In this document: piece after piece, positions 1 to 64,000 of the stretch
Numbering within the stretch: position 1 is the first letter of the stretch
Layout of the letters: each line of letters opens with the position of its first letter
From: a virus
DNA: 64,000 nt
IMG/VR virus record: IMGVR_UViG_3300008111_000002
Location: 62,001-126,000 of that record
Direction: 5' to 3' (one strand)
The notes under the pieces: generated by a model
Databases searched by the model: none
Seen by the model: the letters and a program-made list of their open reading frames with translations, nothing else
Told to the model about the DNA's origin: nothing
Program-made: the position numbers and the translations under genes

Positions 1-217
1 TGTGTATGTATTCTTTATCCCACTCTGGAACTACATAACTGAAATCGTAATCAATGACACAATCGTCATCAACTATCCATGCAAATTTTGTAAAGGTATG
101 TGATAATGCTTCTTGTACAGTTGCACGTTTTTGTGCGTGGGGAAATTTATTTTTTAATTGCTGCCATCTTTGATCAGAGGAGGGAGTTCTTTGATCTATA
201 AAAAATAAATCATACAT
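1..217 (-). CDS. putative glycosyltransferase, partial (cut by left edge)
   Basis: The first 72 codons of a minus-strand gene are present; the rest lies outside the window. The reading frame starts at ATG 217-215 and overlaps the end of the upstream gene by 8 bases (ATGTATGA). Residues 49-56 read VDDDCVID, a DXD-like acidic motif after a hydrophobic strand, as in the metal and nucleotide-sugar binding site of GT-A glycosyltransferases. The N-terminal pattern (LFFIDQRTPSS, then a basic helix and the acid motif) resembles that of the 297-residue neighbour, so the two are probably paralogues. The sugar and acceptor are unknown. The family call is inferred from the motif and the neighbours. Confidence 0.6.
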   Translation of the reverse strand, partial: MYDLFFIDQRTPSSDQRWQQLKNKFPHAQKRATVQEALSHTFTKFAWIVDDDCVIDYDFSYVVPEWDKEYIH

Positions 218-1103
218 TTTTAGTTGGGAAATAGTAAGTAGCACAGAGATCAAAAGTTTCTCTGTAAAGATCAGCAGTAAATTTACTTTGTTTTTCGTTT
301 AACCAAGGCCATTCAAAACCCAACTCTCTATGTATTTTTGTTCCAAGATCTTGAGCATCTTGTTCTACACTATCATGATTAACATTTTCTTCATAGATAT
401 TTTTTAAGATTTCAAAATCTCTTACATCAACATAGTTCCAGTTTGTACAATTAGTCATCCAGGTTCCCATACGAGCACCCAGAATAGCATACTTTCCGTT
501 TTCAATATGAGTTCCGACTGTACTCCATATCTTAAGACGGTGTATATTATGCCACCATATTTGTTGTTTGATTTCGGTAGGTTTAACCTTAACACCATCT
601 TTAAGAGTCATTTTAACTCCTTCGCGGAATCCTGCTCTCCATGCCTGAAATGGGGTGCAATTAATAACACTTTGACTAAAAGAACGAGGATGATTTTTAT
701 ATCCATCCTCCCAACAAAAATCTACCTGTGCTTGTGGTGTGTCCGCAGCTTCGTGAGTTTTCATATTAAGAATAAAATCTTTGTGCCAGATTTTAAGACC
801 ACCGTTACCATACCGTAGTCCGTTAACAGAATTTACACCACACCAACCATAGACTCTTATTTTTTCATTCGACATATCTAAATCCATGTCAAAAAAAGTT
901 GAATCTACTATATTATCTGCGTCGACTGTGATTAACCAGTCTGTTTCTGATTGATCTGCAGCAACTTTATGCGCAGCATCGCTGCCTTTAACTCCGTGTA
1001 CACGTTTAGCCCAAGGTACTTTTGTTAATAAATCTGCATAATTTTTTTCAGCATTTGGTTCATCATAACTGATAAAAACGGTATCAAACTCAATTACTTT
1101 CAT
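210..1103 (-). CDS. putative GT-A type glycosyltransferase
   Basis: A 297-residue protein. Residues 57-64 (LITVDADN) form a hydrophobic strand ending in D61-A-D63, the DXD motif that binds metal and nucleotide sugar in GT-A glycosyltransferases. The N-terminal strand FDTVFISYDEPNAE also fits family-2-like enzymes. The middle contains several Trp and His residues (QQIWWHNIHRLKIW). No signal peptide or membrane segment is visible, so it should act in the host cytoplasm. It is third-last in a run of minus-strand accessory genes downstream of the fibre genes, which suggests modification of virion or host glycans, but the substrate is unknown. The upstream GGGG before the ATG is a weak ribosome binding site. 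Confidence 0.65.
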   Translation of the reverse strand: MKVIEFDTVFISYDEPNAEKNYADLLTKVPWAKRVHGVKGSDAAHKVAADQSETDWLITVDADNIVDSTFFDMDLDMSNEKIRVYGWCGVNSVNGLRYGNGGLKIWHKDFILNMKTHEAADTPQAQVDFCWEDGYKNHPRSFSQSVINCTPFQAWRAGFREGVKMTLKDGVKVKPTEIKQQIWWHNIHRLKIWSTVGTHIENGKYAILGARMGTWMTNCTNWNYVDVRDFEILKNIYEENVNHDSVEQDAQDLGTKIHRELGFEWPWLNEKQSKFTADLYRETFDLCATYYFPTKNV

Positions 1104-1119
1104 TTTACCCCAATCTTAA

Positions 1120-1638
1120 TTAGAGTAAAGGAATCCAAAGAAGGAATCCTTGAGTTGCTAAAAGTGTAGCAAACCCCCCTAAAGATATTCCAATCCAATA
1201 CATACGTATACTAAATGTTAGCATAGAAGCTGCTAAAATAACAATAGCAATTTGATAGAATGCGTTAGCATATGTATACCAGGGGCTTCTTTTTTCTGCC
1301 ACTGCTCTTTCTGCTTCAATGGCTCTTGCTTTAGTCATTAATTCTTTTTTACCTTCCCCCGTTTTAGGATCAGATTCATATCTTTCAATTTTTTCTTTTA
1401 ATTTTTCTGCTTTTTTAGTTTCTTTTCTAAACACAGCATCATCATATGCAATTTCAGCTAACGATTGTTTTACAGATTTTGCTTGATAAAAAGACCAAAT
1501 GTTATTTGATTCGATTGTATTATTTAAAATTTGAGAAGAATTATCACCGTCTAATAAAGATGTTATAGCTAATAGTGCTGCTAATACTGTTATTATCCAA
1601 CCAGTGCGCTCTTTGATTTGTTCTTTATTGTCACTCAT
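1120..1638 (-). CDS. DUF4337-like membrane protein
   Basis: A 172-residue protein with three predicted membrane segments at about residues 14-28, 124-142 and 147-170, and a charged helical stretch between (about 68-118). Residues 46-58 (NIWSFYQAKSVKQ) after the first membrane helix are the hallmark of the DUF4337 family, whose function is unknown and which is mostly bacterial. AAGGAT lies just upstream of the ATG. It sits among glycosyltransferase-like genes, with a 16-base gap to the next. A role in the host inner membrane is plausible, for example envelope modification or exclusion, but nothing here proves it. The family call comes from motif recall, not a search. Confidence 0.7.
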   Translation of the reverse strand: MSDNKEQIKERTGWIITVLAALLAITSLLDGDNSSQILNNTIESNNIWSFYQAKSVKQSLAEIAYDDAVFRKETKKAEKLKEKIERYESDPKTGEGKKELMTKARAIEAERAVAEKRSPWYTYANAFYQIAIVILAASMLTFSIRMYWIGISLGGFATLLATQGFLLWIPLL

Positions 1639-1648
1639 AATTAAATCC

Positions 1649-2281
1649 TTATTTTACTTCAAAGTTTACTTTATCAAAAATTTTAATATAATAAATGCTA
1701 ATATCTTCTGGTAAAGTTGAACCATCAAATTCTACTTCAACCTCATTGTTATTAACTAACGTATTGGCCGAAACTACTATTGGACTTATTAATTCATTAG
1801 GATTATTATATTTTGTAATGTAAAAACGAATTCGAACTTCATCATCTGGATTAGAAATTAATGATTTAACATAATTTTTAGCACCATCAGTAATTAATGC
1901 AACTTTGAAAACTTTTTTCTCTAATAAAATAGATATTCTTGCATCTAAGAATGATTCATTTATATCGTTATCAAATTCTATTCTTACAAAATCTCCAAAC
2001 CCATCATTTTCGGTATCTAGTGGAATTGGTTCTATCTTAAATGTAGTTTTATTAATTCTATAATTGTATATTCCTTGAGCAAAAAGCTCCTCTATTAAAT
2101 TTAATTGATCTTCAGAAACCGGAATTACTTTTGAAGCTGGAATTAAATCTTCTGGATATTCTATCCTTGGATCTTTAGGCCATAAGCCACAAAGTTTAAA
2201 GTTTGCCTGGTAATAAGCAACATGCCAAATTGGTTTTGCACTTTCTATAAAATTTTCAAATTTTTCTTTAAAGTTTGCCAT
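1649..2281 (-). CDS. hypothetical protein, 210 aa
   Basis: Not recognised. The protein is 210 residues with an aromatic N-terminus (IWHVAYYQANFKLCGLW) and an acidic, beta-rich remainder (GDFVRIEFDNDINESF and similar). No signal peptide or membrane helix is seen. AGAGGAT precedes the ATG, and the gene overlaps the 3' end of the upstream glycosyltransferase-like gene by 14 bases, so the two are probably translated together. Its place in the accessory cluster suggests a virion or glycan-related job, but no function can be assigned. Confidence 0.75.
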   Translation of the reverse strand: MANFKEKFENFIESAKPIWHVAYYQANFKLCGLWPKDPRIEYPEDLIPASKVIPVSEDQLNLIEELFAQGIYNYRINKTTFKIEPIPLDTENDGFGDFVRIEFDNDINESFLDARISILLEKKVFKVALITDGAKNYVKSLISNPDDEVRIRFYITKYNNPNELISPIVVSANTLVNNNEVEVEFDGSTLPEDISIYYIKIFDKVNFEVK

Positions 2282-3128
2282 CTTTTATCCTCTTACGAAT
2301 TATTCTTTTATACGTGTTAATTTCATCTATTGTTATTAATTCTTTTTGAACATAATGAACTATATCAGTCTGTTCATAGTTTCCAATTTTAAGTTCTGCA
2401 TTTCTATCAAAAGAAAATTTTAATTCTTTAGTCCAAACATCACTTAAATTAATACAATTTTGAATTCTAGACTTCATATGCACTATTCTAGGAAAAGGTA
2501 AATCTATTGAAATTTTATCCGCTATACCGAGCAGTTTGGCTGCTAGCCCAAAAATTTCATCTGTTCCTAAAATAGCTCCGTTGTCATTATCTAGAAGAAC
2601 ATTTCTAAACTCTACAGGATATTTAGTTATAATTTTTACCAGTTTAAAAAATTCCTTACTAATTTCAATATCTTTATCAAAATAAGTGAATGCAGAATAT
2701 AATATTGGAATATCATTAATTTTTTGTAATTTTCTATAATGATCACCAGTTGCAAATTCACCCTTAAAAGTTAATACTTTATTTGGAATATACAAAGAAG
2801 AAATTTCTCTAATTTTATCAATCCAATGACTATAGTCGGAAAAAAACAACATATCTGCATCTAAACAAACAGTTTGATCCCAGGGAGTAATTTCGTCCAT
2901 AAACGATCTTCCATCCCAGTGAGTTTCTTTATCCCAAAAAATTACTTTATCAAATGCCCAAATATTTTTTAATATAGGTATCCAATTTTTATTATCTGTA
3001 GCTATAGCAATATTATCGTAACCAAGCGGTTGAGTTTTTTTAATAGACAGTGCTAAGGCATGTGCTAATTGATGATAATTAGCAGTATTGCTTTCTGATA
3101 CTACAATTAAATAACCAAAAGTTTTCAT
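2268..3128 (-). CDS. putative glycosyltransferase (DXD, GT8-like layout)
   Basis: A 286-residue protein. It opens with a strand-turn (FGYLIVVSESNTANYHQLA) like family-8-type nucleotide-sugar transferases, which start by reading off donor-binding residues. Residues 86-96 (QTVCLDADMLF) hold the DXD motif at D90-A-D92. The C-terminus has MKSRIQNC and a basic tail. It overlaps the upstream 269-residue gene by 4 bases (ATGA) and the downstream gene by 14 bases, so it belongs to one operon. The neighbour upstream has the same layout and is probably a diverged paralogue. Donor and acceptor are unknown. Confidence 0.65.
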   Translation of the reverse strand: MKTFGYLIVVSESNTANYHQLAHALALSIKKTQPLGYDNIAIATDNKNWIPILKNIWAFDKVIFWDKETHWDGRSFMDEITPWDQTVCLDADMLFFSDYSHWIDKIREISSLYIPNKVLTFKGEFATGDHYRKLQKINDIPILYSAFTYFDKDIEISKEFFKLVKIITKYPVEFRNVLLDNDNGAILGTDEIFGLAAKLLGIADKISIDLPFPRIVHMKSRIQNCINLSDVWTKELKFSFDRNAELKIGNYEQTDIVHYVQKELITIDEINTYKRIIRKRIKDGKL

Positions 3129-3934
3129 AATACGGTAATGTGTTTTATTAAATCTTCTTTATTCATAAAATGAACATCAGAATTTTTAATGTCTATTACA
3201 TATGGGTCTTTATCAACATCAAATAAAATCTTTACACCAAAATTTTTATCTATGTGTAAAATTTTTGAATTAACTGCTACTGAATTTATTGTTGGCAGAT
3301 AATATATCGATGCACTTAAATGTCCATTAAGAATATGATCAGCAATACTAAATGCTATATCATTTCTATAAAGACGAGGATTGAAATTATATAATAAATT
3401 AAAATAAAGGTATTCTTGTCTAATAATATTAACGAGATCAAAATATAACTTTGATTCATTATTTTTTTTAAACATTATAGTAGTTGCCCATTTCATTGGA
3501 ATACCTTGATAAGAAACATACTTGTCAAGGTATCCAGAATTGCTTTCTAAGAAAAAATTTGATCCAGGAGAAATTAAAAAACTTTGATCAATATCCCAAT
3601 ATTCATTAAGTTTATTAGTAAAAACAAAATAATCAGCATCAATAATTAATGTATGATCGTATGGTGTTAAATCCCATGCAGTGTTTCTATTAGAATTTAA
3701 AAAAGATGAAATTTTTCCATTAGACGATCTTTTATTAGACAACTCTGGTTTTTCTATTGTTATTATTTTATCAAAAATAGTAACATCAGTTACAGAACTT
3801 AAAGATTCGCTATCAGAAATTAAACTAACAGGATAATTTAATTGTTCTTTAGCTAACTTTGCCGATACTTTAGCAAGTTCCACATAATTTATAATTTCGT
3901 TATTATGTGCATAAATCAGTATTCCGCGATTCAT
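3125..3934 (-). CDS. putative glycosyltransferase, paralogue of the preceding gene
   Basis: A 269-residue protein with the same order of elements as the 286-residue neighbour: an opening strand (GILIYAHNNEIINYVELAK), a middle D-T-P-Y-D-like stretch, and the acidic motif LIIDADYFVF with D99-A-D101. These features point to a GT-A fold with a metal-bound nucleotide sugar. It overlaps both neighbours by 4 bases, so translation is coupled. The pair likely arose by duplication. No membrane segment is visible. The acceptor may be the adjacent fibre proteins or a host glycan; that is inference. Confidence 0.6.
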   Translation of the reverse strand: MNRGILIYAHNNEIINYVELAKVSAKLAKEQLNYPVSLISDSESLSSVTDVTIFDKIITIEKPELSNKRSSNGKISSFLNSNRNTAWDLTPYDHTLIIDADYFVFTNKLNEYWDIDQSFLISPGSNFFLESNSGYLDKYVSYQGIPMKWATTIMFKKNNESKLYFDLVNIIRQEYLYFNLLYNFNPRLYRNDIAFSIADHILNGHLSASIYYLPTINSVAVNSKILHIDKNFGVKILFDVDKDPYVIDIKNSDVHFMNKEDLIKHITVL

Positions 3935-4281
3935 AATTTTAACAAATCATCCGGAGATCGTTTTGATTTAATTTTATCAAATTCAATTAAGTATTCATTT
4001 GTACTATCAAAATAAACATCTAAAATTTTATTTTGAAAATCATTTACATTTTTAATGTTAATAGGATTATTGTTAATATCTAAAATTGGAATATTTTCAA
4101 CTCTAGAATTTTTAATAAGAAAATCAACAAAGACTATTAATGGTCTATCAACATAAAATATTCCACCATCATAGCCAATTGTTAAGTTAGCATGAAGTTT
4201 ATCTTTAATTGTTTTTTTTTGAACTTCTATATTTTTTCTAAAAGTAGAAAAACCTAAAGCTTTTTGAAGTGCGTCTTCCAT
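3931..4281 (-). CDS. hypothetical protein, first gene of the glycosyltransferase operon
   Basis: Not recognised. The protein is 116 residues with a charged N-terminal helix (about 1-30) and the sequence YDGGIFYVDRPLIVFVDFL near the middle. It is the first gene after the late-promoter-like CATAAATA at 4308-4315, with ACGAGAA as ribosome binding site, and it overlaps the next gene by 4 bases. Its position suggests it works with the glycosyltransferases downstream, but there is no motif to support a function. Confidence 0.7.
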   Translation of the reverse strand: MEDALQKALGFSTFRKNIEVQKKTIKDKLHANLTIGYDGGIFYVDRPLIVFVDFLIKNSRVENIPILDINNNPINIKNVNDFQNKILDVYFDSTNEYLIEFDKIKSKRSPDDLLKL

Positions 4282-4307
4282 AAAATTCTCGTTGTTTAAT
4301 GTGAAAA

Positions 4308-4315
4308 TATTTATG
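4308..4315 (-). promoter_or_regulatory. late promoter core CATAAATA
   Basis: On the minus strand this reads CATAAATA, one base from the T4 late core TATAAATA recognised by gp55. It lies 27 bases before the ATG at 4281, leaving room for a short leader with a ribosome binding site. It would drive the operon running to the left edge. Confidence 0.6.
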
Positions 4316-4351
4316 AGAGCGTTTTTAAAAATTTAAAATTTATGAAAAATA

Positions 4352-5347
4352 TTAACTTGAAGACCAATTACCGTAATTGTAACTTGAAGGACCGGGTGTA
4401 ACTACAACGTTTCTACTTTGTCTAATTGTTACGTTTGGAGTAATTCTAAGAGATATACTATCACCGTATCCAATTGCTCCGGCTCCGGAGCCGCTCGCTA
4501 CTCCGCCTGTATACTGAGATTCCAATGTTAACTGAATATATAAAATAGACGCATCACCGGCCTGTGCATTATCTTTTCTAGTTTCTAGAAGTGCCAAGTT
4601 TGAGGAATAAGCGCCGCCGCCGCCATCGCTATACCATTCAGCAGCATTAGTACCATATGTTGTATTATTTCTAGTATACCACTGTTGGGCACCAAAAAAT
4701 CTATAACTATTAGCCCCACCCTGCATACTTTGTATATTGGCTAACATATCTTCACTTTGTTTTCTAAATTCTCCAGACAAAGATCCAGTATGAACAACTG
4801 AAAAATTAATATTAACGCCGCCGCCTGCATTAAAAAAGCGATTAGCAGCGGCCGGACTGCTGAATGCTACCGATAGTTCCCATACTGCAGAACCGCCAAA
4901 TGTAAGAGATGTTTGTCTTGACGATACTGCCGAAGGTGTTGAATCAGAAGCTTGTTCAGGAACCACTACGGCCCATTTGTCCGCGATTATATCATCGGCA
5001 ACTGATTTATATTTGTTATAAATCACTGTAGTAATATCATCACCGGCGGTTACATCAAAAGAATTATTTGCACCTCCAGGGATATCATTTTGTAACCCTA
5101 AATTAGTTGCAACCCACGTAGTTCCTTTTTGATGTGTTCTCGCCTTAATCATATCAAGACGAATACTATCCCATTCAGAATCATCTATTTTTTGTTGACC
5201 TACATTCGATGTTAAAGATAAAGCAATACCATATCCGTATGTATAGTCATCTGCTACGTTAGAAAGATAAGTCGGACCATCGTCTAATACAGCGCCCACT
5301 TTAGTACGAATATCAACATTATACGAATCTCTAGTAATCTTTGACAC
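4352..5347 (-). CDS. virion structural protein, paralogue A
   Basis: A 331-residue protein that starts at GTG 5347 with AGAGGAAAT upstream. It shares its plan with the next 308-residue gene: an N-terminal part ending in DSIRLDMIKARTHQ, a central glycine-rich strand (AGGGVNINFSV), and a C-terminal GSGAGAIGYGDSI motif. The long Ser/Gly/Asn-rich beta-type sequence fits an extracellular virion component. It lies immediately after the fibre genes in transcription order, so it is most likely part of the fibre or baseplate periphery. No enzymatic motif is visible. Confidence 0.7.
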   Translation of the reverse strand: MSKITRDSYNVDIRTKVGAVLDDGPTYLSNVADDYTYGYGIALSLTSNVGQQKIDDSEWDSIRLDMIKARTHQKGTTWVATNLGLQNDIPGGANNSFDVTAGDDITTVIYNKYKSVADDIIADKWAVVVPEQASDSTPSAVSSRQTSLTFGGSAVWELSVAFSSPAAANRFFNAGGGVNINFSVVHTGSLSGEFRKQSEDMLANIQSMQGGANSYRFFGAQQWYTRNNTTYGTNAAEWYSDGGGGAYSSNLALLETRKDNAQAGDASILYIQLTLESQYTGGVASGSGAGAIGYGDSISLRITPNVTIRQSRNVVVTPGPSSYNYGNWSSS

Positions 5348-5392
5348 GTTATTTCCTCTAAATTAGTTTTAATATATATCTATTTTATTGGA

Positions 5393-6319
5393 TTAAGGAT
5401 ATGTAACTGGTCCTGCGCCCACAGTCCATTGTGCATCATATGCCCAGGCAACAGGTTTTGGACTTATAACTGAGTTAACTGACTGGCGTTGTAAAAATGA
5501 TATTGCTGAACTACCGGTAATTTGATCTCCGTATCCTGTTGCACCCGCACCTGATCCCACTGGTGCTCCTTGATCGTAATCAGACGTTAATCTAACTTCG
5601 AATGTTAACTGAGCAGAATTTAGATGGGATCCTGAATCAACCCTTGTTGAATATTCTAATCTATTCCCTGCATAATTCCCTGCTGAGGATATCACTGTTC
5701 CAAGATTTCTAAAATTTGAAGTTGATTGTCTCCAATCGTCTATTCCAAAAAATCTTGACCCTAACTGTGAAGAAAGTACACCAAAATTTTGACCTTGATT
5801 TCCAGCAGGGCCAGGAATAGAATTGTTAAAAGAAAAAGAAATTAAAAATCCGCCGCCTGCATTAAAAAATTGATTAGCTTCTGCTGGATTATTCCAAGCT
5901 ACTGTGGTCCTATGATATGCAAAATTACTAAAACTTAACTGCAATATGGGATTTACTAATGTGGGAGGAACAACATCGGAATATTGACCAACTGCTACAC
6001 TATCTTTATTTGCTACCGTTAATTGAACTAATGTTAAATACTCCCCATAAATTGCTGTTGAAATTAGGTCTCCTTGAGCAACATCTGTAAGAGTAGGGAT
6101 ACCTGATTGATGAGTTCTTGCACGAATAATATCTAATCTTAAATTATCCCAATGTGCATCATCAACTAAGGGATATAAATTTGTAATAGGATCTCTAACA
6201 ATTGCCGAAGATAGCATAGAATAGCCATATCCAGTTTGTAGATCAGTTGGATCCGACTCCATTATTTTTTTTATAGGGTCTCTAAGATCTGTATTAAATG
6301 AACTTGCACTAATATCCAC
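5393..6319 (-). CDS. virion structural protein, paralogue B
   Basis: A 308-residue protein starting at GTG 6319 after AAGGAT. It is a paralogue of the 331-residue protein: both contain an RLD-IRARTHQ-type motif near residue 70 (here DNLRLDIIRARTHQSG), a middle AGGGFLISFSF strand and the GSGAGATGYGD motif near the C-terminus. The identity is clear in these blocks and low elsewhere. The pair may form a hetero-oligomer or be alternative adhesin tips. It is separated from the 619-residue fibre gene by only 12 bases, so it is co-transcribed with the fibres. Confidence 0.7.
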   Translation of the reverse strand: MDISASSFNTDLRDPIKKIMESDPTDLQTGYGYSMLSSAIVRDPITNLYPLVDDAHWDNLRLDIIRARTHQSGIPTLTDVAQGDLISTAIYGEYLTLVQLTVANKDSVAVGQYSDVVPPTLVNPILQLSFSNFAYHRTTVAWNNPAEANQFFNAGGGFLISFSFNNSIPGPAGNQGQNFGVLSSQLGSRFFGIDDWRQSTSNFRNLGTVISSAGNYAGNRLEYSTRVDSGSHLNSAQLTFEVRLTSDYDQGAPVGSGAGATGYGDQITGSSAISFLQRQSVNSVISPKPVAWAYDAQWTVGAGPVTYP

Positions 6320-6331
6320 GGTTAATCCTTT

Positions 6332-8191
6332 TTATAATACTAATACTTCAATAACTTTAATATCTATGTTGTTGTTAGATTCTAAAGCAATAGCAAACAC
6401 ATCTCCAGAATGTGGAACTGCTGCTACTGCGGTTCCGTCATTTCCTGCGATCAATCTTTGTCCTTTACGAACAGCTCCAGTTACTTTACAAGGAACTCGA
6501 CCTTTTAGTGCAATATAAGTACCGCCTTCTAAATCTTTATTCATCATAAATGCAGGATTTGTAGAAACCACACCAATGGCACGCTGGCCCCATTGACATG
6601 CTTCAACTTCATGCTCTTCGTGTTCACAAATAGAAACTACAGTCCCTGGCTCATATTCTTTATCTGCTAGATATTTTTCTGCTAAGTCAGCGTATCGAGC
6701 TGCTGTTGCAGTACCATTCATAATATTAGCGTATATATCACCGTTATTATCCCTACTTACTACAGAAGTTTTATCCCCGCCAGCTGGCAAAGTAATTGAA
6801 GCAGAATAATAAGACGAAGCACCAACTTTTAATGTATCGGATTTTTCGGCAGTTCCTTTAAAAATTCTAGCGGTCAAATCACCAAGAGAATCTCTAGCTG
6901 CAATCGATGCAACACCGGTCGGAACTGTTGTAGTAGCAAATCTTGCAGAACCTGCATCGACAATTAACGATCCCGAAGAACCGGTACATGAACCAGTCAA
7001 TGATCCTACAACTTCAACAGGGGTGCCCTGTGCACCAACAGAACCAGTAAAGAATCCACTGAATGTGTTTGTTTGAGAATTGTATGCAATAGTATTATCG
7101 TCGGCCCAGACAGAACCATAAAATCTGCTGTTTGTGGAATCTACAATTGTCTTGATTCCAGATTGATCAATTAAATCACCTTGTAAATTTGAAAATACTT
7201 TTACTGCATATATATTTCTGTACTTACTATCAGATCTACCAATATCAAATACTGGAGATACAGCACCAGAAGGTAAGATCGGGTAGAAACCATCTTTGGT
7301 AACAACTATCGAATCCCTATCTGTTGTATTAGTTTTAATTCTTAATGTTATTGTTCCTGGATCTCCGCCGGGAACTGCACCAGCTTGATTTTGAATAATT
7401 GGAAATTCTCCACCTTCAATATAAATACGCAACGGTTTACTGCCAGGAAAACCAACTTCATAACCGTCATAAGGAAATGTCACCGGATTTGTAAAACTTG
7501 CTTGACTTGACTTAATGTAATCACCGGCAGGGAATCCACCCAATCTATCTGCATCTGCTGCTGTCCCCCAAAATTTCCAATTTAATGCAGTAACACCTGT
7601 AGTGCTATTGGCTTCTGGTAATGTAAATCCTTTCTTAACAACACTAAATCCAGGTATCGGATTAATAGTTGAATCAATAGTAAATTCTTCTTTACTTAAT
7701 ATTGCAATTACTTCGTCAGCTACTGATAATTTTACAATAGCATAATTAGTACCGCCGACTGCTTTAACAATACTTGCGGTAAATGTTGAAGTACCAAATC
7801 CAGGAGCGGTTTGAGGACCAACTAAAACAAACGCACTACCAGACCAACAATTTAATTGATTAGTACTGGTATTGAACCAAAGATCTCCGGTTTGTAGACC
7901 TGTGGGCGGAGTATCACTAATTTCGGCGCCACCGGCAGCTTTAAAAATAGTACCGTCAAAATATCTTAAACGTTTTTTACCGCTATCGTACCAAATCTGT
8001 CCAGTAATTCTTTTAGGTGGAGGTGTGGTATTTGCAAAGTTTTCTAGTAAATGTAAAAAATTTTCATTTTGAACTTCGCCGTAACCGGCATAGTTTTTAC
8101 CTACAAAACGTAAATCTGTAGTATTGTCAATTGTACCGTCTGGTACATTTGTTAAAAAAGTTCCGTTAAATTTGTCAACTTGATATGGCAT
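6332..8191 (-). CDS. tail fibre-like protein with shared N-terminal module
   Basis: A 619-residue protein. Residues 1-130 are the module also found in the three upstream fibre genes: GKNYAGYGEVQNENFL, then LLENFA, then GQIWYDSGKKRLRYFDG and a second GDLWFNTSTNQL block. The middle is beta-rich with short TAT-type repeats. The last 120 residues, from ARYADLAEKYLADKEYEPG through a GRVPCKVTGAVRKGQ block, resemble C-terminal domains seen on other phage fibres and related to peptidase G2-type self-cleaving tips. I cannot confirm cleavage. GGAG lies upstream of the ATG. The protein is likely a long appendage or receptor-binding fibre. Confidence 0.75.
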   Translation of the reverse strand: MPYQVDKFNGTFLTNVPDGTIDNTTDLRFVGKNYAGYGEVQNENFLHLLENFANTTPPPKRITGQIWYDSGKKRLRYFDGTIFKAAGGAEISDTPPTGLQTGDLWFNTSTNQLNCWSGSAFVLVGPQTAPGFGTSTFTASIVKAVGGTNYAIVKLSVADEVIAILSKEEFTIDSTINPIPGFSVVKKGFTLPEANSTTGVTALNWKFWGTAADADRLGGFPAGDYIKSSQASFTNPVTFPYDGYEVGFPGSKPLRIYIEGGEFPIIQNQAGAVPGGDPGTITLRIKTNTTDRDSIVVTKDGFYPILPSGAVSPVFDIGRSDSKYRNIYAVKVFSNLQGDLIDQSGIKTIVDSTNSRFYGSVWADDNTIAYNSQTNTFSGFFTGSVGAQGTPVEVVGSLTGSCTGSSGSLIVDAGSARFATTTVPTGVASIAARDSLGDLTARIFKGTAEKSDTLKVGASSYYSASITLPAGGDKTSVVSRDNNGDIYANIMNGTATAARYADLAEKYLADKEYEPGTVVSICEHEEHEVEACQWGQRAIGVVSTNPAFMMNKDLEGGTYIALKGRVPCKVTGAVRKGQRLIAGNDGTAVAAVPHSGDVFAIALESNNNIDIKVIEVLVL

Positions 8192-8208
8192 TCTTAGCTC
8201 CGTTTATC

Positions 8209-8216
8209 TATTTATT
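8209..8216 (-). promoter_or_regulatory. late promoter core AATAAATA
   Basis: Reads AATAAATA on the minus strand, 18 bases before the ATG of the 619-residue fibre gene, with GGAG in between. It fits the late-promoter pattern seen across the window and would give a very short leader. Confidence 0.5.
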
Positions 8217-8567
8217 TTAAAGTAATTGTCCTTGTGCAGCCAGATCTCGCTGTCTTTCTAGCTCTAAGTATTCTGCCTGACTTAATGTTGTAGATTTACT
8301 CAAAGCTTGTTCTCTAATATGTCTTAAAATTTTCCAATCTGTGCTATTTAAGAATTCTCTATTTTGAGCGGCCTTTAGATAACTAGGTGTCATCTCCGAA
8401 GTTTTTTCTTTAATAATTTTTAAAGATGTATCAAAATAATGTGTATTCTTTTGTAATTGCCAAAAATCAGCATCAGAAATCTCATGAATTAATACTGTAG
8501 ATGGAACTTCTGGTCTGTAGTTTAATACAGATATAACATTATCGTTTTCTATACAAATATAATACAT
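8217..8567 (-). CDS. tail fibre assembly-like protein
   Basis: A 116-residue protein. I place the start at ATG 8567, one base inside the TAA stop of the upstream fibre gene (TAATG), rather than at the in-frame ATG 22 codons earlier, because that would run deep into the fibre gene. The C-terminal part (NREFLNSTDWKILRHIREQ, then a tyrosine-leucine-rich helix with an ERQRDLAA end) matches the pattern of Tfa/gp38-type fibre assembly proteins, which bind or chaperone the tip of the neighbouring fibre. Its location directly after a fibre gene fits this. Fold and partner are inferred. Confidence 0.7.
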   Translation of the reverse strand: MYYICIENDNVISVLNYRPEVPSTVLIHEISDADFWQLQKNTHYFDTSLKIIKEKTSEMTPSYLKAAQNREFLNSTDWKILRHIREQALSKSTTLSQAEYLELERQRDLAAQGQLL

Positions 8568-10522
8568 TATATTCCCCAAATTGCTAGCCAGTTGGCTGAC
8601 GGTGTCGATCTTTGTTCGGTATTTTGAACCCAAACTCTTATTCTATCAACTCGTTCTTCATATATACATCTCATGTTATCATCACTGTTTACATCTCCAG
8701 CAAAATATATATACGCAATCGATGGTATAAAAGCAATTAACTTTGCCATGGTTTTTCCTGTTGGAGGAAATACATCAAAATAATTTGATGCATCACTAAA
8801 ATTACCAACACTGTTCGAATATCCAACAGCGGCTGTTGTTCCATAGGTAAATGTAGTATTATTTGTAGAAGATAAAAATCCACTTATTGTATTGTTTACA
8901 GCAATTTGTATTGCAGAATCTGAGTCATCTACATATTTTTTAGTTGCAGCACCATTATCTACTGTAGGAGGTCCAGCTAAAATTAATAATCCAGTCATAG
9001 TTGAACCTGATTTGGCTACATACAACGAATCAACATATAACTTTGTTGCTGCGTGATAATTATTATCAGGATCTGAATGCAGTGTAAGAAACCCGGTTAA
9101 TGCTCCGCCACTTGTGGGAAGTTTTGTATTGTCAAAAACAGTTATATTAGCGGTACCATCAAAATTAATACCATTAATAGCCCTGGCTGTTTGTAATTTT
9201 GTTGCAGTATCTGCATTACCTTTAAAGCCTTGACTGGCTGTAATTTCTCTGGCGAAAATATCACTCTGAGCATTTCTAGCAACTAAGGTATTTGGAAGGC
9301 TGTTGATTTCTCCCTTAACGTTCCATGTAGCCGATGCGGTTCCGTCATATACTGAAGTTGAATCACCATATGTAATCACATCAATGTATGATCCTGCTGT
9401 TAGTCCACCGGTGGCTCCTGAGGTTATAGTAATATTTTGAGTGCCATCAAATGAAACACCATTTATAGTTCTAGACTGTAATAATCTTGATGATGTACTA
9501 GCGTTACCGGTTACATTACCGGTTACATTACCGGTAAATGTAGCATTCGCTCCAGTTGTTCCACTATCTAAAACAACTGTTCCGTTTGATGATTTTATAT
9601 CGCCGGTCAAATCTCCTGTTAAACTACCAATAAAAGATGTTGCGGTAATTTGACCTGCACTAAAATTACCGGAAATATCACGTGCTACAATTTTACCCCC
9701 AGTATTAGCATTTGTAGCATCTACACTAAAAGTGACATCGCTAGTACCATCGAATGATGTTGCTGTTCCAATTAAGTATGTTCCGCGAGACAATGATTTT
9801 GCTAAAGCTGCTGTAACAGTAATATTTGCAGTTCCGTCAAAATCAACACCGTTAATTTTACGTGAAATTTGAAGTTTGGTTGCTGATGCTGCATTGCCGC
9901 CAATACTGGCATTAAAATTTGCTGTAGATGATAGATTAAAACCTTTTGTAAGTGAAGTAAATCCCAGAATTGCATCTAATGCATTGATAGTAAAAATATC
10001 ACTAGACAGAATTGCTAACACATCACCGTTAACTGTCATTTTAATTATTGCATGATAATTTCCCGACAGATCCCTAACTTTGGTACTTACTAATCTAGTA
10101 ACACCAAATGGTATATCAGCTGATTCGGGCCCTACTAGTTGCCAACCATTAGCGGTATATGGCGATGTTCCATCATAGAAAAATAATTGTTTGGAAGATT
10201 GTTTAACCCAAAGATCACCTCTAGCAGGTGTTGTAGGGGGATTGTCAGCCACCAGTGCCGCCGACACAGGATTCCAGTCTGTACCATCGTAGACATTTAA
10301 AATTTTTGTTGCTGTATTATAATATATCTGTCCAGTAAGAGGTGTTGGTGGCGCACTATCTGCTGCAAAGTTTTCTAATAACCAAAGAAAATTTTCGTTT
10401 TGAACTTCGCCATATCCAGCATAATTTCTACCAACTAGTTTAACACTAGTAGTAGCATTAATTCTTCCATCTTCTAAAACAGTAAGTTCGTTACCGTTCC
10501 ATTTATTAATACGATATGGCAT
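8567..10522 (-). CDS. tail fibre-like protein with repeated shaft motifs
   Basis: A 651-residue protein. The first 130 residues are the shared module (GRNYAGYGEVQNENFL, LLENFA, GQIYYNTATKILNVYDG). The shaft has three or more copies of a motif of the type ATKLQ-xRxINGVxFDGTANITV, as in long fibres of many myoviruses, plus a 12-base tandem repeat at 9504-9538. The C-terminus has the ATKKYVDD stretch and a Trp-rich end (SANWLAIWGI). The beta-structured repeats suggest a trimeric fibre. AAGGAATT precedes the ATG and the stop overlaps the assembly gene by one base (TAATG). Confidence 0.8.
   Translation of the reverse strand: MPYRINKWNGNELTVLEDGRINATTSVKLVGRNYAGYGEVQNENFLWLLENFAADSAPPTPLTGQIYYNTATKILNVYDGTDWNPVSAALVADNPPTTPARGDLWVKQSSKQLFFYDGTSPYTANGWQLVGPESADIPFGVTRLVSTKVRDLSGNYHAIIKMTVNGDVLAILSSDIFTINALDAILGFTSLTKGFNLSSTANFNASIGGNAASATKLQISRKINGVDFDGTANITVTAALAKSLSRGTYLIGTATSFDGTSDVTFSVDATNANTGGKIVARDISGNFSAGQITATSFIGSLTGDLTGDIKSSNGTVVLDSGTTGANATFTGNVTGNVTGNASTSSRLLQSRTINGVSFDGTQNITITSGATGGLTAGSYIDVITYGDSTSVYDGTASATWNVKGEINSLPNTLVARNAQSDIFAREITASQGFKGNADTATKLQTARAINGINFDGTANITVFDNTKLPTSGGALTGFLTLHSDPDNNYHAATKLYVDSLYVAKSGSTMTGLLILAGPPTVDNGAATKKYVDDSDSAIQIAVNNTISGFLSSTNNTTFTYGTTAAVGYSNSVGNFSDASNYFDVFPPTGKTMAKLIAFIPSIAYIYFAGDVNSDDNMRCIYEERVDRIRVWVQNTEQRSTPSANWLAIWGI
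9504..9538. repeat. 12-base tandem repeat within fibre gene
   Basis: TTACCGGTTACA is repeated twice followed by a partial third copy. On the coding strand it specifies the tripeptide-like VTGN unit (FTGNVTGNVTGN). It probably arose by slippage in a fibre shaft and could change length. Confidence 0.8.
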
Positions 10523-10536
10523 TTTTTAAATTCCTT

Positions 10537-12435
10537 TTATGGCTGTATTGTCCATACAGACGATATCAATCTAAATGTTTTTACTACTCTTGTAATTACA
10601 ATATCGCTAGTTGGTAAAGTTATTGGATTCAATGTTATATCTTGTAATGCCGTACCAAATGACGTCGGACTTACCGATGTTACATATGTTTCATATGATT
10701 TAATCAACTGGCCTGTGACTGTAAGAGTTTCTGTTGTATTTGTAAAGTATGAGCATAGAACTCGTAACGTTGTATTTTCCTGATGTTCTACCGCTGGAAA
10801 TAATTGTATTAAAAATCCAGAAATTGCATTATCTGTTATTGGATTTCCCGGATTACTTGGATCAGAAATATCCATAGCAAATGCTAACGGTGCTTTAGAA
10901 ACTGCATAATCAACATAGGCTTTTGGTGCAGCATCGTTCGGTAGACTTGGACTTTCTACAGAATTGGTAAAACTATTATAAACATATTTGACATCTTTAA
11001 TTTCTGTGCTGCTAACTCTAATTGCACCTGTACCGGACGGGTTTAATATTAAATCTGTGTTGGTAAATCTAGTTGATATTTCATTATCATTAAAAAACAA
11101 ATCATCAACAGTAAAAGTATCAAATGCTCCAAAATTAGTTAATCCAGAAGCAGTCTGAACTGTTGCACCAAGCGATGCAGCATCGAGTATTTTTACACCA
11201 TTAATTCTAATAGCAGCAGTTGGACTAGTTAAGTTAATATCGCCATTAAGATTCCAAGCCTGAGAAGATAGTGCTGGTAATTGATCTGTTGGTGCTTTTG
11301 CAGTAGTAGACCAAATAATTAATTTATCAGTTGTGCCTTTTAAAATAATTCCGCCGCCGTCGGCAGTTTCATCTGTAGGAGTAACAATCTTTCCTAATTC
11401 TATTAATTTGTCTTCAACTGTAACATTTACAGTATTCAATGTAAATGTATCACCAAGTACCGTTAAATTTCCAGCAATTTGTACATTGCCCCCAAATCTA
11501 GCTTCGCTTGTTGGAACACCATTATAAAAATCAATAATGTCTTGGGAAGTTTGAACACCTATAACTGTAGGAAAGGTAATATTATCCTTGTTTACAATAA
11601 TATCAATATTTTTTCCTTGTTCACGATTAGCTATGAGAAATGTCCCAATGCCGTTTACACTTAAATTAATTTGATTTTGAGAACCAAATGTATAACCTGC
11701 ATTAGAAGAACTAGTAATTGAACCAACCATTGTGACCGCAGGAACATCTGTTCTCATGAACGACGAAATTGATTGTCCTGCTAATTTTTCTGAATTTGCT
11801 GCGGTGGTATCAAATTTTACATCAAACGCCGGATTAGTTTCAAATCCAGGAAACTTTCCAGAATTAAAACCAATATTAATATCAGTGTTTAAAGGATATC
11901 CAACAATTTGATTTACTGGTCTAAATTTAGATTTACTAAAAATTCCAAGTAACGATCCTCCTGCATATAATAAAACAACTGTCTGATCCGATCCAAGACT
12001 ATCTTTAACCGTCTCAACGACAAATCCGCTTTTTGCCTGTGGTTTACTATAGGCTGGAGATACCAATAACGGTGTTGTTCCGTCATAAAAATACAATTGT
12101 TCTTTAGATGTATTGTACCAAAAATCTCCGGCACCTAGGCCAACTGGCTGAACTGAAGTTAATGCAGCCGAACCAACAGACTTAAACTCGTTACCTGTAT
12201 AAACCTTAATTCGTTGTTCGGCAGTGTCGTACCACAACTGTCCTCTTATAGATCTTAGAGGTGCGCTGTTATTTGCAAAATTTTCTAATAATTTTACAAA
12301 ATTTTCGTTTAAAAATTCTCCAAAACCGCTGTAATTTTTTCCAATAAGAGTTAGCGACGAACTTAATTGATCTACCTGTCCGTCGGGTACAGTTGCTAGT
12401 ATATTAGTATCGGTTTTGTTAACAATATATGCCAT
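10537..12435 (-). CDS. tail fibre-like structural protein
   Basis: A 632-residue protein with the shared N-terminal module at residues 30-130 (GKNYSGFGEFLNENFVKLLENFA, GQLWYDTAEQRIKVYTG, GAGDFWYNTSKEQLYFYDG, split across positions). The central part is beta-rich (TLNTVNVTVEDKLIELGKI, a pattern like that of the 418-residue protein on the other strand) and is probably a shaft. The C-terminus is a different beta domain from those of the neighbouring fibres. AGGAT lies upstream of the ATG. No enzyme motif is visible. The shared N-terminus implies the same attachment point as its three paralogues. Confidence 0.75.
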   Translation of the reverse strand: MAYIVNKTDTNILATVPDGQVDQLSSSLTLIGKNYSGFGEFLNENFVKLLENFANNSAPLRSIRGQLWYDTAEQRIKVYTGNEFKSVGSAALTSVQPVGLGAGDFWYNTSKEQLYFYDGTTPLLVSPAYSKPQAKSGFVVETVKDSLGSDQTVVLLYAGGSLLGIFSKSKFRPVNQIVGYPLNTDINIGFNSGKFPGFETNPAFDVKFDTTAANSEKLAGQSISSFMRTDVPAVTMVGSITSSSNAGYTFGSQNQINLSVNGIGTFLIANREQGKNIDIIVNKDNITFPTVIGVQTSQDIIDFYNGVPTSEARFGGNVQIAGNLTVLGDTFTLNTVNVTVEDKLIELGKIVTPTDETADGGGIILKGTTDKLIIWSTTAKAPTDQLPALSSQAWNLNGDINLTSPTAAIRINGVKILDAASLGATVQTASGLTNFGAFDTFTVDDLFFNDNEISTRFTNTDLILNPSGTGAIRVSSTEIKDVKYVYNSFTNSVESPSLPNDAAPKAYVDYAVSKAPLAFAMDISDPSNPGNPITDNAISGFLIQLFPAVEHQENTTLRVLCSYFTNTTETLTVTGQLIKSYETYVTSVSPTSFGTALQDITLNPITLPTSDIVITRVVKTFRLISSVWTIQP

Positions 12436-12448
12436 CTTTTATATCCTA

Positions 12449-14590
12449 TTAAGAATTGATTGGATCAAAGAAATCTCTACCGTATCTAATAATATAATTA
12501 ATAGTTTGATATGGATTCATAATCGAGAACGGTTGACTTAAGGTTGCAGACGATTGATCTTTAATTTTACCAGAACTTGGTAAACTTGCTAACTGACCGG
12601 CAACTGGTAAACCTCCAGGTCTTGAACTAGATCCAACATCAGTTGGACTAGCATTAGTTGCATTTACAGCATAATATTGATCCCCCGGTGTAACACCGTC
12701 CGCCCTCGTTCCTTGCATATTATGCTCATGCTGAGGTAAATTGGTAATTGCTAAAGTATATGATTGTGAACCGGATGTTCCCCCAACAGTTGCAGCAGCA
12801 GCACCTGTTACCACGTTAGCAGTACCTCCGCCGGCCGATTGACTGTTCGAAGATATCTGTAAACCATTTGCCATATTATCAGCACCTAACGGAAATCTAC
12901 CTCTAAAATCAGGTAATTTAAAATACAAATTAAAGTCTGATCCGGATCTCCAAGTATATCCAATAGGGACATAATTGTTAGCAATAATATCAAATAAATC
13001 AGCATATCTATTTTTTAAAATTTCGCTGCCATCACATAGAAGATATCCTGCAGGAACCGTTGTGCCGGCAAACGGCAAAATTGTTCCTACCGGTACTGCA
13101 AGTTCTCCTACAAAATTATCTCTAGTAATTCTTCCTAATTTATTAGATGCTGATGATCTTGGAAGATATATTAAAATATTTGTATCATATGTAGAACGTG
13201 TAATTAAATCCTGACTTTGAATTAGATCAACAGATAACACTGTATCAAATTCTTTAACTGTTGAGGTTCCTGATCCGTCAAATGAAACATCATTTCTTAA
13301 AGTTACTGCACCTTTAAATCTAAAAGTTGTTGGATTTTTAAGTGCATTAGCGGTGTCGGCATTTCCATTTATGTTACCAGTAAACGATCCATTAAATTCT
13401 TGAGCAGTAATTGTTTTGGCATAAATCTCTTTATATCTATTTGTTATAGATCCACCAATTGAATAAGTATCCGTTGCTGGAGGAACAATATTTCTTGTGG
13501 TCATTATTCCTTGGGAATCTATATTTCCTCCCACAACTAGTTTTTTCTTAATAGATGCACCGCCCGTAACCTGTAATGCTCCGCTGTTAACATTAACCGC
13601 ATCAGATTCAGATTTTATATAAAATGTTCCTGTTAATAATGCATTACCTGTTACATCTAACGATTCTTGAGGATCTAAAGAATTAATACCAACTCTATCG
13701 TTTTTAACTCTTAGTACAGTAGAAGGAAGATCCAATTTTGAAGTTTGAATATCAACAACAGCACCGGGTAACGAATTATAAATTTTTGCACCATTTGTGC
13801 CGTTTAAAATGTTTAATGTACTATCAGCGCCAACAGTAATACCTAAATTATTTCTAACATTGAACTGAAAATCAGTTGTATTAATTGTGTCCGATCTTAA
13901 AAATTTAGAAGATGCTACATTAGCATCGTTAATTCTTAAATTTTCAGCCGATGATGCTATTCCTAATAGTCTAGTCGGAAATCCTGTTAAAAAAGTTTCT
14001 GTAGTAATATTAATACCCGGTTTAATTCCATCTACAGTAAATCCAAAAATATCCGATTTAGGAAAGAATCTGTCTTTGCTAATAATAACCAATGGGCTGT
14101 CATCTACATAAAATGTAACTACAGTTTTTTCTGTGTTATCTTGATCAATGATAGTTTCAACAATTGGACCAGTTCGTTTTCCATCAATAGTACTAATATA
14201 CGGACCAACCAATATCCACTTACTTCCAGAAAAAATAGATAATTGTTGTTTACTAGTATTAACCCATAAATCGCCTTTTCTACTTGCACCAACCGCAGGT
14301 TCTGCAACACTAGTTTGTATATTAGAAGCTGCTTTCCAATCAACACTGTCCCATATTTTTAATTGTTCATTTGTAGTATCGTACCATAGTTGACCTTCAA
14401 CAGGATTTACAGGTCTACCAGGACCTGCAAAATTTTCTAAAAGTCTAACAAAATTTTCTGCAATAATTTGGCCGTATCCCGTCACATTACGACCTGGTAA
14501 TGTAAGACTAGTGTCAGTATTTGACGTATTGTCATATACTGTAATAGGTACTTTTTGATCTTTTTCAGTAAACGTTACAATATATGGCAT
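12449..14590 (-). CDS. short tail fibre-like protein with collar domain (gp12-type)
   Basis: A 713-residue protein. Residues 30-130 carry the shared fibre module (GQIIAENFVRLLENFA, then GQLWYDTTNEQL and GDLWVNTSKQQL). Near residue 500 is VPVGTILPFAGTTVPAGYL, the signature of the phage tail collar domain (PF07484), followed by LPDFRGRFPLGADNM near 563 and HEHNM near 618, as in T4 gp12 and related short tail fibres. It is the first fibre gene, 2 bases after the stop of the 216-residue gene; GAGG precedes the ATG. It probably anchors the baseplate or mediates secondary receptor binding. Confidence 0.8.
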   Translation of the reverse strand: MPYIVTFTEKDQKVPITVYDNTSNTDTSLTLPGRNVTGYGQIIAENFVRLLENFAGPGRPVNPVEGQLWYDTTNEQLKIWDSVDWKAASNIQTSVAEPAVGASRKGDLWVNTSKQQLSIFSGSKWILVGPYISTIDGKRTGPIVETIIDQDNTEKTVVTFYVDDSPLVIISKDRFFPKSDIFGFTVDGIKPGINITTETFLTGFPTRLLGIASSAENLRINDANVASSKFLRSDTINTTDFQFNVRNNLGITVGADSTLNILNGTNGAKIYNSLPGAVVDIQTSKLDLPSTVLRVKNDRVGINSLDPQESLDVTGNALLTGTFYIKSESDAVNVNSGALQVTGGASIKKKLVVGGNIDSQGIMTTRNIVPPATDTYSIGGSITNRYKEIYAKTITAQEFNGSFTGNINGNADTANALKNPTTFRFKGAVTLRNDVSFDGSGTSTVKEFDTVLSVDLIQSQDLITRSTYDTNILIYLPRSSASNKLGRITRDNFVGELAVPVGTILPFAGTTVPAGYLLCDGSEILKNRYADLFDIIANNYVPIGYTWRSGSDFNLYFKLPDFRGRFPLGADNMANGLQISSNSQSAGGGTANVVTGAAAATVGGTSGSQSYTLAITNLPQHEHNMQGTRADGVTPGDQYYAVNATNASPTDVGSSSRPGGLPVAGQLASLPSSGKIKDQSSATLSQPFSIMNPYQTINYIIRYGRDFFDPINS

Positions 14591-14592
14591 CT

Positions 14593-15243
14593 TTAAACCT
14601 CATTAAAACCAGTTAAACTCTGGATACGAACTGTGTAATCTATTTGCATTAATCTATTCAATGATTTTTGTACAGGATGAAAAACTACATGAGTTAATAA
14701 TTTTCCGTTGCCCGAAGGATCGTATCCTTTTAATCCAAGCTCGTCAAAAATAAAATTTCCATCCATTGTTTGGCTGTTATCAAATGCCTCTTGACCTGCA
14801 GGTTCTCCGTAATCTAAAAAACATGTAATTACAATATCTGAGTATGTTGCACCGCTAATATGACGAATTTCCATTTTATTTCTAATAGGATCTAAATTTT
14901 CTTTAGCTGTTTGATCAATTACTTTAGCGTATGTTTGATTATACAGACTTGAGTTAGTACCGGTCGTGTTCGGAGTTAGATACGTAATTAAACCAGTGGG
15001 GTCAACTGTTGTGCCCCCTGTACCAAAAACCATTTGATAAACTGTTCCTTTGCCTTGAGAGGATAAACTTTGGGCTAAAGCAACACTCATATTTTCATAA
15101 TGAATTGCATTTCTTTTGTCTCGAAAAACTTCTCCAGTTTTTGGATCCCAAATTTTAATATGTCCCTCGATGTAAAAACCCATGGTTTCGTTTGGTTTTG
15201 TCATAGTTGTTTTATCTTTATCTGTTAACATGATATTTCTCAT
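14593..15243 (-). CDS. virion structural protein between baseplate and fibres
   Basis: A 216-residue protein of unknown family, placed between the giant baseplate protein and the fibres, where T4 has gp8-gp11. The sequence around residues 23-55 (FYIEGHIKIWDPKTGEVFRD) is distinctive and followed by mixed alpha/beta sequence, but I cannot assign a T4 homologue. The start is uncertain: ATG 15243 sits only 5 bases from a late-promoter core, so an internal ATG (15231) may be used. No SD is strong. Its position suggests a fibre connector or baseplate rim protein. Confidence 0.65.
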   Translation of the reverse strand: MRNIMLTDKDKTTMTKPNETMGFYIEGHIKIWDPKTGEVFRDKRNAIHYENMSVALAQSLSSQGKGTVYQMVFGTGGTTVDPTGLITYLTPNTTGTNSSLYNQTYAKVIDQTAKENLDPIRNKMEIRHISGATYSDIVITCFLDYGEPAGQEAFDNSQTMDGNFIFDELGLKGYDPSGNGKLLTHVVFHPVQKSLNRLMQIDYTVRIQSLTGFNEV

Positions 15244-15247
15244 TTTG

Positions 15248-15255
15248 TATTTATT
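15248..15255 (-). promoter_or_regulatory. late promoter core AATAAATA
   Basis: Reads AATAAATA on the minus strand just before the 216-residue gene. It would separate transcription of the fibre genes from the baseplate operon. The distance to the first ATG is only 4 bases, so a downstream start or readthrough from upstream is implied. Confidence 0.4.
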
Positions 15256-15259
15256 TCTT

Positions 15260-18200
15260 CTATTTTGTACTCTTATTTCTTAAAAACTGTGCTACAACAG
15301 AATCATTGTTAATTAAAGTAATTCCGCTGGCCGCTGTTGATAATCCAGTATCGTAGAAAATATTACCGGTTTTACTAATAATTACAATTCTGCTACCTGC
15401 AGATATTGCAGTTGTTAGTCTGATATATGGAGTAGTGCCGTCTACTGAAAATTCTGCCTCAACATCGATATCAGCCAATGGGCTTGCTAGTCCATTAGTT
15501 TCTTGATAACGTTTATAAGGATTTTTTCTAAGTCGTTTTCCGTTAACAAATACTTCATATTGATCGTTCGGTCCGTGAGTTGCAGGTATTGTAGATCTGT
15601 ACCATACTGTATTTCTTGTAGACTTAATAGGAGTAGTCAGTAAAGGACCAATCAATAACGAGGTTCCGTCACTGATAAATTCTTCTTTATTTTGATATTC
15701 TCTATAAGGAAGAGATTCTCCAATTCCCACATCAACTACATCAGAATTAATATTGTGTTTTTCCGGAATCGATGTTCCCAAAATTCCTCTAGTTAACTGA
15801 GATAAAATGTTGCCATTTTTTTGATAATAATTAATTCTTTCACTGTTAATTGTAACAGTTCCGGGAATTTTATTAATTATATCTGGAACAAAGAGATAAT
15901 CACCGTTATCAACGGTAATTTGTGTATCATAATAATTTAATTCTTGTGTTAGTTTTACTTGCCCTATTATATATCTCTTATAATGAGTTAAATTTAACAT
16001 GTCTTTAAAAATCTCATATGCAAAGACTGGATTGTAATTTTCTTGTCCAAAAATAACCAACGTTATGTCATCTGTTGATAACGCTAAATTGGTTAATTTT
16101 ACAAAGTTATCTGTTAAATTAACTTCGTATTCAACTTCAGGAGCTAATCTAAAACCATTTTTATAAACCCACACTGTTGAAATATCAGTTACTTTTCTTC
16201 TTAATTTCATTACTCCGTAATTTCCAGGAAATCTGTCTTTTATTAAAGACATTGTTGGATATTCGCTAAACCAAATAACTTTAATAAGATCACCCGGGTT
16301 CAGAGACAATACTGGTAATAATCTAATTTCATTGTTTTCAATTTTATAAGAATTGTTTTGCGCAATTTCAATTCTGATTTCGTCTCCAATTATCAATGAT
16401 TTAGTAATTGTTAAAAGATTAGTCGATCCTTCTAAAATCCAATCTGAAATAAATTCAGTTTTTATTTCATTAATATATACAGATATATTTCTTACATCAA
16501 TACTGCCTGGACCAAAATACGGATCTTGTCCAATGATATTTGAATTGTTAGAACCATTATAAACAATAACTTGTGTATCGCCAGATGGTATTAATCTATT
16601 GTTAACTTCAACTAACATATTTCCAGCTGCCGAGCTTCTTTCTAAATTAACAAATTTGTCTAGGTCATAGAGTCTGGTGCTACCATCATGTATAATTATT
16701 TGTTCATTGATTCTAATTGCACTCTGACCGGAACTGTCTGCTTCTATAGATGTCCCAAGAACTAAAATTTTAACAACTTGATTAAAACTAGGCGGAACTG
16801 AGAATTCAATTACTGTTTCATCTTTATCGTTTAATAACCCTTTTGATGTTACAAACGATACAGGAACCTCTAATCCATTTACTGTAACTATTATATAAGA
16901 TGTTTCTACATATTGAGCTTTTGTTAAAAAATATCTTGTTGCACCATCTCCTACAAATTCAGAAAAATCAAGAATAGCATACCCGCCTGGCCCAATTGAA
17001 ACTATTTCAACAATTTTACCAGCAGGAGGAGTTACAAAAAATTCTATTTCACTATTTTTAAAATCTAAGTAATAATCATAAGAAATATTATAAAGATCTA
17101 AGCTCTGACCCTGTTTAACTTTATCAAGATACACAGAAACAGATTTTGATTCTAAAATTTTATTTGTAAATTTAAATCTTTTTGCAATTCCATCAGTAAA
17201 ATAAACATTACTCTTAACTTGTGCAGCTCCGACATATGTTCTATGAAAAGTTTTAATCGATACTGTATCTAATACCTGTCCTGGTACATTTTCCTCCGGA
17301 GAAGGAACTTGATCTGGGGAAATAAATTTATCCCCAGATACAACTATTTCTTCTGCGGTTAAACCGTTAGCAGTAGAATATATATTGTTGGTATTAAGTA
17401 ACGAACCACCACTTAAAAGAGTGTCTTGAACATTTGTATCAGTAATATTGACCGAACCGTCACTTGTGCTTGGACGGAAGATTAATATATCCCCGGCTTG
17501 TGTTGCTAATAATATAGGCAAGTCAATATCTTTAATCACTCCATTACCAATAAATGTATTCATTAATACCCCGGCAGGTGCTGATCTTTTACCATTTGGT
17601 TGAACTGTTGAACCATCATATACGTTATAGTAAGGATCATCGATGCGAGTAAATCTTCCAGTTTTATCTGGCAAGGTAGAAAAATCACCTCGTTTGATAT
17701 AAACATTAATTGCTTGCCCAATTGACGGAGTGTACGGTAACTGAATACTAGTAGTACTACCATCGGCTATAACATAGTAATCCGAGTTTGGTGTAACACT
17801 ATCCCAACTATCGCTAAACCAAGGCAATGCATCCCAACCTCCGGTTGAATTGAAAGAACTTCCCTGAATAATTACACCGCCAAAGTCAATGCCGGTCATT
17901 AACTGAGATGCATCTTTTCCAGTCATTCCATCTAACGGATTATAATATTTTTTAATCCTATCTACACTATCTAAAATTTCATCGTTCTTTGAATATATGA
18001 TTCTAATTACAGTCCCTGTAGCCGGAACTAATAAAAATTTAATTCTTCCTTGAATGAAAGTAAACCCATCAATCATTTGTTCAAATAAAGATAATTCATA
18101 CTCATTTGACAAAATCAATCCGTTGTTTAGATAAACAGTTATCTTTGATCTATCTCTTGATGGAGGATATTTTAAATTAAAAACAGAAGTAACTCCGCTG

Positions 18201-21200
18201 GCTACAATTGTTTCGTCTTGTACAAAAGAAGAATAAGTTCCATTTTTTGATATTCTATCAAATTTCATAGTAATATCAAAAGATCTAATTGTTCCTTTTC
18301 CAATTATAGCACTAGCTTTGGCTTGAGTTCCGGTATCAGAAAATCCGCCAACTAATGTAACTGTAGGTGCAGATGTATATCCTATACCCTCTTTAGTAAT
18401 AACAACTCCGGTTACACTACCGTTAGAAACATATGCCAATGCTTCGGCACCGCTGCCACCGCCGCCGTTAATTACAACAGTAGGAGGATTAATGTATCCA
18501 GAACCAGAATCATATACCGTTATCTCAATAACTTTGTAGGTATTATTATCTTTCCAAAGTTTCCAAGGATATGTGTTTAAAATTTCATTATTTGTTTTTA
18601 CTGGGATTAATTTACCTTCTGTATCTTCGTAATAAGGAGGAAGGTCAAAATCAGTCAGTAATGATTGTGTATTTTCTAAAGAATTATATGTACTAGTAAA
18701 TTCTCTAATTTTTGTTCTATAAGGTTTAACTTCTTTTAGATACTGTTCATAACTTTCAAGATTGTCATTCTTATAATGAGACTTTTGTTCAAGATCCCCA
18801 ATAGTATGTATTGCATTTAAAAAGCTTGTTTTAAAGGCCCAATCAACATATAATTGTTCAGAAAAAATAAAATGAATACTATTAAAAAATAGTTTATTCC
18901 AATAAAATTTAAATTCATCAATTAATATATTTTCTTTAATTGCTTTAATAATATTTCTTGTTTCGCTAACTGGCTGATTATCGTATGATATTAAATCATA
19001 TGTTCCAACATTATCGTATCCTACTTGATTTTGTGCATCATCGTAGATTAAAGAAGAAATTTCAATAGTTCCTCGGTATCTTCCAACTAATTCGTATTTT
19101 TCATTTATAGTAGTAGCAGAAAGATTTATTAATTTTAAAACAGCCCATCCGCCACTTCCATATTCGGAAACTTTTATTAAATCATTAACTTTTAAATCTA
19201 TTAATTTAGCTAATTGTGGTTCGTAATAAGTTCCTGGAATTTCGTCAATAATTTTATTTGAAGAATTATAACCTTGAGCCCACCAGTCAATATAAGACCA
19301 ATACTTTGTAGTATCAAAGTCTTGAGTTAAGGATCTGTAGAATGTTTTGTTTCTTTCATTAAATTGATAAATTGCCCAGTAATTTCTGTAGGTCTCGTCT
19401 GTTTTAACTAACACAGAAAAACCTCTTACATTTAAAATTACATTGTCATATTTTTTGCCTGGATTATTAATAACGTAACCTGTTACTTTACCAGAATTAT
19501 CAATTGTTAATGTAACTCTAGCACCAGATCCTGTCCCAACTATTGATACAGGGGGAGCTACTCTGTAACCAAATCCAGAATCAACAATATCAATCGATTC
19601 AATTTGTCCATCAATTAAATTAGCTCTTAATAATGCTGGTCTAACTCTTGCAGCATTAATTGTGATTAACTCTGCATATGTTTCGACAGAGACATCATAT
19701 AATTTTAATGTTTCGGTTGGAACTTCATCTATTGCATTTAAATTTGTAAAATCTAATGTTTCAGCAAATGGTTTTTCTCTTAATACTGCATTTACATCAT
19801 CAACAAAAATTTTAAGAGCAGTTGATTTGTTAACAAACATACTCTGTCTTGGTCTAAATAAAATTCCATATTTTTGTTTAGGGGCTAGATTTGGATCGGG
19901 AACTTTGTTACCAGCCTGATCATAGCCAATTAAACTATCAATCCATTTTTGTTCTAATTGTAAAGTAGGTACACTATCGCCCTGTCCCTCCGTTAACAGT
20001 TCATATTCATGATGTATTAAATTAATATTTTTATTAGAGTTATTGAATTTAATATTCAATACGGCACTTGTACTAGGAAGATATTTTTCAAAATTATATG
20101 CCAATAATCTATCTTGAGATATAAACCCAACAAAAGGAATTCCAGAACTAATTGGACTTGTAATATACAAGGCAACTTCTGCTGCTGATATTTTTCTATT
20201 ACTGCTATCCGGAACAACTACAGAATTTTTTACCCAGTAATAATAATAACTAGTGAGTACTGTTCCTGTTTTTTCATCATATACTTCTTTAATATTATAA
20301 ACAGTATCGTTGGCATATAACGGTTGTCCAGAAATGTTTAATGCCAAACCTTCAGTAGTATCGGCAATTAACGACCATTGAGACGGTAAAATTTTTGTTT
20401 CTACCCACTCGTACACATCCACTGACGACGAATCTGCTAATTCATTCCAATGACCAATTTTATAGGATAACTCTCCCTGTTCGTAGTTAGTCCATTTAAC
20501 TGTTTTAAAATTAACCCAAATCTTTCCTACATTAGTTTCATACCAAGTTCTTGAAGAATCAACAATAACCGAATCATTTCCTTTAGAATAAATTGCAGGA
20601 TCGTAGGGATTTTTAAAAGAAATTTCTTGTTCTACAATTCCTAAAAACTTATATTTGTAATGATCAACAATATCAACATCTGTAATTTTTTTATTATTTT
20701 CAACGTCGTATAACGCAAGACTCTTAATTAAATCTATTCTTGTCTGCGGTTCCTGTTGACCGATTGTTGACCAAGTTTTAGCTGTGGCAGAACGTTTAAA
20801 TTTTCTAACTTGACCAATAACTCCCTGAGCTGTTTTAAGTGTTGGAGAACCAACAACTATTACATTGTCATTAAGATCTAATGAGAACCCAAAACTTTCA
20901 TTAGGTATTAAATTTGGCGGATCTAATTCTTCGGCAAGGTAGTACTCTGTATCTTGTTTTTCATATACATAAACTCGACCGGTGTTTCCTCGTTTATCAA
21001 AAAATGTAGTGGTATTCTGATCAAATCTAGTTTTACTTAAATCGTACTTAATATTAAATTTTGTAATTGAATTTTGACCTGAAACTACTAATGAATTAGC
21101 ATCATTAGAAATTTTTACCTGTGTACCGTATAACTCAAAGTTTGATGCATCGGATCCACTAATTTTATTTGTTATAACGTATTTTTCATTTGTTCGAGAA

Positions 21201-24200
21201 TATTTAAAAACATAAACATATCCGTTGTCAACATAACCATAATCACCATACGGGGCCGATACAACCAAAGTGTCACCAGTAGCGTCAATGTCAACCGACG
21301 ATCCTAAACGATCTCCGGTTTCAATTATTTGAAGTCCGATATCACTTAATAACGATAGATTCTGATTGTTAATTGTTTGAAATAATCTATAAACTCCGAG
21401 ATCATTACGTTTATAAACAAATACTTTACCAAATTTTTTATTTGAACTATCGAAAGTACCAATATCAATTAGTGTCCAATTAATTCCTGTTGTTGGAATA
21501 TCGTTAATAGATGTAGAACCATTTACACGATAATAGTTAGACTCGTATCTAACAACATCGCCGCCCCCATAAAGTGTATAAGATTTCCACACACCCTTGT
21601 AATTAGTAAATGATCTATCATCCCCGTATGGCGACCCTACTATTAATGTAGATGCATCACTATTAAATGCAATTGAGGTACCAAACTGATCGCCTTGTTT
21701 GACAATTTCTGGTAATCTAAATATTGACGAATCCGGAAGTAACCCTACTTCTGAAATTGTACCGTCAGATACCATTGCAGCACTAGTCGGAAGAGAACTT
21801 TGTGTAATTGTATCTTCCATCTCGATCCAATCTGCAGAATTTACAGTAATTGTGCTACCATCGGCTTGCTGATTAGATTTTGCTTTCCATAACTTATTAG
21901 CGTAATAAACTATCGAACCTGCAATGTATTGTCTTGATGGATCATACACTCCCTGATACGATTCGTCTTCTATTAATTCCCAAATTGGATTATCATTGTC
22001 TGTATCATTTAATGTATAAAGATATACTGCTCCTGTGGCATTAACTGCTCCAGGAGCAGAAATAGCTAGATAATATTTTCCGTTTGAAATTCCGGAAGTT
22101 ATACTAAATCCAAATAATTCGTTTGGTTGAGGACGAGGACTTACAAACGATCCTTCATAATTCCATTGTTCTTCATACCATCTGTATATTGAAACCATAC
22201 CTTGTTCGATATAACCAGAATTTCCAGCGGTAGTTAACGCCCAATAAGTTTGATTGATTGGTAAATTGTTTGTAGTATTTTGTAAAGCAATATATGAAAA
22301 AATACCAAATTTAACTATAGAACCTTTTCTATAAAATCTGCTTGGATCATAAGAATCTTGATATGTATCTGCCGGAATATTATAAACATATTCCCAATCT
22401 GCAGATTCTAAAGTGATAGTACTTCCATCACCATTAAGATTACGTGTTGCTCTCCAAAGTTTGCCTGCAAACAATACTATATCATTTTGTTCGTAATCTT
22501 CTGTTTCAGAAAAAATTCCTTGAAAACGAGATCCTATGCCACTAACTAACGGTGAACCAACAAATAACCATTGTTCGTCAGATGTAGCATGTAACGAATA
22601 TCCAAACTTTCCTAGTAAGTTTGTTGTAAAAGAATCTGGAGCTATTAGAGTTTGAACATTTCTTAATGTTCCGTCAAAATTGTCTTTGTAAACTGCTACT
22701 CCATTTGATCCTGGGAGTGACGCAATAGTTTGATTTCTAAATGTTAAATGAATTACTGCTGTTCCTGCACCTCGGGGAATTGAATAACCATAATCACTAA
22801 TTTCATTCCTGGTGTAAATTGAACTTATTTTTTCTATTACTTCCCATCTATTGTTTTCGTCATTATCGATCCATAGTTTATCGCCTACTTTTAATTTTGC
22901 AATTTGAGGATCTGATAATTCTTTAGCTGTTGTTAGTCGTGAATCAACAAATATACCAACTGCTAATAATGAACTGTTATCTATTTCTGGATCGCCGCCT
23001 GTAGGTAATGCAACATTAAAAGTAAAAGGTTCAACTGAAATAATCTTATGATAACCGGATAATCTAGCTATTCCCTCAATTCCTATAATTTGATCGACTG
23101 TAAAATTATGTCTTACATTACAGGTTAATGTAACTATTTTATCTGAGTTATTAACTTCTAAACTATCAATTAAAATATTAGATCGTGTGTATCTAAAAAC
23201 TGACCATTGATCTGGTTCTACAAATGTAGTCCAAATATGATCACCGTAATTAATAGTATCTGCAGATAAACTGAGAACGTTTTCTAACTTTGCAGTTTTA
23301 AAATCTACTTGATCTTCTCTTACATATCCAGCGGTTCTATTTGGAACATTTTGATAAGCAACTGGAATTATATTTTTATCTGCACCGTAAGGTTTAATTA
23401 CAAAATCATTAATTGGAATTCGATAATATAAGTCATTGGTTTCAGAATATTCAATAGAGTTATTAATTAAAAGAGGCTGAGGAGTTAGTTTAAACTGACC
23501 TTTGTTTAGTGCAATTTCGTATTCTTTATATTGATCTGTTCCGCCAAAGTCACCTACTCTAAATGCCCATTCTTCTTTGAGAATTACACTATCAGTATTA
23601 TTTCTACTTAATTTGTCAAAGATTTTAGTAATAGCATTTTTTGTACCTTTTTCTCTAATAAATCCTTGATAGATTTTAAATTGAGAAACTGAATCTTCAC
23701 TTAGATTATTAAGATATTCTCTCGATTGATAACCAATAGAATGACGTGCTAGATCTCGTTGGCTTGATCCAAGGCCGTCTGAATCAAGATCATAATAATC
23801 TTCAAACTGATTAATGCGATAATCAAAGTTTGCTACCAAACCTTTGCTAGGAATGTTATCTAATTTAGTCCAGTTAGTTTCATTAAACTCTATTGTACCT
23901 TCTTGTTTTTTCTTACTAGTCCAGAAAAATTCTCTATAGCGTACAATATCACCCAAATTATAATCTGTATATTGTTGCCACGACTGTACATTAACATTGT
24001 CAAATATAAATCCAGGACTTGTGTAATCTCCGTCCCAGTCTGTGGTTCTAAAACCGATTACTTTAACTCTATCCTGTCTATATCCAGAAGTTTTATCGTA
24101 TAACACATCATTAAAAACAGTTTTATCATCAAATAATACTACATGTTCTTTTAATACAAAGTTAATATTTGCAAAATAGATTCCATCTAGAGTATCTGTT

Positions 24201-27200
24201 ACAGTAATAGAAAATTCTTGATAATCTCTGTTAACGTTAATAAACGAACTTGACAAAACTGTGCCATCACGCTTATAAATGGCATAATCATAAAAACTAT
24301 CTAATAAGTTATCAACTGAACCTAACCCAAATTTAATATGAAACTTGTATGCTGCCGGACTTAGAGTTATTAATTGTCCCTCTGCCCAATTATGCTTACT
24401 CCAAAACATAAATTCTTTAACTGAGGTGGTCCAATTATTAACCGTTTGAGTTTCATAATTGTATTGATCAAATATCATTCCTAAAGTTAATAGGTATTGA
24501 TCATATCCAAAAATAAAATTAGCAACAGATTGTAAAGTTGGTAATACTGTTCCGTAGGATAATTTTTTCAAAGTATTAAAATTAAAATTCTGTCTTTTTA
24601 AAACTTCGACTGCACCAACCTGCTCAAGTTTTGATATTTGTTTAAACAACTTTTCATCAAAGGATGTGATACTTTGATGTGATGATAAAACTTTAAAATA
24701 TTTGCCCTGATACTGAACTGTTTGACCAATTTGATAATTTTTGTTAGGTTCCCATACCAAGAAACTGTCAGTTACTCCACCAACTGTAATAAACGGATCT
24801 GTTTTAGATTCTACCGCTTCATAATAATTAAAGTAAGGATTTTTGTTGTCATACCCAGATAATCTCCATCCAGTATTAACTTTTTCAATTATTACGCCAC
24901 TATAGTTAATAGTTAAGAACGGTGTTCCAATGTTAAAAATTATATTATAATTTTCTTGAGGAATAAAAATACTGCTCGATTTTGATTTAGGATTTTTACT
25001 ATCTAAAAGATATTTTTGCTGAGTAGCATCGACGAATCCCCCCAGTTTATTTGATAATTTAATATCTAAATTTTTAATTTTTTTAGTTAATAACTCAGTA
25101 TCTTTATCTTGTCCTTTAATATAATCAATAATATAATTTAATAAACCTGTTGTTTGTAAACCATTTACCGATGGAATTAGTATTGAATTAATATCAATAA
25201 ATTTATTTGTTTCAGAATAAACTGTTTGTCCAATTATATTTGTTTTAACTCTAAATGAATCAAGAGACTTAGAAATAAATTCAAACGGTCTTAACAATGA
25301 TAGCGCAGACATTAAGGCAAATGGATACTGTGGACTCTTTCTCCATGCGGCTTCTGCAGGACTAATATCTCCAAACTTAAAATTACCTTTTGAATTAATT
25401 AATACAAAATCTTGTGCTAAATTTGCCTGCAACGGAGATAGCAACTGTCCTTGATCATTTACGGGTATATGAGATAAAATAGTAGATCGTCGATATCTTT
25501 GATGAGTGCCTGCACGAGATCCTCGACGAATTCTGCCATCACGAATATCCTCCCAAAGAATTAAATTATTTCTAGTATAAGGAGCAGGTCCATATTCTTC
25601 GTCCCACCAAATTGGTTTTTCACTAAACCCTAACATTTCCCAAGGACATGTATGTGGTCTATCAGTATCATAAACCCACTGATAAACACCTCTCCACCAA
25701 CCTACAAGATTTTTTTGCTGAGTAAAATCAGTCATTAAATTGTAAGTATAGGTAAATGTATTTTCAGAATCAAAGTATGTATTGTTTACATAATCTACAT
25801 TACCGCTAGTAATCCACGTTAAAAAATATGGTTCTAAAATTGAATCAACTTGTTCTTTAGTAAAAATACCCGTATTATAATAACCGCCCAATGTTGCATC
25901 AATATCAAAAACAGTACTTTCGTATTGAACTTTAATATTGTTATAAATTCTTCTTTCTAATTCTAATAACAAATCATCTCTAAAGTCATTAAAGGCAACT
26001 GTGATACTTCCATCATGTCCTTGTATAACTTTAGTTGGTGTTATGTATGTGTCGTCAATAAAAATTCTTGGAACATACTTTTTATAAAGTCCCAACTTAG
26101 TAGGAGTTGAGGGTATAAAATTAAACGAAGTGGTATTATATTCCCGCACTTCTAATACATCACCTTCATTTAAATTACCAGAAAAGTTTATGTAACCAAA
26201 GGTTTGATTAAATGTATAATCTGCTCCGTGCAATAATTGAACATTATTTTTGTAAACATAGACAGCTTTTCTTGATAAGGTGTCAAGACTAAATTTTTCA
26301 TTTAATGCAAATGTTTTAATTTGATCTTCAATTTTACAAATTACTTTTTTATATGAGCCAGATCCAATCATGTCAGAATCTGCAAACGAATTACTTGCAG
26401 TTTTAATTCTGCTCATTTCTGTAATAATTTGATCTACAAAATTAATTGGGTTTAAGTCATATGCTAATGTAACTGCTAGATTTAAAAAATTATTTCTAAA
26501 CTGATTATAACTTTTAGCAGCATAATCAATAGATTTAATAACATTGATTTCTTTGTCGCAGAGCAACATTAGTGATAATGCAGAAATTCCTTCGTGCTTT
26601 AATAATCTTCTGCCGTATTTTTGAAATCCTGAAATATCTCTAATATTACTATTGCCCGGATATAATCCAGTAAATCTTGTATCGAGTTCAAGCATAGTTC
26701 CTAAATGATCTAAAACTTGACCGTAGGTAAAAGATGTTAAATCTTGATTTAAAGGGTTTTTTTCTAATCCAACAGGAATTTCATAATATCCCTGATCTGG
26801 AGTTGCATCGGTATATACTTTAATTGTTATAACATCATTAACTGCAAAATTATTCGCAAATACAAAAGTTTGATTTCTATTTCCAGTTCTTGTAAACTGA
26901 TCTTTAAATAAGGAACCGTTTTTGTAAAAAATAATTCTTTCAGTAGTCGACTCGTTCCAGTTGACACTGTTAAATGTAATTGATTTAGTTACCGATGTTA
27001 TTACTTGACTATCAATTATTGGTTGTAAGAATTCTTTATCCGTTTTAATCCAAGTATTAGAATAGACTTCGCCGTTTAAAGTATTAAACTTTAAAAATCC
27101 GCTAGAAATTTTTAAAGTTTTAACTAACTGATTTTGATAGGTAAAAGAATCAACATCCCAATTTATTTCAAATAAAACGTCGCCAATATTATCAATATTA

Positions 27201-29155
27201 AGATAACTTAATGAAATTCCTATTTCAGAATCCACAATACCGTTGCCGAGTTTATAACTTAAAATTGTTGTTCCCTTAAAATTTGTAACAGGATATTTGG
27301 TAGAATTTCCAAAAGAAACTTTGTCAGAATCAAACACATCAAATAACGGACTTTGATTTACTGCTGTTTTTTCTTGACTCTTTGACCAAGCAGTTCCGTC
27401 ATAATGAAACATCTTTCCTCTATACTTTTTACCTTTGTTTATAAGAACACATTCGCCAGATTGACTAACTGCATCACTGGCTTCAACTAAACTAATTTGT
27501 CTACCAGTATTGCCACTATATTGTGTTGATATAAAATTAACAATATAAATTTTATTGTTAACTAGAGTATCTGTATCGGCAGTAACTAATAATCTTGCAC
27601 CATTGAATAGTGCCTCTCCGTCAATATTATAACCACTAGTTCCTTCGATAACACTGAAAATATCAGATGTGTAATTATCTATAAAATCAACTGACTTTTT
27701 AGAGGTAGAGCCGTGATTAAACAATTGAATATTAGGATGATATTCGATAATTGGTCTTTTTGCTCTTGATGATTCGTCTGCATCTGGAGACGAATTGTTA
27801 AGTTGATGAGCATATTCTATAACACTTTTATGAAACCATCTATTTGACCTAGACCAAGGATTATTATCATTACTAGCACGATTTGAAATAATATAATCTT
27901 TTACGCCAGGGTAAAAAGCTGCTTCATCAAAAGGAACGGTATCAAATCCCTCGTTATCAAAAATTATTTCAGGTTGATTATTAGAAGTAATTGGCGGGGT
28001 CAAATCGTCAAAATTTATTAGATTAATACCTTTACCAACACCTTCAATTATCCAACGTCCAGAATTATATTTTTCAGGATATGTTTTACCTAAAAAGGAA
28101 ATCATTAAACCATTAGTAAATTTTACATTATTACTACTAGTGTAGGCTAACTTTTGTAAGATTTCTTTTTCAACATCTATAAATGTATTTTCTGTAATAT
28201 CCTTGATAATAAATTGGCCTGTTCGCAAAGGCTCTTGATCGCTGACATAATATAGCATATCAGGAGAATCTACAGGTACTGTGAATGTAACAGTGCCAAC
28301 TTCAATACCGTTATTAATTACACCTTTATTATAATAGTTAACATCTATTAATTCAGTTAATTCCCAATCTTGTGAAAATTCATCAATAGTACTGCCGTCA
28401 CCGTAAACATCGACTTTTGCTTTCCATAGTTTATTATTAAATTCAACAACGTCGCCCGGTTGGTAATTCATTAATGGGTTAAATTCTCCCATTACAAGAT
28501 CTACTGAATTTGTTGTTCTAATTGAAAATTTATTTCTTGGAGAGTTAACCTCAAACTTATAAGTTTGGCCTCTATACAAAACTAATTTGGGATTAAATGT
28601 CAGTCCATCTGGATAAAACATCCATGACGGGACATCGCCTGTGTCATCAGATCTAACTCTATAAGTCGATTCTATCTGTTGTGCTTGACCTGCAACAGCT
28701 ACTAAGGGCGGTCCATTAACCTGCCAGTAATATTCTCTAAAATTAACAAATTTATCCCAGTCAATGGGAGGATCCCACGAGTAACACTGGCTTTGCGTAA
28801 TTAAATCATCTCTTTCTAATTTATTAAAAAAGAAGTTTAATTGATTTTTAAAATCTAAATAATCGTAAAAATTGTTTACTGATCCGTTGCCGTCAGTAAC
28901 AACCACTCCTGGTTCTAACTGATATCTACTTCTTAAAGTATTATCAGTATCAATATAAATGTCATTGCCGTTATAACTTTTACCGTATCTTCTCCCAATA
29001 AATCCAGAAATTTTTTCTAAAACTCCGGGCTGTATTAGTGGGTCAAAAACACCACCTAAAAATTTACTGTTGGCATCTGTCTTAAAAACAGAAGGAAGAA
29101 AATCCGTTGATCTTCTTATTGGTAATCCACTTTGATCAAAAACTTTATCTGTCAT
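15260..29155 (-). CDS. giant virion structural protein in the gp7 position
   Basis: A single 4631-residue reading frame that begins one base after the gp6 stop. T4 gp7, the wedge protein in this slot, is about 1030 residues, so this is far larger. The N-terminus (about 20-155) has LGGVFDPLIQPGVLE and GRRYGKSYNGNDIY, seen in giant structural proteins of marine T4-like phages. Residues about 2185-2790 hold six or so FG-GAP-like units (FGYSLHATSDEQWLFVGSP, FGTSIAFNSDASTLIVGSP and others), which suggests a beta-propeller. CBM-like units (KGSIVKFGIFSYIALQNTT) occur near 1740, 2230, 2290, 2420 and 2540. GSGY-P motifs lie near 3190 and 3550. It probably replaces several wedge and fibre proteins; this is inference. 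Confidence 0.75.
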   Translation of the reverse strand: MTDKVFDQSGLPIRRSTDFLPSVFKTDANSKFLGGVFDPLIQPGVLEKISGFIGRRYGKSYNGNDIYIDTDNTLRSRYQLEPGVVVTDGNGSVNNFYDYLDFKNQLNFFFNKLERDDLITQSQCYSWDPPIDWDKFVNFREYYWQVNGPPLVAVAGQAQQIESTYRVRSDDTGDVPSWMFYPDGLTFNPKLVLYRGQTYKFEVNSPRNKFSIRTTNSVDLVMGEFNPLMNYQPGDVVEFNNKLWKAKVDVYGDGSTIDEFSQDWELTELIDVNYYNKGVINNGIEVGTVTFTVPVDSPDMLYYVSDQEPLRTGQFIIKDITENTFIDVEKEILQKLAYTSSNNVKFTNGLMISFLGKTYPEKYNSGRWIIEGVGKGINLINFDDLTPPITSNNQPEIIFDNEGFDTVPFDEAAFYPGVKDYIISNRASNDNNPWSRSNRWFHKSVIEYAHQLNNSSPDADESSRAKRPIIEYHPNIQLFNHGSTSKKSVDFIDNYTSDIFSVIEGTSGYNIDGEALFNGARLLVTADTDTLVNNKIYIVNFISTQYSGNTGRQISLVEASDAVSQSGECVLINKGKKYRGKMFHYDGTAWSKSQEKTAVNQSPLFDVFDSDKVSFGNSTKYPVTNFKGTTILSYKLGNGIVDSEIGISLSYLNIDNIGDVLFEINWDVDSFTYQNQLVKTLKISSGFLKFNTLNGEVYSNTWIKTDKEFLQPIIDSQVITSVTKSITFNSVNWNESTTERIIFYKNGSLFKDQFTRTGNRNQTFVFANNFAVNDVITIKVYTDATPDQGYYEIPVGLEKNPLNQDLTSFTYGQVLDHLGTMLELDTRFTGLYPGNSNIRDISGFQKYGRRLLKHEGISALSLMLLCDKEINVIKSIDYAAKSYNQFRNNFLNLAVTLAYDLNPINFVDQIITEMSRIKTASNSFADSDMIGSGSYKKVICKIEDQIKTFALNEKFSLDTLSRKAVYVYKNNVQLLHGADYTFNQTFGYINFSGNLNEGDVLEVREYNTTSFNFIPSTPTKLGLYKKYVPRIFIDDTYITPTKVIQGHDGSITVAFNDFRDDLLLELERRIYNNIKVQYESTVFDIDATLGGYYNTGIFTKEQVDSILEPYFLTWITSGNVDYVNNTYFDSENTFTYTYNLMTDFTQQKNLVGWWRGVYQWVYDTDRPHTCPWEMLGFSEKPIWWDEEYGPAPYTRNNLILWEDIRDGRIRRGSRAGTHQRYRRSTILSHIPVNDQGQLLSPLQANLAQDFVLINSKGNFKFGDISPAEAAWRKSPQYPFALMSALSLLRPFEFISKSLDSFRVKTNIIGQTVYSETNKFIDINSILIPSVNGLQTTGLLNYIIDYIKGQDKDTELLTKKIKNLDIKLSNKLGGFVDATQQKYLLDSKNPKSKSSSIFIPQENYNIIFNIGTPFLTINYSGVIIEKVNTGWRLSGYDNKNPYFNYYEAVESKTDPFITVGGVTDSFLVWEPNKNYQIGQTVQYQGKYFKVLSSHQSITSFDEKLFKQISKLEQVGAVEVLKRQNFNFNTLKKLSYGTVLPTLQSVANFIFGYDQYLLTLGMIFDQYNYETQTVNNWTTSVKEFMFWSKHNWAEGQLITLSPAAYKFHIKFGLGSVDNLLDSFYDYAIYKRDGTVLSSSFINVNRDYQEFSITVTDTLDGIYFANINFVLKEHVVLFDDKTVFNDVLYDKTSGYRQDRVKVIGFRTTDWDGDYTSPGFIFDNVNVQSWQQYTDYNLGDIVRYREFFWTSKKKQEGTIEFNETNWTKLDNIPSKGLVANFDYRINQFEDYYDLDSDGLGSSQRDLARHSIGYQSREYLNNLSEDSVSQFKIYQGFIREKGTKNAITKIFDKLSRNNTDSVILKEEWAFRVGDFGGTDQYKEYEIALNKGQFKLTPQPLLINNSIEYSETNDLYYRIPINDFVIKPYGADKNIIPVAYQNVPNRTAGYVREDQVDFKTAKLENVLSLSADTINYGDHIWTTFVEPDQWSVFRYTRSNILIDSLEVNNSDKIVTLTCNVRHNFTVDQIIGIEGIARLSGYHKIISVEPFTFNVALPTGGDPEIDNSSLLAVGIFVDSRLTTAKELSDPQIAKLKVGDKLWIDNDENNRWEVIEKISSIYTRNEISDYGYSIPRGAGTAVIHLTFRNQTIASLPGSNGVAVYKDNFDGTLRNVQTLIAPDSFTTNLLGKFGYSLHATSDEQWLFVGSPLVSGIGSRFQGIFSETEDYEQNDIVLFAGKLWRATRNLNGDGSTITLESADWEYVYNIPADTYQDSYDPSRFYRKGSIVKFGIFSYIALQNTTNNLPINQTYWALTTAGNSGYIEQGMVSIYRWYEEQWNYEGSFVSPRPQPNELFGFSITSGISNGKYYLAISAPGAVNATGAVYLYTLNDTDNDNPIWELIEDESYQGVYDPSRQYIAGSIVYYANKLWKAKSNQQADGSTITVNSADWIEMEDTITQSSLPTSAAMVSDGTISEVGLLPDSSIFRLPEIVKQGDQFGTSIAFNSDASTLIVGSPYGDDRSFTNYKGVWKSYTLYGGGDVVRYESNYYRVNGSTSINDIPTTGINWTLIDIGTFDSSNKKFGKVFVYKRNDLGVYRLFQTINNQNLSLLSDIGLQIIETGDRLGSSVDIDATGDTLVVSAPYGDYGYVDNGYVYVFKYSRTNEKYVITNKISGSDASNFELYGTQVKISNDANSLVVSGQNSITKFNIKYDLSKTRFDQNTTTFFDKRGNTGRVYVYEKQDTEYYLAEELDPPNLIPNESFGFSLDLNDNVIVVGSPTLKTAQGVIGQVRKFKRSATAKTWSTIGQQEPQTRIDLIKSLALYDVENNKKITDVDIVDHYKYKFLGIVEQEISFKNPYDPAIYSKGNDSVIVDSSRTWYETNVGKIWVNFKTVKWTNYEQGELSYKIGHWNELADSSSVDVYEWVETKILPSQWSLIADTTEGLALNISGQPLYANDTVYNIKEVYDEKTGTVLTSYYYYWVKNSVVVPDSSNRKISAAEVALYITSPISSGIPFVGFISQDRLLAYNFEKYLPSTSAVLNIKFNNSNKNINLIHHEYELLTEGQGDSVPTLQLEQKWIDSLIGYDQAGNKVPDPNLAPKQKYGILFRPRQSMFVNKSTALKIFVDDVNAVLREKPFAETLDFTNLNAIDEVPTETLKLYDVSVETYAELITINAARVRPALLRANLIDGQIESIDIVDSGFGYRVAPPVSIVGTGSGARVTLTIDNSGKVTGYVINNPGKKYDNVILNVRGFSVLVKTDETYRNYWAIYQFNERNKTFYRSLTQDFDTTKYWSYIDWWAQGYNSSNKIIDEIPGTYYEPQLAKLIDLKVNDLIKVSEYGSGGWAVLKLINLSATTINEKYELVGRYRGTIEISSLIYDDAQNQVGYDNVGTYDLISYDNQPVSETRNIIKAIKENILIDEFKFYWNKLFFNSIHFIFSEQLYVDWAFKTSFLNAIHTIGDLEQKSHYKNDNLESYEQYLKEVKPYRTKIREFTSTYNSLENTQSLLTDFDLPPYYEDTEGKLIPVKTNNEILNTYPWKLWKDNNTYKVIEITVYDSGSGYINPPTVVINGGGGSGAEALAYVSNGSVTGVVITKEGIGYTSAPTVTLVGGFSDTGTQAKASAIIGKGTIRSFDITMKFDRISKNGTYSSFVQDETIVASGVTSVFNLKYPPSRDRSKITVYLNNGLILSNEYELSLFEQMIDGFTFIQGRIKFLLVPATGTVIRIIYSKNDEILDSVDRIKKYYNPLDGMTGKDASQLMTGIDFGGVIIQGSSFNSTGGWDALPWFSDSWDSVTPNSDYYVIADGSTTSIQLPYTPSIGQAINVYIKRGDFSTLPDKTGRFTRIDDPYYNVYDGSTVQPNGKRSAPAGVLMNTFIGNGVIKDIDLPILLATQAGDILIFRPSTSDGSVNITDTNVQDTLLSGGSLLNTNNIYSTANGLTAEEIVVSGDKFISPDQVPSPEENVPGQVLDTVSIKTFHRTYVGAAQVKSNVYFTDGIAKRFKFTNKILESKSVSVYLDKVKQGQSLDLYNISYDYYLDFKNSEIEFFVTPPAGKIVEIVSIGPGGYAILDFSEFVGDGATRYFLTKAQYVETSYIIVTVNGLEVPVSFVTSKGLLNDKDETVIEFSVPPSFNQVVKILVLGTSIEADSSGQSAIRINEQIIIHDGSTRLYDLDKFVNLERSSAAGNMLVEVNNRLIPSGDTQVIVYNGSNNSNIIGQDPYFGPGSIDVRNISVYINEIKTEFISDWILEGSTNLLTITKSLIIGDEIRIEIAQNNSYKIENNEIRLLPVLSLNPGDLIKVIWFSEYPTMSLIKDRFPGNYGVMKLRRKVTDISTVWVYKNGFRLAPEVEYEVNLTDNFVKLTNLALSTDDITLVIFGQENYNPVFAYEIFKDMLNLTHYKRYIIGQVKLTQELNYYDTQITVDNGDYLFVPDIINKIPGTVTINSERINYYQKNGNILSQLTRGILGTSIPEKHNINSDVVDVGIGESLPYREYQNKEEFISDGTSLLIGPLLTTPIKSTRNTVWYRSTIPATHGPNDQYEVFVNGKRLRKNPYKRYQETNGLASPLADIDVEAEFSVDGTTPYIRLTTAISAGSRIVIISKTGNIFYDTGLSTAASGITLINNDSVVAQFLRNKSTK

Positions 29156-29156
29156 T

Positions 29157-32100
29157 TTATTGGCTCGTATTACTAATAACTGAGGTAGCAGCTAAATTTA
29201 ATTCTGCTGCGGTAATACCTGTTACAATTTCTATATCATCCACTGTTGCTGCATTGGTAAAAATTTCATCTTGGCGAGATTGTATTTCAAACAAGCTTCC
29301 AAACTCTTGACTTATTTGTCTTGGAACAATAACAAAATTACTAATATCAGGAGATACTGAGTTAATAACATAAGTTGCTAATTCACTAAAATAAAATTTA
29401 TCTCCAAAATCCCAACCGTCAACATTAAAAAATTCATTAATAGCGCCAATAATTCTAACCTTTAAATCATTATCGCTAATAGTTTTATTAGGATTTTTTA
29501 CAACCTTAAACTGAGCTCTAAACTGAGAATCTGCTTTTGCTCCAAACAATGGTTTGAATTGTACGGGATGATAGATTATTTCATCACTGACTGATTTAAT
29601 AGAGCTTAGTTTAGATCCAAACTGTGTTCTTAATTCATTACTGTTTGGTGCTACTGGTTTGGTCCCGTCATTTCTTAACCAATTTACATAGGCAATTTCA
29701 TAGTTTTTTGTTAATAGATAAACATCGATAATATTACTTACACTAGGATCAATTCTTCTGTCTACTCCTGCATTATGGATGTATTGAAACTTTACTGAGT
29801 TTCTTCCAATGTTTGCTCTATAAGAACTATCAAGTTCAAAAGTTTTACTGCCAGTGCTGGTTTGAATAACTCGTTTGACTACTTCTTCAGACTGATCATA
29901 AAAATATATTAGTTGTCCAACATCATAGGCATTAATATTTCCTATCTCATTAGCTGTTTTGTCCTTAACTAAAATATTTCCATCGTCGCTACTTTCTATG
30001 TATTTGTAAATTTCTGCACCATATTCGTCGATGGTTCTTTGAAAAAATAGATATTTTAAATCTTTATCCTCGCCAGCAACTATTTCAAATGCATCTGGAT
30101 TATCAATGATCCCGTCATCATCAGAATCAAAAAATCCCAATTTTATAGAACTAGTACTTTGATATCCATCATTAAATCTTACGCTGTCTCTGATTTCAAA
30201 AGATATATCCTGTTTTAAAGGTGTAATTTTCGTATAATTAGAATTAATTCCAAGTATTTTAATTTGATCTTTAATTACTGCTGCATTTTTTGAATCATAA
30301 ATTTTTTCTTGATTATCAAAATAAAATCTATTTTGTTCTAAACTTTCAAAAATATAATCAAGCTCTCTAATATGAATTGAATACTGAACTCCTGTATAAA
30401 CAAACGCAACTATCCAAGATCCATCAAGATTGGTCCCAGAAGTATCACCACTTTGTGCAGAACTAAAAAATGTACTGTTAATATTAAGATTTGAAGAAGT
30501 AATGATTCTCCATTTTCTATCTTCAATACTATATCTTAAACCAAAATTTTGAAGATTAAACATTAGATTGGTTATTTCGGTTTCCAGTGCTGCATCAAAA
30601 TCTGTAATAAACTTTGGTACAATTCTTGATATTACAGCATCAGTAGGAACAACTTCACTAAAAGTAATTGGTCCTAACCCGTTCGCTAGTACACCTCGAT
30701 CGGCATTTGTTCCGTCGCCTACTGTATTAACTACTTTAACCCATAGTCTGTCTGTTTGAAACGGATCATTAACATTTGCTGTAACTAAGACTCCATTTTT
30801 AAATGCTTTACCGATTGGAGCTACAAATTTTACCAAAGAACCTGCTTCAAAAAATCTCATGTTAGTGGAAGTATAATTTCCCACTTTAATTTTTGTTTGA
30901 TCGTTGACATTACGAAAATATCCGGTAGATAAGTCTCTATCTTTGGTTACTTGTAGCCAGTGTATATTATTATCTGTAAACACCACTCTATCAAATCTTG
31001 TTAGATAAAAATTATAAACACTTGTTGAAGAAATTTCTTTTTCGATTGTGTTTCTTAAAAAATTAACAATCTGCGGACGATTAGAAAATTTAAAAGATAA
31101 TGCTTTTTCTATTTCGTTTTTATAAATTAAACCATCATCTGCAAAAACATTTACAGTAGAATATTTTCCAGTAGCATCAATAATATCAAAATTACGACTA
31201 ATACCGCTAGTAGTTCTGTTAACTGCTTTGACTTTTAAAATTTCTTGGGAAGCATCTAATGGAGCTAGATTATAATCTTCCGCAGTAATCATTCGATTTT
31301 GTGTATAATAAACTGCAGGTGCTTTTGATCTAATACTTTCGATATCTTCCGATGAGGAAGAATTTGATACCGTATATTTTAATCCTAATGATAGAGACAA
31401 TGTATTAGAAACACCCCTCTTATTAACATAAGGGATTTCAATACTAATTCCTCTCATTTCGCTTGGGCTTATAGAATAATTTAAACCGTTAGAAACTCTG
31501 TAATAAACTCTAAAACTTCCCTGCGGCAAATTTCCGTAAATACCATCACTAAACTGCAAATCAATTTTATCATCTGCCTTAGTTATTACACTATAGATAT
31601 TTCTAATATTTTTACTAACACTATTATAAAGAATATTGTTTCCAGATAAATTTGACACCTGAGTCCATTGTTCTCCTTGTGTGCCGTTTGCACCTAAAGA
31701 AAACAACCAAACATCGTCATTATTAATGTTTGCATTTTCTACAGACACTTTTTCATTTGTAGTTGGTTGAGGAATTGCAAAATCTGCTAACTCCATACTG
31801 CCTTGTTTAAACAACAGATAAAATCCTGTATTAGAGCTTGATGCTCCTTTACCGTCTGTTTTAAAAATAAATCCTAGTTGGGATCCGGGTGTCGGCGCTT
31901 CTTCTTTAATGATATTTTTTTCTGAATCAATTAGTGTACTTACTAATTCAAAAACTGTAGTTCTTGCAGCGGCTGTTTTAGTAAAAGAAAAAATTGGAAC
32001 ATCTAAAGAAAATGTATTGAACACATATTGCTGAGTCTTAATTCCATCAATAGTTGCTTCGCCTTGGCTTTTTCCAAATTCAGTGTTTGGAGTCATTGCA

Positions 32101-32585
32101 GAATTTAATATTAAAATAAATTGCTCATACCAATTAGAGTTTGTAGGATCGTTCCATACAATAGTTTGTTGTGCTAGATTCTTTCCATTACTGTCTATTA
32201 TGGGTTCTGTTGTGGTTATAGTATCAAACTTTAATAACCCTGAGGCTGCTATATTTCTTTTGGCATTATAAGAAAGCATTTTTGCTAATCTTAATACACT
32301 CTCTTTTCTATCTGCAAGATCAATGAAATTTTCTCTAGATGCAAGATCAATACGGAATGCTAGACTTTGACCTAAAAATGCAATAACATCAATAAGTGCA
32401 AGATATTCACTGCTTTCAATATAATCATTAAAGTCTTCTGGATAGTTTTCACGCAGATAGGTGATCATTACTCTGCGAAGATTTTCAAAGTCGTAGGATT
32501 TGAAATCAGCATTCTTAAATGTCTGATAAATTTTTGTCCAATCTTCAGCTAAAATTAAATTATTTTGTCTTGCAGTTGTAGTCAT
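29157..32585 (-). CDS. 6: baseplate wedge protein gp6
   Basis: A 1142-residue protein, longer than T4 gp6 (about 660). The N-terminal block, residues 25-110, is the conserved gp6 start: YDFENLRRVMITYLREN, then DFNDYIESSEYLALIDVIAFLGQ, then NFIDLADRKESVLRLAKML. In T4, gp6 forms the ring that joins the six wedges around the hub. It lies between gp25 and the giant protein as in the T4 order 25-6-7. The central and C-terminal parts carry extra beta-rich material. AGGGACAG precedes the ATG. The gp6 call is secure; the role of the extra length is unknown. Confidence 0.9.
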   Translation of the reverse strand: MTTTARQNNLILAEDWTKIYQTFKNADFKSYDFENLRRVMITYLRENYPEDFNDYIESSEYLALIDVIAFLGQSLAFRIDLASRENFIDLADRKESVLRLAKMLSYNAKRNIAASGLLKFDTITTTEPIIDSNGKNLAQQTIVWNDPTNSNWYEQFILILNSAMTPNTEFGKSQGEATIDGIKTQQYVFNTFSLDVPIFSFTKTAAARTTVFELVSTLIDSEKNIIKEEAPTPGSQLGFIFKTDGKGASSSNTGFYLLFKQGSMELADFAIPQPTTNEKVSVENANINNDDVWLFSLGANGTQGEQWTQVSNLSGNNILYNSVSKNIRNIYSVITKADDKIDLQFSDGIYGNLPQGSFRVYYRVSNGLNYSISPSEMRGISIEIPYVNKRGVSNTLSLSLGLKYTVSNSSSSEDIESIRSKAPAVYYTQNRMITAEDYNLAPLDASQEILKVKAVNRTTSGISRNFDIIDATGKYSTVNVFADDGLIYKNEIEKALSFKFSNRPQIVNFLRNTIEKEISSTSVYNFYLTRFDRVVFTDNNIHWLQVTKDRDLSTGYFRNVNDQTKIKVGNYTSTNMRFFEAGSLVKFVAPIGKAFKNGVLVTANVNDPFQTDRLWVKVVNTVGDGTNADRGVLANGLGPITFSEVVPTDAVISRIVPKFITDFDAALETEITNLMFNLQNFGLRYSIEDRKWRIITSSNLNINSTFFSSAQSGDTSGTNLDGSWIVAFVYTGVQYSIHIRELDYIFESLEQNRFYFDNQEKIYDSKNAAVIKDQIKILGINSNYTKITPLKQDISFEIRDSVRFNDGYQSTSSIKLGFFDSDDDGIIDNPDAFEIVAGEDKDLKYLFFQRTIDEYGAEIYKYIESSDDGNILVKDKTANEIGNINAYDVGQLIYFYDQSEEVVKRVIQTSTGSKTFELDSSYRANIGRNSVKFQYIHNAGVDRRIDPSVSNIIDVYLLTKNYEIAYVNWLRNDGTKPVAPNSNELRTQFGSKLSSIKSVSDEIIYHPVQFKPLFGAKADSQFRAQFKVVKNPNKTISDNDLKVRIIGAINEFFNVDGWDFGDKFYFSELATYVINSVSPDISNFVIVPRQISQEFGSLFEIQSRQDEIFTNAATVDDIEIVTGITAAELNLAATSVISNTSQ

Positions 32586-32632
32586 TTTACTGTCCCTATC
32601 ACATATTTACCCAATAAAATTAAGTGCTATTA

Positions 32633-33073
32633 TTATCTAATAATATTATTTTCTTTATCAAAATTAAAAGTCATGCGTTCGTTAACATTAAAAGGCATAT
32701 AAACACAGTCTACTTCTATTCTCATTCCTTGATCTGTAGTGTCTATAGTAACTTTAGTAATTGTAATCCTTGGATCATAATTTACAATGTCTTCAACGTC
32801 TTTAGTTATTAATCTTTTATTTTCTTCAGTCATTGGTTCAAAAATCATATCCCATATAATTGTACCAAAATCAGGTTTTTCTAGTTTTTCACCTTTTCTA
32901 ATATGAAAGTGATTTATTAAATCTTGCTTGACAAGATCTATATCGTATAATTTAAATTTCTTTTTAGTTTGCTGACTACTAAATCCTTTATAGGTAAAGA
33001 AACTAGAATTGTTATCTCCGGTCGAAGCTTTGTTAATTGCAACGGTTTTTTGGTTATATAATTTGCTAGCCAT
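32633..33073 (-). CDS. 25: baseplate wedge protein gp25
   Basis: A 146-residue protein, close to T4 gp25 (132). It contains the GPW/gp25 fold (PF04965): LYDIDLVKQDLINHF, then the conserved FGTIIWDMIFEPMTEEN and a late NYDPRITI strand. In T4 gp25 sits at the junction of wedge, hub and sheath and is shared with type VI secretion baseplates. It lies between gp5 and gp6. The ATG is 2 bases after the gp5 stop, with AGGGAC further upstream. Confidence 0.92.
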   Translation of the reverse strand: MASKLYNQKTVAINKASTGDNNSSFFTYKGFSSQQTKKKFKLYDIDLVKQDLINHFHIRKGEKLEKPDFGTIIWDMIFEPMTEENKRLITKDVEDIVNYDPRITITKVTIDTTDQGMRIEVDCVYMPFNVNERMTFNFDKENNIIR

Positions 33074-33075
33074 AG

Positions 33076-34725
33076 TTAATCAAAGTCCCTATCGGTGTTT
33101 TCTTTGGTCCAAATTGTTGGAGCAAAATTTTCGTGTCCTAGCCAAGGTTCGTGCATGGGAACTCTACGCATAATGCTTGACAACGTTTTCGTATCTTGAT
33201 ATTTCTTTTCCCATCCAAGATTAGTATCGTTGATAAAATTCTCTCGTTTATTCAACGGTTGGGCTACTGTAGCTTCTGTAGCTTCTTTGGCTTTTGGACC
33301 ATTCATATCGATTCGTGCCGCTTGTTCTGTATAATTTTTACCAGACTTTACGTCAGTATTTCCTACGGTAGTAATCTTTGTATCTTTACCAACTTTTAAA
33401 TCGTAACCGCCTTGAACAGTAATTTTTTTGTCTTGAAGAACAACTTCATCACTATTACCATTTACTAATATTGTTCCATTTTTTCCAACTAATAAATTAT
33501 AATTTCCTGCAGCTTCAAGATGAATTCTTCCAGACTCACGCTTAGCCTCATCTCTAACAACACCATCACTGCCTGTTGTTGGAGTTCCATATAAATTTTT
33601 AGCACTTTTATATTGACCTGTAGCGGCCATATTAATATTTCTACCTGCTTCTAAATTAATGTCTCTATCGGCACGGATGTTTAAATCGTTATGTGTATGG
33701 ATGCTTATACTGTCATCTGCAAAAATATCAATTTTTCCATTGCTGGTTAATTCTATCCAGGTTGTGCCTTTGGCATTGCCAATATAAATTAAATCTTCGC
33801 TGTTGTGAAATAATAACTGATGACCTGTTCTAGTTCGTATTCTAAAGTACTCGCTGTAAGGAATATTATCTTGACCCTTTTCACCGTTTAGAGTATCGGC
33901 ATATTCTACTCCACCCTTGTCTGCCGAAGTTTTTCTAACATATTGATCATCTCCGTCGTCCATTACCAGCTGTGTACCACCTAATCTACTTACCGGAATT
34001 GGTTTAGGAGAATCGCCTATCTTTACTTTTTTACCTTTTTGATCTAAGGGACCAGGAGTTGAAATTCCAAATACCATATTTGGAAGATTGCGCCTAGCAG
34101 TTGATGGTGACGTTCCTCGACAATCATCTTCTAATAATCCCTGTTGTAAAAATCTATCCGCAATTGGATGGACTGGTTTGGGAATTTTTTCAACCTTAGT
34201 GGAATTTTTTAAATCATTTGCAATTCTATTAATTTCTGCTACAGGTAGCGGCATTTCTGTAGAATATCTTTTTTTATCTGCCGCATTAATATCTAATTCT
34301 AAACTACCGCCAATAGCTGGTATCATATGATTGGCAAATTTATCTGGTACACATGCCACCCAAAATCCATCATCTGGCTCGCCGTTGGCAAACATACATA
34401 GAACTGTTACGCCTACATCAGGAGGAACAAACCACATTCCGTAACTTTTTTGTGTATCATCAAATCCAGTTTGTGCATTTGTTTTAGCAGCAGTGTTTTG
34501 ACCTTGAAAATTAAAATCGGTTGATCCATAAAATGGTGTTGCACATTTGACAGAATATTGCTGTTTAACGTCAAATTTATCATTACCCTGCTCTCTTAAT
34601 AGACAAACACGCAATGTCCCCATATATGAAGGATCAACATGGCCTACTACAATAGCCTTGTATATTCCTGTTCCCATATTTCTACGAGAAGTATTTTCAG
34701 ACGATTCCCATATATCCTGACTCAT
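33076..34725 (-). CDS. 5: baseplate hub and spike protein, gp5-like
   Basis: A 549-residue protein. The N-terminus, residues about 20-150, fits an OB-fold like T4 gp5 (GIYKAIVVGHVDPSYMGTL, then WFVPPDVGVTVLCMFANGEP). Residues about 325-500 are beta-helix repeats (GKIDIFADDSISIHTHNDL, ADRDINLEAGRNINM, and similar), the spike needle. The T4 protein has a lysozyme domain between these; here the middle stretch (about 160-300) shows no lysozyme catalytic motif I can recognise. The protein would still puncture the outer membrane but may not cut peptidoglycan. It overlaps the next upstream gene by 4 bases (ATGA). Confidence 0.8.
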   Translation of the reverse strand: MSQDIWESSENTSRRNMGTGIYKAIVVGHVDPSYMGTLRVCLLREQGNDKFDVKQQYSVKCATPFYGSTDFNFQGQNTAAKTNAQTGFDDTQKSYGMWFVPPDVGVTVLCMFANGEPDDGFWVACVPDKFANHMIPAIGGSLELDINAADKKRYSTEMPLPVAEINRIANDLKNSTKVEKIPKPVHPIADRFLQQGLLEDDCRGTSPSTARRNLPNMVFGISTPGPLDQKGKKVKIGDSPKPIPVSRLGGTQLVMDDGDDQYVRKTSADKGGVEYADTLNGEKGQDNIPYSEYFRIRTRTGHQLLFHNSEDLIYIGNAKGTTWIELTSNGKIDIFADDSISIHTHNDLNIRADRDINLEAGRNINMAATGQYKSAKNLYGTPTTGSDGVVRDEAKRESGRIHLEAAGNYNLLVGKNGTILVNGNSDEVVLQDKKITVQGGYDLKVGKDTKITTVGNTDVKSGKNYTEQAARIDMNGPKAKEATEATVAQPLNKRENFINDTNLGWEKKYQDTKTLSSIMRRVPMHEPWLGHENFAPTIWTKENTDRDFD

Positions 34726-37079
34726 GCTTCGTCTCCATCTGTATTTGCAAAACCGGCATCTGATCGAAGATCTGGGTCTGGCTCTACTGTTACTCCATCA
34801 AATGTAACTACACCCGATTCTTGAACTTGTAGAGCCGACGAAAGATCTATTTTTGGTTGTGTTTCTATATTGTAATCTGTTGCTTGACCTGGCATTCTAT
34901 TCATCTTTAATAATTGAGTAAATTTTCCGTCGTTAAATTTGCTTTCGCAACTTAAAATTTTGTATATTCCGCTAAACCCACTAATTTTTCCTTCATTAGG
35001 AAAACCGTACAATCCCTTTCCTTCTAACACATCCGACGGAGTTCTAAAAGTAACATAGATATAAACATCACTACCTTCATAAGTAGGAGTTCCGTCTATG
35101 GTTACGGCATCATCAAATTTTGGAGCTATATAATTACCTATTCCGCTATCAATCAACCAAAAAGTATCTCCTAGCAGTTCAATATTACAGACAATCATAT
35201 CTCCACTGTTTAAGAAACTGCGTTGAAACGCTTCAGCAACTTTTTTCTCCGGACTCGAGTCACTACTACCTCCGGAATATTGCTTCCATAATAATGCAGG
35301 GTCATTTTTAATTGGAGCAACTCCAGATTTAGCTGTGATTGTTTCTACCCCAGCTTTTGGTTGTGTTACATATTTTGTAACTACTTTAGCAGCCGACGAT
35401 TGCGATCCTCGATTCTCAACTGCACCTGTCTTATCCGGTGGGGAGGGATTAGCACCTGAAAAGAACGCAGTATTAAACTGCATATCAAATTTTATTATAT
35501 TACTATTCTGACCAGTGTATATATAATCATATCTTTTGGCAATTTTCTTTTCTAATCCCGGATATCCGCCAACAGCAGAAGTTGGATTCATAAAGAAAGA
35601 ATAATGTACCCGATAAGGTACAATTCTATAAATTATTTTTTTAGCAAAATCTTTTGCCACAGTATCAAAATCAAGTAATTGAATTTGTACATCAATTTTA
35701 AACCAAGCAATCGTTCCGTCGGCTTCAGAGATTTTTTTAAACGTTTCTTGACCAAATTTACTACTAATAATGATTTGTGTTATAATATGAGTGATTGTTT
35801 GACCTTGCGTAAATTTAAATTCTCTCTTAGTTGCACTCATTTCAACTTTTGATTTATCTAATTTACCAGTATCAGGATTATATGATGATGATTCTCTTTG
35901 CATAGGGTATGTACCACCCGAGGCAGCATTGAATCCCATATCGCTGTTTCCAATTTCATTATTACCAAAATTTGTTGTAGCAGAAGGTGGAGAAATAACT
36001 TTTACCGGAATGTATTCAAATGGTGTAACAGTGGCTCCTCCGCTAACATCTGGCGTTTCAGCATCTAACCCAAAAGAATCATTTCCATCCTTGGGAAATA
36101 TAAAGACATATTGATTTTCTTTAGTTTGATGGTTACCATTTTTTACATTATTTTTTTGTTCTTCATTTAAAACTGCTGATAAAGATTGTTCGCCCGTAGC
36201 TAACAATTCTAATACACTTGAGCCAACTAGAGTAATATCCTTATAAATGGTATTAGTAACTTTACCCATCGCCTGATGATTAAAAGGTATTGCTTCAACT
36301 TTGTAAGAACTTCCTGATTCTGTTACATCAAATTTTACTGATAATAATTTACAGGTAAAATATTTTGATACTTTTAATTTTACCGGAGTACCGTCATCCT
36401 TATATCCTTGGAAGTCTAATTTTAAAAGGTAAGGTGTGTTGTCTAAGTAACTAGCATACCCTGCTTTTAATGCTGCATTTTGAAGACTTTGTAAAAATAA
36501 TCCCATCGAATAAGGTTCGTAAATGTCAAACGTAAATTTTATAGCGTTAGAATTTCCTGTTTTTTGATTGGGAGCAATAACTGATGTCATAACAAAGTTA
36601 TTAACAAAATATTCGGGAGCCCCGTATTCTGTTCCTACTCTATATTGATCATACCTACCAGCAGACGCAAATATTATACCAGACTGAATTACGTTGCCAA
36701 CTGGATCTACATATGCATCGCCGGCAAATGCTGCACCCGATCCTCTGTAGGAACGAGGATTGTTAAATTGTTTAGGAGTTAAAACTGCCAATGTCCATAA
36801 TGGCGAATAAGATGCAAAGCTATCTAATGGATTAGAAATTAATTCTGATTTATATGAGGGGCTATATGTAAAAACGCTATCGTTACTGCCACTACCGCTG
36901 GCATTAGAAGCGTTATTTGTATTAGCAGAAGACGGTGCCGCTGAAACTGATCCATCAGTATTTTGACCCACCTTTGTTGTAGCACTAGCCGGACGCTCAT
37001 TGGTAGTTTGAAATGCTGAACCTTTTTGTACCTTTGAAGCAGGTGCAGTTACCTTTGGACTATAAACGCTTAATGGCAT
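34722..37079 (-). CDS. virion structural protein, probable baseplate hub component
   Basis: A 785-residue protein with a low-complexity N-terminus (about 1-70, Ser/Ala/Asn-rich) and a folded remainder with many beta segments (SPLWTLAVLTPKQFNNPRS, VEAIPFNHQAMGKVTN). It lies between gp5 and gp53 and overlaps gp5 by 4 bases. T4 gp27, the hub partner of gp5, might be replaced by this protein, but I see no motif that proves it. It is larger than gp27 (391). AGGAG precedes the ATG. The assignment rests on position. Confidence 0.55.
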   Translation of the reverse strand: MPLSVYSPKVTAPASKVQKGSAFQTTNERPASATTKVGQNTDGSVSAAPSSANTNNASNASGSGSNDSVFTYSPSYKSELISNPLDSFASYSPLWTLAVLTPKQFNNPRSYRGSGAAFAGDAYVDPVGNVIQSGIIFASAGRYDQYRVGTEYGAPEYFVNNFVMTSVIAPNQKTGNSNAIKFTFDIYEPYSMGLFLQSLQNAALKAGYASYLDNTPYLLKLDFQGYKDDGTPVKLKVSKYFTCKLLSVKFDVTESGSSYKVEAIPFNHQAMGKVTNTIYKDITLVGSSVLELLATGEQSLSAVLNEEQKNNVKNGNHQTKENQYVFIFPKDGNDSFGLDAETPDVSGGATVTPFEYIPVKVISPPSATTNFGNNEIGNSDMGFNAASGGTYPMQRESSSYNPDTGKLDKSKVEMSATKREFKFTQGQTITHIITQIIISSKFGQETFKKISEADGTIAWFKIDVQIQLLDFDTVAKDFAKKIIYRIVPYRVHYSFFMNPTSAVGGYPGLEKKIAKRYDYIYTGQNSNIIKFDMQFNTAFFSGANPSPPDKTGAVENRGSQSSAAKVVTKYVTQPKAGVETITAKSGVAPIKNDPALLWKQYSGGSSDSSPEKKVAEAFQRSFLNSGDMIVCNIELLGDTFWLIDSGIGNYIAPKFDDAVTIDGTPTYEGSDVYIYVTFRTPSDVLEGKGLYGFPNEGKISGFSGIYKILSCESKFNDGKFTQLLKMNRMPGQATDYNIETQPKIDLSSALQVQESGVVTFDGVTVEPDPDLRSDAGFANTDGDEA

Positions 37080-37080
37080 C

Positions 37081-37380
37081 TTATACTCCTAAAAATGTAG
37101 AAAGATTAGATTTTTTAGGTAGATAAATTTGTGTTCCGGGTAAAAAATCAAATATAGGATCTTTTAAAATATTCATGTTTCGTTGTGTAAATACCCACCA
37201 CAGTTTACTATCATAGTATAAATCATAAGCTAAAAGATCTGGTCTATATTTGTACTGATTTTCAATAATGTATAAAAAATCATCTGGTTCAGATGGCACT
37301 GGTCTAATTCTTAAAGTTTCAAGATAAAGATTATTTTGTGTAGTTAAGGACCACGGACTATTATTATTGTAAATTGCCAT
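37081..37380 (-). CDS. 53: baseplate wedge protein gp53-like
   Basis: A 99-residue protein, about half of T4 gp53 (196). The segment NQYKYRPDLLAYDLYYDSK with the following LWWVFTQRN and DPIFDFLPGTQIYLP is the gp53 core and resembles LysM-like tail proteins of other phages. In T4 gp53 clamps wedges during baseplate assembly. Its place next to gp48 and the hub genes fits. AGGAT precedes the ATG and only 1 base separates it from the gp48-like stop. The T4 N-terminal extension is missing. Confidence 0.75.
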   Translation of the reverse strand: MAIYNNNSPWSLTTQNNLYLETLRIRPVPSEPDDFLYIIENQYKYRPDLLAYDLYYDSKLWWVFTQRNMNILKDPIFDFLPGTQIYLPKKSNLSTFLGV

Positions 37381-37381
37381 A

Positions 37382-38494
37382 TTATATTAATCCTACCTCT
37401 TTTCCTGCTGCAAAGTTTTGTAAACTAAACTTACGTAAACGTTCTCTGTTGTATACTGGCATTAGCGTTACAGTTAATGACGAAAGAACTGGCACCCATG
37501 TGCTTGTGCCGCCACGAAGTACTTCGATATAATTTACATCGTCTTTTAATTCTATTTGAAAGGATTTAACTACTACTGGTATATTGTTTAATAACTGAGG
37601 ACCGTATCCAGAAAGTGTACACACAATTGGAGGGTTACCAGCAAACGCTCCTTCACCATAAAACATTTTTGTTGCAGATCTTAAAAACATAGTAGCTTCT
37701 AAATAATATTCGCCATCTGTAGAAGTCTCTGCTGGAAAATCTCCGCTGATAGTTATATCATCTACTTGACTATTTTTATATGCTTGAAATGGAAAATTAC
37801 TGTGAACCGGATCAATTGATGAATAATTTGCCTTACTGGAAATATTCATATTTGGTGTAAAAGGGAATACCAATCCCCTAGTTAATCCTAATCTTGGAAA
37901 CGTACCGGCACCAAATAAAGTATCAAAATCACAATTAAGACGAACACGCCAGTCGCCCTCTAATGCCGGTGTTAGATTAATTCTTGCTGTTTGTTCAAAA
38001 AGTTCAGCACCACTAGGTAAGTTTTTTCCTCTGCCTCGACTTAAAATATTATTAAGTACGCCGGCGGCAGCAGATATTTGACCAGCGGCAGCAAGTATGC
38101 CAGAGCCAACTCCTCCTGAGCTAGCTTCTCCGCCAGTCAGAGCATTAATAACCCCTGCAGTATCCGATGCTGCGTTTGATATTACACCAGCAGCCGACCC
38201 GGCAAGACCTAACGCACCTCTAAAACCACCAACAATAGTCGATACACTACCATTAGTTCCATTAGTAGAACTAGCACCACCCAAGGACCTTTGAGAGTTA
38301 TTAGCTGCGCCGGCTGTAGTTGACCATGCTACGCCTGCTCCTCCGCTAGCTCTAGATACTTTATTATCTAAATCAGACTTAGAAGTACCAGCACCACCAA
38401 ATCCTAAAAATCCACTAACAGCATTAGTAGCTTTACTTGCGGCAGCAGATGCATCATTTAAAAATTTTGTAACTGGGTTAACTGATAGTGACAT
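37382..38494 (-). CDS. 48: baseplate tail-tube cap protein, gp48-like
   Basis: A 370-residue protein, near T4 gp48 (364). The first 160 residues are Gly/Ala/Ser-rich, and the conserved domain is C-terminal: GLVFPFTPNMNISSKANYS, then FPAETSTDGEYYLEATMFLRS, then NPPIVCTLSGYG and NIPVVVKSFQIEL. In T4 gp48 and gp54 cap the baseplate hub and start tube polymerisation. It is the first gene of the baseplate operon, after the AATAAATA core at 38521-38528, with AGAGGAAAG as ribosome binding site. gp54 itself is not seen here. Confidence 0.78.
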   Translation of the reverse strand: MSLSVNPVTKFLNDASAAASKATNAVSGFLGFGGAGTSKSDLDNKVSRASGGAGVAWSTTAGAANNSQRSLGGASSTNGTNGSVSTIVGGFRGALGLAGSAAGVISNAASDTAGVINALTGGEASSGGVGSGILAAAGQISAAAGVLNNILSRGRGKNLPSGAELFEQTARINLTPALEGDWRVRLNCDFDTLFGAGTFPRLGLTRGLVFPFTPNMNISSKANYSSIDPVHSNFPFQAYKNSQVDDITISGDFPAETSTDGEYYLEATMFLRSATKMFYGEGAFAGNPPIVCTLSGYGPQLLNNIPVVVKSFQIELKDDVNYIEVLRGGTSTWVPVLSSLTVTLMPVYNRERLRKFSLQNFAAGKEVGLI

Positions 38495-38520
38495 TTTGGT
38501 GATCTTTCCTCTGTTTACTC

Positions 38521-38528
38521 TATTTATT
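38521..38528 (-). promoter_or_regulatory. late promoter core AATAAATA (baseplate operon)
   Basis: Reads AATAAATA on the minus strand, 27 bases before the gp48-like ATG, followed by AGAGGAAAG. It would drive the baseplate operon from gp48 to the giant protein. It lies in the 80-base divergent gap next to gp55. Confidence 0.55.
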
Positions 38529-38575
38529 ATTATAAAAATGTGCTATTATTATAAGTAGTAGAGGACTGATTATTG

Positions 38576-39427
38576 ATGAACACAACAATACCAAAAATAA
38601 AATATCTAACAAATAAAGATTTATTAAGAGAAATACACCTAAGCAAAAACACTTACTGCACATTTACAGATCCAACTTATTCAGAATATGATATGATTGT
38701 TACGGATCTTAGTAAAATTAACATTCGAACCATTGCAGAAGCCAAACGTAACAAAGCAGCTAAATTATCTAAGCAAGCACACGAAAGAGCTCAACTTACT
38801 GATAAAAAAGCATCGGCTAGAGATCATGAAATTGACTATAAAAAAGTAGCCAAATCTGATGTTGTGTTTAGGGTCATGACATTCGATCATGTTCCGCTTG
38901 CTCCTGGTCGTAAAAAGACTGTTAAGTCTAGAGCTGACAGTCACGAAAAAGTAAACTTTCCTCCTTTTCAACATTGGAAGTTTGATGAAAATGACAATCT
39001 AATTTGTGTGGGTAAAAGCCATTGGAAGGGCGATGTACAACTAGGCGAATTTAATAAAGAACACGGACAAATGACTAACAATCTGGCTCGTATGTTTATT
39101 AAATTGTGCGAACGATACGCTACCAGAGGTAACGTTAGAGGTTACACATACAACGACGAAATGCGGGGACAAGCTATTCTGCAACTAACACAGATAGGTT
39201 TACAATTTGATGAATCTAAATCTAATAATCCTTTTGCTTATTATACTGCTGCTGTCACTAACTCATTCGTGCGCATCATTAACATCGAAAAACGTAATCA
39301 AAATATTAGAGACGACATACTAGAAATGAATGGTATGAATCCTAGCTGGACCAGACAAAACAGTAGCGGTAACAATTACAGCGGCCCTGTAACAGACGGT
39401 AGTGGTGGCGGTGGCGATTGGGATTGA
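38576..39427 (+). CDS. 55: late-transcription sigma factor gp55
   Basis: I place the start at ATG 38576 (283 residues); an in-frame TTG sits one codon earlier. The C-terminal half carries the gp55 core: RGNVRGYTYNDEMRGQAIL, then FDESKSNNPFAYYTAAV and RIINIEKRNQNI. This is the sigma region-2-like domain that binds core RNA polymerase and late promoters. T4 gp55 is 185 residues, so about 100 N-terminal residues are extra, including a basic stretch (EAKRNKAAKLSKQAHERA) and GRKKTVKSRADSH. gp55, gp47 and gp46 follow each other as in T4. GAGG lies 12 bases upstream. Confidence 0.92.
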   Translation: MNTTIPKIKYLTNKDLLREIHLSKNTYCTFTDPTYSEYDMIVTDLSKINIRTIAEAKRNKAAKLSKQAHERAQLTDKKASARDHEIDYKKVAKSDVVFRVMTFDHVPLAPGRKKTVKSRADSHEKVNFPPFQHWKFDENDNLICVGKSHWKGDVQLGEFNKEHGQMTNNLARMFIKLCERYATRGNVRGYTYNDEMRGQAILQLTQIGLQFDESKSNNPFAYYTAAVTNSFVRIINIEKRNQNIRDDILEMNGMNPSWTRQNSSGNNYSGPVTDGSGGGGDWD

Positions 39428-39458
39428 TTTTTAAATCCTGTTGTTATAAAATACATCT

Positions 39459-40469
39459 ATGAATCTATTTAAAAAAGTAGCCTGCTTTACTGACATCCAT
39501 TTTGGACTCAAAGGCGGCAGTAGGGTCCACAATCAAGATTGTGAAGATTTTGTTACATGGTTTTGTGAAACAGCCAAAGCTAATGGTTGCGAAACAGCTA
39601 TATTTCTAGGCGATTGGCATCATAATAGATCAACTACTGATGTCAGTACAATGAATTATACTGTTAGTAATCTAGAAAAATTGAATAATTCGTTTGAACG
39701 TGTATATTTGATCCTAGGTAATCACGACGAGTACTATAAAGACAAACGAGAAATACACAGTTTAGAATTTGCTAGACTATTTCCTAACATTGTACCCATT
39801 AACAAAATACATACCGACGGTGATGTAACTATTATGCCTTGGTTAATTGGTGACGAATGGCAAAAAGTTTCTAAAATTAAAAGCCGCTATATGTTTGGTC
39901 ACTTAGAACTTCCGCACTTTTATATGAATGCCATGGTGCAGATGCCAGATCACGGACAGTTGCAGAGCACACATTTTCAAAATCAAGAATATGTGTTCAC
40001 TGGACATTTCCACAAGCGTCAGACCAGCAGAAATATTACCTACATTGGTAATGCATTTCCTCACAACTATGCAGATGCAGGCGACGATGATCGCGGCATG
40101 ATGATTTTAGAATGGGGCAAAGAGCCCGAATATCATACTTGGCCTGGACAACCTGTGTTTAGAGTCTATAAACTCAGTCAAATTGTAGAAGAGCATGAAA
40201 AGTATTTGCGTGAAAAAATGCACGTCAGGGTCAATATTGACATTCCTATTACGTTTGAGGAATCCAATTTCATCAAAGAAACATTTATTAAACAATACAA
40301 GCTACGAGAAATGATGCTGATTCCGCAAAAAGAAGAAATGCAAGACATAGAATTTACGGGTGATATTGCATTTGAAAGCGTAGACACTATTGTTGTTAAC
40401 CAGTTAACAGCCATTGACTCAGAAGCATACGATAAAAAACTGTTATTGGACATTTACCATAATCTATGA
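39459..40469 (+). CDS. 47: recombination endonuclease subunit gp47 (Mre11/SbcD-like)
   Basis: A 336-residue protein, like T4 gp47 (339). The calcineurin-type phosphoesterase motifs are clear: TDIHFG (D12, H14), LGDWHHN (D52, H54), LGNHDEYY (N88, H89), FGHLELPH and TGHFHKR. These bind two metal ions and cut DNA. With gp46 it resects double-strand ends for recombination-dependent replication. It overlaps gp46 by 4 bases (ATGA). There is no clear ribosome binding site before the ATG, only an A/T stretch (TATAAAATACATCT). Confidence 0.95.
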   Translation: MNLFKKVACFTDIHFGLKGGSRVHNQDCEDFVTWFCETAKANGCETAIFLGDWHHNRSTTDVSTMNYTVSNLEKLNNSFERVYLILGNHDEYYKDKREIHSLEFARLFPNIVPINKIHTDGDVTIMPWLIGDEWQKVSKIKSRYMFGHLELPHFYMNAMVQMPDHGQLQSTHFQNQEYVFTGHFHKRQTSRNITYIGNAFPHNYADAGDDDRGMMILEWGKEPEYHTWPGQPVFRVYKLSQIVEEHEKYLREKMHVRVNIDIPITFEESNFIKETFIKQYKLREMMLIPQKEEMQDIEFTGDIAFESVDTIVVNQLTAIDSEAYDKKLLLDIYHNL

Positions 40470-42241
40470 TTAGAATTAAAAATTTAACTGTTAAAAACTT
40501 TATGAGCGTTGGAAATCAAACCCAAGCCGTAGATTTTGACAAAGGTCACCTAACTCTAGTGTTGGGCGAAAACATGGATCTAGGCGGAGACGATACTGGG
40601 GCACGTAACGGTACTGGTAAAACCACTATTATCAATGGTCTCAGCTATGCAATCTACGGCAATGCTTTAACTAACATTAAAAAAGATAACCTAATTAATA
40701 AAATCAACAACAAAAGTATGTTGGTTACTGTGACATTTGAAAAAGACGGATTAGAATATCACATAGAGCGTGGTCGTAAACCTAATCTATTAAAGTTTAG
40801 TATTAACGGACAAGAACTGCAGAGCATAGATCAAGACGAAAGTCAGGGAGATAGCCGAGAAACACAAAAGGCCATCGAAGATACTTTTGGAATGACTCAT
40901 GATATGTTTAAACATATTATGGCTCTTAACACTTATACTGAGCCTTTCCTAAGTATGAAGGCCGGGGATCAACGAGATATTATTGAACAACTGCTGGGTA
41001 TCACAATATTAAGTGAAAAAGCTGACAGTCTAAAAGAAAGTATTCGTCTTTCTAAAGAATTGATCACACAAGAAAATACAAAAATTGAAACTGTCAAACT
41101 CAGCAATCAAAAAATTCAACAGAGTATTGATGCGCTGCAAAGAAAACAAACACTTTGGCAGCAGACCAAAGAAGCAAACATCGATAGCCTAAATAAATCT
41201 ATCAAAAAACTCAGTTTGATAGACATTGAAAAAGAAATTCAAGCACATAAAGATCTTACAGAATGGTTAAAAACTAAGTCTGATATTGACAACGTTAATA
41301 GTCTTATCAGTAAGTTGAATATACAGCTGGAAAAAGAACAAAAAATTCTTGTTAGATCAGAATCTGAATTAGCTCAACTACTAGATCACAAATGTCATGC
41401 CTGTGGACAAGATATCCACGACAGTAAACATACAGACATGCTAGCACAAAAACAAGCAGCCGTAGAAGAAAGTCTACGTCTGGTACAGGAACATGAACAA
41501 GAATTTGCAGCTCTTAATGAAGCAAAGTCTATTCTTGGTGAATTGGGTCCACAACCTGCAACAAACTATGACAGTTTAGAGGAAGCACTCAATCATAAAA
41601 ATACTGTAGACAACTTGATCAAAGAAGTTGCTACTAAAACTAAAGAAGTAGATCCCTACACAGAACAAATTGAAGAATTAAAAAATACAGCACTACAAGA
41701 AATTGACTGGAATTCTGTAAACGAACTGACCCGTGTTAAAGAGCATCAAGAGTTTTTACTTAAATTGTTGACTAACAAGGACAGTTTTATTCGTAAAAAG
41801 ATTATTGATCAGAATCTAAGTTTCTTAAACAACAGATTAGGCTACTATCTTGATGCAATCGGATTACCTCATTCTGTTAAGTTCCAAAACGATCTTACTG
41901 TGCTGATTACACAGCTAGGGCAAGATTTAGATTTTGATAACCTATCAAGAGGCGAGCGTAATCGTTTAATTCTAAGTTTAAGCTTTGCATTCCGCGACGT
42001 GTGGGAAAACCTCTATCAAAATATCAACTTATTGTTTATTGACGAGTTAGTCGACAGTGGCATGGATGCTAGCGGTGTGGAAAGTTCTATTAAGATACTT
42101 AAGAAAATGACTCGTGAACGTGATAAGAATGTATTTTTAATCAGTCACAGAGATGATTTAACTAACAGAGTTAATCAAGTTCTTAAAGTTATCAAAGAAA
42201 ACGGGTTTACTAGCTACGCTACAGATGTAGAATTGGTATGA
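40466..42241 (+). CDS. 46: recombination endonuclease subunit gp46 (Rad50/SbcC-like)
   Basis: A 591-residue SMC-type ATPase, near T4 gp46 (560). Walker A is at about residues 46-53 (ARNGTGKT), after a GENMDLGGDDTG insertion. Residues about 180-450 form the coiled coil with the zinc hook CHAC at C310 and C313. The signature motif LSRGERNRL is near 493 and Walker B with the D-loop (LLFIDELVDSGMD) near 522. It joins two gp47 subunits and uses ATP to control resection. It overlaps both neighbours by 4 bases. Confidence 0.95.
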   Translation: MIRIKNLTVKNFMSVGNQTQAVDFDKGHLTLVLGENMDLGGDDTGARNGTGKTTIINGLSYAIYGNALTNIKKDNLINKINNKSMLVTVTFEKDGLEYHIERGRKPNLLKFSINGQELQSIDQDESQGDSRETQKAIEDTFGMTHDMFKHIMALNTYTEPFLSMKAGDQRDIIEQLLGITILSEKADSLKESIRLSKELITQENTKIETVKLSNQKIQQSIDALQRKQTLWQQTKEANIDSLNKSIKKLSLIDIEKEIQAHKDLTEWLKTKSDIDNVNSLISKLNIQLEKEQKILVRSESELAQLLDHKCHACGQDIHDSKHTDMLAQKQAAVEESLRLVQEHEQEFAALNEAKSILGELGPQPATNYDSLEEALNHKNTVDNLIKEVATKTKEVDPYTEQIEELKNTALQEIDWNSVNELTRVKEHQEFLLKLLTNKDSFIRKKIIDQNLSFLNNRLGYYLDAIGLPHSVKFQNDLTVLITQLGQDLDFDNLSRGERNRLILSLSFAFRDVWENLYQNINLLFIDELVDSGMDASGVESSIKILKKMTRERDKNVFLISHRDDLTNRVNQVLKVIKENGFTSYATDVELV

Positions 42242-42474
42242 GTACAGAAGCGCACGACAGAATGATCTATGCTTTTCAGCAATATTTCAAATGGCAAACA
42301 CGTTTTGAGTACAAAAGATCAAAAGAGGCCGGAATTAAGGCACGATATTGGCTATCACAAATACGTAACGAGGCAAGCACAAGGCGAGTAGAAATACAAG
42401 ATAAACAAAATGAAAGAAAAGCGGCCAGAAAAGGCATAGTGGGGAGACCTCCAAACGTAAGTAAGGACATATGA
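42238..42474 (+). CDS. hypothetical protein, 78 aa
   Basis: A 78-residue, strongly basic and helical protein (many Arg/Lys, FQQYFKWQTRFEYKRSKEAG) ending with a GRPPN motif. It overlaps gp46 by 4 bases (ATGA) and the next gene by 4. A nucleic acid or gp46/47 partner role is possible from charge and context only. I do not recognise the family. Confidence 0.75.
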   Translation: MSTEAHDRMIYAFQQYFKWQTRFEYKRSKEAGIKARYWLSQIRNEASTRRVEIQDKQNERKAARKGIVGRPPNVSKDI

Positions 42475-42914
42475 CATGGACTTATCACGGACAAACTGTA
42501 GACCAATTACCTGAAGATTGTATAGGATTTGTTTACATCATCACTAATTTGATATCTGGGCGCAAGTACATAGGCAAAAAGCTGGCAAAATTTTCAAAAA
42601 CAACTTATAAAACAGTCAAACTTAAAAACGGCAACAAAAAGAAAAAGAAAATTCGCAGTAAAATTGATTCAGATTGGCGTGATTACTACGGGTCTAATCA
42701 AGAATTGCTAGCAGATGTACAAAATTTAGGCGCAGAAAACTTCACAAGAGAAATACTTTTTTACTGTAAATCCAAGGCAGAATGCAGTTATATTGAGGCT
42801 AGAGAACAATTTACGCAGAAAGTTTTGGAATCAAAAGACTATTATAACGGTCATATTCAAGTAAGAGTACACGGCTCACATATACTCAAGGCTCAAGAAA
42901 ACAAGGCAAAATAA
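42471..42914 (+). CDS. GIY-YIG-like nuclease domain protein
   Basis: A 147-residue protein. Residues 21-35 (VYIITNLISGRKYIG) fit the GIY-YIG pattern, with R31 near the expected arginine. A basic insert with poly-Lys follows (about 40-64), then WRDYYGSNQELL and SYIEAREQF, where E109 or E112 could be the metal-binding glutamate. Such proteins occur in T4-like phages, some as homing endonucleases and some as repair-type nucleases. Here it lies in an operon with gp46/47, overlapping the previous gene by 4 bases, so a DNA-processing role is more likely than mobility. No repeats or intron boundaries are visible around it. Confidence 0.7.
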   Translation: MTWTYHGQTVDQLPEDCIGFVYIITNLISGRKYIGKKLAKFSKTTYKTVKLKNGNKKKKKIRSKIDSDWRDYYGSNQELLADVQNLGAENFTREILFYCKSKAECSYIEAREQFTQKVLESKDYYNGHIQVRVHGSHILKAQENKAK

Positions 42915-43027
42915 TGCGGTTTTTGGCTAGCGCAGGCCTAATTTCATGCGCTCTAAACCTGGTCTACGTGTACGCAGGGATGGAAATCTTCGCCGCAGAA
43001 GTACTCAGCAACTACCCATTTGGATGA
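42914..43027 (+). CDS. possible 37-residue small membrane protein
   Basis: A short ORF whose ATG overlaps the previous stop codon (TAATG), which suggests coupled translation. The product is MRFLASAGLISCALNLVYVY followed by a 17-residue end (AGMEIFAAEVLSNYPFG). It is hydrophobic over about residues 3-22, like a single membrane helix, and contains LISC, a lipobox-like string. It is GC-richer than its neighbours. It could be a small membrane peptide or a by-product of the structured region that follows. No family is recognised. Confidence 0.4.
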   Translation: MRFLASAGLISCALNLVYVYAGMEIFAAEVLSNYPFG

Positions 43028-43410
43028 CGATCGCTAACTAAGCCCTGCGATTTTGCTGTTTGAAAAGAATATAAAAGGCAAAAAGAGGGGAGAAAAACCC
43101 CACGTGTGCGTTAGTGATAGCAGATTAACGTATACCGCCGTTGTGATAAGACGGAGCTCGTGGTACCGGACAACCGCCACTGTAATGCTCTACTGCTGTG
43201 TGACATTGTGCAACTCAGATAATGTTCATTTTTTTAGCCCGAGTCTGGGCTAAGTGTGACTGAACAATCTAGATAATATTTAAAGTGCTTCGCACTAACA
43301 ATAAATTATAATTAAAAAAAGAAAAGTTGAGCTGATTGCGAAGCAACAGCGAAAGACGAAGCCTTGCTTCGTCAAATAAATAAAGAATAACTTTAAGGAA
43401 TTGACCTTTT
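43028..43410 (+). ncRNA. structured intergenic region, possible non-coding RNA or origin
   Basis: The only stretch over 300 bases without a convincing gene. Its first part is GC-richer than the AT-rich surroundings, a common sign of structured RNA in such genomes. By eye it has hairpins at 43087-43101 (GGGG/CCCC), 43109-43130 (CGTTA/TAACG), 43138-43154 (CCGT/ACGG), 43160-43180 (GTGG/CCAC with an inner CGG/CCG and ACAA loop), 43234-43253 (TTAGCCC/GGGCTAA), 43284-43296 (AGTGC/GCACT), 43336-43346 (TTGC/GCAA) and 43355-43373 (GACGAAGC/GCTTCGTC). None has a downstream U-run, so they do not look like terminators. A TATAAT box lies at 43307-43312. I recognise no known RNA family and no tRNA. Confidence 0.4.
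43375..43382 (+). promoter_or_regulatory. late promoter core AATAAATA
   Basis: AATAAATA directly follows the hairpin at 43355-43373 and lies 28 bases before the ATG of the 463-residue gene, with AAGGAATT in between. It fits the late-promoter pattern of the window. Confidence 0.55.
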
Positions 43411-44802
43411 ATGAAAGTCAAAGATCTAATCGTCGAAAACAAAATAGACGAAGCACCGATGGGTACATTAAAATCGTTTGGATTAACATCACTATCAAAA
43501 GTTAGTCCTACAGCAAGTGGAAAATTACAATCGGGTACTATGGCTAATCAGTTGTCTGCTGATTTCAAAGAGTATCTTGGTAAAACAGGACAAACAGCCG
43601 AACCTGATATTGTATTGGCTTTCTTAAAGTCTAAAGGAATCCCTACAGATAGTGCTGAGAAAATTATTGCAGCAGGTCCAGACAAAGGTGTGCTTGCTAA
43701 AGGCATGGACGCTGTCAAGGGAATGTTTAAGGGCAAGCCAGGAGAACAACCTCAACAGGGAAATCAACCTACTCCTCAAGATACTAATCCTCAACCAAAA
43801 GGAAGAATTGAGCCTAAACTAGAACCAGAACAACCACAACCGAGTGCAGAAAAACAACCGGCGCAGAAACCCAACTTTAGTAATCAGCTAGGTGGAGGAC
43901 AACAAAAAATATCCACCGGCGGAGCAACTGCACCTGCAGGCGGATTACCGTCTACAACAGATCCTAGAACAGCAGTTAATAAGCCAGCTGCAGACACAAC
44001 AACTGCACCACAACAATCAACTGGTCGTAAGCAAGGCGGTGGAAAGGTTGCAGGCGTTCAAAGCCAATCACCGAGTGCAGTTCGTCGAAGAGAACAACGA
44101 GCAGCAGCTGGTAAATCCAGTAGTACTGGTGGAGCAATTGATCAGTTTGTTAAAACACAAACAGGTTCTAATCCTGTAACAATGAAAACAGAACCACAAC
44201 AAAATCCAGTACCTCAAAAACAAAAACAACAGCGTCAAAGAAAAAAGCCAGCTGGCAAAGTAGGTGATGCAGATTGGAGTCGTAATGCACAGCCTAGTTT
44301 TGGCGAAGCATTAGAATACGAATATAATCTGTTACTAGAAGCGTTAAGTAAAGGCCAATTAGATAAAATTTTTATGGCAGCAGCACAAGATGCAGCCAAA
44401 GCCGGAGTTCAAGGAGTTAGCAGTAAAGCACAAGGCGGTGCTCAATCCGCCGGCGGCACACAAGCCGGAGCACAGGCTAGCGGTGGTCAACAACAGGGCG
44501 GAGCAGGAGCATCAGGCGGTGGCGGAGCTCTTGGAGGATTTGCTAGAGGTCTAATGGGTCAAGATGACAGTGAAGGTGATGGAAAAGTCAAAGGCACATT
44601 AAATGTTAATCAATTAGCTTCGCTGTTACCAGGAGTTGATCCAAAATTGTTAGCACAAGCAATTACAGTTGTACGACAAGGAAAAAATCCTTCAAGAAAT
44701 CAAATGACAGCATTGGGAAATGCTATGATAGCAATTATTAAAGCTGACTCTCAAACAACTACTCAGGTAATGCAATTATTAAAAAGAGTTAGCCAACAAT
44801 GA
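43411..44802 (+). CDS. disordered virion protein with capsid-targeting-like N-terminus
   Basis: A 463-residue protein, mostly Gln/Pro/Gly/Ala-rich and likely disordered from about 110 to 290. The first residues, MKVKDLIVE, resemble the T4 capsid-targeting sequences of internal proteins (M-K then hydrophobic then E). I-V-E at 7-9 and I-D-E at 12-14 match the [LI]-x-E cleavage rule of the gp21 protease. Another L-L-E occurs in YEYNLLLEALSKGQ. The last 65 residues (VNQLASLLPGVDPKLLAQ and following) are a compact helical domain. It may be packaged in the head and processed or ejected. AAGGAATT precedes the ATG. Its stop overlaps the next gene by 4 bases. Confidence 0.65.
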   Translation: MKVKDLIVENKIDEAPMGTLKSFGLTSLSKVSPTASGKLQSGTMANQLSADFKEYLGKTGQTAEPDIVLAFLKSKGIPTDSAEKIIAAGPDKGVLAKGMDAVKGMFKGKPGEQPQQGNQPTPQDTNPQPKGRIEPKLEPEQPQPSAEKQPAQKPNFSNQLGGGQQKISTGGATAPAGGLPSTTDPRTAVNKPAADTTTAPQQSTGRKQGGGKVAGVQSQSPSAVRRREQRAAAGKSSSTGGAIDQFVKTQTGSNPVTMKTEPQQNPVPQKQKQQRQRKKPAGKVGDADWSRNAQPSFGEALEYEYNLLLEALSKGQLDKIFMAAAQDAAKAGVQGVSSKAQGGAQSAGGTQAGAQASGGQQQGGAGASGGGGALGGFARGLMGQDDSEGDGKVKGTLNVNQLASLLPGVDPKLLAQAITVVRQGKNPSRNQMTALGNAMIAIIKADSQTTTQVMQLLKRVSQQ

Positions 44803-45266
44803 GATTTTACGAATTTGATTTAATTAAACCTAAACATCCCGACGAACTTGTAGATAAAGGTGTATCGGCTGCAAAATCTGTGGCTAAAAAGACTATCAGC
44901 GGAACTAAAAGTGCATTAGGCATGGCCGGAAAAGGGTTAGCTAAAGTAACCGGGATGGTATTTAGAGATTTTGATCCAGCCATGCAAGATCTTTACAAAG
45001 ACGGTGATAGTAAACAAAATCAAACTCAAAAATCAGTATCTGACGACAGCAAAAAAAGATTTAAAAATACGTTGGGAAAAAGTTTAAACAATGAATTTTT
45101 AACTCAAGATGAAAGAAACGAATTAAAAATAGGTCTAACCCAGGGGTGGTTTCCAAGTATGCAATCACCTGAATTTAAAACAGCATTAGAAAAATTAATT
45201 AATAAAGAAAATCTTAACGGATCTGAATTAATATTATTAAAAAGAGTACACGCTAAACTTTTTTAA
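44799..45266 (+). CDS. hypothetical protein, partner of the 463-residue gene
   Basis: A 155-residue, basic, helical protein. The N-terminus reads MRFYEFDLI, loosely like that of its neighbour. The middle (about 25-50) is Ala/Gly/Lys-rich (VAKKTISGTKSALGMAGKGL) and may be a membrane-active helix. A C-terminal helical domain follows (NNEFLTQDERNELKIGLTQG). It overlaps the upstream gene by 4 bases, and its stop overlaps the convergent frameshifted gp26 gene by 4 bases. Function unknown. Confidence 0.7.
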   Translation: MRFYEFDLIKPKHPDELVDKGVSAAKSVAKKTISGTKSALGMAGKGLAKVTGMVFRDFDPAMQDLYKDGDSKQNQTQKSVSDDSKKRFKNTLGKSLNNEFLTQDERNELKIGLTQGWFPSMQSPEFKTALEKLINKENLNGSELILLKRVHAKLF

Positions 45267-46335
45267 AAAAATGGTAGTCCTGTTTTTTTAGTAGTTTCTA
45301 AATTATCTTTTACAATTTCACCAATTATTTTACGTTCTTCATAACTGAGGTGCATTGCTTCGGTGTAAGACATCCCGCGCATGTACCAACATAATTTAAG
45401 TACATCGCGTTTTATTTCCAGAGCCTGTTTGTCTAACTGATCAACATACTGTAAGATCTCCGGCTCTGATAGCTCTAAGACCTTACCGCGAAAAAATTTG
45501 ATTGATCCATTGTAATTGGGGTAGTAAACTCGTGTTCACAATGGCTACATTTAACTGATTGTGGTTTTAATTCGATTTCGTTTTTTAATTCACTTACATG
45601 TTCATGTATTTTTTCAAACACATCTTTAGAAGCATTGTTAATAAAATCAGTAATAAAGGTTCTGTCAACAACAGATCCTTGCGGGGTATCAATTCTAGTA
45701 ATACATCCTGATACTAAGTCAACTGTTAAATTAGTTAACTTAATAAATCCAGTTTGAAATTTTTCAATTTTTTCTTCATCACTGATCGTTTCGTCACTAG
45801 CAATTTGAACTAATTTTTGTTGTTCAAGTGTTTGTAAACTGGCTTTGGTTATTTCTTTATAAGCATACGGACGAATTTTAATAATTAACGGATCAACATT
45901 AACAGTATCTCTATATTGGAAATTATCAAATTGACCTAACCATAGTCGAAGATTCATAGAATATTCATTTTCGCCTTTGCACGAAGGGCAATCAACGGTA
46001 ATTTCCATTTCTTCGCCGTACGTTGCTAATCTTATTGCAATTAAACAAGCGTCAATATCGATAGATGGCATGTGCCATGGATCTTTAATAGCTGGAATAC
46101 AACTTTTAATAACTTCAACGGTACTCTGTCCAGATAATAGTGCATCGGGAGTTTTAAACAACAGCTCGTCTTTGGCAGTCATTGCATATACAGGATATTC
46201 GTCATTTGCACTTCGATCTAGACTTCCGTCAGGATACCAATGACCACTGGACGGTAATTTAATCCAAATTTTTGGTTGTCTGTAAAATTGTGACAACGGG
46301 TTTACATTTTTTTGTGTAGGCTGCATTTCTGCCAT
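45263..46335 (-). CDS. gp26-type protein, long form made by -1 frameshift (predicted)
   Basis: If ribosomes slip back one base at 45490-45499, the 286-residue protein is extended: after residue 282 the -1 frame runs 75 more codons to TAA at 45263-45265, giving 357 residues. The added part is clearly coding (LCWYMRGMSYTEAMHLSYEE, then a helix ending TTKKTGLPFF) and has no ATG, GTG or TTG start before the WYM codons; a TGA closes its frame 20 codons upstream. A short and a long product with a common start is the pattern of tail assembly chaperones such as lambda G and GT. It lies beside the tape-measure gene, as expected for such chaperones. Expression is inferred, not shown. Confidence 0.65.
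45451..45499 (-). promoter_or_regulatory. -1 ribosomal frameshift signal
   Basis: On the coding strand the bases AAATTTTTTC at 45499-45490 contain two overlapping slippery heptamers of the X-XXY-YYZ type in the gp26 frame: A-AAT-TTT and T-TTT-TTC. After a 3 to 6 base spacer follows a stem of 8 pairs, GTAAGGTC (45486-45479) with GATCTTAC (45458-45451), with one G-U pair and a 20-base loop. This is the classic slippery-site, spacer and stem arrangement. Confidence 0.65.
45475..46335 (-). CDS. 26: baseplate hub / tail assembly protein gp26-like (short form)
   Basis: A 286-residue protein of the T4 baseplate family PF12322. It starts with a long N-terminal part (KIWIKLPSSGHWYPDGSLD, then YAMTAKDELLFKTPDALLSG) and has two Cys pairs, CPSC at 116-119 and CSHC at 263-266, that could form a zinc ribbon across the protein. 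T4 gp26 is 208 residues. In T4 it acts with gp51 in hub assembly; no separate gp51 is visible here. CGGAGAC precedes the ATG and a late-promoter core lies at 46367-46374. The 3' end is a frameshift site that also makes a longer form. Confidence 0.75.
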   Translation of the reverse strand: MAEMQPTQKNVNPLSQFYRQPKIWIKLPSSGHWYPDGSLDRSANDEYPVYAMTAKDELLFKTPDALLSGQSTVEVIKSCIPAIKDPWHMPSIDIDACLIAIRLATYGEEMEITVDCPSCKGENEYSMNLRLWLGQFDNFQYRDTVNVDPLIIKIRPYAYKEITKASLQTLEQQKLVQIASDETISDEEKIEKFQTGFIKLTNLTVDLVSGCITRIDTPQGSVVDRTFITDFINNASKDVFEKIHEHVSELKNEIELKPQSVKCSHCEHEFTTPITMDQSNFFAVRS

Positions 46336-46346
46336 TTTTAGTCTCC

Positions 46347-46354
46347 GATAAATA
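46347..46354 (+). promoter_or_regulatory. late promoter core GATAAATA (tape-measure side)
   Basis: GATAAATA on the plus strand, 46 bases before the tape-measure ATG. Together with the minus-strand core at 46367-46374 it forms a back-to-back pair in the 65-base divergent gap, so both tail genes would be switched on together. Confidence 0.6.
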
Positions 46355-46366
46355 CTATAAGCAGAA

Positions 46367-46374
46367 TATTTATC
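46367..46374 (-). promoter_or_regulatory. late promoter core GATAAATA (gp26 side)
   Basis: Reads GATAAATA on the minus strand, 31 bases before the gp26-like ATG, with CGGAG between. It is the partner of the divergent core at 46347-46354. Confidence 0.6.
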
Positions 46375-46400
46375 TGCGCACTTTTTGTGGAAAATACATA

Positions 46401-49070
46401 ATGGCAGTAATGATCGATATTCCTGGTGTTGGTAGCGTTGAAGCCAAAAACGCCGCTTCTGAACAGACTCTTAAAGAATTACTTAAGATTATGAAGAAGT
46501 GGGACCGCAAAATGGGCGGCGGTGGCGGCGGAGGCGGCAAGGGACCCGGCAGCGGAGGTAGTGGTGGCGGAAACGGCCCTTACGAAGAAAAAGGGGTTGT
46601 TGGACGTTCAATGAATCAGTTTGGATTAGCTCTAAATAGAGCCACCGGACTTACTATCAAACTTGCAGACGGTATTACTAACACACTAAGTCGATTAGCT
46701 AACATGGGTGACAGTGTTACAGGTGCAGCAGCAGTTTTTGAAAAAATTCCTATTATGGGAACTGTGTTTGCTGCTGTTGCAGGTGCAGTAGAAAAAACAA
46801 CAGCCGCTTATCAAAATGCTTCACAATCAGGTGCAACATTTGGCAACAGTGTAAACAATTTTGCCGCAGCCGCTAGTGCTGCAGGCATGACAATGGCAGA
46901 TTTTGGAAAATTAATTTCTCAAAATGGTGAATCATTACGATTACTTGGCGGCAATACAGAAAGTGGCGGAAAACGATTTGCAGACATTAGCAAAACATTA
47001 AGAGCTACCAGTCGTGACCTGTATAACATGGGCTATAGTACAGAAGAAGTTAATCAAGGATTAGCCAATTATACTAAGCTTACAGTACAGGGCGGTAGAA
47101 ATACTAACATGACTAATGCACAGTTAGTTGATGGTACTAGAAAATATCTTAAAGAGATGGATCTGTTAGCCAAGGTAACAGGTGAAACTCGTAAACAACA
47201 AGAAGAAGCACAGGCAAAATTAGCATCAGATGCGCAATATCAAGCTGCTATGGCCGGCATGAGTAAAGAAGTAGCCGACTCTTTTAGAAACACTGTAACT
47301 GGTCTTCCCGGACCTCTAAGAGATGTTGCTAAAGATATTATGGCAACTGGTTCTGCAACAACGGAAGAAAGCCAACGTTTTATGTCAATGATGCCGCAGT
47401 CTGCAGAAATGATGAGGCAATTTGCAGAAAAAACACAGCGCGGTGAAGAAATTAGTCTAGCAGAGCGTAACAAACTTAACGAAATGTTACGAGTTGAAGG
47501 TCAACAAGCAGCGTCGCAGTATAAAGACATTGGTAGATTTAGTGCAGATTTTGCCAAACAAACAAATATGTTTACTGCTGCTGCCGGTATTGGAAAAAAT
47601 GCGTTAGTAGATGGAGCAGTAGCACAAGAAGAAGCAGCTAAAACAACAGATGGTCAAGCCGCTGCTTTAGAAAGCATTAAACAACAATTAGCAGCCATTA
47701 GTAACGAATTTTTAATGATGCTATCTAGTTCTGGTATAATTGGAACAATGATGCAATTATTAGGAGCATTTGTTGCATTTGTTAGAGATTTTGTAGTACC
47801 AGCATTTCAAAATTATCTAGTACCTGCAGTCACGTGGATGGCAGAAACAATTATTAATTATGTGATACCTACTGTTAGATGGTTAGTAGAAGGTTTAATA
47901 TATTTAGGAAAAACAGTATATGATTTCCTTGTTCCTATTTTTTCTTGGTTAGGAAAAACTATTAAACATGTAATTCATGATTATGTTGTGCCAGCAATGT
48001 TAACCATTCGCGACATAATCCAAGATTACTGGAAACCGGTATTATTAGGAGTTGCTACAATAATTGCTTATAAACTTATTCCGCAATTTATTGCTATGAT
48101 ACCGGCCTTGTTGACGCAGGCTGCAACTTATATTAGTACAGCAATAGCTGTAGCTGCGGCATGGTTACCTGCAATAGCAATGGCTGCATTAGTCATAGGA
48201 GCCTTTATGGCTATTAAATGGGCTATGGATAAATTTGGTTTAGATGTAGGAATGGTAGGTGACGGATTTAAATGGCTATGGAGTTACATTAAAGAATTTG
48301 GAAATAATCTAGTACGTATATATTACGAAATAATGGATAAAATCACAGTAGGTGATGAGTATAAAGAAAAAATAAAACAAAAAGAAAAAGATATTGCCGA
48401 AAATCAACTCGAACGAGAAAAATTAGAACAAGAAATATCTGACAGAAGAAAACGAAATCTAGCTGAAAGAGAGAGAATAGAAAACGAAAGAAAGAATGAT
48501 CGATCAAAAGCGGCTGATGGAAAATATCTAGAAGCATTAACAGGGGTTAAGATGCCGAATTTTAATGGTCCAAAATTCGGCAATTATCATTTAGGTGGTG
48601 GCGGTGGCGGTGGCGGTTTCCTTCCCCCAGGCACCCAAATGCCAGGCGGTAATAGAACTATTGATGATTATAAACCGGGAGGTGCTGGCGCCGGAGGAGG
48701 TAGTAGTGCAGGCAGTCCGGGAAATATTGATCTTGGAAGTATGACCCCAGAACAATCTGCAAGATACGCTTATAGTCTAATGAATCCGTCAGCTGCTGGA
48801 GCAGATGCTCAAAGAAAACAATTAGAAGAGAAAGCCAAAACAGAAGCAGATGCTAAAGTTAAGGCAGAAGAGGATGCTAGAAAAAAATTAGAAGGTCAAA
48901 GAACATCAGCAGCACCGCCAGAATCTGCAGAATCGCTACTTGCTGGCTTAAATAACAAGATGGATCAATTAATTAAAATTAATAAATCAGTAGCCGATAC
49001 TGCAAATAGTCAATTAACTGTACAACGAGGTTTAGGAAACAATGTGTTTGCATCGCCAACGATGGCATAA
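46401..49070 (+). CDS. tape-measure protein (tail length determinator, gp29 analogue)
   Basis: An 889-residue protein. The N-terminus has a Gly-rich linker (about 39-60), then long helical sequence rich in Ala, Gln and Met. Residues about 433-470 and 545-605 are strongly hydrophobic (VLLGVATIIAYKLIPQFIAM and neighbours), as expected for the membrane-spanning segments of tape measures that reach the inner membrane on ejection. A charged coiled coil follows (about 655-705). A second poly-Gly run lies near 735. T4 gp29 is 590 residues, so the tail may be longer, but that scaling is inference. It is divergent from the gp26-like gene. Confidence 0.75.
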   Translation: MAVMIDIPGVGSVEAKNAASEQTLKELLKIMKKWDRKMGGGGGGGGKGPGSGGSGGGNGPYEEKGVVGRSMNQFGLALNRATGLTIKLADGITNTLSRLANMGDSVTGAAAVFEKIPIMGTVFAAVAGAVEKTTAAYQNASQSGATFGNSVNNFAAAASAAGMTMADFGKLISQNGESLRLLGGNTESGGKRFADISKTLRATSRDLYNMGYSTEEVNQGLANYTKLTVQGGRNTNMTNAQLVDGTRKYLKEMDLLAKVTGETRKQQEEAQAKLASDAQYQAAMAGMSKEVADSFRNTVTGLPGPLRDVAKDIMATGSATTEESQRFMSMMPQSAEMMRQFAEKTQRGEEISLAERNKLNEMLRVEGQQAASQYKDIGRFSADFAKQTNMFTAAAGIGKNALVDGAVAQEEAAKTTDGQAAALESIKQQLAAISNEFLMMLSSSGIIGTMMQLLGAFVAFVRDFVVPAFQNYLVPAVTWMAETIINYVIPTVRWLVEGLIYLGKTVYDFLVPIFSWLGKTIKHVIHDYVVPAMLTIRDIIQDYWKPVLLGVATIIAYKLIPQFIAMIPALLTQAATYISTAIAVAAAWLPAIAMAALVIGAFMAIKWAMDKFGLDVGMVGDGFKWLWSYIKEFGNNLVRIYYEIMDKITVGDEYKEKIKQKEKDIAENQLEREKLEQEISDRRKRNLAERERIENERKNDRSKAADGKYLEALTGVKMPNFNGPKFGNYHLGGGGGGGGFLPPGTQMPGGNRTIDDYKPGGAGAGGGSSAGSPGNIDLGSMTPEQSARYAYSLMNPSAAGADAQRKQLEEKAKTEADAKVKAEEDARKKLEGQRTSAAPPESAESLLAGLNNKMDQLIKINKSVADTANSQLTVQRGLGNNVFASPTMA

Positions 49071-49082
49071 TTTGGATAAAAC

Positions 49083-50789
49083 ATGAGCTGGAAAAAATAT
49101 TTTACACCTGTGAAGATTGATGGCCAAGGAGGTCAATTTAGTCCCCTTGGCAACGGAGGTGGAAAACCAGGTCCAGCTCGCACAAACTATTCAAATTATC
49201 TTCCTGATGTTTATGCAGGCACGCCTAATCGTGTAGAACGTTATATGCAATATAACACTATGGACATGGACAGTGAAATTAATGCTGCCCTCGATATTCT
49301 TGCAGAGTTCTGTACACAAAAGAACAGAGAAAACAGTACAGCATTTCAAATTTATTTTAAAGGTCAGCCTACTGCAACTGAAGTTAAATTATTAAAAGAT
49401 AGTTTACAAAAATGGGCTAAAATTCAGCAATTTGAAAATAGAGTTTTTAAAATTGTAAGAAACACTTTTAAATATGGAGATTGTTTTTTTGTTAGGGATC
49501 CAGAAAATTTAAAATGGTTTTATGTTGATCCTGCAAAAGTTAGCAAAATTATTGTAAATGAAAGTGAAGGTAAAGAACCGGAACAATATGTAATACAAGA
49601 TTTTAACTTTAATTTTAAAGAACTAGTAGCAACATCAATTCATCCCAACACCCACACCAGTCCTCAAGGTACTGCTAGTTATGTTAGCGGAGGTGCCCTT
49701 GGACGCGGCATGGTTGGAACAACTCCGCAAGCCACCGGAACTAGATTTTCAACGCAGGTAAACGAAGTTGCTGTTAATGCAAAAAACGTAATTCACATTT
49801 CACTAAGCGAAGGATTAGACAACAACTATCCTTTTGGTAATTCATTATTAGAATCGGTGTTCAAAGTCTACAAGCAGAAAGAATTACTTGAAGATGCTAT
49901 TATTATCTATCGTATACAACGTGCGCCAGAACGTAGAATTTTCTACGTTGACGTAGGCAACATGCCAGCACATATGGCTATGGGGTTTGTTGAGCGTGTG
50001 AAAAATGAAATACATCAGCGTAGAATTCCATCATCAACAGGAGGAGCCAGTGTTATCGATGCTAGCTACAATCCGCTGTCAATTAACGAAGATTATTTTT
50101 TCCCACAGACCGCAGAGGGACGAGGATCCAAAGTTGAGACCTTGCCTGGAGGGACAAATCTTGGTGAAATTGATGATTTAAAATATTTTACAAACAAGCT
50201 ATTCCGTGCTTTACGTATTCCAAGCAGCTACTTACCAACTGGTCCTGATGACAGTCAAATGTCATTCACTGATGGTAAAGTAGGTACAGCTTATATTCAA
50301 GAGTTACGTTTTAATGAATACTGTAAACGTCTACAGAGTCTCATTGTAGAAGAATTTGATTTAGAATTTAAAGTTTGGATTCAAAAACAAGGTATCAATA
50401 TTGATAATAGTTTATTTGAATTAAAATTTAATGCGCCACAAAATTTTGCAGCATACCGCCAAAGCGAACTTGATAATGCGAGAATAACTAGTTTTACCGG
50501 ATTACAAGAAGTTCCTTATATGAGCAAACGTTTTGCTTTAAAACGCTTCTTAGGATTAACTGAAGAAGAAATTAGAGAAAACGAACGTATGTGGAAAGAA
50601 GAAAATGGAGAGAAAGTTGCAGCAGCAGCAGATGCAGCTGGAGATATGCGTTCCATGGGAATTACTCCTACCGGTATTCAAACAGATATGGCTGATCAAT
50701 CTGCTGAAGCACCCGAGGATATGGCTGCACAGGCCGCTACAGGTGCTGAAGCAGAAGCTGGTGCAGCACCCGAAACACCAGCCCAGTAA
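49083..50789 (+). CDS. 20: portal vertex protein gp20
   Basis: A 568-residue protein, close to T4 gp20 (524). Clear gp20 blocks are RVERYMQYNTMDMDSEINAA, then FKYGDCFFVRDP, then DAIIIYRIQRAPERRIFYVD, then SYLPTGPDDSQMSFTDGK and the NEYCKRLQSLIVEEFD helix. Twelve copies form the dodecameric portal that starts head assembly and admits DNA. The C-terminal tail is Ala/Glu-rich and acidic. It comes 12 bases after the tape-measure stop, whereas T4 has gp19 before gp20. The head genes follow in T4 order. Confidence 0.95.
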   Translation: MSWKKYFTPVKIDGQGGQFSPLGNGGGKPGPARTNYSNYLPDVYAGTPNRVERYMQYNTMDMDSEINAALDILAEFCTQKNRENSTAFQIYFKGQPTATEVKLLKDSLQKWAKIQQFENRVFKIVRNTFKYGDCFFVRDPENLKWFYVDPAKVSKIIVNESEGKEPEQYVIQDFNFNFKELVATSIHPNTHTSPQGTASYVSGGALGRGMVGTTPQATGTRFSTQVNEVAVNAKNVIHISLSEGLDNNYPFGNSLLESVFKVYKQKELLEDAIIIYRIQRAPERRIFYVDVGNMPAHMAMGFVERVKNEIHQRRIPSSTGGASVIDASYNPLSINEDYFFPQTAEGRGSKVETLPGGTNLGEIDDLKYFTNKLFRALRIPSSYLPTGPDDSQMSFTDGKVGTAYIQELRFNEYCKRLQSLIVEEFDLEFKVWIQKQGINIDNSLFELKFNAPQNFAAYRQSELDNARITSFTGLQEVPYMSKRFALKRFLGLTEEEIRENERMWKEENGEKVAAAADAAGDMRSMGITPTGIQTDMADQSAEAPEDMAAQAATGAEAEAGAAPETPAQ

Positions 50790-50797
50790 TCAAAACA

Positions 50798-50805
50798 GAT
50801 AAATA
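50798..50805 (+). promoter_or_regulatory. late promoter core GATAAATA
   Basis: GATAAATA only 4 bases before the ATG of the 81-residue gene. That spacing would put the transcript start at the start codon, so the site may serve downstream head genes or yield leaderless RNA. Confidence 0.4.
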
Positions 50806-50809
50806 CAAG

Positions 50810-51055
50810 ATGAAACTTTTAGAGTTCTTTTATTTTAACGACAAAAATAACAATTACAGCATTGACCGTAGGTATAGTGCTGAAAATGACATATCTGTTT
50901 TGGAAAAAGATGATAACAGAAAAGTAAGGTTAACCTTTAAACAAATAAATTTGTTACGTATGCAAAGCGAAGCACACGAAGCAGAAAAAGAAGCCGAACT
51001 AGGATTTGTAAGACAGATGTATGGTCAGCCACCAATCGCAGAACAGCCCCAATAA
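50810..51055 (+). CDS. small protein in the gp67 position
   Basis: An 81-residue, mostly charged and helical protein (KVRLTFKQINLLRMQSEAHE). It lies right after portal gp20, where T4 has gp67, the 80-residue prohead core protein, so a core role is possible; similarity beyond size is not visible to me. There is no ribosome binding site: the sequence before ATG is GATAAATACAAG. The stop lies 35 bases inside the next gene. Confidence 0.6.
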   Translation: MKLLEFFYFNDKNNNYSIDRRYSAENDISVLEKDDNRKVRLTFKQINLLRMQSEAHEAEKEAELGFVRQMYGQPPIAEQPQ

Positions 51056-51647
51056 ACCCGCATTTGTATTAGGAAATGGACGTAGTCGTTTATCAGTTAA
51101 TGTAAACGATCTTACATCAACCGGCATTGTTTTTGCCTGTAATGCCATATACAGAGAAGCATCAGTTGATCATTTAATTGCAGTCGATGTAAAAATGGTT
51201 AACGAAATAGTATCATCTGGATACAATCAAACTAATACAGTTTGGACAAATCCAAATAAAGGTATTATAAATTCTTCTAATCTTAACTTTTTTGATCCGC
51301 ACAAAGGATGGAGTAGCGGTCCTACTGCACTTTGGTTAGCTGCAACTATGGGACACAGAGAAATATATATTTTAGGTTTTGACTTTGAAGGTGTTGAAGG
51401 CAAGTTTAACAATGTATATGCTGACACATTTAACTACAAAAAAAGTTGGGAAGTACCTACATTTTATGGTAATTGGGTAACACAGACAGAACGTGTTATT
51501 AAAGATTTCCCCTCAACTACTTTTTATAGATTAGTTGGAAATAAAAAATATTTTACACCTCCTGCATTGGCAGAGCAAAGAAATCTAATTCATATGAATT
51601 ACAATACTTTAGCTACAAATTTTGGATTATCCCTACAAAAATCCTAA
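51021..51647 (+). CDS. MptE/DUF115-like protein
   Basis: A 208-residue protein. It has the signature order of the MptE-like (DUF115) family: FVLGNGRSR at 15-23, HLIAVDVKM at 51-59, GWSSGPTALWLAATMG at 96-111 and ILGFDFEG at 117-124. In cellular organisms such domains bind nucleotides in transferase-type reactions on sugars or pterins. It sits inside the head cluster between the gp67-position gene and the acidic core protein, so a virion modification is possible but unproven. The ATG overlaps the upstream gene by 35 bases with no strong ribosome binding site, so the start is uncertain. Confidence 0.7.
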   Translation: MVSHQSQNSPNKPAFVLGNGRSRLSVNVNDLTSTGIVFACNAIYREASVDHLIAVDVKMVNEIVSSGYNQTNTVWTNPNKGIINSSNLNFFDPHKGWSSGPTALWLAATMGHREIYILGFDFEGVEGKFNNVYADTFNYKKSWEVPTFYGNWVTQTERVIKDFPSTTFYRLVGNKKYFTPPALAEQRNLIHMNYNTLATNFGLSLQKS

Positions 51648-51670
51648 AAATGATCAAAAACAGGTCATTT
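51648..51670 (+). other. hairpin between MptE-like gene and core protein
   Basis: AAATGATC pairs with GGTCATTT (one G-U) around a 7-base loop, directly after the stop of the MptE-like gene. There is no U-run after it, so it may be a weak terminator or an RNA stability element. Confidence 0.35.
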
Positions 51671-51736
51671 AAAGCCAATTTATAATATTAGTATTAAATA
51701 AATCGACAGCCTAATTACCATTGAGGAGAACACACC

Positions 51737-52558
51737 ATGGCAGATAAAACAACTCTTGAGCAAATGCTCGAGCACCTAGTTAATGGCGAAACAGACAAAG
51801 CAGATGAGCTGTTTCACGAATATGTAGTAGGAAAATCACGCGAAATTTATGAAGGTTTAATCGAGTCTGAAATCGAAGATGAACAGACAGAAGAATCTAC
51901 AGAATCCGATGATGAAGCAGTAGAAGAAAATTTTGAAGATTTAGAAGTTTCCGAAGGAGACGACGAAGAAGGTGACGAAGAAGGTGACGAAGAAGGTGAC
52001 CCAACTGATAGCTTAATGAAAGACTTAGAAAGCGAAGACGACGAAGGCGACATGGACGAGCCGGCTACTAAACAAGACGTAGCAGACGGATTCGACGAAC
52101 TAATGGCTAAGTTTGATCAACTAGCATCAGAAGTTGGCAGCGGCGACATGGGCGATGACGACATGGGCGACATGCCAGATATGGATATGAAGGATGCGTT
52201 CGAACCAGAAATGGCAACTGTACGCGAATATGTAGAAAAAGTTGCTGGCGGGCACGGAGCTGAGAAAAAAGGTTCTGGCGAAGCAGCAGGTGCAAATACA
52301 AAAACACCAGTAGCAGGCAAAAATGATATGGGCGGTACAACCGCTAATATTGGTAAAGGCGGTGAAGGTTCAGATAAAGGAACTGCCGGCGGCCTAGCAA
52401 ACAACAAACCACAACAAATGAACACTGGTAATATTAATGTACCTGGTGGAAAAGCAGGTGGTGCATTTAATAAAAAAGAACCAGGACACGGCGCTGAAAA
52501 GAAAGGCGCTGGTGAACAAGGCGGTACAAACGCAGCTAGTTTGTTCCGTAACAAGTAA
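51737..52558 (+). CDS. 68: prohead core protein, gp68-like
   Basis: A 273-residue, very acidic protein. The N-terminus (EQMLEHLVNGETDKADELFH, then VGKSREIYEGLIESE) resembles prohead core proteins of T4-like phages. Residues about 50-110 are Asp/Glu-rich, including a 12-base tandem repeat encoding GDEE units. The C-terminal half is Gly/Lys/Asn-rich with two near-identical GHGAEKKG blocks. It lies between portal and protease genes, as gp68 does in T4 (141 residues there). GAGGAGAA precedes the ATG. It is probably degraded or cleaved during head maturation. Confidence 0.6.
   Translation: MADKTTLEQMLEHLVNGETDKADELFHEYVVGKSREIYEGLIESEIEDEQTEESTESDDEAVEENFEDLEVSEGDDEEGDEEGDEEGDPTDSLMKDLESEDDEGDMDEPATKQDVADGFDELMAKFDQLASEVGSGDMGDDDMGDMPDMDMKDAFEPEMATVREYVEKVAGGHGAEKKGSGEAAGANTKTPVAGKNDMGGTTANIGKGGEGSDKGTAGGLANNKPQQMNTGNINVPGGKAGGAFNKKEPGHGAEKKGAGEQGGTNAASLFRNK
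51962..51997 (+). repeat. 12-base tandem repeat, three copies
   Basis: GACGAAGAAGGT repeated three times inside the acidic core gene, encoding repeated DEEG. It may expand or contract by slippage without breaking the frame. Confidence 0.85.
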
Positions 52559-52570
52559 TCGGAGCCTTTG

Positions 52571-53203
52571 GTGAAAAATTACCTTAGCGAGCATCTGAGT
52601 TTTGACCAAGCTGGTCTAGTTCTTGAATCTGTCGAAGAGGGCGGAAACAAATCTTTACACCTTAATGGAATTTGTATTCAAGGTGATATTCGTAATGCGA
52701 ATCAAAGAATTTATCCAGTCTCCGAAATAGGTAGGGCTGTCAAAACCGTCAATGAACAAATAGCTGGTGGTTATTCAGTGCTAGGGGAAGTTGATCACCC
52801 TGCGGACCTACGCATTAATTTGGATCGAGTCAGTCACATGGTAACAAAGATGTGGATGGACGGTCCAAATGGATACGGAAAAATGAAGATTCTACCAACT
52901 CCCATGGGACAGTTAATTTCAACCATGTTGCAGAGTGGAGTCAAACTTGGCGTATCAAGCAGAGGTTCCGGTAATGTTGCTGAAGACGGTAGCGGAAAAG
53001 TAAGTGATTTTGAAATTATCACAGTTGACATTGTAGCTCAACCATCCGCTCCCGGAGCATATCCAACACCGGTTTACGAACATATTATGAATCAAACAGG
53101 CGGTTATAAAGCATTTAATATAGCAAGGGAAGTACAAGGCGATCCAAAGGCACAGAAATACATAGCAGAGAATCTTAAACAGATTATCTCTAAACTAAAA
53201 TAA
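52571..53203 (+). CDS. 21: prohead protease gp21
   Basis: A 210-residue protein when started at GTG 52571, which is preceded by GGAG at 6 bases; an in-frame TTG lies one codon earlier with poorer spacing. T4 gp21 is 212. The catalytic His is H76 in GEVDHP and the catalytic Ser is in LGVSSRGSG (S129/S130), the serine-histidine arrangement of herpesvirus-type assemblins. It cleaves scaffold, core and capsid proteins after [LI]-x-E. It lies between core and scaffold genes as in T4. Confidence 0.93.
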   Translation: MKNYLSEHLSFDQAGLVLESVEEGGNKSLHLNGICIQGDIRNANQRIYPVSEIGRAVKTVNEQIAGGYSVLGEVDHPADLRINLDRVSHMVTKMWMDGPNGYGKMKILPTPMGQLISTMLQSGVKLGVSSRGSGNVAEDGSGKVSDFEIITVDIVAQPSAPGAYPTPVYEHIMNQTGGYKAFNIAREVQGDPKAQKYIAENLKQIISKLK

Positions 53204-53217
53204 CGTAGGAGAATCAC

Positions 53218-54309
53218 ATGCTAGATTTAGTTAAACAACTCTTTGAAAATAATGTGATTTCCGAGGAAATGAAATCGGAGATTGAAACAGCTTGGCAAAC
53301 AAGAATTCAAGAAAACCGAGATCAAGTTACAGCAGAGCTACGTGAAGAGTTCGCACAAAAATACGAACACGACAAAGCAACAATGGTCGAAGCAGTTGAA
53401 ACAATGCTAGAAGATCGGTTGCAAGCAGAATTAGGTGAGTTGGCCGAAGACCGTCAAGGTTTAATTGAAGCTAAAGCCAAGTATGCTAAGAAAATGAAAG
53501 ATGATGCTAAAAAAATGGAAGAATTCGTTCTTCACAAATTAGTATCAGAACTTTCAGAACTTCACGAAGATCGCAAGAGAGTAGCATCAAATGTTGCCAA
53601 ATTAGAATCTTTTATTGTGGATAGTCTAGCCAAAGAAATAGCAGAGTTCCACATTGACAAAAAAGATTTAGCAGAAACCAAAGTAAAATTAGTTCGCGAA
53701 AGCAAAGCTAAATTTGCTGGTGTTAAGAAAGAATTCTTATCACGTTCTGCTGTGTTAGTTAAAGAAACAGTAGAAAAAACTCTACGTTCTGAAATTGGCC
53801 AACTAAAAGAAGACATTGAAGCTGCTCGCAAAAATGACTTTGGTCGCAGACTTTTTGAAAGCTTTGCCAGCGAGTACGCTGCATCTCATTTAAATGAGAA
53901 ATCTGAAACAGCTAAACTTCTAAAGGTTGTAAAAACCAAAGAAGCTGAATTAGAAGAAGCAGCAAAAATTGTAGCAGAACATCAAAGAATCGTTGAAAGC
54001 AAAGACAGAGAAATCCGCATTGCGAGAGATCTTGCTGTCCGTAAAGACATTATGAGTGAACTTTTAGGACCGCTTGCTGGAGACAAGAAAACAGTAATGA
54101 ATGAGTTGCTAGAAAGCGTAGCAACCGACAAACTCCGCGGAGCATACGACAAGTATCTACCAGCTGTAATAGCCGGCGAAGCTCCTAAGAAGAAGGCATT
54201 GACAGAAGGCAAAGAAATTACAGGCGATAAAGAGGCACATACACAAAGCAGCGAAGGGAAAGCTGCTGAAATTTTCACAATCCGCAAGCTTGCGGGACTT
54301 AAAGTTTAA
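53218..54309 (+). CDS. 22: scaffolding (prohead core) protein gp22
   Basis: A 363-residue, highly charged, almost wholly helical protein (Glu/Lys/Ala heptads, about 20-280), longer than T4 gp22 (269). It forms the core around which the capsid builds and is destroyed by gp21; several [LI]-x-E strings fit that. The C-terminal tail (PKKKALTEGKEITGDKEAH and the AEIFTIRKLAGLKV end) is conserved-looking, perhaps the capsid contact. TAGGAGAA precedes the ATG, 14 bases after the protease gene. Confidence 0.9.
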   Translation: MLDLVKQLFENNVISEEMKSEIETAWQTRIQENRDQVTAELREEFAQKYEHDKATMVEAVETMLEDRLQAELGELAEDRQGLIEAKAKYAKKMKDDAKKMEEFVLHKLVSELSELHEDRKRVASNVAKLESFIVDSLAKEIAEFHIDKKDLAETKVKLVRESKAKFAGVKKEFLSRSAVLVKETVEKTLRSEIGQLKEDIEAARKNDFGRRLFESFASEYAASHLNEKSETAKLLKVVKTKEAELEEAAKIVAEHQRIVESKDREIRIARDLAVRKDIMSELLGPLAGDKKTVMNELLESVATDKLRGAYDKYLPAVIAGEAPKKKALTEGKEITGDKEAHTQSSEGKAAEIFTIRKLAGLKV

Positions 54310-54320
54310 GGAGAACTAAT

Positions 54321-55490
54321 ATGTCAGAACTACTCGAGTCACGCTGGCAGGAAACCAAAGAGGCACTATTAGAAGGCCTACAAGGAACTCGTCGTTCAGT
54401 AATGGCCACTACTTTAGAAAATACCCGCAAGTATTTGTCTGAGAGTGCCACTGCTGGTGCTACTTCTGCCGGTAATGTCGCAACCCTAAATCGTGTGATC
54501 CTTCCAGTGATCAGACGTGTAATGCCAACAGTCATTGCAAATGAACTAGTTGGTGTACAACCTATGACTGGCCCAGTTGGTCAAATTCATACTCTACGTG
54601 TTCGCTATGCAGATAGCGGTAATAACGTAGTAGCTGGTGAAGAAGCATTCAGCCCATTTAAAATTGCTGCTGCTTATTCTGGTAATGATACTGATTCAAC
54701 ACCAAAAGCTAATTCTACTGCAACCCTAGAAGGTCAAGCAGGTAAGAAAATGAGCATTCAAATCCTCAAGCAAACTGTCGAGGCAAAAACTCGTAAGTTA
54801 AGCGCACGTTGGACATTTGAAGCTGCTCAAGATGCACAAGCCCAACAAGGCATTGACATCGAAGCAGAAATTATGGCAGCTCTTGCACAAGAAATTACTG
54901 CTGAAATCGATCAAGAAGTTCTAGCTTCTTTACGCACACTAGCTGGTACAGCAACAGAAACCTATAATCAGGCTGCTGTTTCTGGTACAGCTACATTCGT
55001 TGGTGATGAACACGCTGCTTTAGCTGTTCAGATCAATCGTGTTGCTAACTTGATCGCTCAGCGTACACGTCGTGGTGCAGGTAACTATGCTGTTGTTAGC
55101 CCATTTGCGTTAACAATTCTACAGTCTGCAACTACTTCTGCGTTTGCACGTACCACTGAAGGTACTTTCGAAGCACCTACAAACACCAAGTTTGTTGGTA
55201 CATTGAACAGCGCAATGCGTGTTTATGTTGATGGTTACGCTGCTGATAGTACAGCAGTTCTAATTGGTTACAAAGGTTCTAGCGAATCTGATGCACCAGC
55301 ATTCTATTGCCCATACATTCCGTTGATGAGCAGTGGTGTTGTGTTAGATCCGTCAACATTTGAGCCAGTAGTTAGCTTTATGACCAGATATGGTTATGTT
55401 GAGTTAACAAACGTAGCATCTTCTTTAGGTAACGCAGCTGACTACCTAGGAAAAGTTGATATTACTAGCGGTAACGTTAAGTTTAGCTAA
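54321..55490 (+). CDS. 23: major capsid protein gp23
   Basis: A 389-residue protein of the gp23 family: LNRVILPVIRRVMPTVIANE, then VGVQPMTGPVGQIHTLRVRYA, and the C-terminal PYIPLMSSGVVLDPSTFEP. It is shorter than T4 gp23 (521). The N-terminus has KYLSE followed by SATAGA, an L-S-E site after residue 41 that fits gp21 cleavage, so a mature protein of about 348 residues is likely. AAGGAGAA precedes the ATG. The gene is followed by a strong terminator at 55517-55540. Codon use favours high expression by eye. Confidence 0.95.
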   Translation: MSELLESRWQETKEALLEGLQGTRRSVMATTLENTRKYLSESATAGATSAGNVATLNRVILPVIRRVMPTVIANELVGVQPMTGPVGQIHTLRVRYADSGNNVVAGEEAFSPFKIAAAYSGNDTDSTPKANSTATLEGQAGKKMSIQILKQTVEAKTRKLSARWTFEAAQDAQAQQGIDIEAEIMAALAQEITAEIDQEVLASLRTLAGTATETYNQAAVSGTATFVGDEHAALAVQINRVANLIAQRTRRGAGNYAVVSPFALTILQSATTSAFARTTEGTFEAPTNTKFVGTLNSAMRVYVDGYAADSTAVLIGYKGSSESDAPAFYCPYIPLMSSGVVLDPSTFEPVVSFMTRYGYVELTNVASSLGNAADYLGKVDITSGNVKFS

Positions 55491-55516
55491 TCAACTAAAA
55501 ACATTTTATATGTTTC

Positions 55517-55540
55517 AAAAAGGGTCTTTGGGCCCTTTTT
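55517..55540 (+). terminator. rho-independent terminator after gp23
   Basis: AAAAAGGGTC pairs with GGCCCTTTTT (one G-U) around a UUUG loop, giving a 10-pair stem whose 3' arm supplies the U-run. It lies 26 bases after the gp23 stop and separates the head genes from the late cassette. Confidence 0.9.
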
Positions 55541-55558
55541 GTTTGACTTAAATACCAG

Positions 55559-55828
55559 ATGCAGGTAGAAAGCGAACAAGATTTTTCTGAATTGCGCAAG
55601 AGAATTCAAGAATGGCGTAAACGCTTTCCTATGTTTGTACACGATGTTCATAAAATTGAGCATATTATAGAACAGCATATTCAAAATTTTTCTATTGCAG
55701 GAGTTCATTATCGACAATCTAAAAGTAAAAAATATTTAGAACTTGCACAAAAAGAATTAGACGAAATTAATAGAATAATAACAACCGTTGAAAAATTGGA
55801 ACTGATAGCATTACTATCCCAAAGATAA
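55559..55828 (+). CDS. small helical protein after gp23
   Basis: An 89-residue, mostly helical protein (RKRIQEWRKRFPMFVHDVHK, then a C-terminal coil with DEINRIITTVEKLELIALL). No family is recognised. There is no ribosome binding site; CTTAAATACCAG precedes the ATG, like the 81-residue gene after gp20. It begins 18 bases after the terminator, so it needs its own promoter or readthrough. Confidence 0.65.
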   Translation: MQVESEQDFSELRKRIQEWRKRFPMFVHDVHKIEHIIEQHIQNFSIAGVHYRQSKSKKYLELAQKELDEINRIITTVEKLELIALLSQR

Positions 55829-55831
55829 ATA
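55824..55831 (+). promoter_or_regulatory. late promoter core GATAAATA
   Basis: GATAAATA spans the stop of the 89-residue gene and precedes the structured leader of the 127-residue gene by a few bases. A clear match to the late-promoter pattern. Confidence 0.6.
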
Positions 55832-55835
55832 CATT

Positions 55836-55915
55836 GTCTAAGTGAGCTTGCATAGGGCAAGACTTATGCTGTAACCCGCAGCGTAGACCTAAAACGTCAT
55901 ATTAAGGAGAAACAA
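55836..55915 (+). promoter_or_regulatory. structured 5' leader A
   Basis: The roughly 80-base leader of the 127-residue gene can fold as a three-way junction: GTCT/AGAC closes it, one arm has AAGT/ACTT and CTTGC/GCAAG with loop ATAGG, the other has GCTG/CAGC with loop TAACCCG, so the loops could pair GG with CC. It shares AGCGTAGACC and GTAACCCGCA blocks with leader B at 60248-60342. The fold is by eye and no known riboswitch class was matched. Confidence 0.4.
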
Positions 55916-56299
55916 ATGGGACGTCCATTAAGAAAAGATGTAAACGGTGTTGATGTACTCAACACATACGCAGCAGCAAATACCGGTATTAGAGTTGAAT
56001 TCCATGATGGTACATCACTAAGAACAGACGGTATTTTAATCAAACAACGTGGTGCAAAAACATTTGTTTGCGCTAGAATTGGAACTCCGACAGTATTAAC
56101 TACCAGTGTTCTACAGAATACAACACCATCCGCAGTAGGTCAAATGAATCTATTTGGATATGTTGGTGGTAACGGCGGAGCAAAAGTAAATCTTGCAAAA
56201 ATAACCAAGCGTGTTGCAACTGACTTTAGTAACAATAGATATACTTGGATTTTACAAAACGATAGTTCAAACGACTATATTGTATTAACAGCAATTTAA
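55916..56299 (+). CDS. virion structural protein, 127 aa
   Basis: A 127-residue protein with a distinctive start (MGRPLRKDVNGVDVLNTYA) seen in marine T4-like phage structural proteins. The rest is beta-rich (GIRVEFHDGTSLRTDGILI, GAKTFVCARI). A head decoration or neck role is possible. AAGGAGAA precedes the ATG. It opens the late cassette after leader A. Confidence 0.7.
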   Translation: MGRPLRKDVNGVDVLNTYAAANTGIRVEFHDGTSLRTDGILIKQRGAKTFVCARIGTPTVLTTSVLQNTTPSAVGQMNLFGYVGGNGGAKVNLAKITKRVATDFSNNRYTWILQNDSSNDYIVLTAI

Positions 56300-56311
56300 T
56301 AAGAGATAAAA

Positions 56312-57568
56312 ATGGCACAGGTAGTACAAACTAACGGCAACTATACAATCAAAACTGCTAGTTCTGGTATTATTAAATTAGATACCGGCGCCGGTACAGG
56401 CGAAGTGAGAGTTACAGGCAACCTTGTAGTTGACGGTACTACCGTAACCATTGAAGCTGAAAATATTAATGTACAAGATAATATTCTTGTTTTAAATGCC
56501 GGTGAAACTGCTAATGGTGTTTCTTTAGGATATTCTGGTTTTGAAATAGATCGAGGATATGCTGCCGGAAATACAACTATTATTAATGTTACCGGTGCAT
56601 CATGGAGCAACGGTACAGCCACATTAACATTTTCATTAACTAATCCTCAACCATTTCAAGTTGGTGAAAGAGTTGTTATTAGCGGAATAAATCCATCGGG
56701 ATATAATTTAGGTGGAGTTTCTGTGGAGTTGACAACAGCAAACACTGTGTCTGTGTCTTATCCTGTTACAGCTAATCCAGGTGCGTATGTTTCGGGCGGA
56801 GTTATATCGGGAAGTTCAGCTAATTCTAGAGCATCTTTTGCATTTAATGAAGCAACTGATACTTTTGAAATTGCAAAAAGAACAGGTCCGGGTGTTTATA
56901 ATTTTTCGGACAGCGCCATTAAAACAAGATTTATTAGAACAGATCCTGCAATTGATGAAGGCGATTTAATTTTAATCGGTACCGGCAAAGGAGTAGTCAA
57001 GGTCACAGGTACAACAGATTATCTGACTGAAATTTTGTTAACTATTGCTAATCCAAGTAACCCGCCGGCATCTAGTGTAACAGCTACCTTGGCTGACGAT
57101 ATTTTAGCCAATGTAAAATATGTTAACTATGCTGTATTAAACAATCCAACGTATTTTTTAAGAGATAATGACACAACTGTTAGAGCATTGGACTCGTCAG
57201 ATAAAGCAAATTTGTTTGGCGGTGGTAGCAGTAGAGTTCGTGTAGATGTTGATGGTGTTATTGTTGCTCAATTCTTTAGAGACAATCTTGAAATGTACGG
57301 GCTTAATTTTAGTCCTAATAGAATTTCGTCTACGAACACTAATGAAAGTATTACTTTAGAAGCCAACGGAACTGGTAGAATTGTAGTTAACGCACCTTTA
57401 TCATTAGAAAATGAAGGGTCAACTCCGGCAACTCCGCCTGCTGGTAGAACATTAGTTTATTCCGCAACTCCGGGCACTGGAGATAGCGGTGTATTTTTTG
57501 TAAATACATCAAGAACTAACGAATTAACAAATAAAAATAGAGCATTACTTTGGAGTATGCTCTTTTAA
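56312..57568 (+). CDS. beta-rich virion structural protein, 418 aa
   Basis: A 418-residue protein. The opening repeats of the form GEVRVTGNLVVDGTTVTIEAEN and NINVQDNILVLNAGETANG (split here) are typical of beta-helical phage fibre or structural proteins. A middle domain has FEIDRG and Gly/Ser-rich stretches, and the C-terminus has a GTGRIVV block, also found in its paralogue-like neighbours. It lies 12 bases after the 127-residue gene. Fibre or capsid-surface role; not an enzyme as far as can be seen. Confidence 0.65.
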   Translation: MAQVVQTNGNYTIKTASSGIIKLDTGAGTGEVRVTGNLVVDGTTVTIEAENINVQDNILVLNAGETANGVSLGYSGFEIDRGYAAGNTTIINVTGASWSNGTATLTFSLTNPQPFQVGERVVISGINPSGYNLGGVSVELTTANTVSVSYPVTANPGAYVSGGVISGSSANSRASFAFNEATDTFEIAKRTGPGVYNFSDSAIKTRFIRTDPAIDEGDLILIGTGKGVVKVTGTTDYLTEILLTIANPSNPPASSVTATLADDILANVKYVNYAVLNNPTYFLRDNDTTVRALDSSDKANLFGGGSSRVRVDVDGVIVAQFFRDNLEMYGLNFSPNRISSTNTNESITLEANGTGRIVVNAPLSLENEGSTPATPPAGRTLVYSATPGTGDSGVFFVNTSRTNELTNKNRALLWSMLF

Positions 57569-57581
57569 CGGACAAATATAA

Positions 57582-58166
57582 ATGATTCAATCAACACTGT
57601 TACTTTCTGCATACGATACAACAATTTATTCAAGCACCAATACGAATGCAATTACCACAATGGTGTTCTGTAACACAGCTACCCCTGATCCTGCAGATGA
57701 ATCAGTAAGAGCTGTATCTTTAGAAGTTCATTTAATTAAATCAACTAAAGCAAAACATGCTTCTAATACTATTATTAAAAATTTAATTATTCCTGCCGGT
57801 GAAACATTATTTTTTGATACTGAAAGAGTAGTGTTAGATAATGGTGATAGTATTCTAGCAACAGCAACAGGTACTAATAGACAGATTAGTATTACTGGGG
57901 TTAGTCAAGCTGCTCAAGCAGTTGTAACAGCAGTTGGACATAATTTAGAAGCAGGCAATTATATTAGTATTTCTGGAGTAAGTGGTATGGTAAACAATAG
58001 TAATCCTGCACTATCTATTAATGGCGGAACATATCAAGTTACTCAAATTAATAGTGGTAATGAATTTGTTATTAACTTTAACAGCACAGGTTACACTCCA
58101 TATACATCCGGTGGAACCGTCGATGTTGGTTACCTAGCAGCTACAATCAGTACATTAACAGTTTAA
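57582..58166 (+). CDS. structural protein, 194 aa
   Basis: A 194-residue beta-rich protein. Its first 100 residues follow the same order as the 109-residue gene at 61858 (hydrophobic start, VHLIKSTKAKHASNTIIKN, IPAGETLFFDTERVVLDNGD), suggesting a shared small domain. The C-terminal part is a different Gly/Ser-rich domain (VGHNLEAGNYISISGVSG). There is no strong ribosome binding site before the ATG. Probably a decoration or fibre component. Confidence 0.65.
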   Translation: MIQSTLLLSAYDTTIYSSTNTNAITTMVFCNTATPDPADESVRAVSLEVHLIKSTKAKHASNTIIKNLIIPAGETLFFDTERVVLDNGDSILATATGTNRQISITGVSQAAQAVVTAVGHNLEAGNYISISGVSGMVNNSNPALSINGGTYQVTQINSGNEFVINFNSTGYTPYTSGGTVDVGYLAATISTLTV

Positions 58167-58168
58167 TT

Positions 58169-58687
58169 ATGAAATTTTTAAAGACCAAGAATATATCTAA
58201 ATTTAGTGTAAGCGATAACGCATACATTCAGTATCCTTCTGGTCGTATAGATATTGATTCTACAAACAGTTTAAAAGTTCCTAAAGGCACAACAGCCCAG
58301 CAACCTCAGGTCAGTTTGAGAACCGGCGGAATGATTCGTTATAACACTAGTTCGGGTGCAGGAGCAAATCCAATTGCTGTAGCAATTGGTTTAGAAATTT
58401 ATCACGATGGTGCCTGGAGAACTGTTAGATTAAAAGGACCAAGCACAATTACTAAACAAACACTAGGTCCAGGTAATGCTACAGAAACTAAATTTGGTCC
58501 TTTGACTTTTGTACCTGCCAGTGCAGATAACATAATTGTTTTGGTTGAAAACGTTATTCAAATTTCTACATCAAACTTTACCATAGTAACAAATCCAGTA
58601 GGATACCCATCCGGCACGTATCTTAATTTTTTATCCGCAGTTCCCTTAGGTAAAGAAATCACAATCTACTACGGTTTTGATCAGTAA
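58169..58687 (+). CDS. structural protein, 172 aa
   Basis: A 172-residue protein. Residues about 37-75 have the module VPKGTTAQQPQ then GGMIRYNTSSG and EIYHDGAWRTV, a pattern shared with the 503-residue protein and the fibre N-termini. The C-terminus is a beta domain (VLVENVIQISTSNFTIV, ITIYYGFDQ). The ATG is 2 bases after the previous stop and lacks a ribosome binding site, so it depends on coupling. Confidence 0.65.
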   Translation: MKFLKTKNISKFSVSDNAYIQYPSGRIDIDSTNSLKVPKGTTAQQPQVSLRTGGMIRYNTSSGAGANPIAVAIGLEIYHDGAWRTVRLKGPSTITKQTLGPGNATETKFGPLTFVPASADNIIVLVENVIQISTSNFTIVTNPVGYPSGTYLNFLSAVPLGKEITIYYGFDQ

Positions 58688-58704
58688 AATCTATCTGCTC
58701 TTCC

Positions 58705-58712
58705 AATAAATA
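58705..58712 (+). promoter_or_regulatory. late promoter core AATAAATA
   Basis: AATAAATA 17 bases before the ATG of the 497-residue gene, followed by AAAAGGAAG as ribosome binding site. A good late-promoter candidate. Confidence 0.6.
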
Positions 58713-58729
58713 GTTAAAAGGAAGAAGTC

Positions 58730-60223
58730 ATGTCAGATATCGGTAGAATTTCCGGCCCCATGCTTGCAGACAACCTGCTTAGACAGGATGTTGATCTCGC
58801 CTTTGATACAGACTTATTATATCTTGACGTAGGTCTTAATAGCGGTGCGGGAGGCATTGGTATCAATACCGATGCTTTCAGTAGAACTCTACAAATAGAT
58901 GGTAAAACTCGTACAGTTGAATTAATTGCTCCTCGTGCCACATTAGAAGGCATTATTGTTGAAAATGATCAATTAAAAACAATCAACGGACCGTTATATC
59001 TGCAAGCGGCCGGGGGACAAAATGGTGTTATCCTTATAGATCGAAATGAAACAGATGATCTATATTTTGATGGTAATGTCATTGGCTCAAAAAATAGTAA
59101 CGTTAATATTAATCTAGATCCATCCGGAACTGGCGATGTTAATTTTTATCAGCAATTGGATATTAACGGAAATCTATATCTATCTGGTAATATATTAGTT
59201 GACGGAGATGTATCTATAGGCGGCCAAATTGCTATTGGTGCGGATCCTAATGATACTGTAGCAATTAATCCGGTATTTTCACAAAACTTAAATCCATCTA
59301 CTACAGGAACTTATTCTTTAGGAATTCCAAATTTTAGATGGCGAACAGCATATCTTTCAGATTATATAGATTTAGAAAATATTAGAATTGAAGCCAACAC
59401 TATTAAAACTACTATCTCTAATTCTAACTTAGAATTATCTGGTAGTGCGACCGGCGGCGTTTTAGCAGAACAAATACGATTCACCAATAATGTAATTTCG
59501 AATAATGTTGGAACAACTGTAGTTTTTAATCCAACTGTTGTATTTGATAAAACTAACGCAATATTAGTACCTGTAGGCACTACTGGAGATCGATCATCAC
59601 TGAATGACGGAGAGTTTAGATTTAATTCTACAAAAAATAATTTTGAAGGGTTTGGTGGAACAGTTGTGGGATTTACTCAAGTTTCTGATCTTGACGGAAA
59701 CACACGAGTCTACATTGATGACATAAAATCTGTTAACAGTAATGTTATTAAATTTCAAATTAGTGGAGCAATAAAAACCACAATCGATCAAACAAAAATC
59801 AATGCAACCAAAATTTCTGTAAATGACACACTGTCGATTGAATCAACAGTTAGTAAAATCAGTACATCAGTACTTAACGGTGATATTAGGATCGAAGCGC
59901 AAGGTACTGGAGATTTAAGTGTTGAACAATTTAAATTTAGCGGCGACACAATTTTCAGCACCAATCAAAACATACTTTTAAATACTGTAGGCCGAGGGTA
60001 TTTTAAAATTGCTGGAACCAATGCGCTAGCTATTCCCAACGGTCCAACTATTACAACAGCCCCACCGGGTACTCAAACTGGCGACTTCCGTTTAAATACC
60101 GACACCGGTAATTTAGAAGTATTCAACGGAACCGAGTATGCTCTTATAATTGGACCAAGTTCGACTGTTACTCAAACTCAACTTGAAGAAATCATTGATC
60201 TTTACACCATCATCTTTGGTTAA
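58730..60223 (+). CDS. virion structural protein, paralogue 1 of a tandem pair
   Basis: A 497-residue protein whose start (GRISGPMLADNLLRQDVDLAF then DTDLLYLDV, VGLNSG) is shared with the next gene. The body has repeated beta units (GSGIGIN-type, TGTGDVNFYQ, VSIGGQIAI), as in fibre or tail appendage proteins. The C-terminus carries the GTQTGDFRLNTDTGNLEVFNG module. AAAAGGAAG precedes the ATG. Confidence 0.75.
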   Translation: MSDIGRISGPMLADNLLRQDVDLAFDTDLLYLDVGLNSGAGGIGINTDAFSRTLQIDGKTRTVELIAPRATLEGIIVENDQLKTINGPLYLQAAGGQNGVILIDRNETDDLYFDGNVIGSKNSNVNINLDPSGTGDVNFYQQLDINGNLYLSGNILVDGDVSIGGQIAIGADPNDTVAINPVFSQNLNPSTTGTYSLGIPNFRWRTAYLSDYIDLENIRIEANTIKTTISNSNLELSGSATGGVLAEQIRFTNNVISNNVGTTVVFNPTVVFDKTNAILVPVGTTGDRSSLNDGEFRFNSTKNNFEGFGGTVVGFTQVSDLDGNTRVYIDDIKSVNSNVIKFQISGAIKTTIDQTKINATKISVNDTLSIESTVSKISTSVLNGDIRIEAQGTGDLSVEQFKFSGDTIFSTNQNILLNTVGRGYFKIAGTNALAIPNGPTITTAPPGTQTGDFRLNTDTGNLEVFNGTEYALIIGPSSTVTQTQLEEIIDLYTIIFG

Positions 60224-60234
60224 ATCCAATTTTG

Positions 60235-60242
60235 AATAAATA
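60235..60242 (+). promoter_or_regulatory. late promoter core AATAAATA
   Basis: AATAAATA 12 bases after the 497-residue stop and 100 bases before the next ATG, with structured leader B between. The long leader is unusual in this genome. Confidence 0.6.
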
Positions 60243-60247
60243 AACTA

Positions 60248-60342
60248 GTACAAGCGTAGACCAAATGCTTGTGTAATCAAACTGTGGTAAACCCGCAATG
60301 TAAGGTGGTTAACCGTGAAACACGGGGTATTGAGGAGAGCTA
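60248..60342 (+). promoter_or_regulatory. structured 5' leader B
   Basis: A roughly 95-base leader of the 503-residue gene. ACAAGC/GCTTGT close a loop holding GTAGACC; CCGTG/CACGG form a second hairpin near the ribosome binding site. It shares AGCGTAGACC and GTAAACCCGCA blocks with leader A, so the two probably derive from one element. The function is unknown. Confidence 0.4.
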
Positions 60343-61854
60343 ATGGCTGTTGGTCGTATTTCCGGTCCGCTCTTAAAGGCAAATTTGCTTCGTAACGGAG
60401 TAGATCTGGCTTTTGAGACCGATCTATTATTCTTAAAAGTGGCATCACCCACTAATGCAACTCCAAGAGTGGGCATCAACACGAATAATCCTCAATACGA
60501 TTTAGATGTTGCAGGTACTACACGTACCATAGATTTAGAAGTTGTTAACGAATCAAGAATAGCTAATCTAATTTTCAATGGCAACAATTTAAGTTCAACT
60601 ACAAACACTTTATCGTTGTTACCTGCTAACAATGACTTTACTGTTTATCAATCTAAGATTCAAGTTGATGATCTAGTAATTCAAAATAATCAAATTTCAA
60701 CTGCTGTTTCAAATTCAAATTTACAGTTTAGACCAAATGGTACTGGTAAAGTTGAAGTATTTTCTGATGCTAATGTATATGGTAATTTATATACAACAGG
60801 AAATATTACAGCAGACGGTAATATTAATATTGGTGGTAATATTACAATTGGTGATGAAGCAACAGATACCATTTCTATCGTTGCAGGTATTACCAGCAAT
60901 TTAAGACCAGAAACTACGGATACTTATACGCTAGGAACTCCGCAATTAAGATGGAAAAATCTTAATGCTAATAATATATTACTATCTGATATTGAAATAT
61001 TCGATAATGTTATTAGAACAATTACTTCAAACGCTAATTTAGAACTTAAAGCCAACGGTACCGGTGCTATAAGATTAGAAAAAATAGATATTAATGAAAA
61101 TGTAATTTCTACATGGGACAACAACGAAGATTTACTAATACGTCCTAACGGATCTGGGGTAGTTAGATTTGATACAACTCAAGCAATTACATTACCAAAA
61201 GGAACAATTGCTCAAAGACCATTCCCCGCTAGTCCGGGCATGATTAGATATAATACGGAAACTAGCAAATATGAAGGGTATGACGGATCAGCATGGTATG
61301 GATTATCGGGCGTAGAAGATGCCGACGGTAATACTAAAATTACAGCAGAACTAACACCGGGTGCAAATGACAATACTATTAGATTTTATGCAAATGGTTC
61401 GTTAGTTGCGGATATGAATACAACTAGATTTGACATTAAAAATTCGTTAACTGTCGGTAATATTAGTATTCAAGGTAATTTAATTACAACAACTGTAACT
61501 AATGAAAATTTCACTATTGAGGCCAACGGTACTGGCGCAGTTAGATTAGCAAATTTTGCATTTAATAACAATACTATTACAAACACTGTAAATGATGCAG
61601 TAAGTTTATTACAGCCAACAGGAAATGGATATTTTAAATTTCAAGGCACCAACGGATTTGTATTACCAGTTGGTACTAACTTAGAAAGGCCAACAGCATA
61701 TGCAGTAGTTGGTATGACTCGTTTTAACACCGATACTCAAGTTGTTGAAGTTTGGAACGGTTTACAATGGCAAAATCCATCCGGCGCTCAGGGTGCTATT
61801 ACTGAACAAACAGCAATTGACGTTGCAATTGAGAAAGTTATACAACTAGGATAA
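60343..61854 (+). CDS. virion structural protein, paralogue 2 of a tandem pair
   Basis: A 503-residue protein paralogous to the preceding gene: GRISGPLLKANLLRNGVDLAF and ETDLLFLKV at the N-terminus, then repeated GTGKVEVF, GTGAIRLE and GNISIQGNLI-type beta units, and a C-terminal RFNTDTQVVEVWNG module. GAGGAGAG precedes the ATG. The duplication gives two similar but distinct appendage proteins under separate late promoters. Related forms are common in marine T4-like phages. Confidence 0.75.
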   Translation: MAVGRISGPLLKANLLRNGVDLAFETDLLFLKVASPTNATPRVGINTNNPQYDLDVAGTTRTIDLEVVNESRIANLIFNGNNLSSTTNTLSLLPANNDFTVYQSKIQVDDLVIQNNQISTAVSNSNLQFRPNGTGKVEVFSDANVYGNLYTTGNITADGNINIGGNITIGDEATDTISIVAGITSNLRPETTDTYTLGTPQLRWKNLNANNILLSDIEIFDNVIRTITSNANLELKANGTGAIRLEKIDINENVISTWDNNEDLLIRPNGSGVVRFDTTQAITLPKGTIAQRPFPASPGMIRYNTETSKYEGYDGSAWYGLSGVEDADGNTKITAELTPGANDNTIRFYANGSLVADMNTTRFDIKNSLTVGNISIQGNLITTTVTNENFTIEANGTGAVRLANFAFNNNTITNTVNDAVSLLQPTGNGYFKFQGTNGFVLPVGTNLERPTAYAVVGMTRFNTDTQVVEVWNGLQWQNPSGAQGAITEQTAIDVAIEKVIQLG

Positions 61855-61857
61855 AAA

Positions 61858-62187
61858 ATGGCAACAGCATTTAAAAATACAGTTATACCAGAAATCGGAA
61901 CAACACCAACACAAGTTATTCAAACGGGAGCTTCTGCTAGAGTTACAATTATTGGATTTAGTATGACCAATTTGTTAGAGGAAGCAGTTCAGGTTAGTGT
62001 GTTAATGACAGATACATCTAGTACTACAGCATACTTTATTAAAGAAACAATTATTCCACCGTTTCAAACGTTAAGAGCAATCAATGGTGGAGAAAAATTA
62101 ATTTTAATGAGCGATAACGAAATGAAAGTTGTCAGTACAAAACCAGATTCTGTTGACGTTGTTGTAAGTTACGTAGAAATTACATAA
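61858..62187 (+). CDS. small beta-rich structural protein, 109 aa
   Basis: A 109-residue protein with alternating beta strands (ARVTIIGFSMTNLLEEAVQV, FIKETIIPPFQTLRAINGGE). It matches the layout of the first half of the 194-residue protein. Its size and place among appendage proteins suggest a connector or decoration domain. The ATG is 3 bases after the previous stop. Confidence 0.65.
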   Translation: MATAFKNTVIPEIGTTPTQVIQTGASARVTIIGFSMTNLLEEAVQVSVLMTDTSSTTAYFIKETIIPPFQTLRAINGGEKLILMSDNEMKVVSTKPDSVDVVVSYVEIT

Positions 62188-62199
62188 GGAATTATAAAA

Positions 62200-62574
62200 A
62201 TGAGTCAAACATATTACGTTGGCGCACCAGATCTAGGCTCAATGCTTGGTGAAGGTAATATTAGATATTTTTACGGACTTCGTCGCGATGCAGAAGGTAA
62301 CATTTTTTTAAGTAAAGTTGACCAGGTCTTGGGAGACGATATAGTTCCTATTAATGTTGCCGGACCGTTTGACGAAAATTTTAATGATTTTGAATTTGGT
62401 GTTGATTTTTTTGATGGTACATTAGAAGATAAAACAAAACCATACCCAAATTTATATTTTGATCAATATAAGTGGGACGAGCGTAACATTTATTATTATA
62501 TCAATGAGAATGGTGAACTAGTAGCACGTATCAATAAAAAATACGATTATAGTTTAGTAGATGTTGGACAATAA
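62200..62574 (+). CDS. structural protein, 124 aa
   Basis: A 124-residue acidic protein rich in aromatic residues (TYYVGAPDLGSMLGEGNIRY, then NLYFDQYKWDERNIYYYI). No family is recognised. AAGGAATT precedes the ATG, 12 bases after the previous gene. A late-promoter core follows its stop. Confidence 0.65.
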   Translation: MSQTYYVGAPDLGSMLGEGNIRYFYGLRRDAEGNIFLSKVDQVLGDDIVPINVAGPFDENFNDFEFGVDFFDGTLEDKTKPYPNLYFDQYKWDERNIYYYINENGELVARINKKYDYSLVDVGQ

Positions 62575-62577
62575 ATA
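62570..62577 (+). promoter_or_regulatory. late promoter core AATAAATA
   Basis: AATAAATA overlaps the stop of the 124-residue gene and precedes the repeat protein by 21 bases, with GAGG between. Fits the window pattern. Confidence 0.6.
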
Positions 62578-62598
62578 TAAAATTAACGAGGATTAACC

Positions 62599-64000
62599 AT
62601 GGCAGAGTTTAAATTAGGTAGATTGCGTTTTGTATGGAAGAATACATGGACAACATCTACTGCATATGTTAAAGACGATATTGTAAGATATGGTGGCAAG
62701 GCTTATGTGTGCGTATCAAGTCACACATCATCTGCAACCGTAGCAGGGGGCTTTTATAGCGATTTATCCACTAGATGGCAGTTAATGAATGACGGTATTC
62801 AGTGGGCACAAGCGTGGGCGACCAGTACATATTATAAAGTTGCCGACGTAGTCAAGTACGGAGGCCGCGCTTATATTTGTATTACTGGTCACACTTCTGC
62901 TGCTACCGCTGCACTGGGACTAGAACAAAACTCTGCCAACTGGGAAGTTTTAGTAGACGGTATTGCATTTGGCGGTGCATGGTCTTCTGCTGTAAGATAT
63001 AAAGTTAACGATGTTGTTAGTTATGGCGGACAGTTATACATCTGTAATTTACATCACACTAGTACATCAACATTTGATGTAGCTAAGTTCACATTATTTG
63101 CGTCTGGTCTACAATTTGAAGGAGCATATGCTGGAGGCACTTCATATCAACCAGGTGACGTTGTAACATACGGTTCAAACTCATATGTAGCAGTACAGAC
63201 CACATTAGGGAATTTGCCAACTGATCCAGTATACTGGACTGCAATCACAACCGGTGTTCAATTTAGAGGTGCTTACGCAGGAGGGACTGCATATAGAAAA
63301 GGTGATATTGTTAGTTTTGGAGCACATACGTTCGTTGCCAAACAAGATACCACAGGCAATGCTCCAAGTAATGCAACTTTCTGGGATACGCTTAATACTG
63401 GCTCTAAATTTAGCGGCACTTATGCCGGCGGAACAACTTATAATATTGGGGAAGTTGTTCAATACGGCGGATACCAATATATTGCAAAACAAACCACTAC
63501 AGGAAATCTTCCAACTAATGCAACCTATTGGGATGTACTAGTTAAAGGTTATACTTACGTTGGTACTTACAGTACTGCCGGTACTTATAAACCAGGTGAA
63601 TTAGTTGATTATGGTGGTAGTATCTATGCAGCCAAAGTTGATGTAGCAATTAATCAAGAACCATCAGATAATACCAAATGGGATTTATTTGCCAAAGGAT
63701 TCCAGTTTAGAGGAATATGGACAGGAGCTCCAGCACATCCGTATGTTCCAGGAGATTTAGTAAAATACGGCGGACATGTATATGTTAATATTTTAACAGC
63801 AACAAACCAAGTTCCGACAAATGCCACATATTGGACAAAATTTGTCGACGGTTTATCGTTTGTGGGAAATTACGCAAACGCTACAGCTTACAAACCAGGC
63901 GAAGCTGTTAGATACGGTGGTCGTGTTTATCTTTGTATCCTAGCGCACACATCAGATAACGCAACCAATATTGAACCACCAAATGCTACATACTGGGAAC
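62599..64000 (+). CDS. CBM-like repeat structural protein, partial (cut by right edge)
   Basis: Starts at ATG 62599 after GAGG, and stays open through 467 codons to the window edge. It consists of at least nine units of about 45-50 residues with the pattern W/Y-x-T-x-Y then GDVV-x-YGG then Y-x-A/C, for example YAGGTAYRKGDIVSFGAHTF and YANATAYKPGEAVRYGGRVY. Later units end in NLPTNATYW or similar. This matches carbohydrate-binding repeats (CBM5/12-like, ChiC-type) found in phage appendages. It probably binds surface glycans. The same type of unit occurs in the giant baseplate protein. Confidence 0.8.
   Translation, partial: MAEFKLGRLRFVWKNTWTTSTAYVKDDIVRYGGKAYVCVSSHTSSATVAGGFYSDLSTRWQLMNDGIQWAQAWATSTYYKVADVVKYGGRAYICITGHTSAATAALGLEQNSANWEVLVDGIAFGGAWSSAVRYKVNDVVSYGGQLYICNLHHTSTSTFDVAKFTLFASGLQFEGAYAGGTSYQPGDVVTYGSNSYVAVQTTLGNLPTDPVYWTAITTGVQFRGAYAGGTAYRKGDIVSFGAHTFVAKQDTTGNAPSNATFWDTLNTGSKFSGTYAGGTTYNIGEVVQYGGYQYIAKQTTTGNLPTNATYWDVLVKGYTYVGTYSTAGTYKPGELVDYGGSIYAAKVDVAINQEPSDNTKWDLFAKGFQFRGIWTGAPAHPYVPGDLVKYGGHVYVNILTATNQVPTNATYWTKFVDGLSFVGNYANATAYKPGEAVRYGGRVYLCILAHTSDNATNIEPPNATYWE
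62626..64000 (+). repeat. tandem protein repeats, about nine copies
   Basis: Units of about 135-150 bases encode the Y-x-x-GD-V-x-YGG pattern. The first three units are more divergent, with CVSSHTSS, CITGHTSA and CNLHHTST after the YGG; the next four have Q/K-T-T-G-N-x-P. The array continues past the right edge. Confidence 0.75.

Follow-up and report, generated by a model that had tools for sequence, protein, structure and literature searches.

Several described systems come close to the phage gene analysed here, which we call Q. Maf, a cellular protein of three domains, O-glycosylates flagellin, so that it modifies a self-assembling structural protein, and its central DUF115 domain resembles CstII (excerpts of PMC11339370). 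The reaction that defines a Maf enzyme is the transfer of a nonulosonic acid to Ser/Thr of such a protein. CstI and CstII, of family GT42, carry a catalytic histidine, and MptE is the archaeal, ATP-dependent 6-hydroxymethylpterin diphosphokinase (HPPK). As for phage particles themselves, the virion glycosylation of mycobacteriophages offers a precedent in capsid and tail proteins (Freeman 2023, as cited in excerpts of PMC12619734 and PMC10568470). Compared with these systems, Q is phage-borne and has a single domain; the three-domain architecture of Maf is not found in it, although Maf is the best structural match to its model. Uncultured-phage proteins named MptE-like and giant-virus DUF115 proteins in the BFVD database share the fold of Q at 10-20% identity, and in that database Q has 25 matches at E ≤ 0.001, three of them named MptE-like and one named DUF115.

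The head cluster around Q

Q lies in the window (the whole stretch of 64,000 nucleotides that was analysed, within a virus record of 209,836 bases), and its place inside a head cluster, claimed in an earlier note on this DNA, was confirmed by Pfam matches of its portal, S77 protease and Gp23 capsid neighbours (Table 1), the portal gene gp20 (1.1e-108) being upstream of o81. The overlap with the preceding gene, also claimed there, is equally real, as the start codon of Q is located 35 bp inside o81, an ORF of 81 aa. The gp67 and gp68 labels given to the neighbours of Q stand for position and size, and family profiles name neither of them. Both neighbours have HMM homologues in the jumbo phage PA5oct: the homologue of o81 (EST35_0150) is annotated as a structural protein by ESI-MS/MS, and that of the gp68-like gene, found at the same position, is annotated as structural by MS. 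Elsewhere in the window, the minus strand carries one ORF of 4631 aa (15260-29155).

Table 1. Coordinates in the window of Q, its head-cluster neighbours, late-promoter-like motifs and pocket motifs.
Feature	Position	Strand	Remarks
ATAAATA motif	50799..50805	+	late-promoter-like; 5 nt before o81
o81, gp67-position gene, 81 aa	50810..51055	+	first cistron of the o81-Q unit
Q, 208 aa	51021..51647	+	ATG start; stand-alone protein of DUF115/Maf/GT42 fold (predicted)
GNGRSR, residues 18-23 of Q	51072..51089	+	aligned with CstII GNGPSL, the nucleotide-binding loop
CNAIYR, residues 40-45 of Q	51138..51155	+	N41 aligned with CstII N31; C40 in 242/245 rows, N41 in 244/245
D56 of Q, in AVD(V/P)KM	51186..51188	+	243/245; near CstII N51 by eye
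SSG, residues 98-100 of Q	51312..51320	+	S99 aligned with CstII S132; S99 in 231/245, G100 in 242/245
GFD (119-121) and family-specific loop NNxYxxTxxY (130-139) of Q	51375..51437	+	
N151-W152 of Q	51471..51476	+	about at CstII catalytic His188; N151 in 225/245, W152 in 238/245
gp68-position gene, acidic, 273 aa	51737..52558	+	prohead core type, by position
Prohead core protease gp21	52568..53203	+	Pfam S77 2.4e-23
Scaffold gp22-position gene	53218..54309	+	phrog_10922 4.4e-78; homologue called scaffolding in 121Q
Major capsid protein gp23	54321..55490	+	Pfam Gp23 4.6e-99
ATAAATA motif	55825..55831	+	upstream of o127
o127, predicted all-beta MGRP protein	55916..56299	+	homologue directly precedes Q in the sister group

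Q is a real gene, conserved in the head cassette and under purifying selection. Its dN/dS is 0.10 against the nearest clearly different relative (L007), 23 columns are invariant in a 32-row alignment of the family that includes the pelagiphage relatives, and an IMG/VR scan with Q found 368 related stretches, the best 80 of which were retained. The ATG of the window is replaced by ACG in several relatives, which prompted us to consider a programmed frameshift from o81 into Q. This was ruled out by the presence of an in-frame ATG, GTG or TTG in 111/111 distinct members of the overlap type (in 89 of them it lies in the final 75 nt of o81, and in the other 22 only past the o81 stop); with a legal start codon in all 111, a frameshift is unnecessary.

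Predicted fold and pocket of Q

The AlphaFold model of Q, made from 65 rows of the window and IMG/VR, has a mean pLDDT of 91.8 and a pTM of 0.89. VIA-align placed Maf at the top (5mu5; Z 12.8 over 175 residues, rmsd 4.3 Å, 14% identity), then CstII (1ro7, Z 11.1), CstI (Z 10.9) and archaeal MptE/HPPK (8sd5, Z 10.4), with SteA (Z 9.0), thiamin pyrophosphokinase (Z 8.4) and human ST8SiaIII (Z 8.1) lower down; rows within 1 Z count as tied, hence CstII and MptE/HPPK are tied. Foldseek returned four chains at E ≤ 0.001, namely two CstII entries, a Pasteurella sialyltransferase and HPPK, with TM-scores of 0.34-0.47. When a 32-row profile of the Q family was compared with solved structures, the nine matches below E 0.02 were all sialyltransferases and included no HPPK; these nine best matches are CstI, CstII and the Pasteurella enzyme 9c08, which we take to be of the GT42 class. 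The best of them, 1ro8, has an E of 7e-4 for the whole sequence; the best single stretch reaches an E of 0.058, and the resemblance to GT42 at the sequence level is faint. Among sequence families, Q matches phrog_30607 (unknown, 8.8e-27) and phrog_4603 (alpha-2,3-sialyltransferase, 2.9e-4) in PHROGs, and its top Pfam match is MptE-like (PF01973, DUF115) at 19.4 bits, below the cut-off of 34.6; the Pfam CST-I (GT42) family gives 14.4 bits, below its cut-off of 25.

The earlier note had described Q as an MptE-like (DUF115) gene, and part of this description stands. The predicted model has the fold shared by PF01973 proteins, with 5mu5 and 8sd5 among its best matches, but MptE is only the nearest Pfam name, as the sequence profile reaches the CstI/CstII sialyltransferases and structure ranks Maf first. 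Moreover, no PTPS-family pterin gene was found in the genome to which the window belongs. A reading of Q as a pyrophosphokinase-like or other nucleotide-using enzyme on the MptE/TPK side, acting on a small molecule that is needed late or packaged, seems to us quite unlikely. It would agree with the top Pfam match, with the archaeal HPPK structure coming within 1 Z of CstII and the thiamin pyrophosphokinases reaching a Z of about 8, with the near-invariance of D56 and D121 and with a PTPS-family gene located beside one distant Q paralogue, whereas sialyltransferases, and no HPPK, came up when the profile was compared with solved structures, and PTPS genes occur in 2/11 records, the window's own not being one of the two.

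Residue conservation was counted in 245 family rows gathered by the family's own HMM. G18, N19, G20, S22, R23, C40, N41, D56, G100, G119, D121, N131 and Y139 are kept in at least 241 of them, those of the GNGRSR loop each in at least 242, and in the GFD motif and the family-specific loop the counts are 241 for D121, 237 for N130, 242 for N131, 233 for Y133, 230 for T136 and 243 for Y139. GNG, CN (N31), SG (S132, G133) and GxD (D154) coincide in a profile alignment of Q with CstII, the CstII residue numbers being counted by hand from this alignment. These donor-side motifs of GT42 are present in Q, and the nucleotide side of its pocket looks intact when judged from the aligned residues.

His188 has been described as the general base of CstII (excerpt of PMC4202792). 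Q has no His there but N151 and W152 at about that place, together with its own NNxYxxTxxY loop, and none of the histidines is conserved family-wide in the 245 rows; the placements of N151-W152 at His188 and of D56 at N51 come from motif alignment and not from superposed coordinates. As the catalytic His is missing, Q is not a canonical GT42 enzyme. This same absence would fit a protein that kept the DUF115 fold, lost its catalysis and came to serve in the prohead core or in assembly, as would the location of Q between two core-type genes and the conserved basic N-terminal extension of one sub-clade. However, pocket-type residues are the most conserved ones in the family, the N-terminal region lacks a conserved protease site of the L/I-x-E type and family members are also found outside the head cluster, and we consider a dead enzyme very unlikely. 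The packaged core proteins of T4 carry a targeting peptide at the N terminus, followed by a cleavage site of the gp21 type (L/I-x-E). Such a conserved N-terminal site is absent from Q, and its being a packaged core protein with a gp21-processed leader was discarded; L/I-x-E is found in more than 12/65 rows only at residue 160 (41/65), inside a predicted helix.

The basic N-terminal extension is conserved in 41 first-site Q rows, 31 of them distinct (for example L149:7860, L142:3819 and L175:3476), with the motif M(A/P)K(L/I)DKSxYTKxxW...RRxEK, and is missing from the Q of the window. It is possible that it works as a docking peptide in this sub-clade.

Two head-region sites of the Q family

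Two Q-based scans gave 157 viral loci, one of them (L083) being the window's own and several others near copies of it. Q lies after o81 in 157/157, and the order o81, Q, gp68-like gene is found in 152, while the contig ends after Q in three and tandem Q copies occur in two. Because these loci had been fetched by Q itself, we resampled with the scaffold protein, using a query centred on an estuarine relative: Q was present in 54/54 of the loci that reach the site, the remaining 26 of the 80 ending short of it (start positions were checked for 21 of these 26). Conservation of the position was the check that the earlier note had proposed beforehand, and with Q in 54/54 assessable close relatives a recent insertion without a head role is rejected. 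Farther out, a query centred on PA5oct returned 75 new loci, 45 without Q at the site, 9 with it and 21 unscorable, and the head cassettes of the jumbo phages PA5oct, 121Q, Vibrio 2.275.O, Atu_ph07 and Phosso contain no Q. To our knowledge, T4 itself has no Q-type gene at this site. The earlier note had said so for T4, and the absence extends to these sampled jumbo cassettes of the T4 superfamily. The scaffold-based and jumbo-phage samplings together indicate that Q is fixed in several aquatic lineages of the T4 superfamily and missing at this site in deeper relatives.

Other arrangements were seen as well. Tandem duplicates of Q that have diverged share one place in L142, L149, L165 and L403. 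In five relatives lacking Q (L261, L269, L272, L273 and L278), an unrelated conserved protein of 270-290 aa, with the motifs GCSWS, GxSNFxI and SPNTF, lies between o81 and the gp68-like gene. Searches of Pfam (with three of the five), PHROGs (one) and NCBIfam (two) gave nothing useful for these proteins, and a profile built from all five had a best E of 1.9 against the PDB; the GCSWS and GxSN motifs recall SGNH hydrolases by eye, an identity without database backing that we do not claim. There are also inserts at the portal/o81 junction (L244, L245, L248, L283 and L308), among them a gene with weak methyltransferase matches and a long ORF that looks homing endonuclease-like by eye.

A second location of the family came to light when a divergent copy (L309) was made the centre of the query, which returned 80 loci, 73 of them new. 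The order o127, Q was present in 60 of the new loci, 12 were of the first-site type and one had no recognised neighbour. The major capsid gene was recognised upstream in 38 of the 60, and in some of the other 22 it was not seen within about 5 kb. Besides the clade of the window, a sister group carries the Q family downstream of the capsid gene, behind o127. In the six second-site loci that were inspected, the ORFs following Q look fibre-like by eye. Both sites could be judged in 98 loci, with Q at the first site only in 87, at the second only in 6, at neither in 5 and at both in 0 (a few contigs are counted twice); as most were fetched via Q, only the absence of the last class is informative.

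In the Q tree, whose bootstrap is not fully settled, 97/97 first-site rows form one clade with three unscored rows (support 98/100). A FastTree of the gp21 protease (88 representatives of 256) needs seven changes among first site, second site and no Q; its first-site rows fall into one large clade of 20 (support 1.0), another of 14 (support 0.95) and two singles. It is a tree of a short marker, in which the class without Q includes loci with an unjudgeable second site, and it does not show that the first site gained Q only once.

o127, the gene that precedes Q at the second site, is variable, with two copies or a much longer form in some relatives. Its model is all-beta (pLDDT 86.4), but a convincing match among solved structures is absent (Foldseek best E 1.1; VIA best Z 4.9 over 44 residues), and its identification as a decoration protein was not retained. 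Its sequence has no Pfam or PHROG match at E 0.01, no NCBIfam match at 0.1 and no tblastn match at 0.01 in the named-phage collection.

The family was also found in a collection of cellular genomes and in named phages. A scan of GTDB species genomes gave 20 Q-family loci, of which one is in a single-cell genome of Prochlorococcus and the other 19 are in MAGs; two of the 20 (L391 and L392) clearly represent head cassettes of phages that were binned with a bacterium, and in two marine MAG contigs (L399 and L403) Q lies 0.6-1.5 kb after the major capsid gene. In the named-phage collection, matches were found only in HTVC008M (two copies) and Mosig, close to gp59- and gp32-type replication genes. 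These pelagiphage copies near replication genes indicate that the Q family is not confined to head clusters.

Late-type motifs, candidate sugar donor and proposed role

Late promoters read NATAAATA in S-PM2 and TATAAATA in T4 (excerpt of PMC2984593), and a similar motif has been predicted at 35 places in the jumbo phage CBB and lies ahead of structural genes in GAP32 (excerpts of PMC5259590). The window contains one copy of TATAAATA vs 12 expected, and ATAAATA is depleted in it (13 copies vs 41 expected). Eleven of the 13 copies are located 5-101 nt before a same-strand ORF; the one at 62571 is at the end of the last listed ORF and the one at 7421 has no same-strand ORF near. A motif of the (N/T)ATAAATA type, as in T4-type late genes, is present upstream of the o81-Q unit, and this copy is the only exact one on both strands between the start of the portal gene and the end of the major capsid gene. 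As a ready map of likely late promoters of this phage, the copies are at 4308, 7421, 8209, 15248, 38521, 43376, 46348, 46367, 50799, 55825, 58706, 60236 and 62571.

Among relatives, ATAAATA was no more than 60 nt away from the portal stop at 137/148 distinct junctions with Q at the first site vs 16/54 loci without Q there (Fisher p 1e-18, uncorrected for relatedness), and in 158/11100 random windows (1.4%) taken as background; its presence at the portal/o81 junction may thus follow the lineage and not Q. In the 120 nt preceding o127 it was present in 29/47 second-site and 62/70 first-site distinct regions. It was found just after o81 in 0/152 cases where Q follows, and just after o127 in 0/57. 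Frequencies at the remaining junctions were 13/155 for Q/gp68-like, 0/133 for gp68-like/protease, 1/117 for protease/scaffold, 1/98 for scaffold/capsid and 22/90 after the capsid gene. With the motif before o81 and o127 and none directly before Q, motif placement makes Q the second cistron at both sites, after a gene that is in most cases preceded by a late-type motif. Judging from this arrangement, Q is probably expressed late. Late co-expression alone is not proof of a virion target.

Regarding the donor, CMP-sugar synthetase (CTP_transf_3, PF02348) and NeuB (PF03102) were each detected in 0/11 records, which include that of the window and may be fragments. A phage-encoded supply of sialic acid or CMP-sugar was rejected on this absence, and a CMP-sugar donor would need to be host-made. 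CMP-Kdo production is nearly universal among Gram-negative bacteria. Furthermore, CbMaf accepts Kdo as well as Neu5Ac (excerpt of PMC11339370). A search for GT2 glycosyltransferases gave matches above the cut-off in 2/11 records and one below it in the window's record (20.2 vs 23.3 bits). In a 199-kb relative (G001; L411:3877-6937), the genes after a distant Q paralogue are one of the PTPS family, kdsA and one for a 275-aa protein. This kdsA, one gene away from the paralogue, is above the cut-offs of two NCBIfam KDO8P-synthase models (411 and 386 bits) and below that of a third, and was found in 1/19 records. The 275-aa protein looks glycosyltransferase-like by eye and has no Pfam or NCBIfam match. 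The neighbourhood points towards Kdo without proving it, and its PTPS gene would equally suit a pterin-related function.

The main rival to a virion target is the host surface. Q could be a late transferase that modifies the LPS core or O-chain, with Kdo or a sialic-acid-like sugar for instance, and so blocks superinfection or the re-adsorption of progeny, its place in the head cluster giving late timing only. CstI and CstII act on lipooligosaccharide (excerpt of PMC4202792), and the glycosyltransferases of pelagimyophages have been proposed, as a class, to modify the host O-chain (excerpt of PMC7029224). The pelagiphage copies outside the head cluster and the kdsA gene near the distant paralogue would also be in agreement with such a target. 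However, Q of the main clade lies in the head cassette at every locus fetched by Q, the second site is again in the head region, and no membrane anchor was noticed on inspecting the sequence by eye. On balance, we regard a host-surface target as rather unlikely.

The reading that we prefer, tentatively and as a possibility, is that Q may be a late transferase putting a host-supplied sugar on a virion protein. Its predicted fold, its position and its promoter architecture are supported by the data presented above, and the enzymatic activity, donor, acceptor, benefit and actual late expression that we infer for it are as follows. The o81-Q transcript would be made late in infection along with the head genes, and Q would bind a nucleotide-activated sugar supplied by the host through its GNG, CN, SG and GxD motifs, the donor being plausibly a CMP-sugar acid such as CMP-Kdo. 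The sugar would then be moved onto a structural protein of the virion, be it a capsid, decoration or fibre protein, around assembly, on the model of Maf, which acts on flagellin subunits; by position, the capsid, o127 and the fibre proteins are candidates for the acceptor. Shielding, adsorption or stability might be the benefit. A virion-coupled sugar or nucleotide modification had been raised as possible in the earlier note, and the case for virion-coupled modification is strengthened because of the second head-region site and the late-promoter architecture. A narrower version, in which a dedicated, head-operon, single-domain Maf-like transferase in a large aquatic clade of the T4 superfamily adds a host-derived sugar acid of the Kdo type to the virion, is doubtful when taken as a whole.

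In the literature searched, as far as its titles and the beginnings of its abstracts go, there is no description of virion glycosylation of this form in T4 relatives, nor of gene Q in work on DUF115, sialyltransferases, capsid glycosylation, Maf or jumbo phages; an excerpt of PMC12839542 contains a single mention of DUF115. The Q family appears to add a new variant, at family level, to what is known of phage glycosyltransferases. Even with a host-surface target, a fold and a probable class would now be assigned to phrog_30607, which PHROGs lists as unknown. The family is small and testable, has a clear signature (GNGxSR, CNxxYR and NNxYxxTxxY) and could serve to flag phages with possibly sugar-bearing particles. 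If our preferred reading is true, virion glycosylation would be built into the head morphogenesis of widespread uncultured T4-related phages, by means of an enzyme akin to the sugar transferases of flagellin and lipooligosaccharide.
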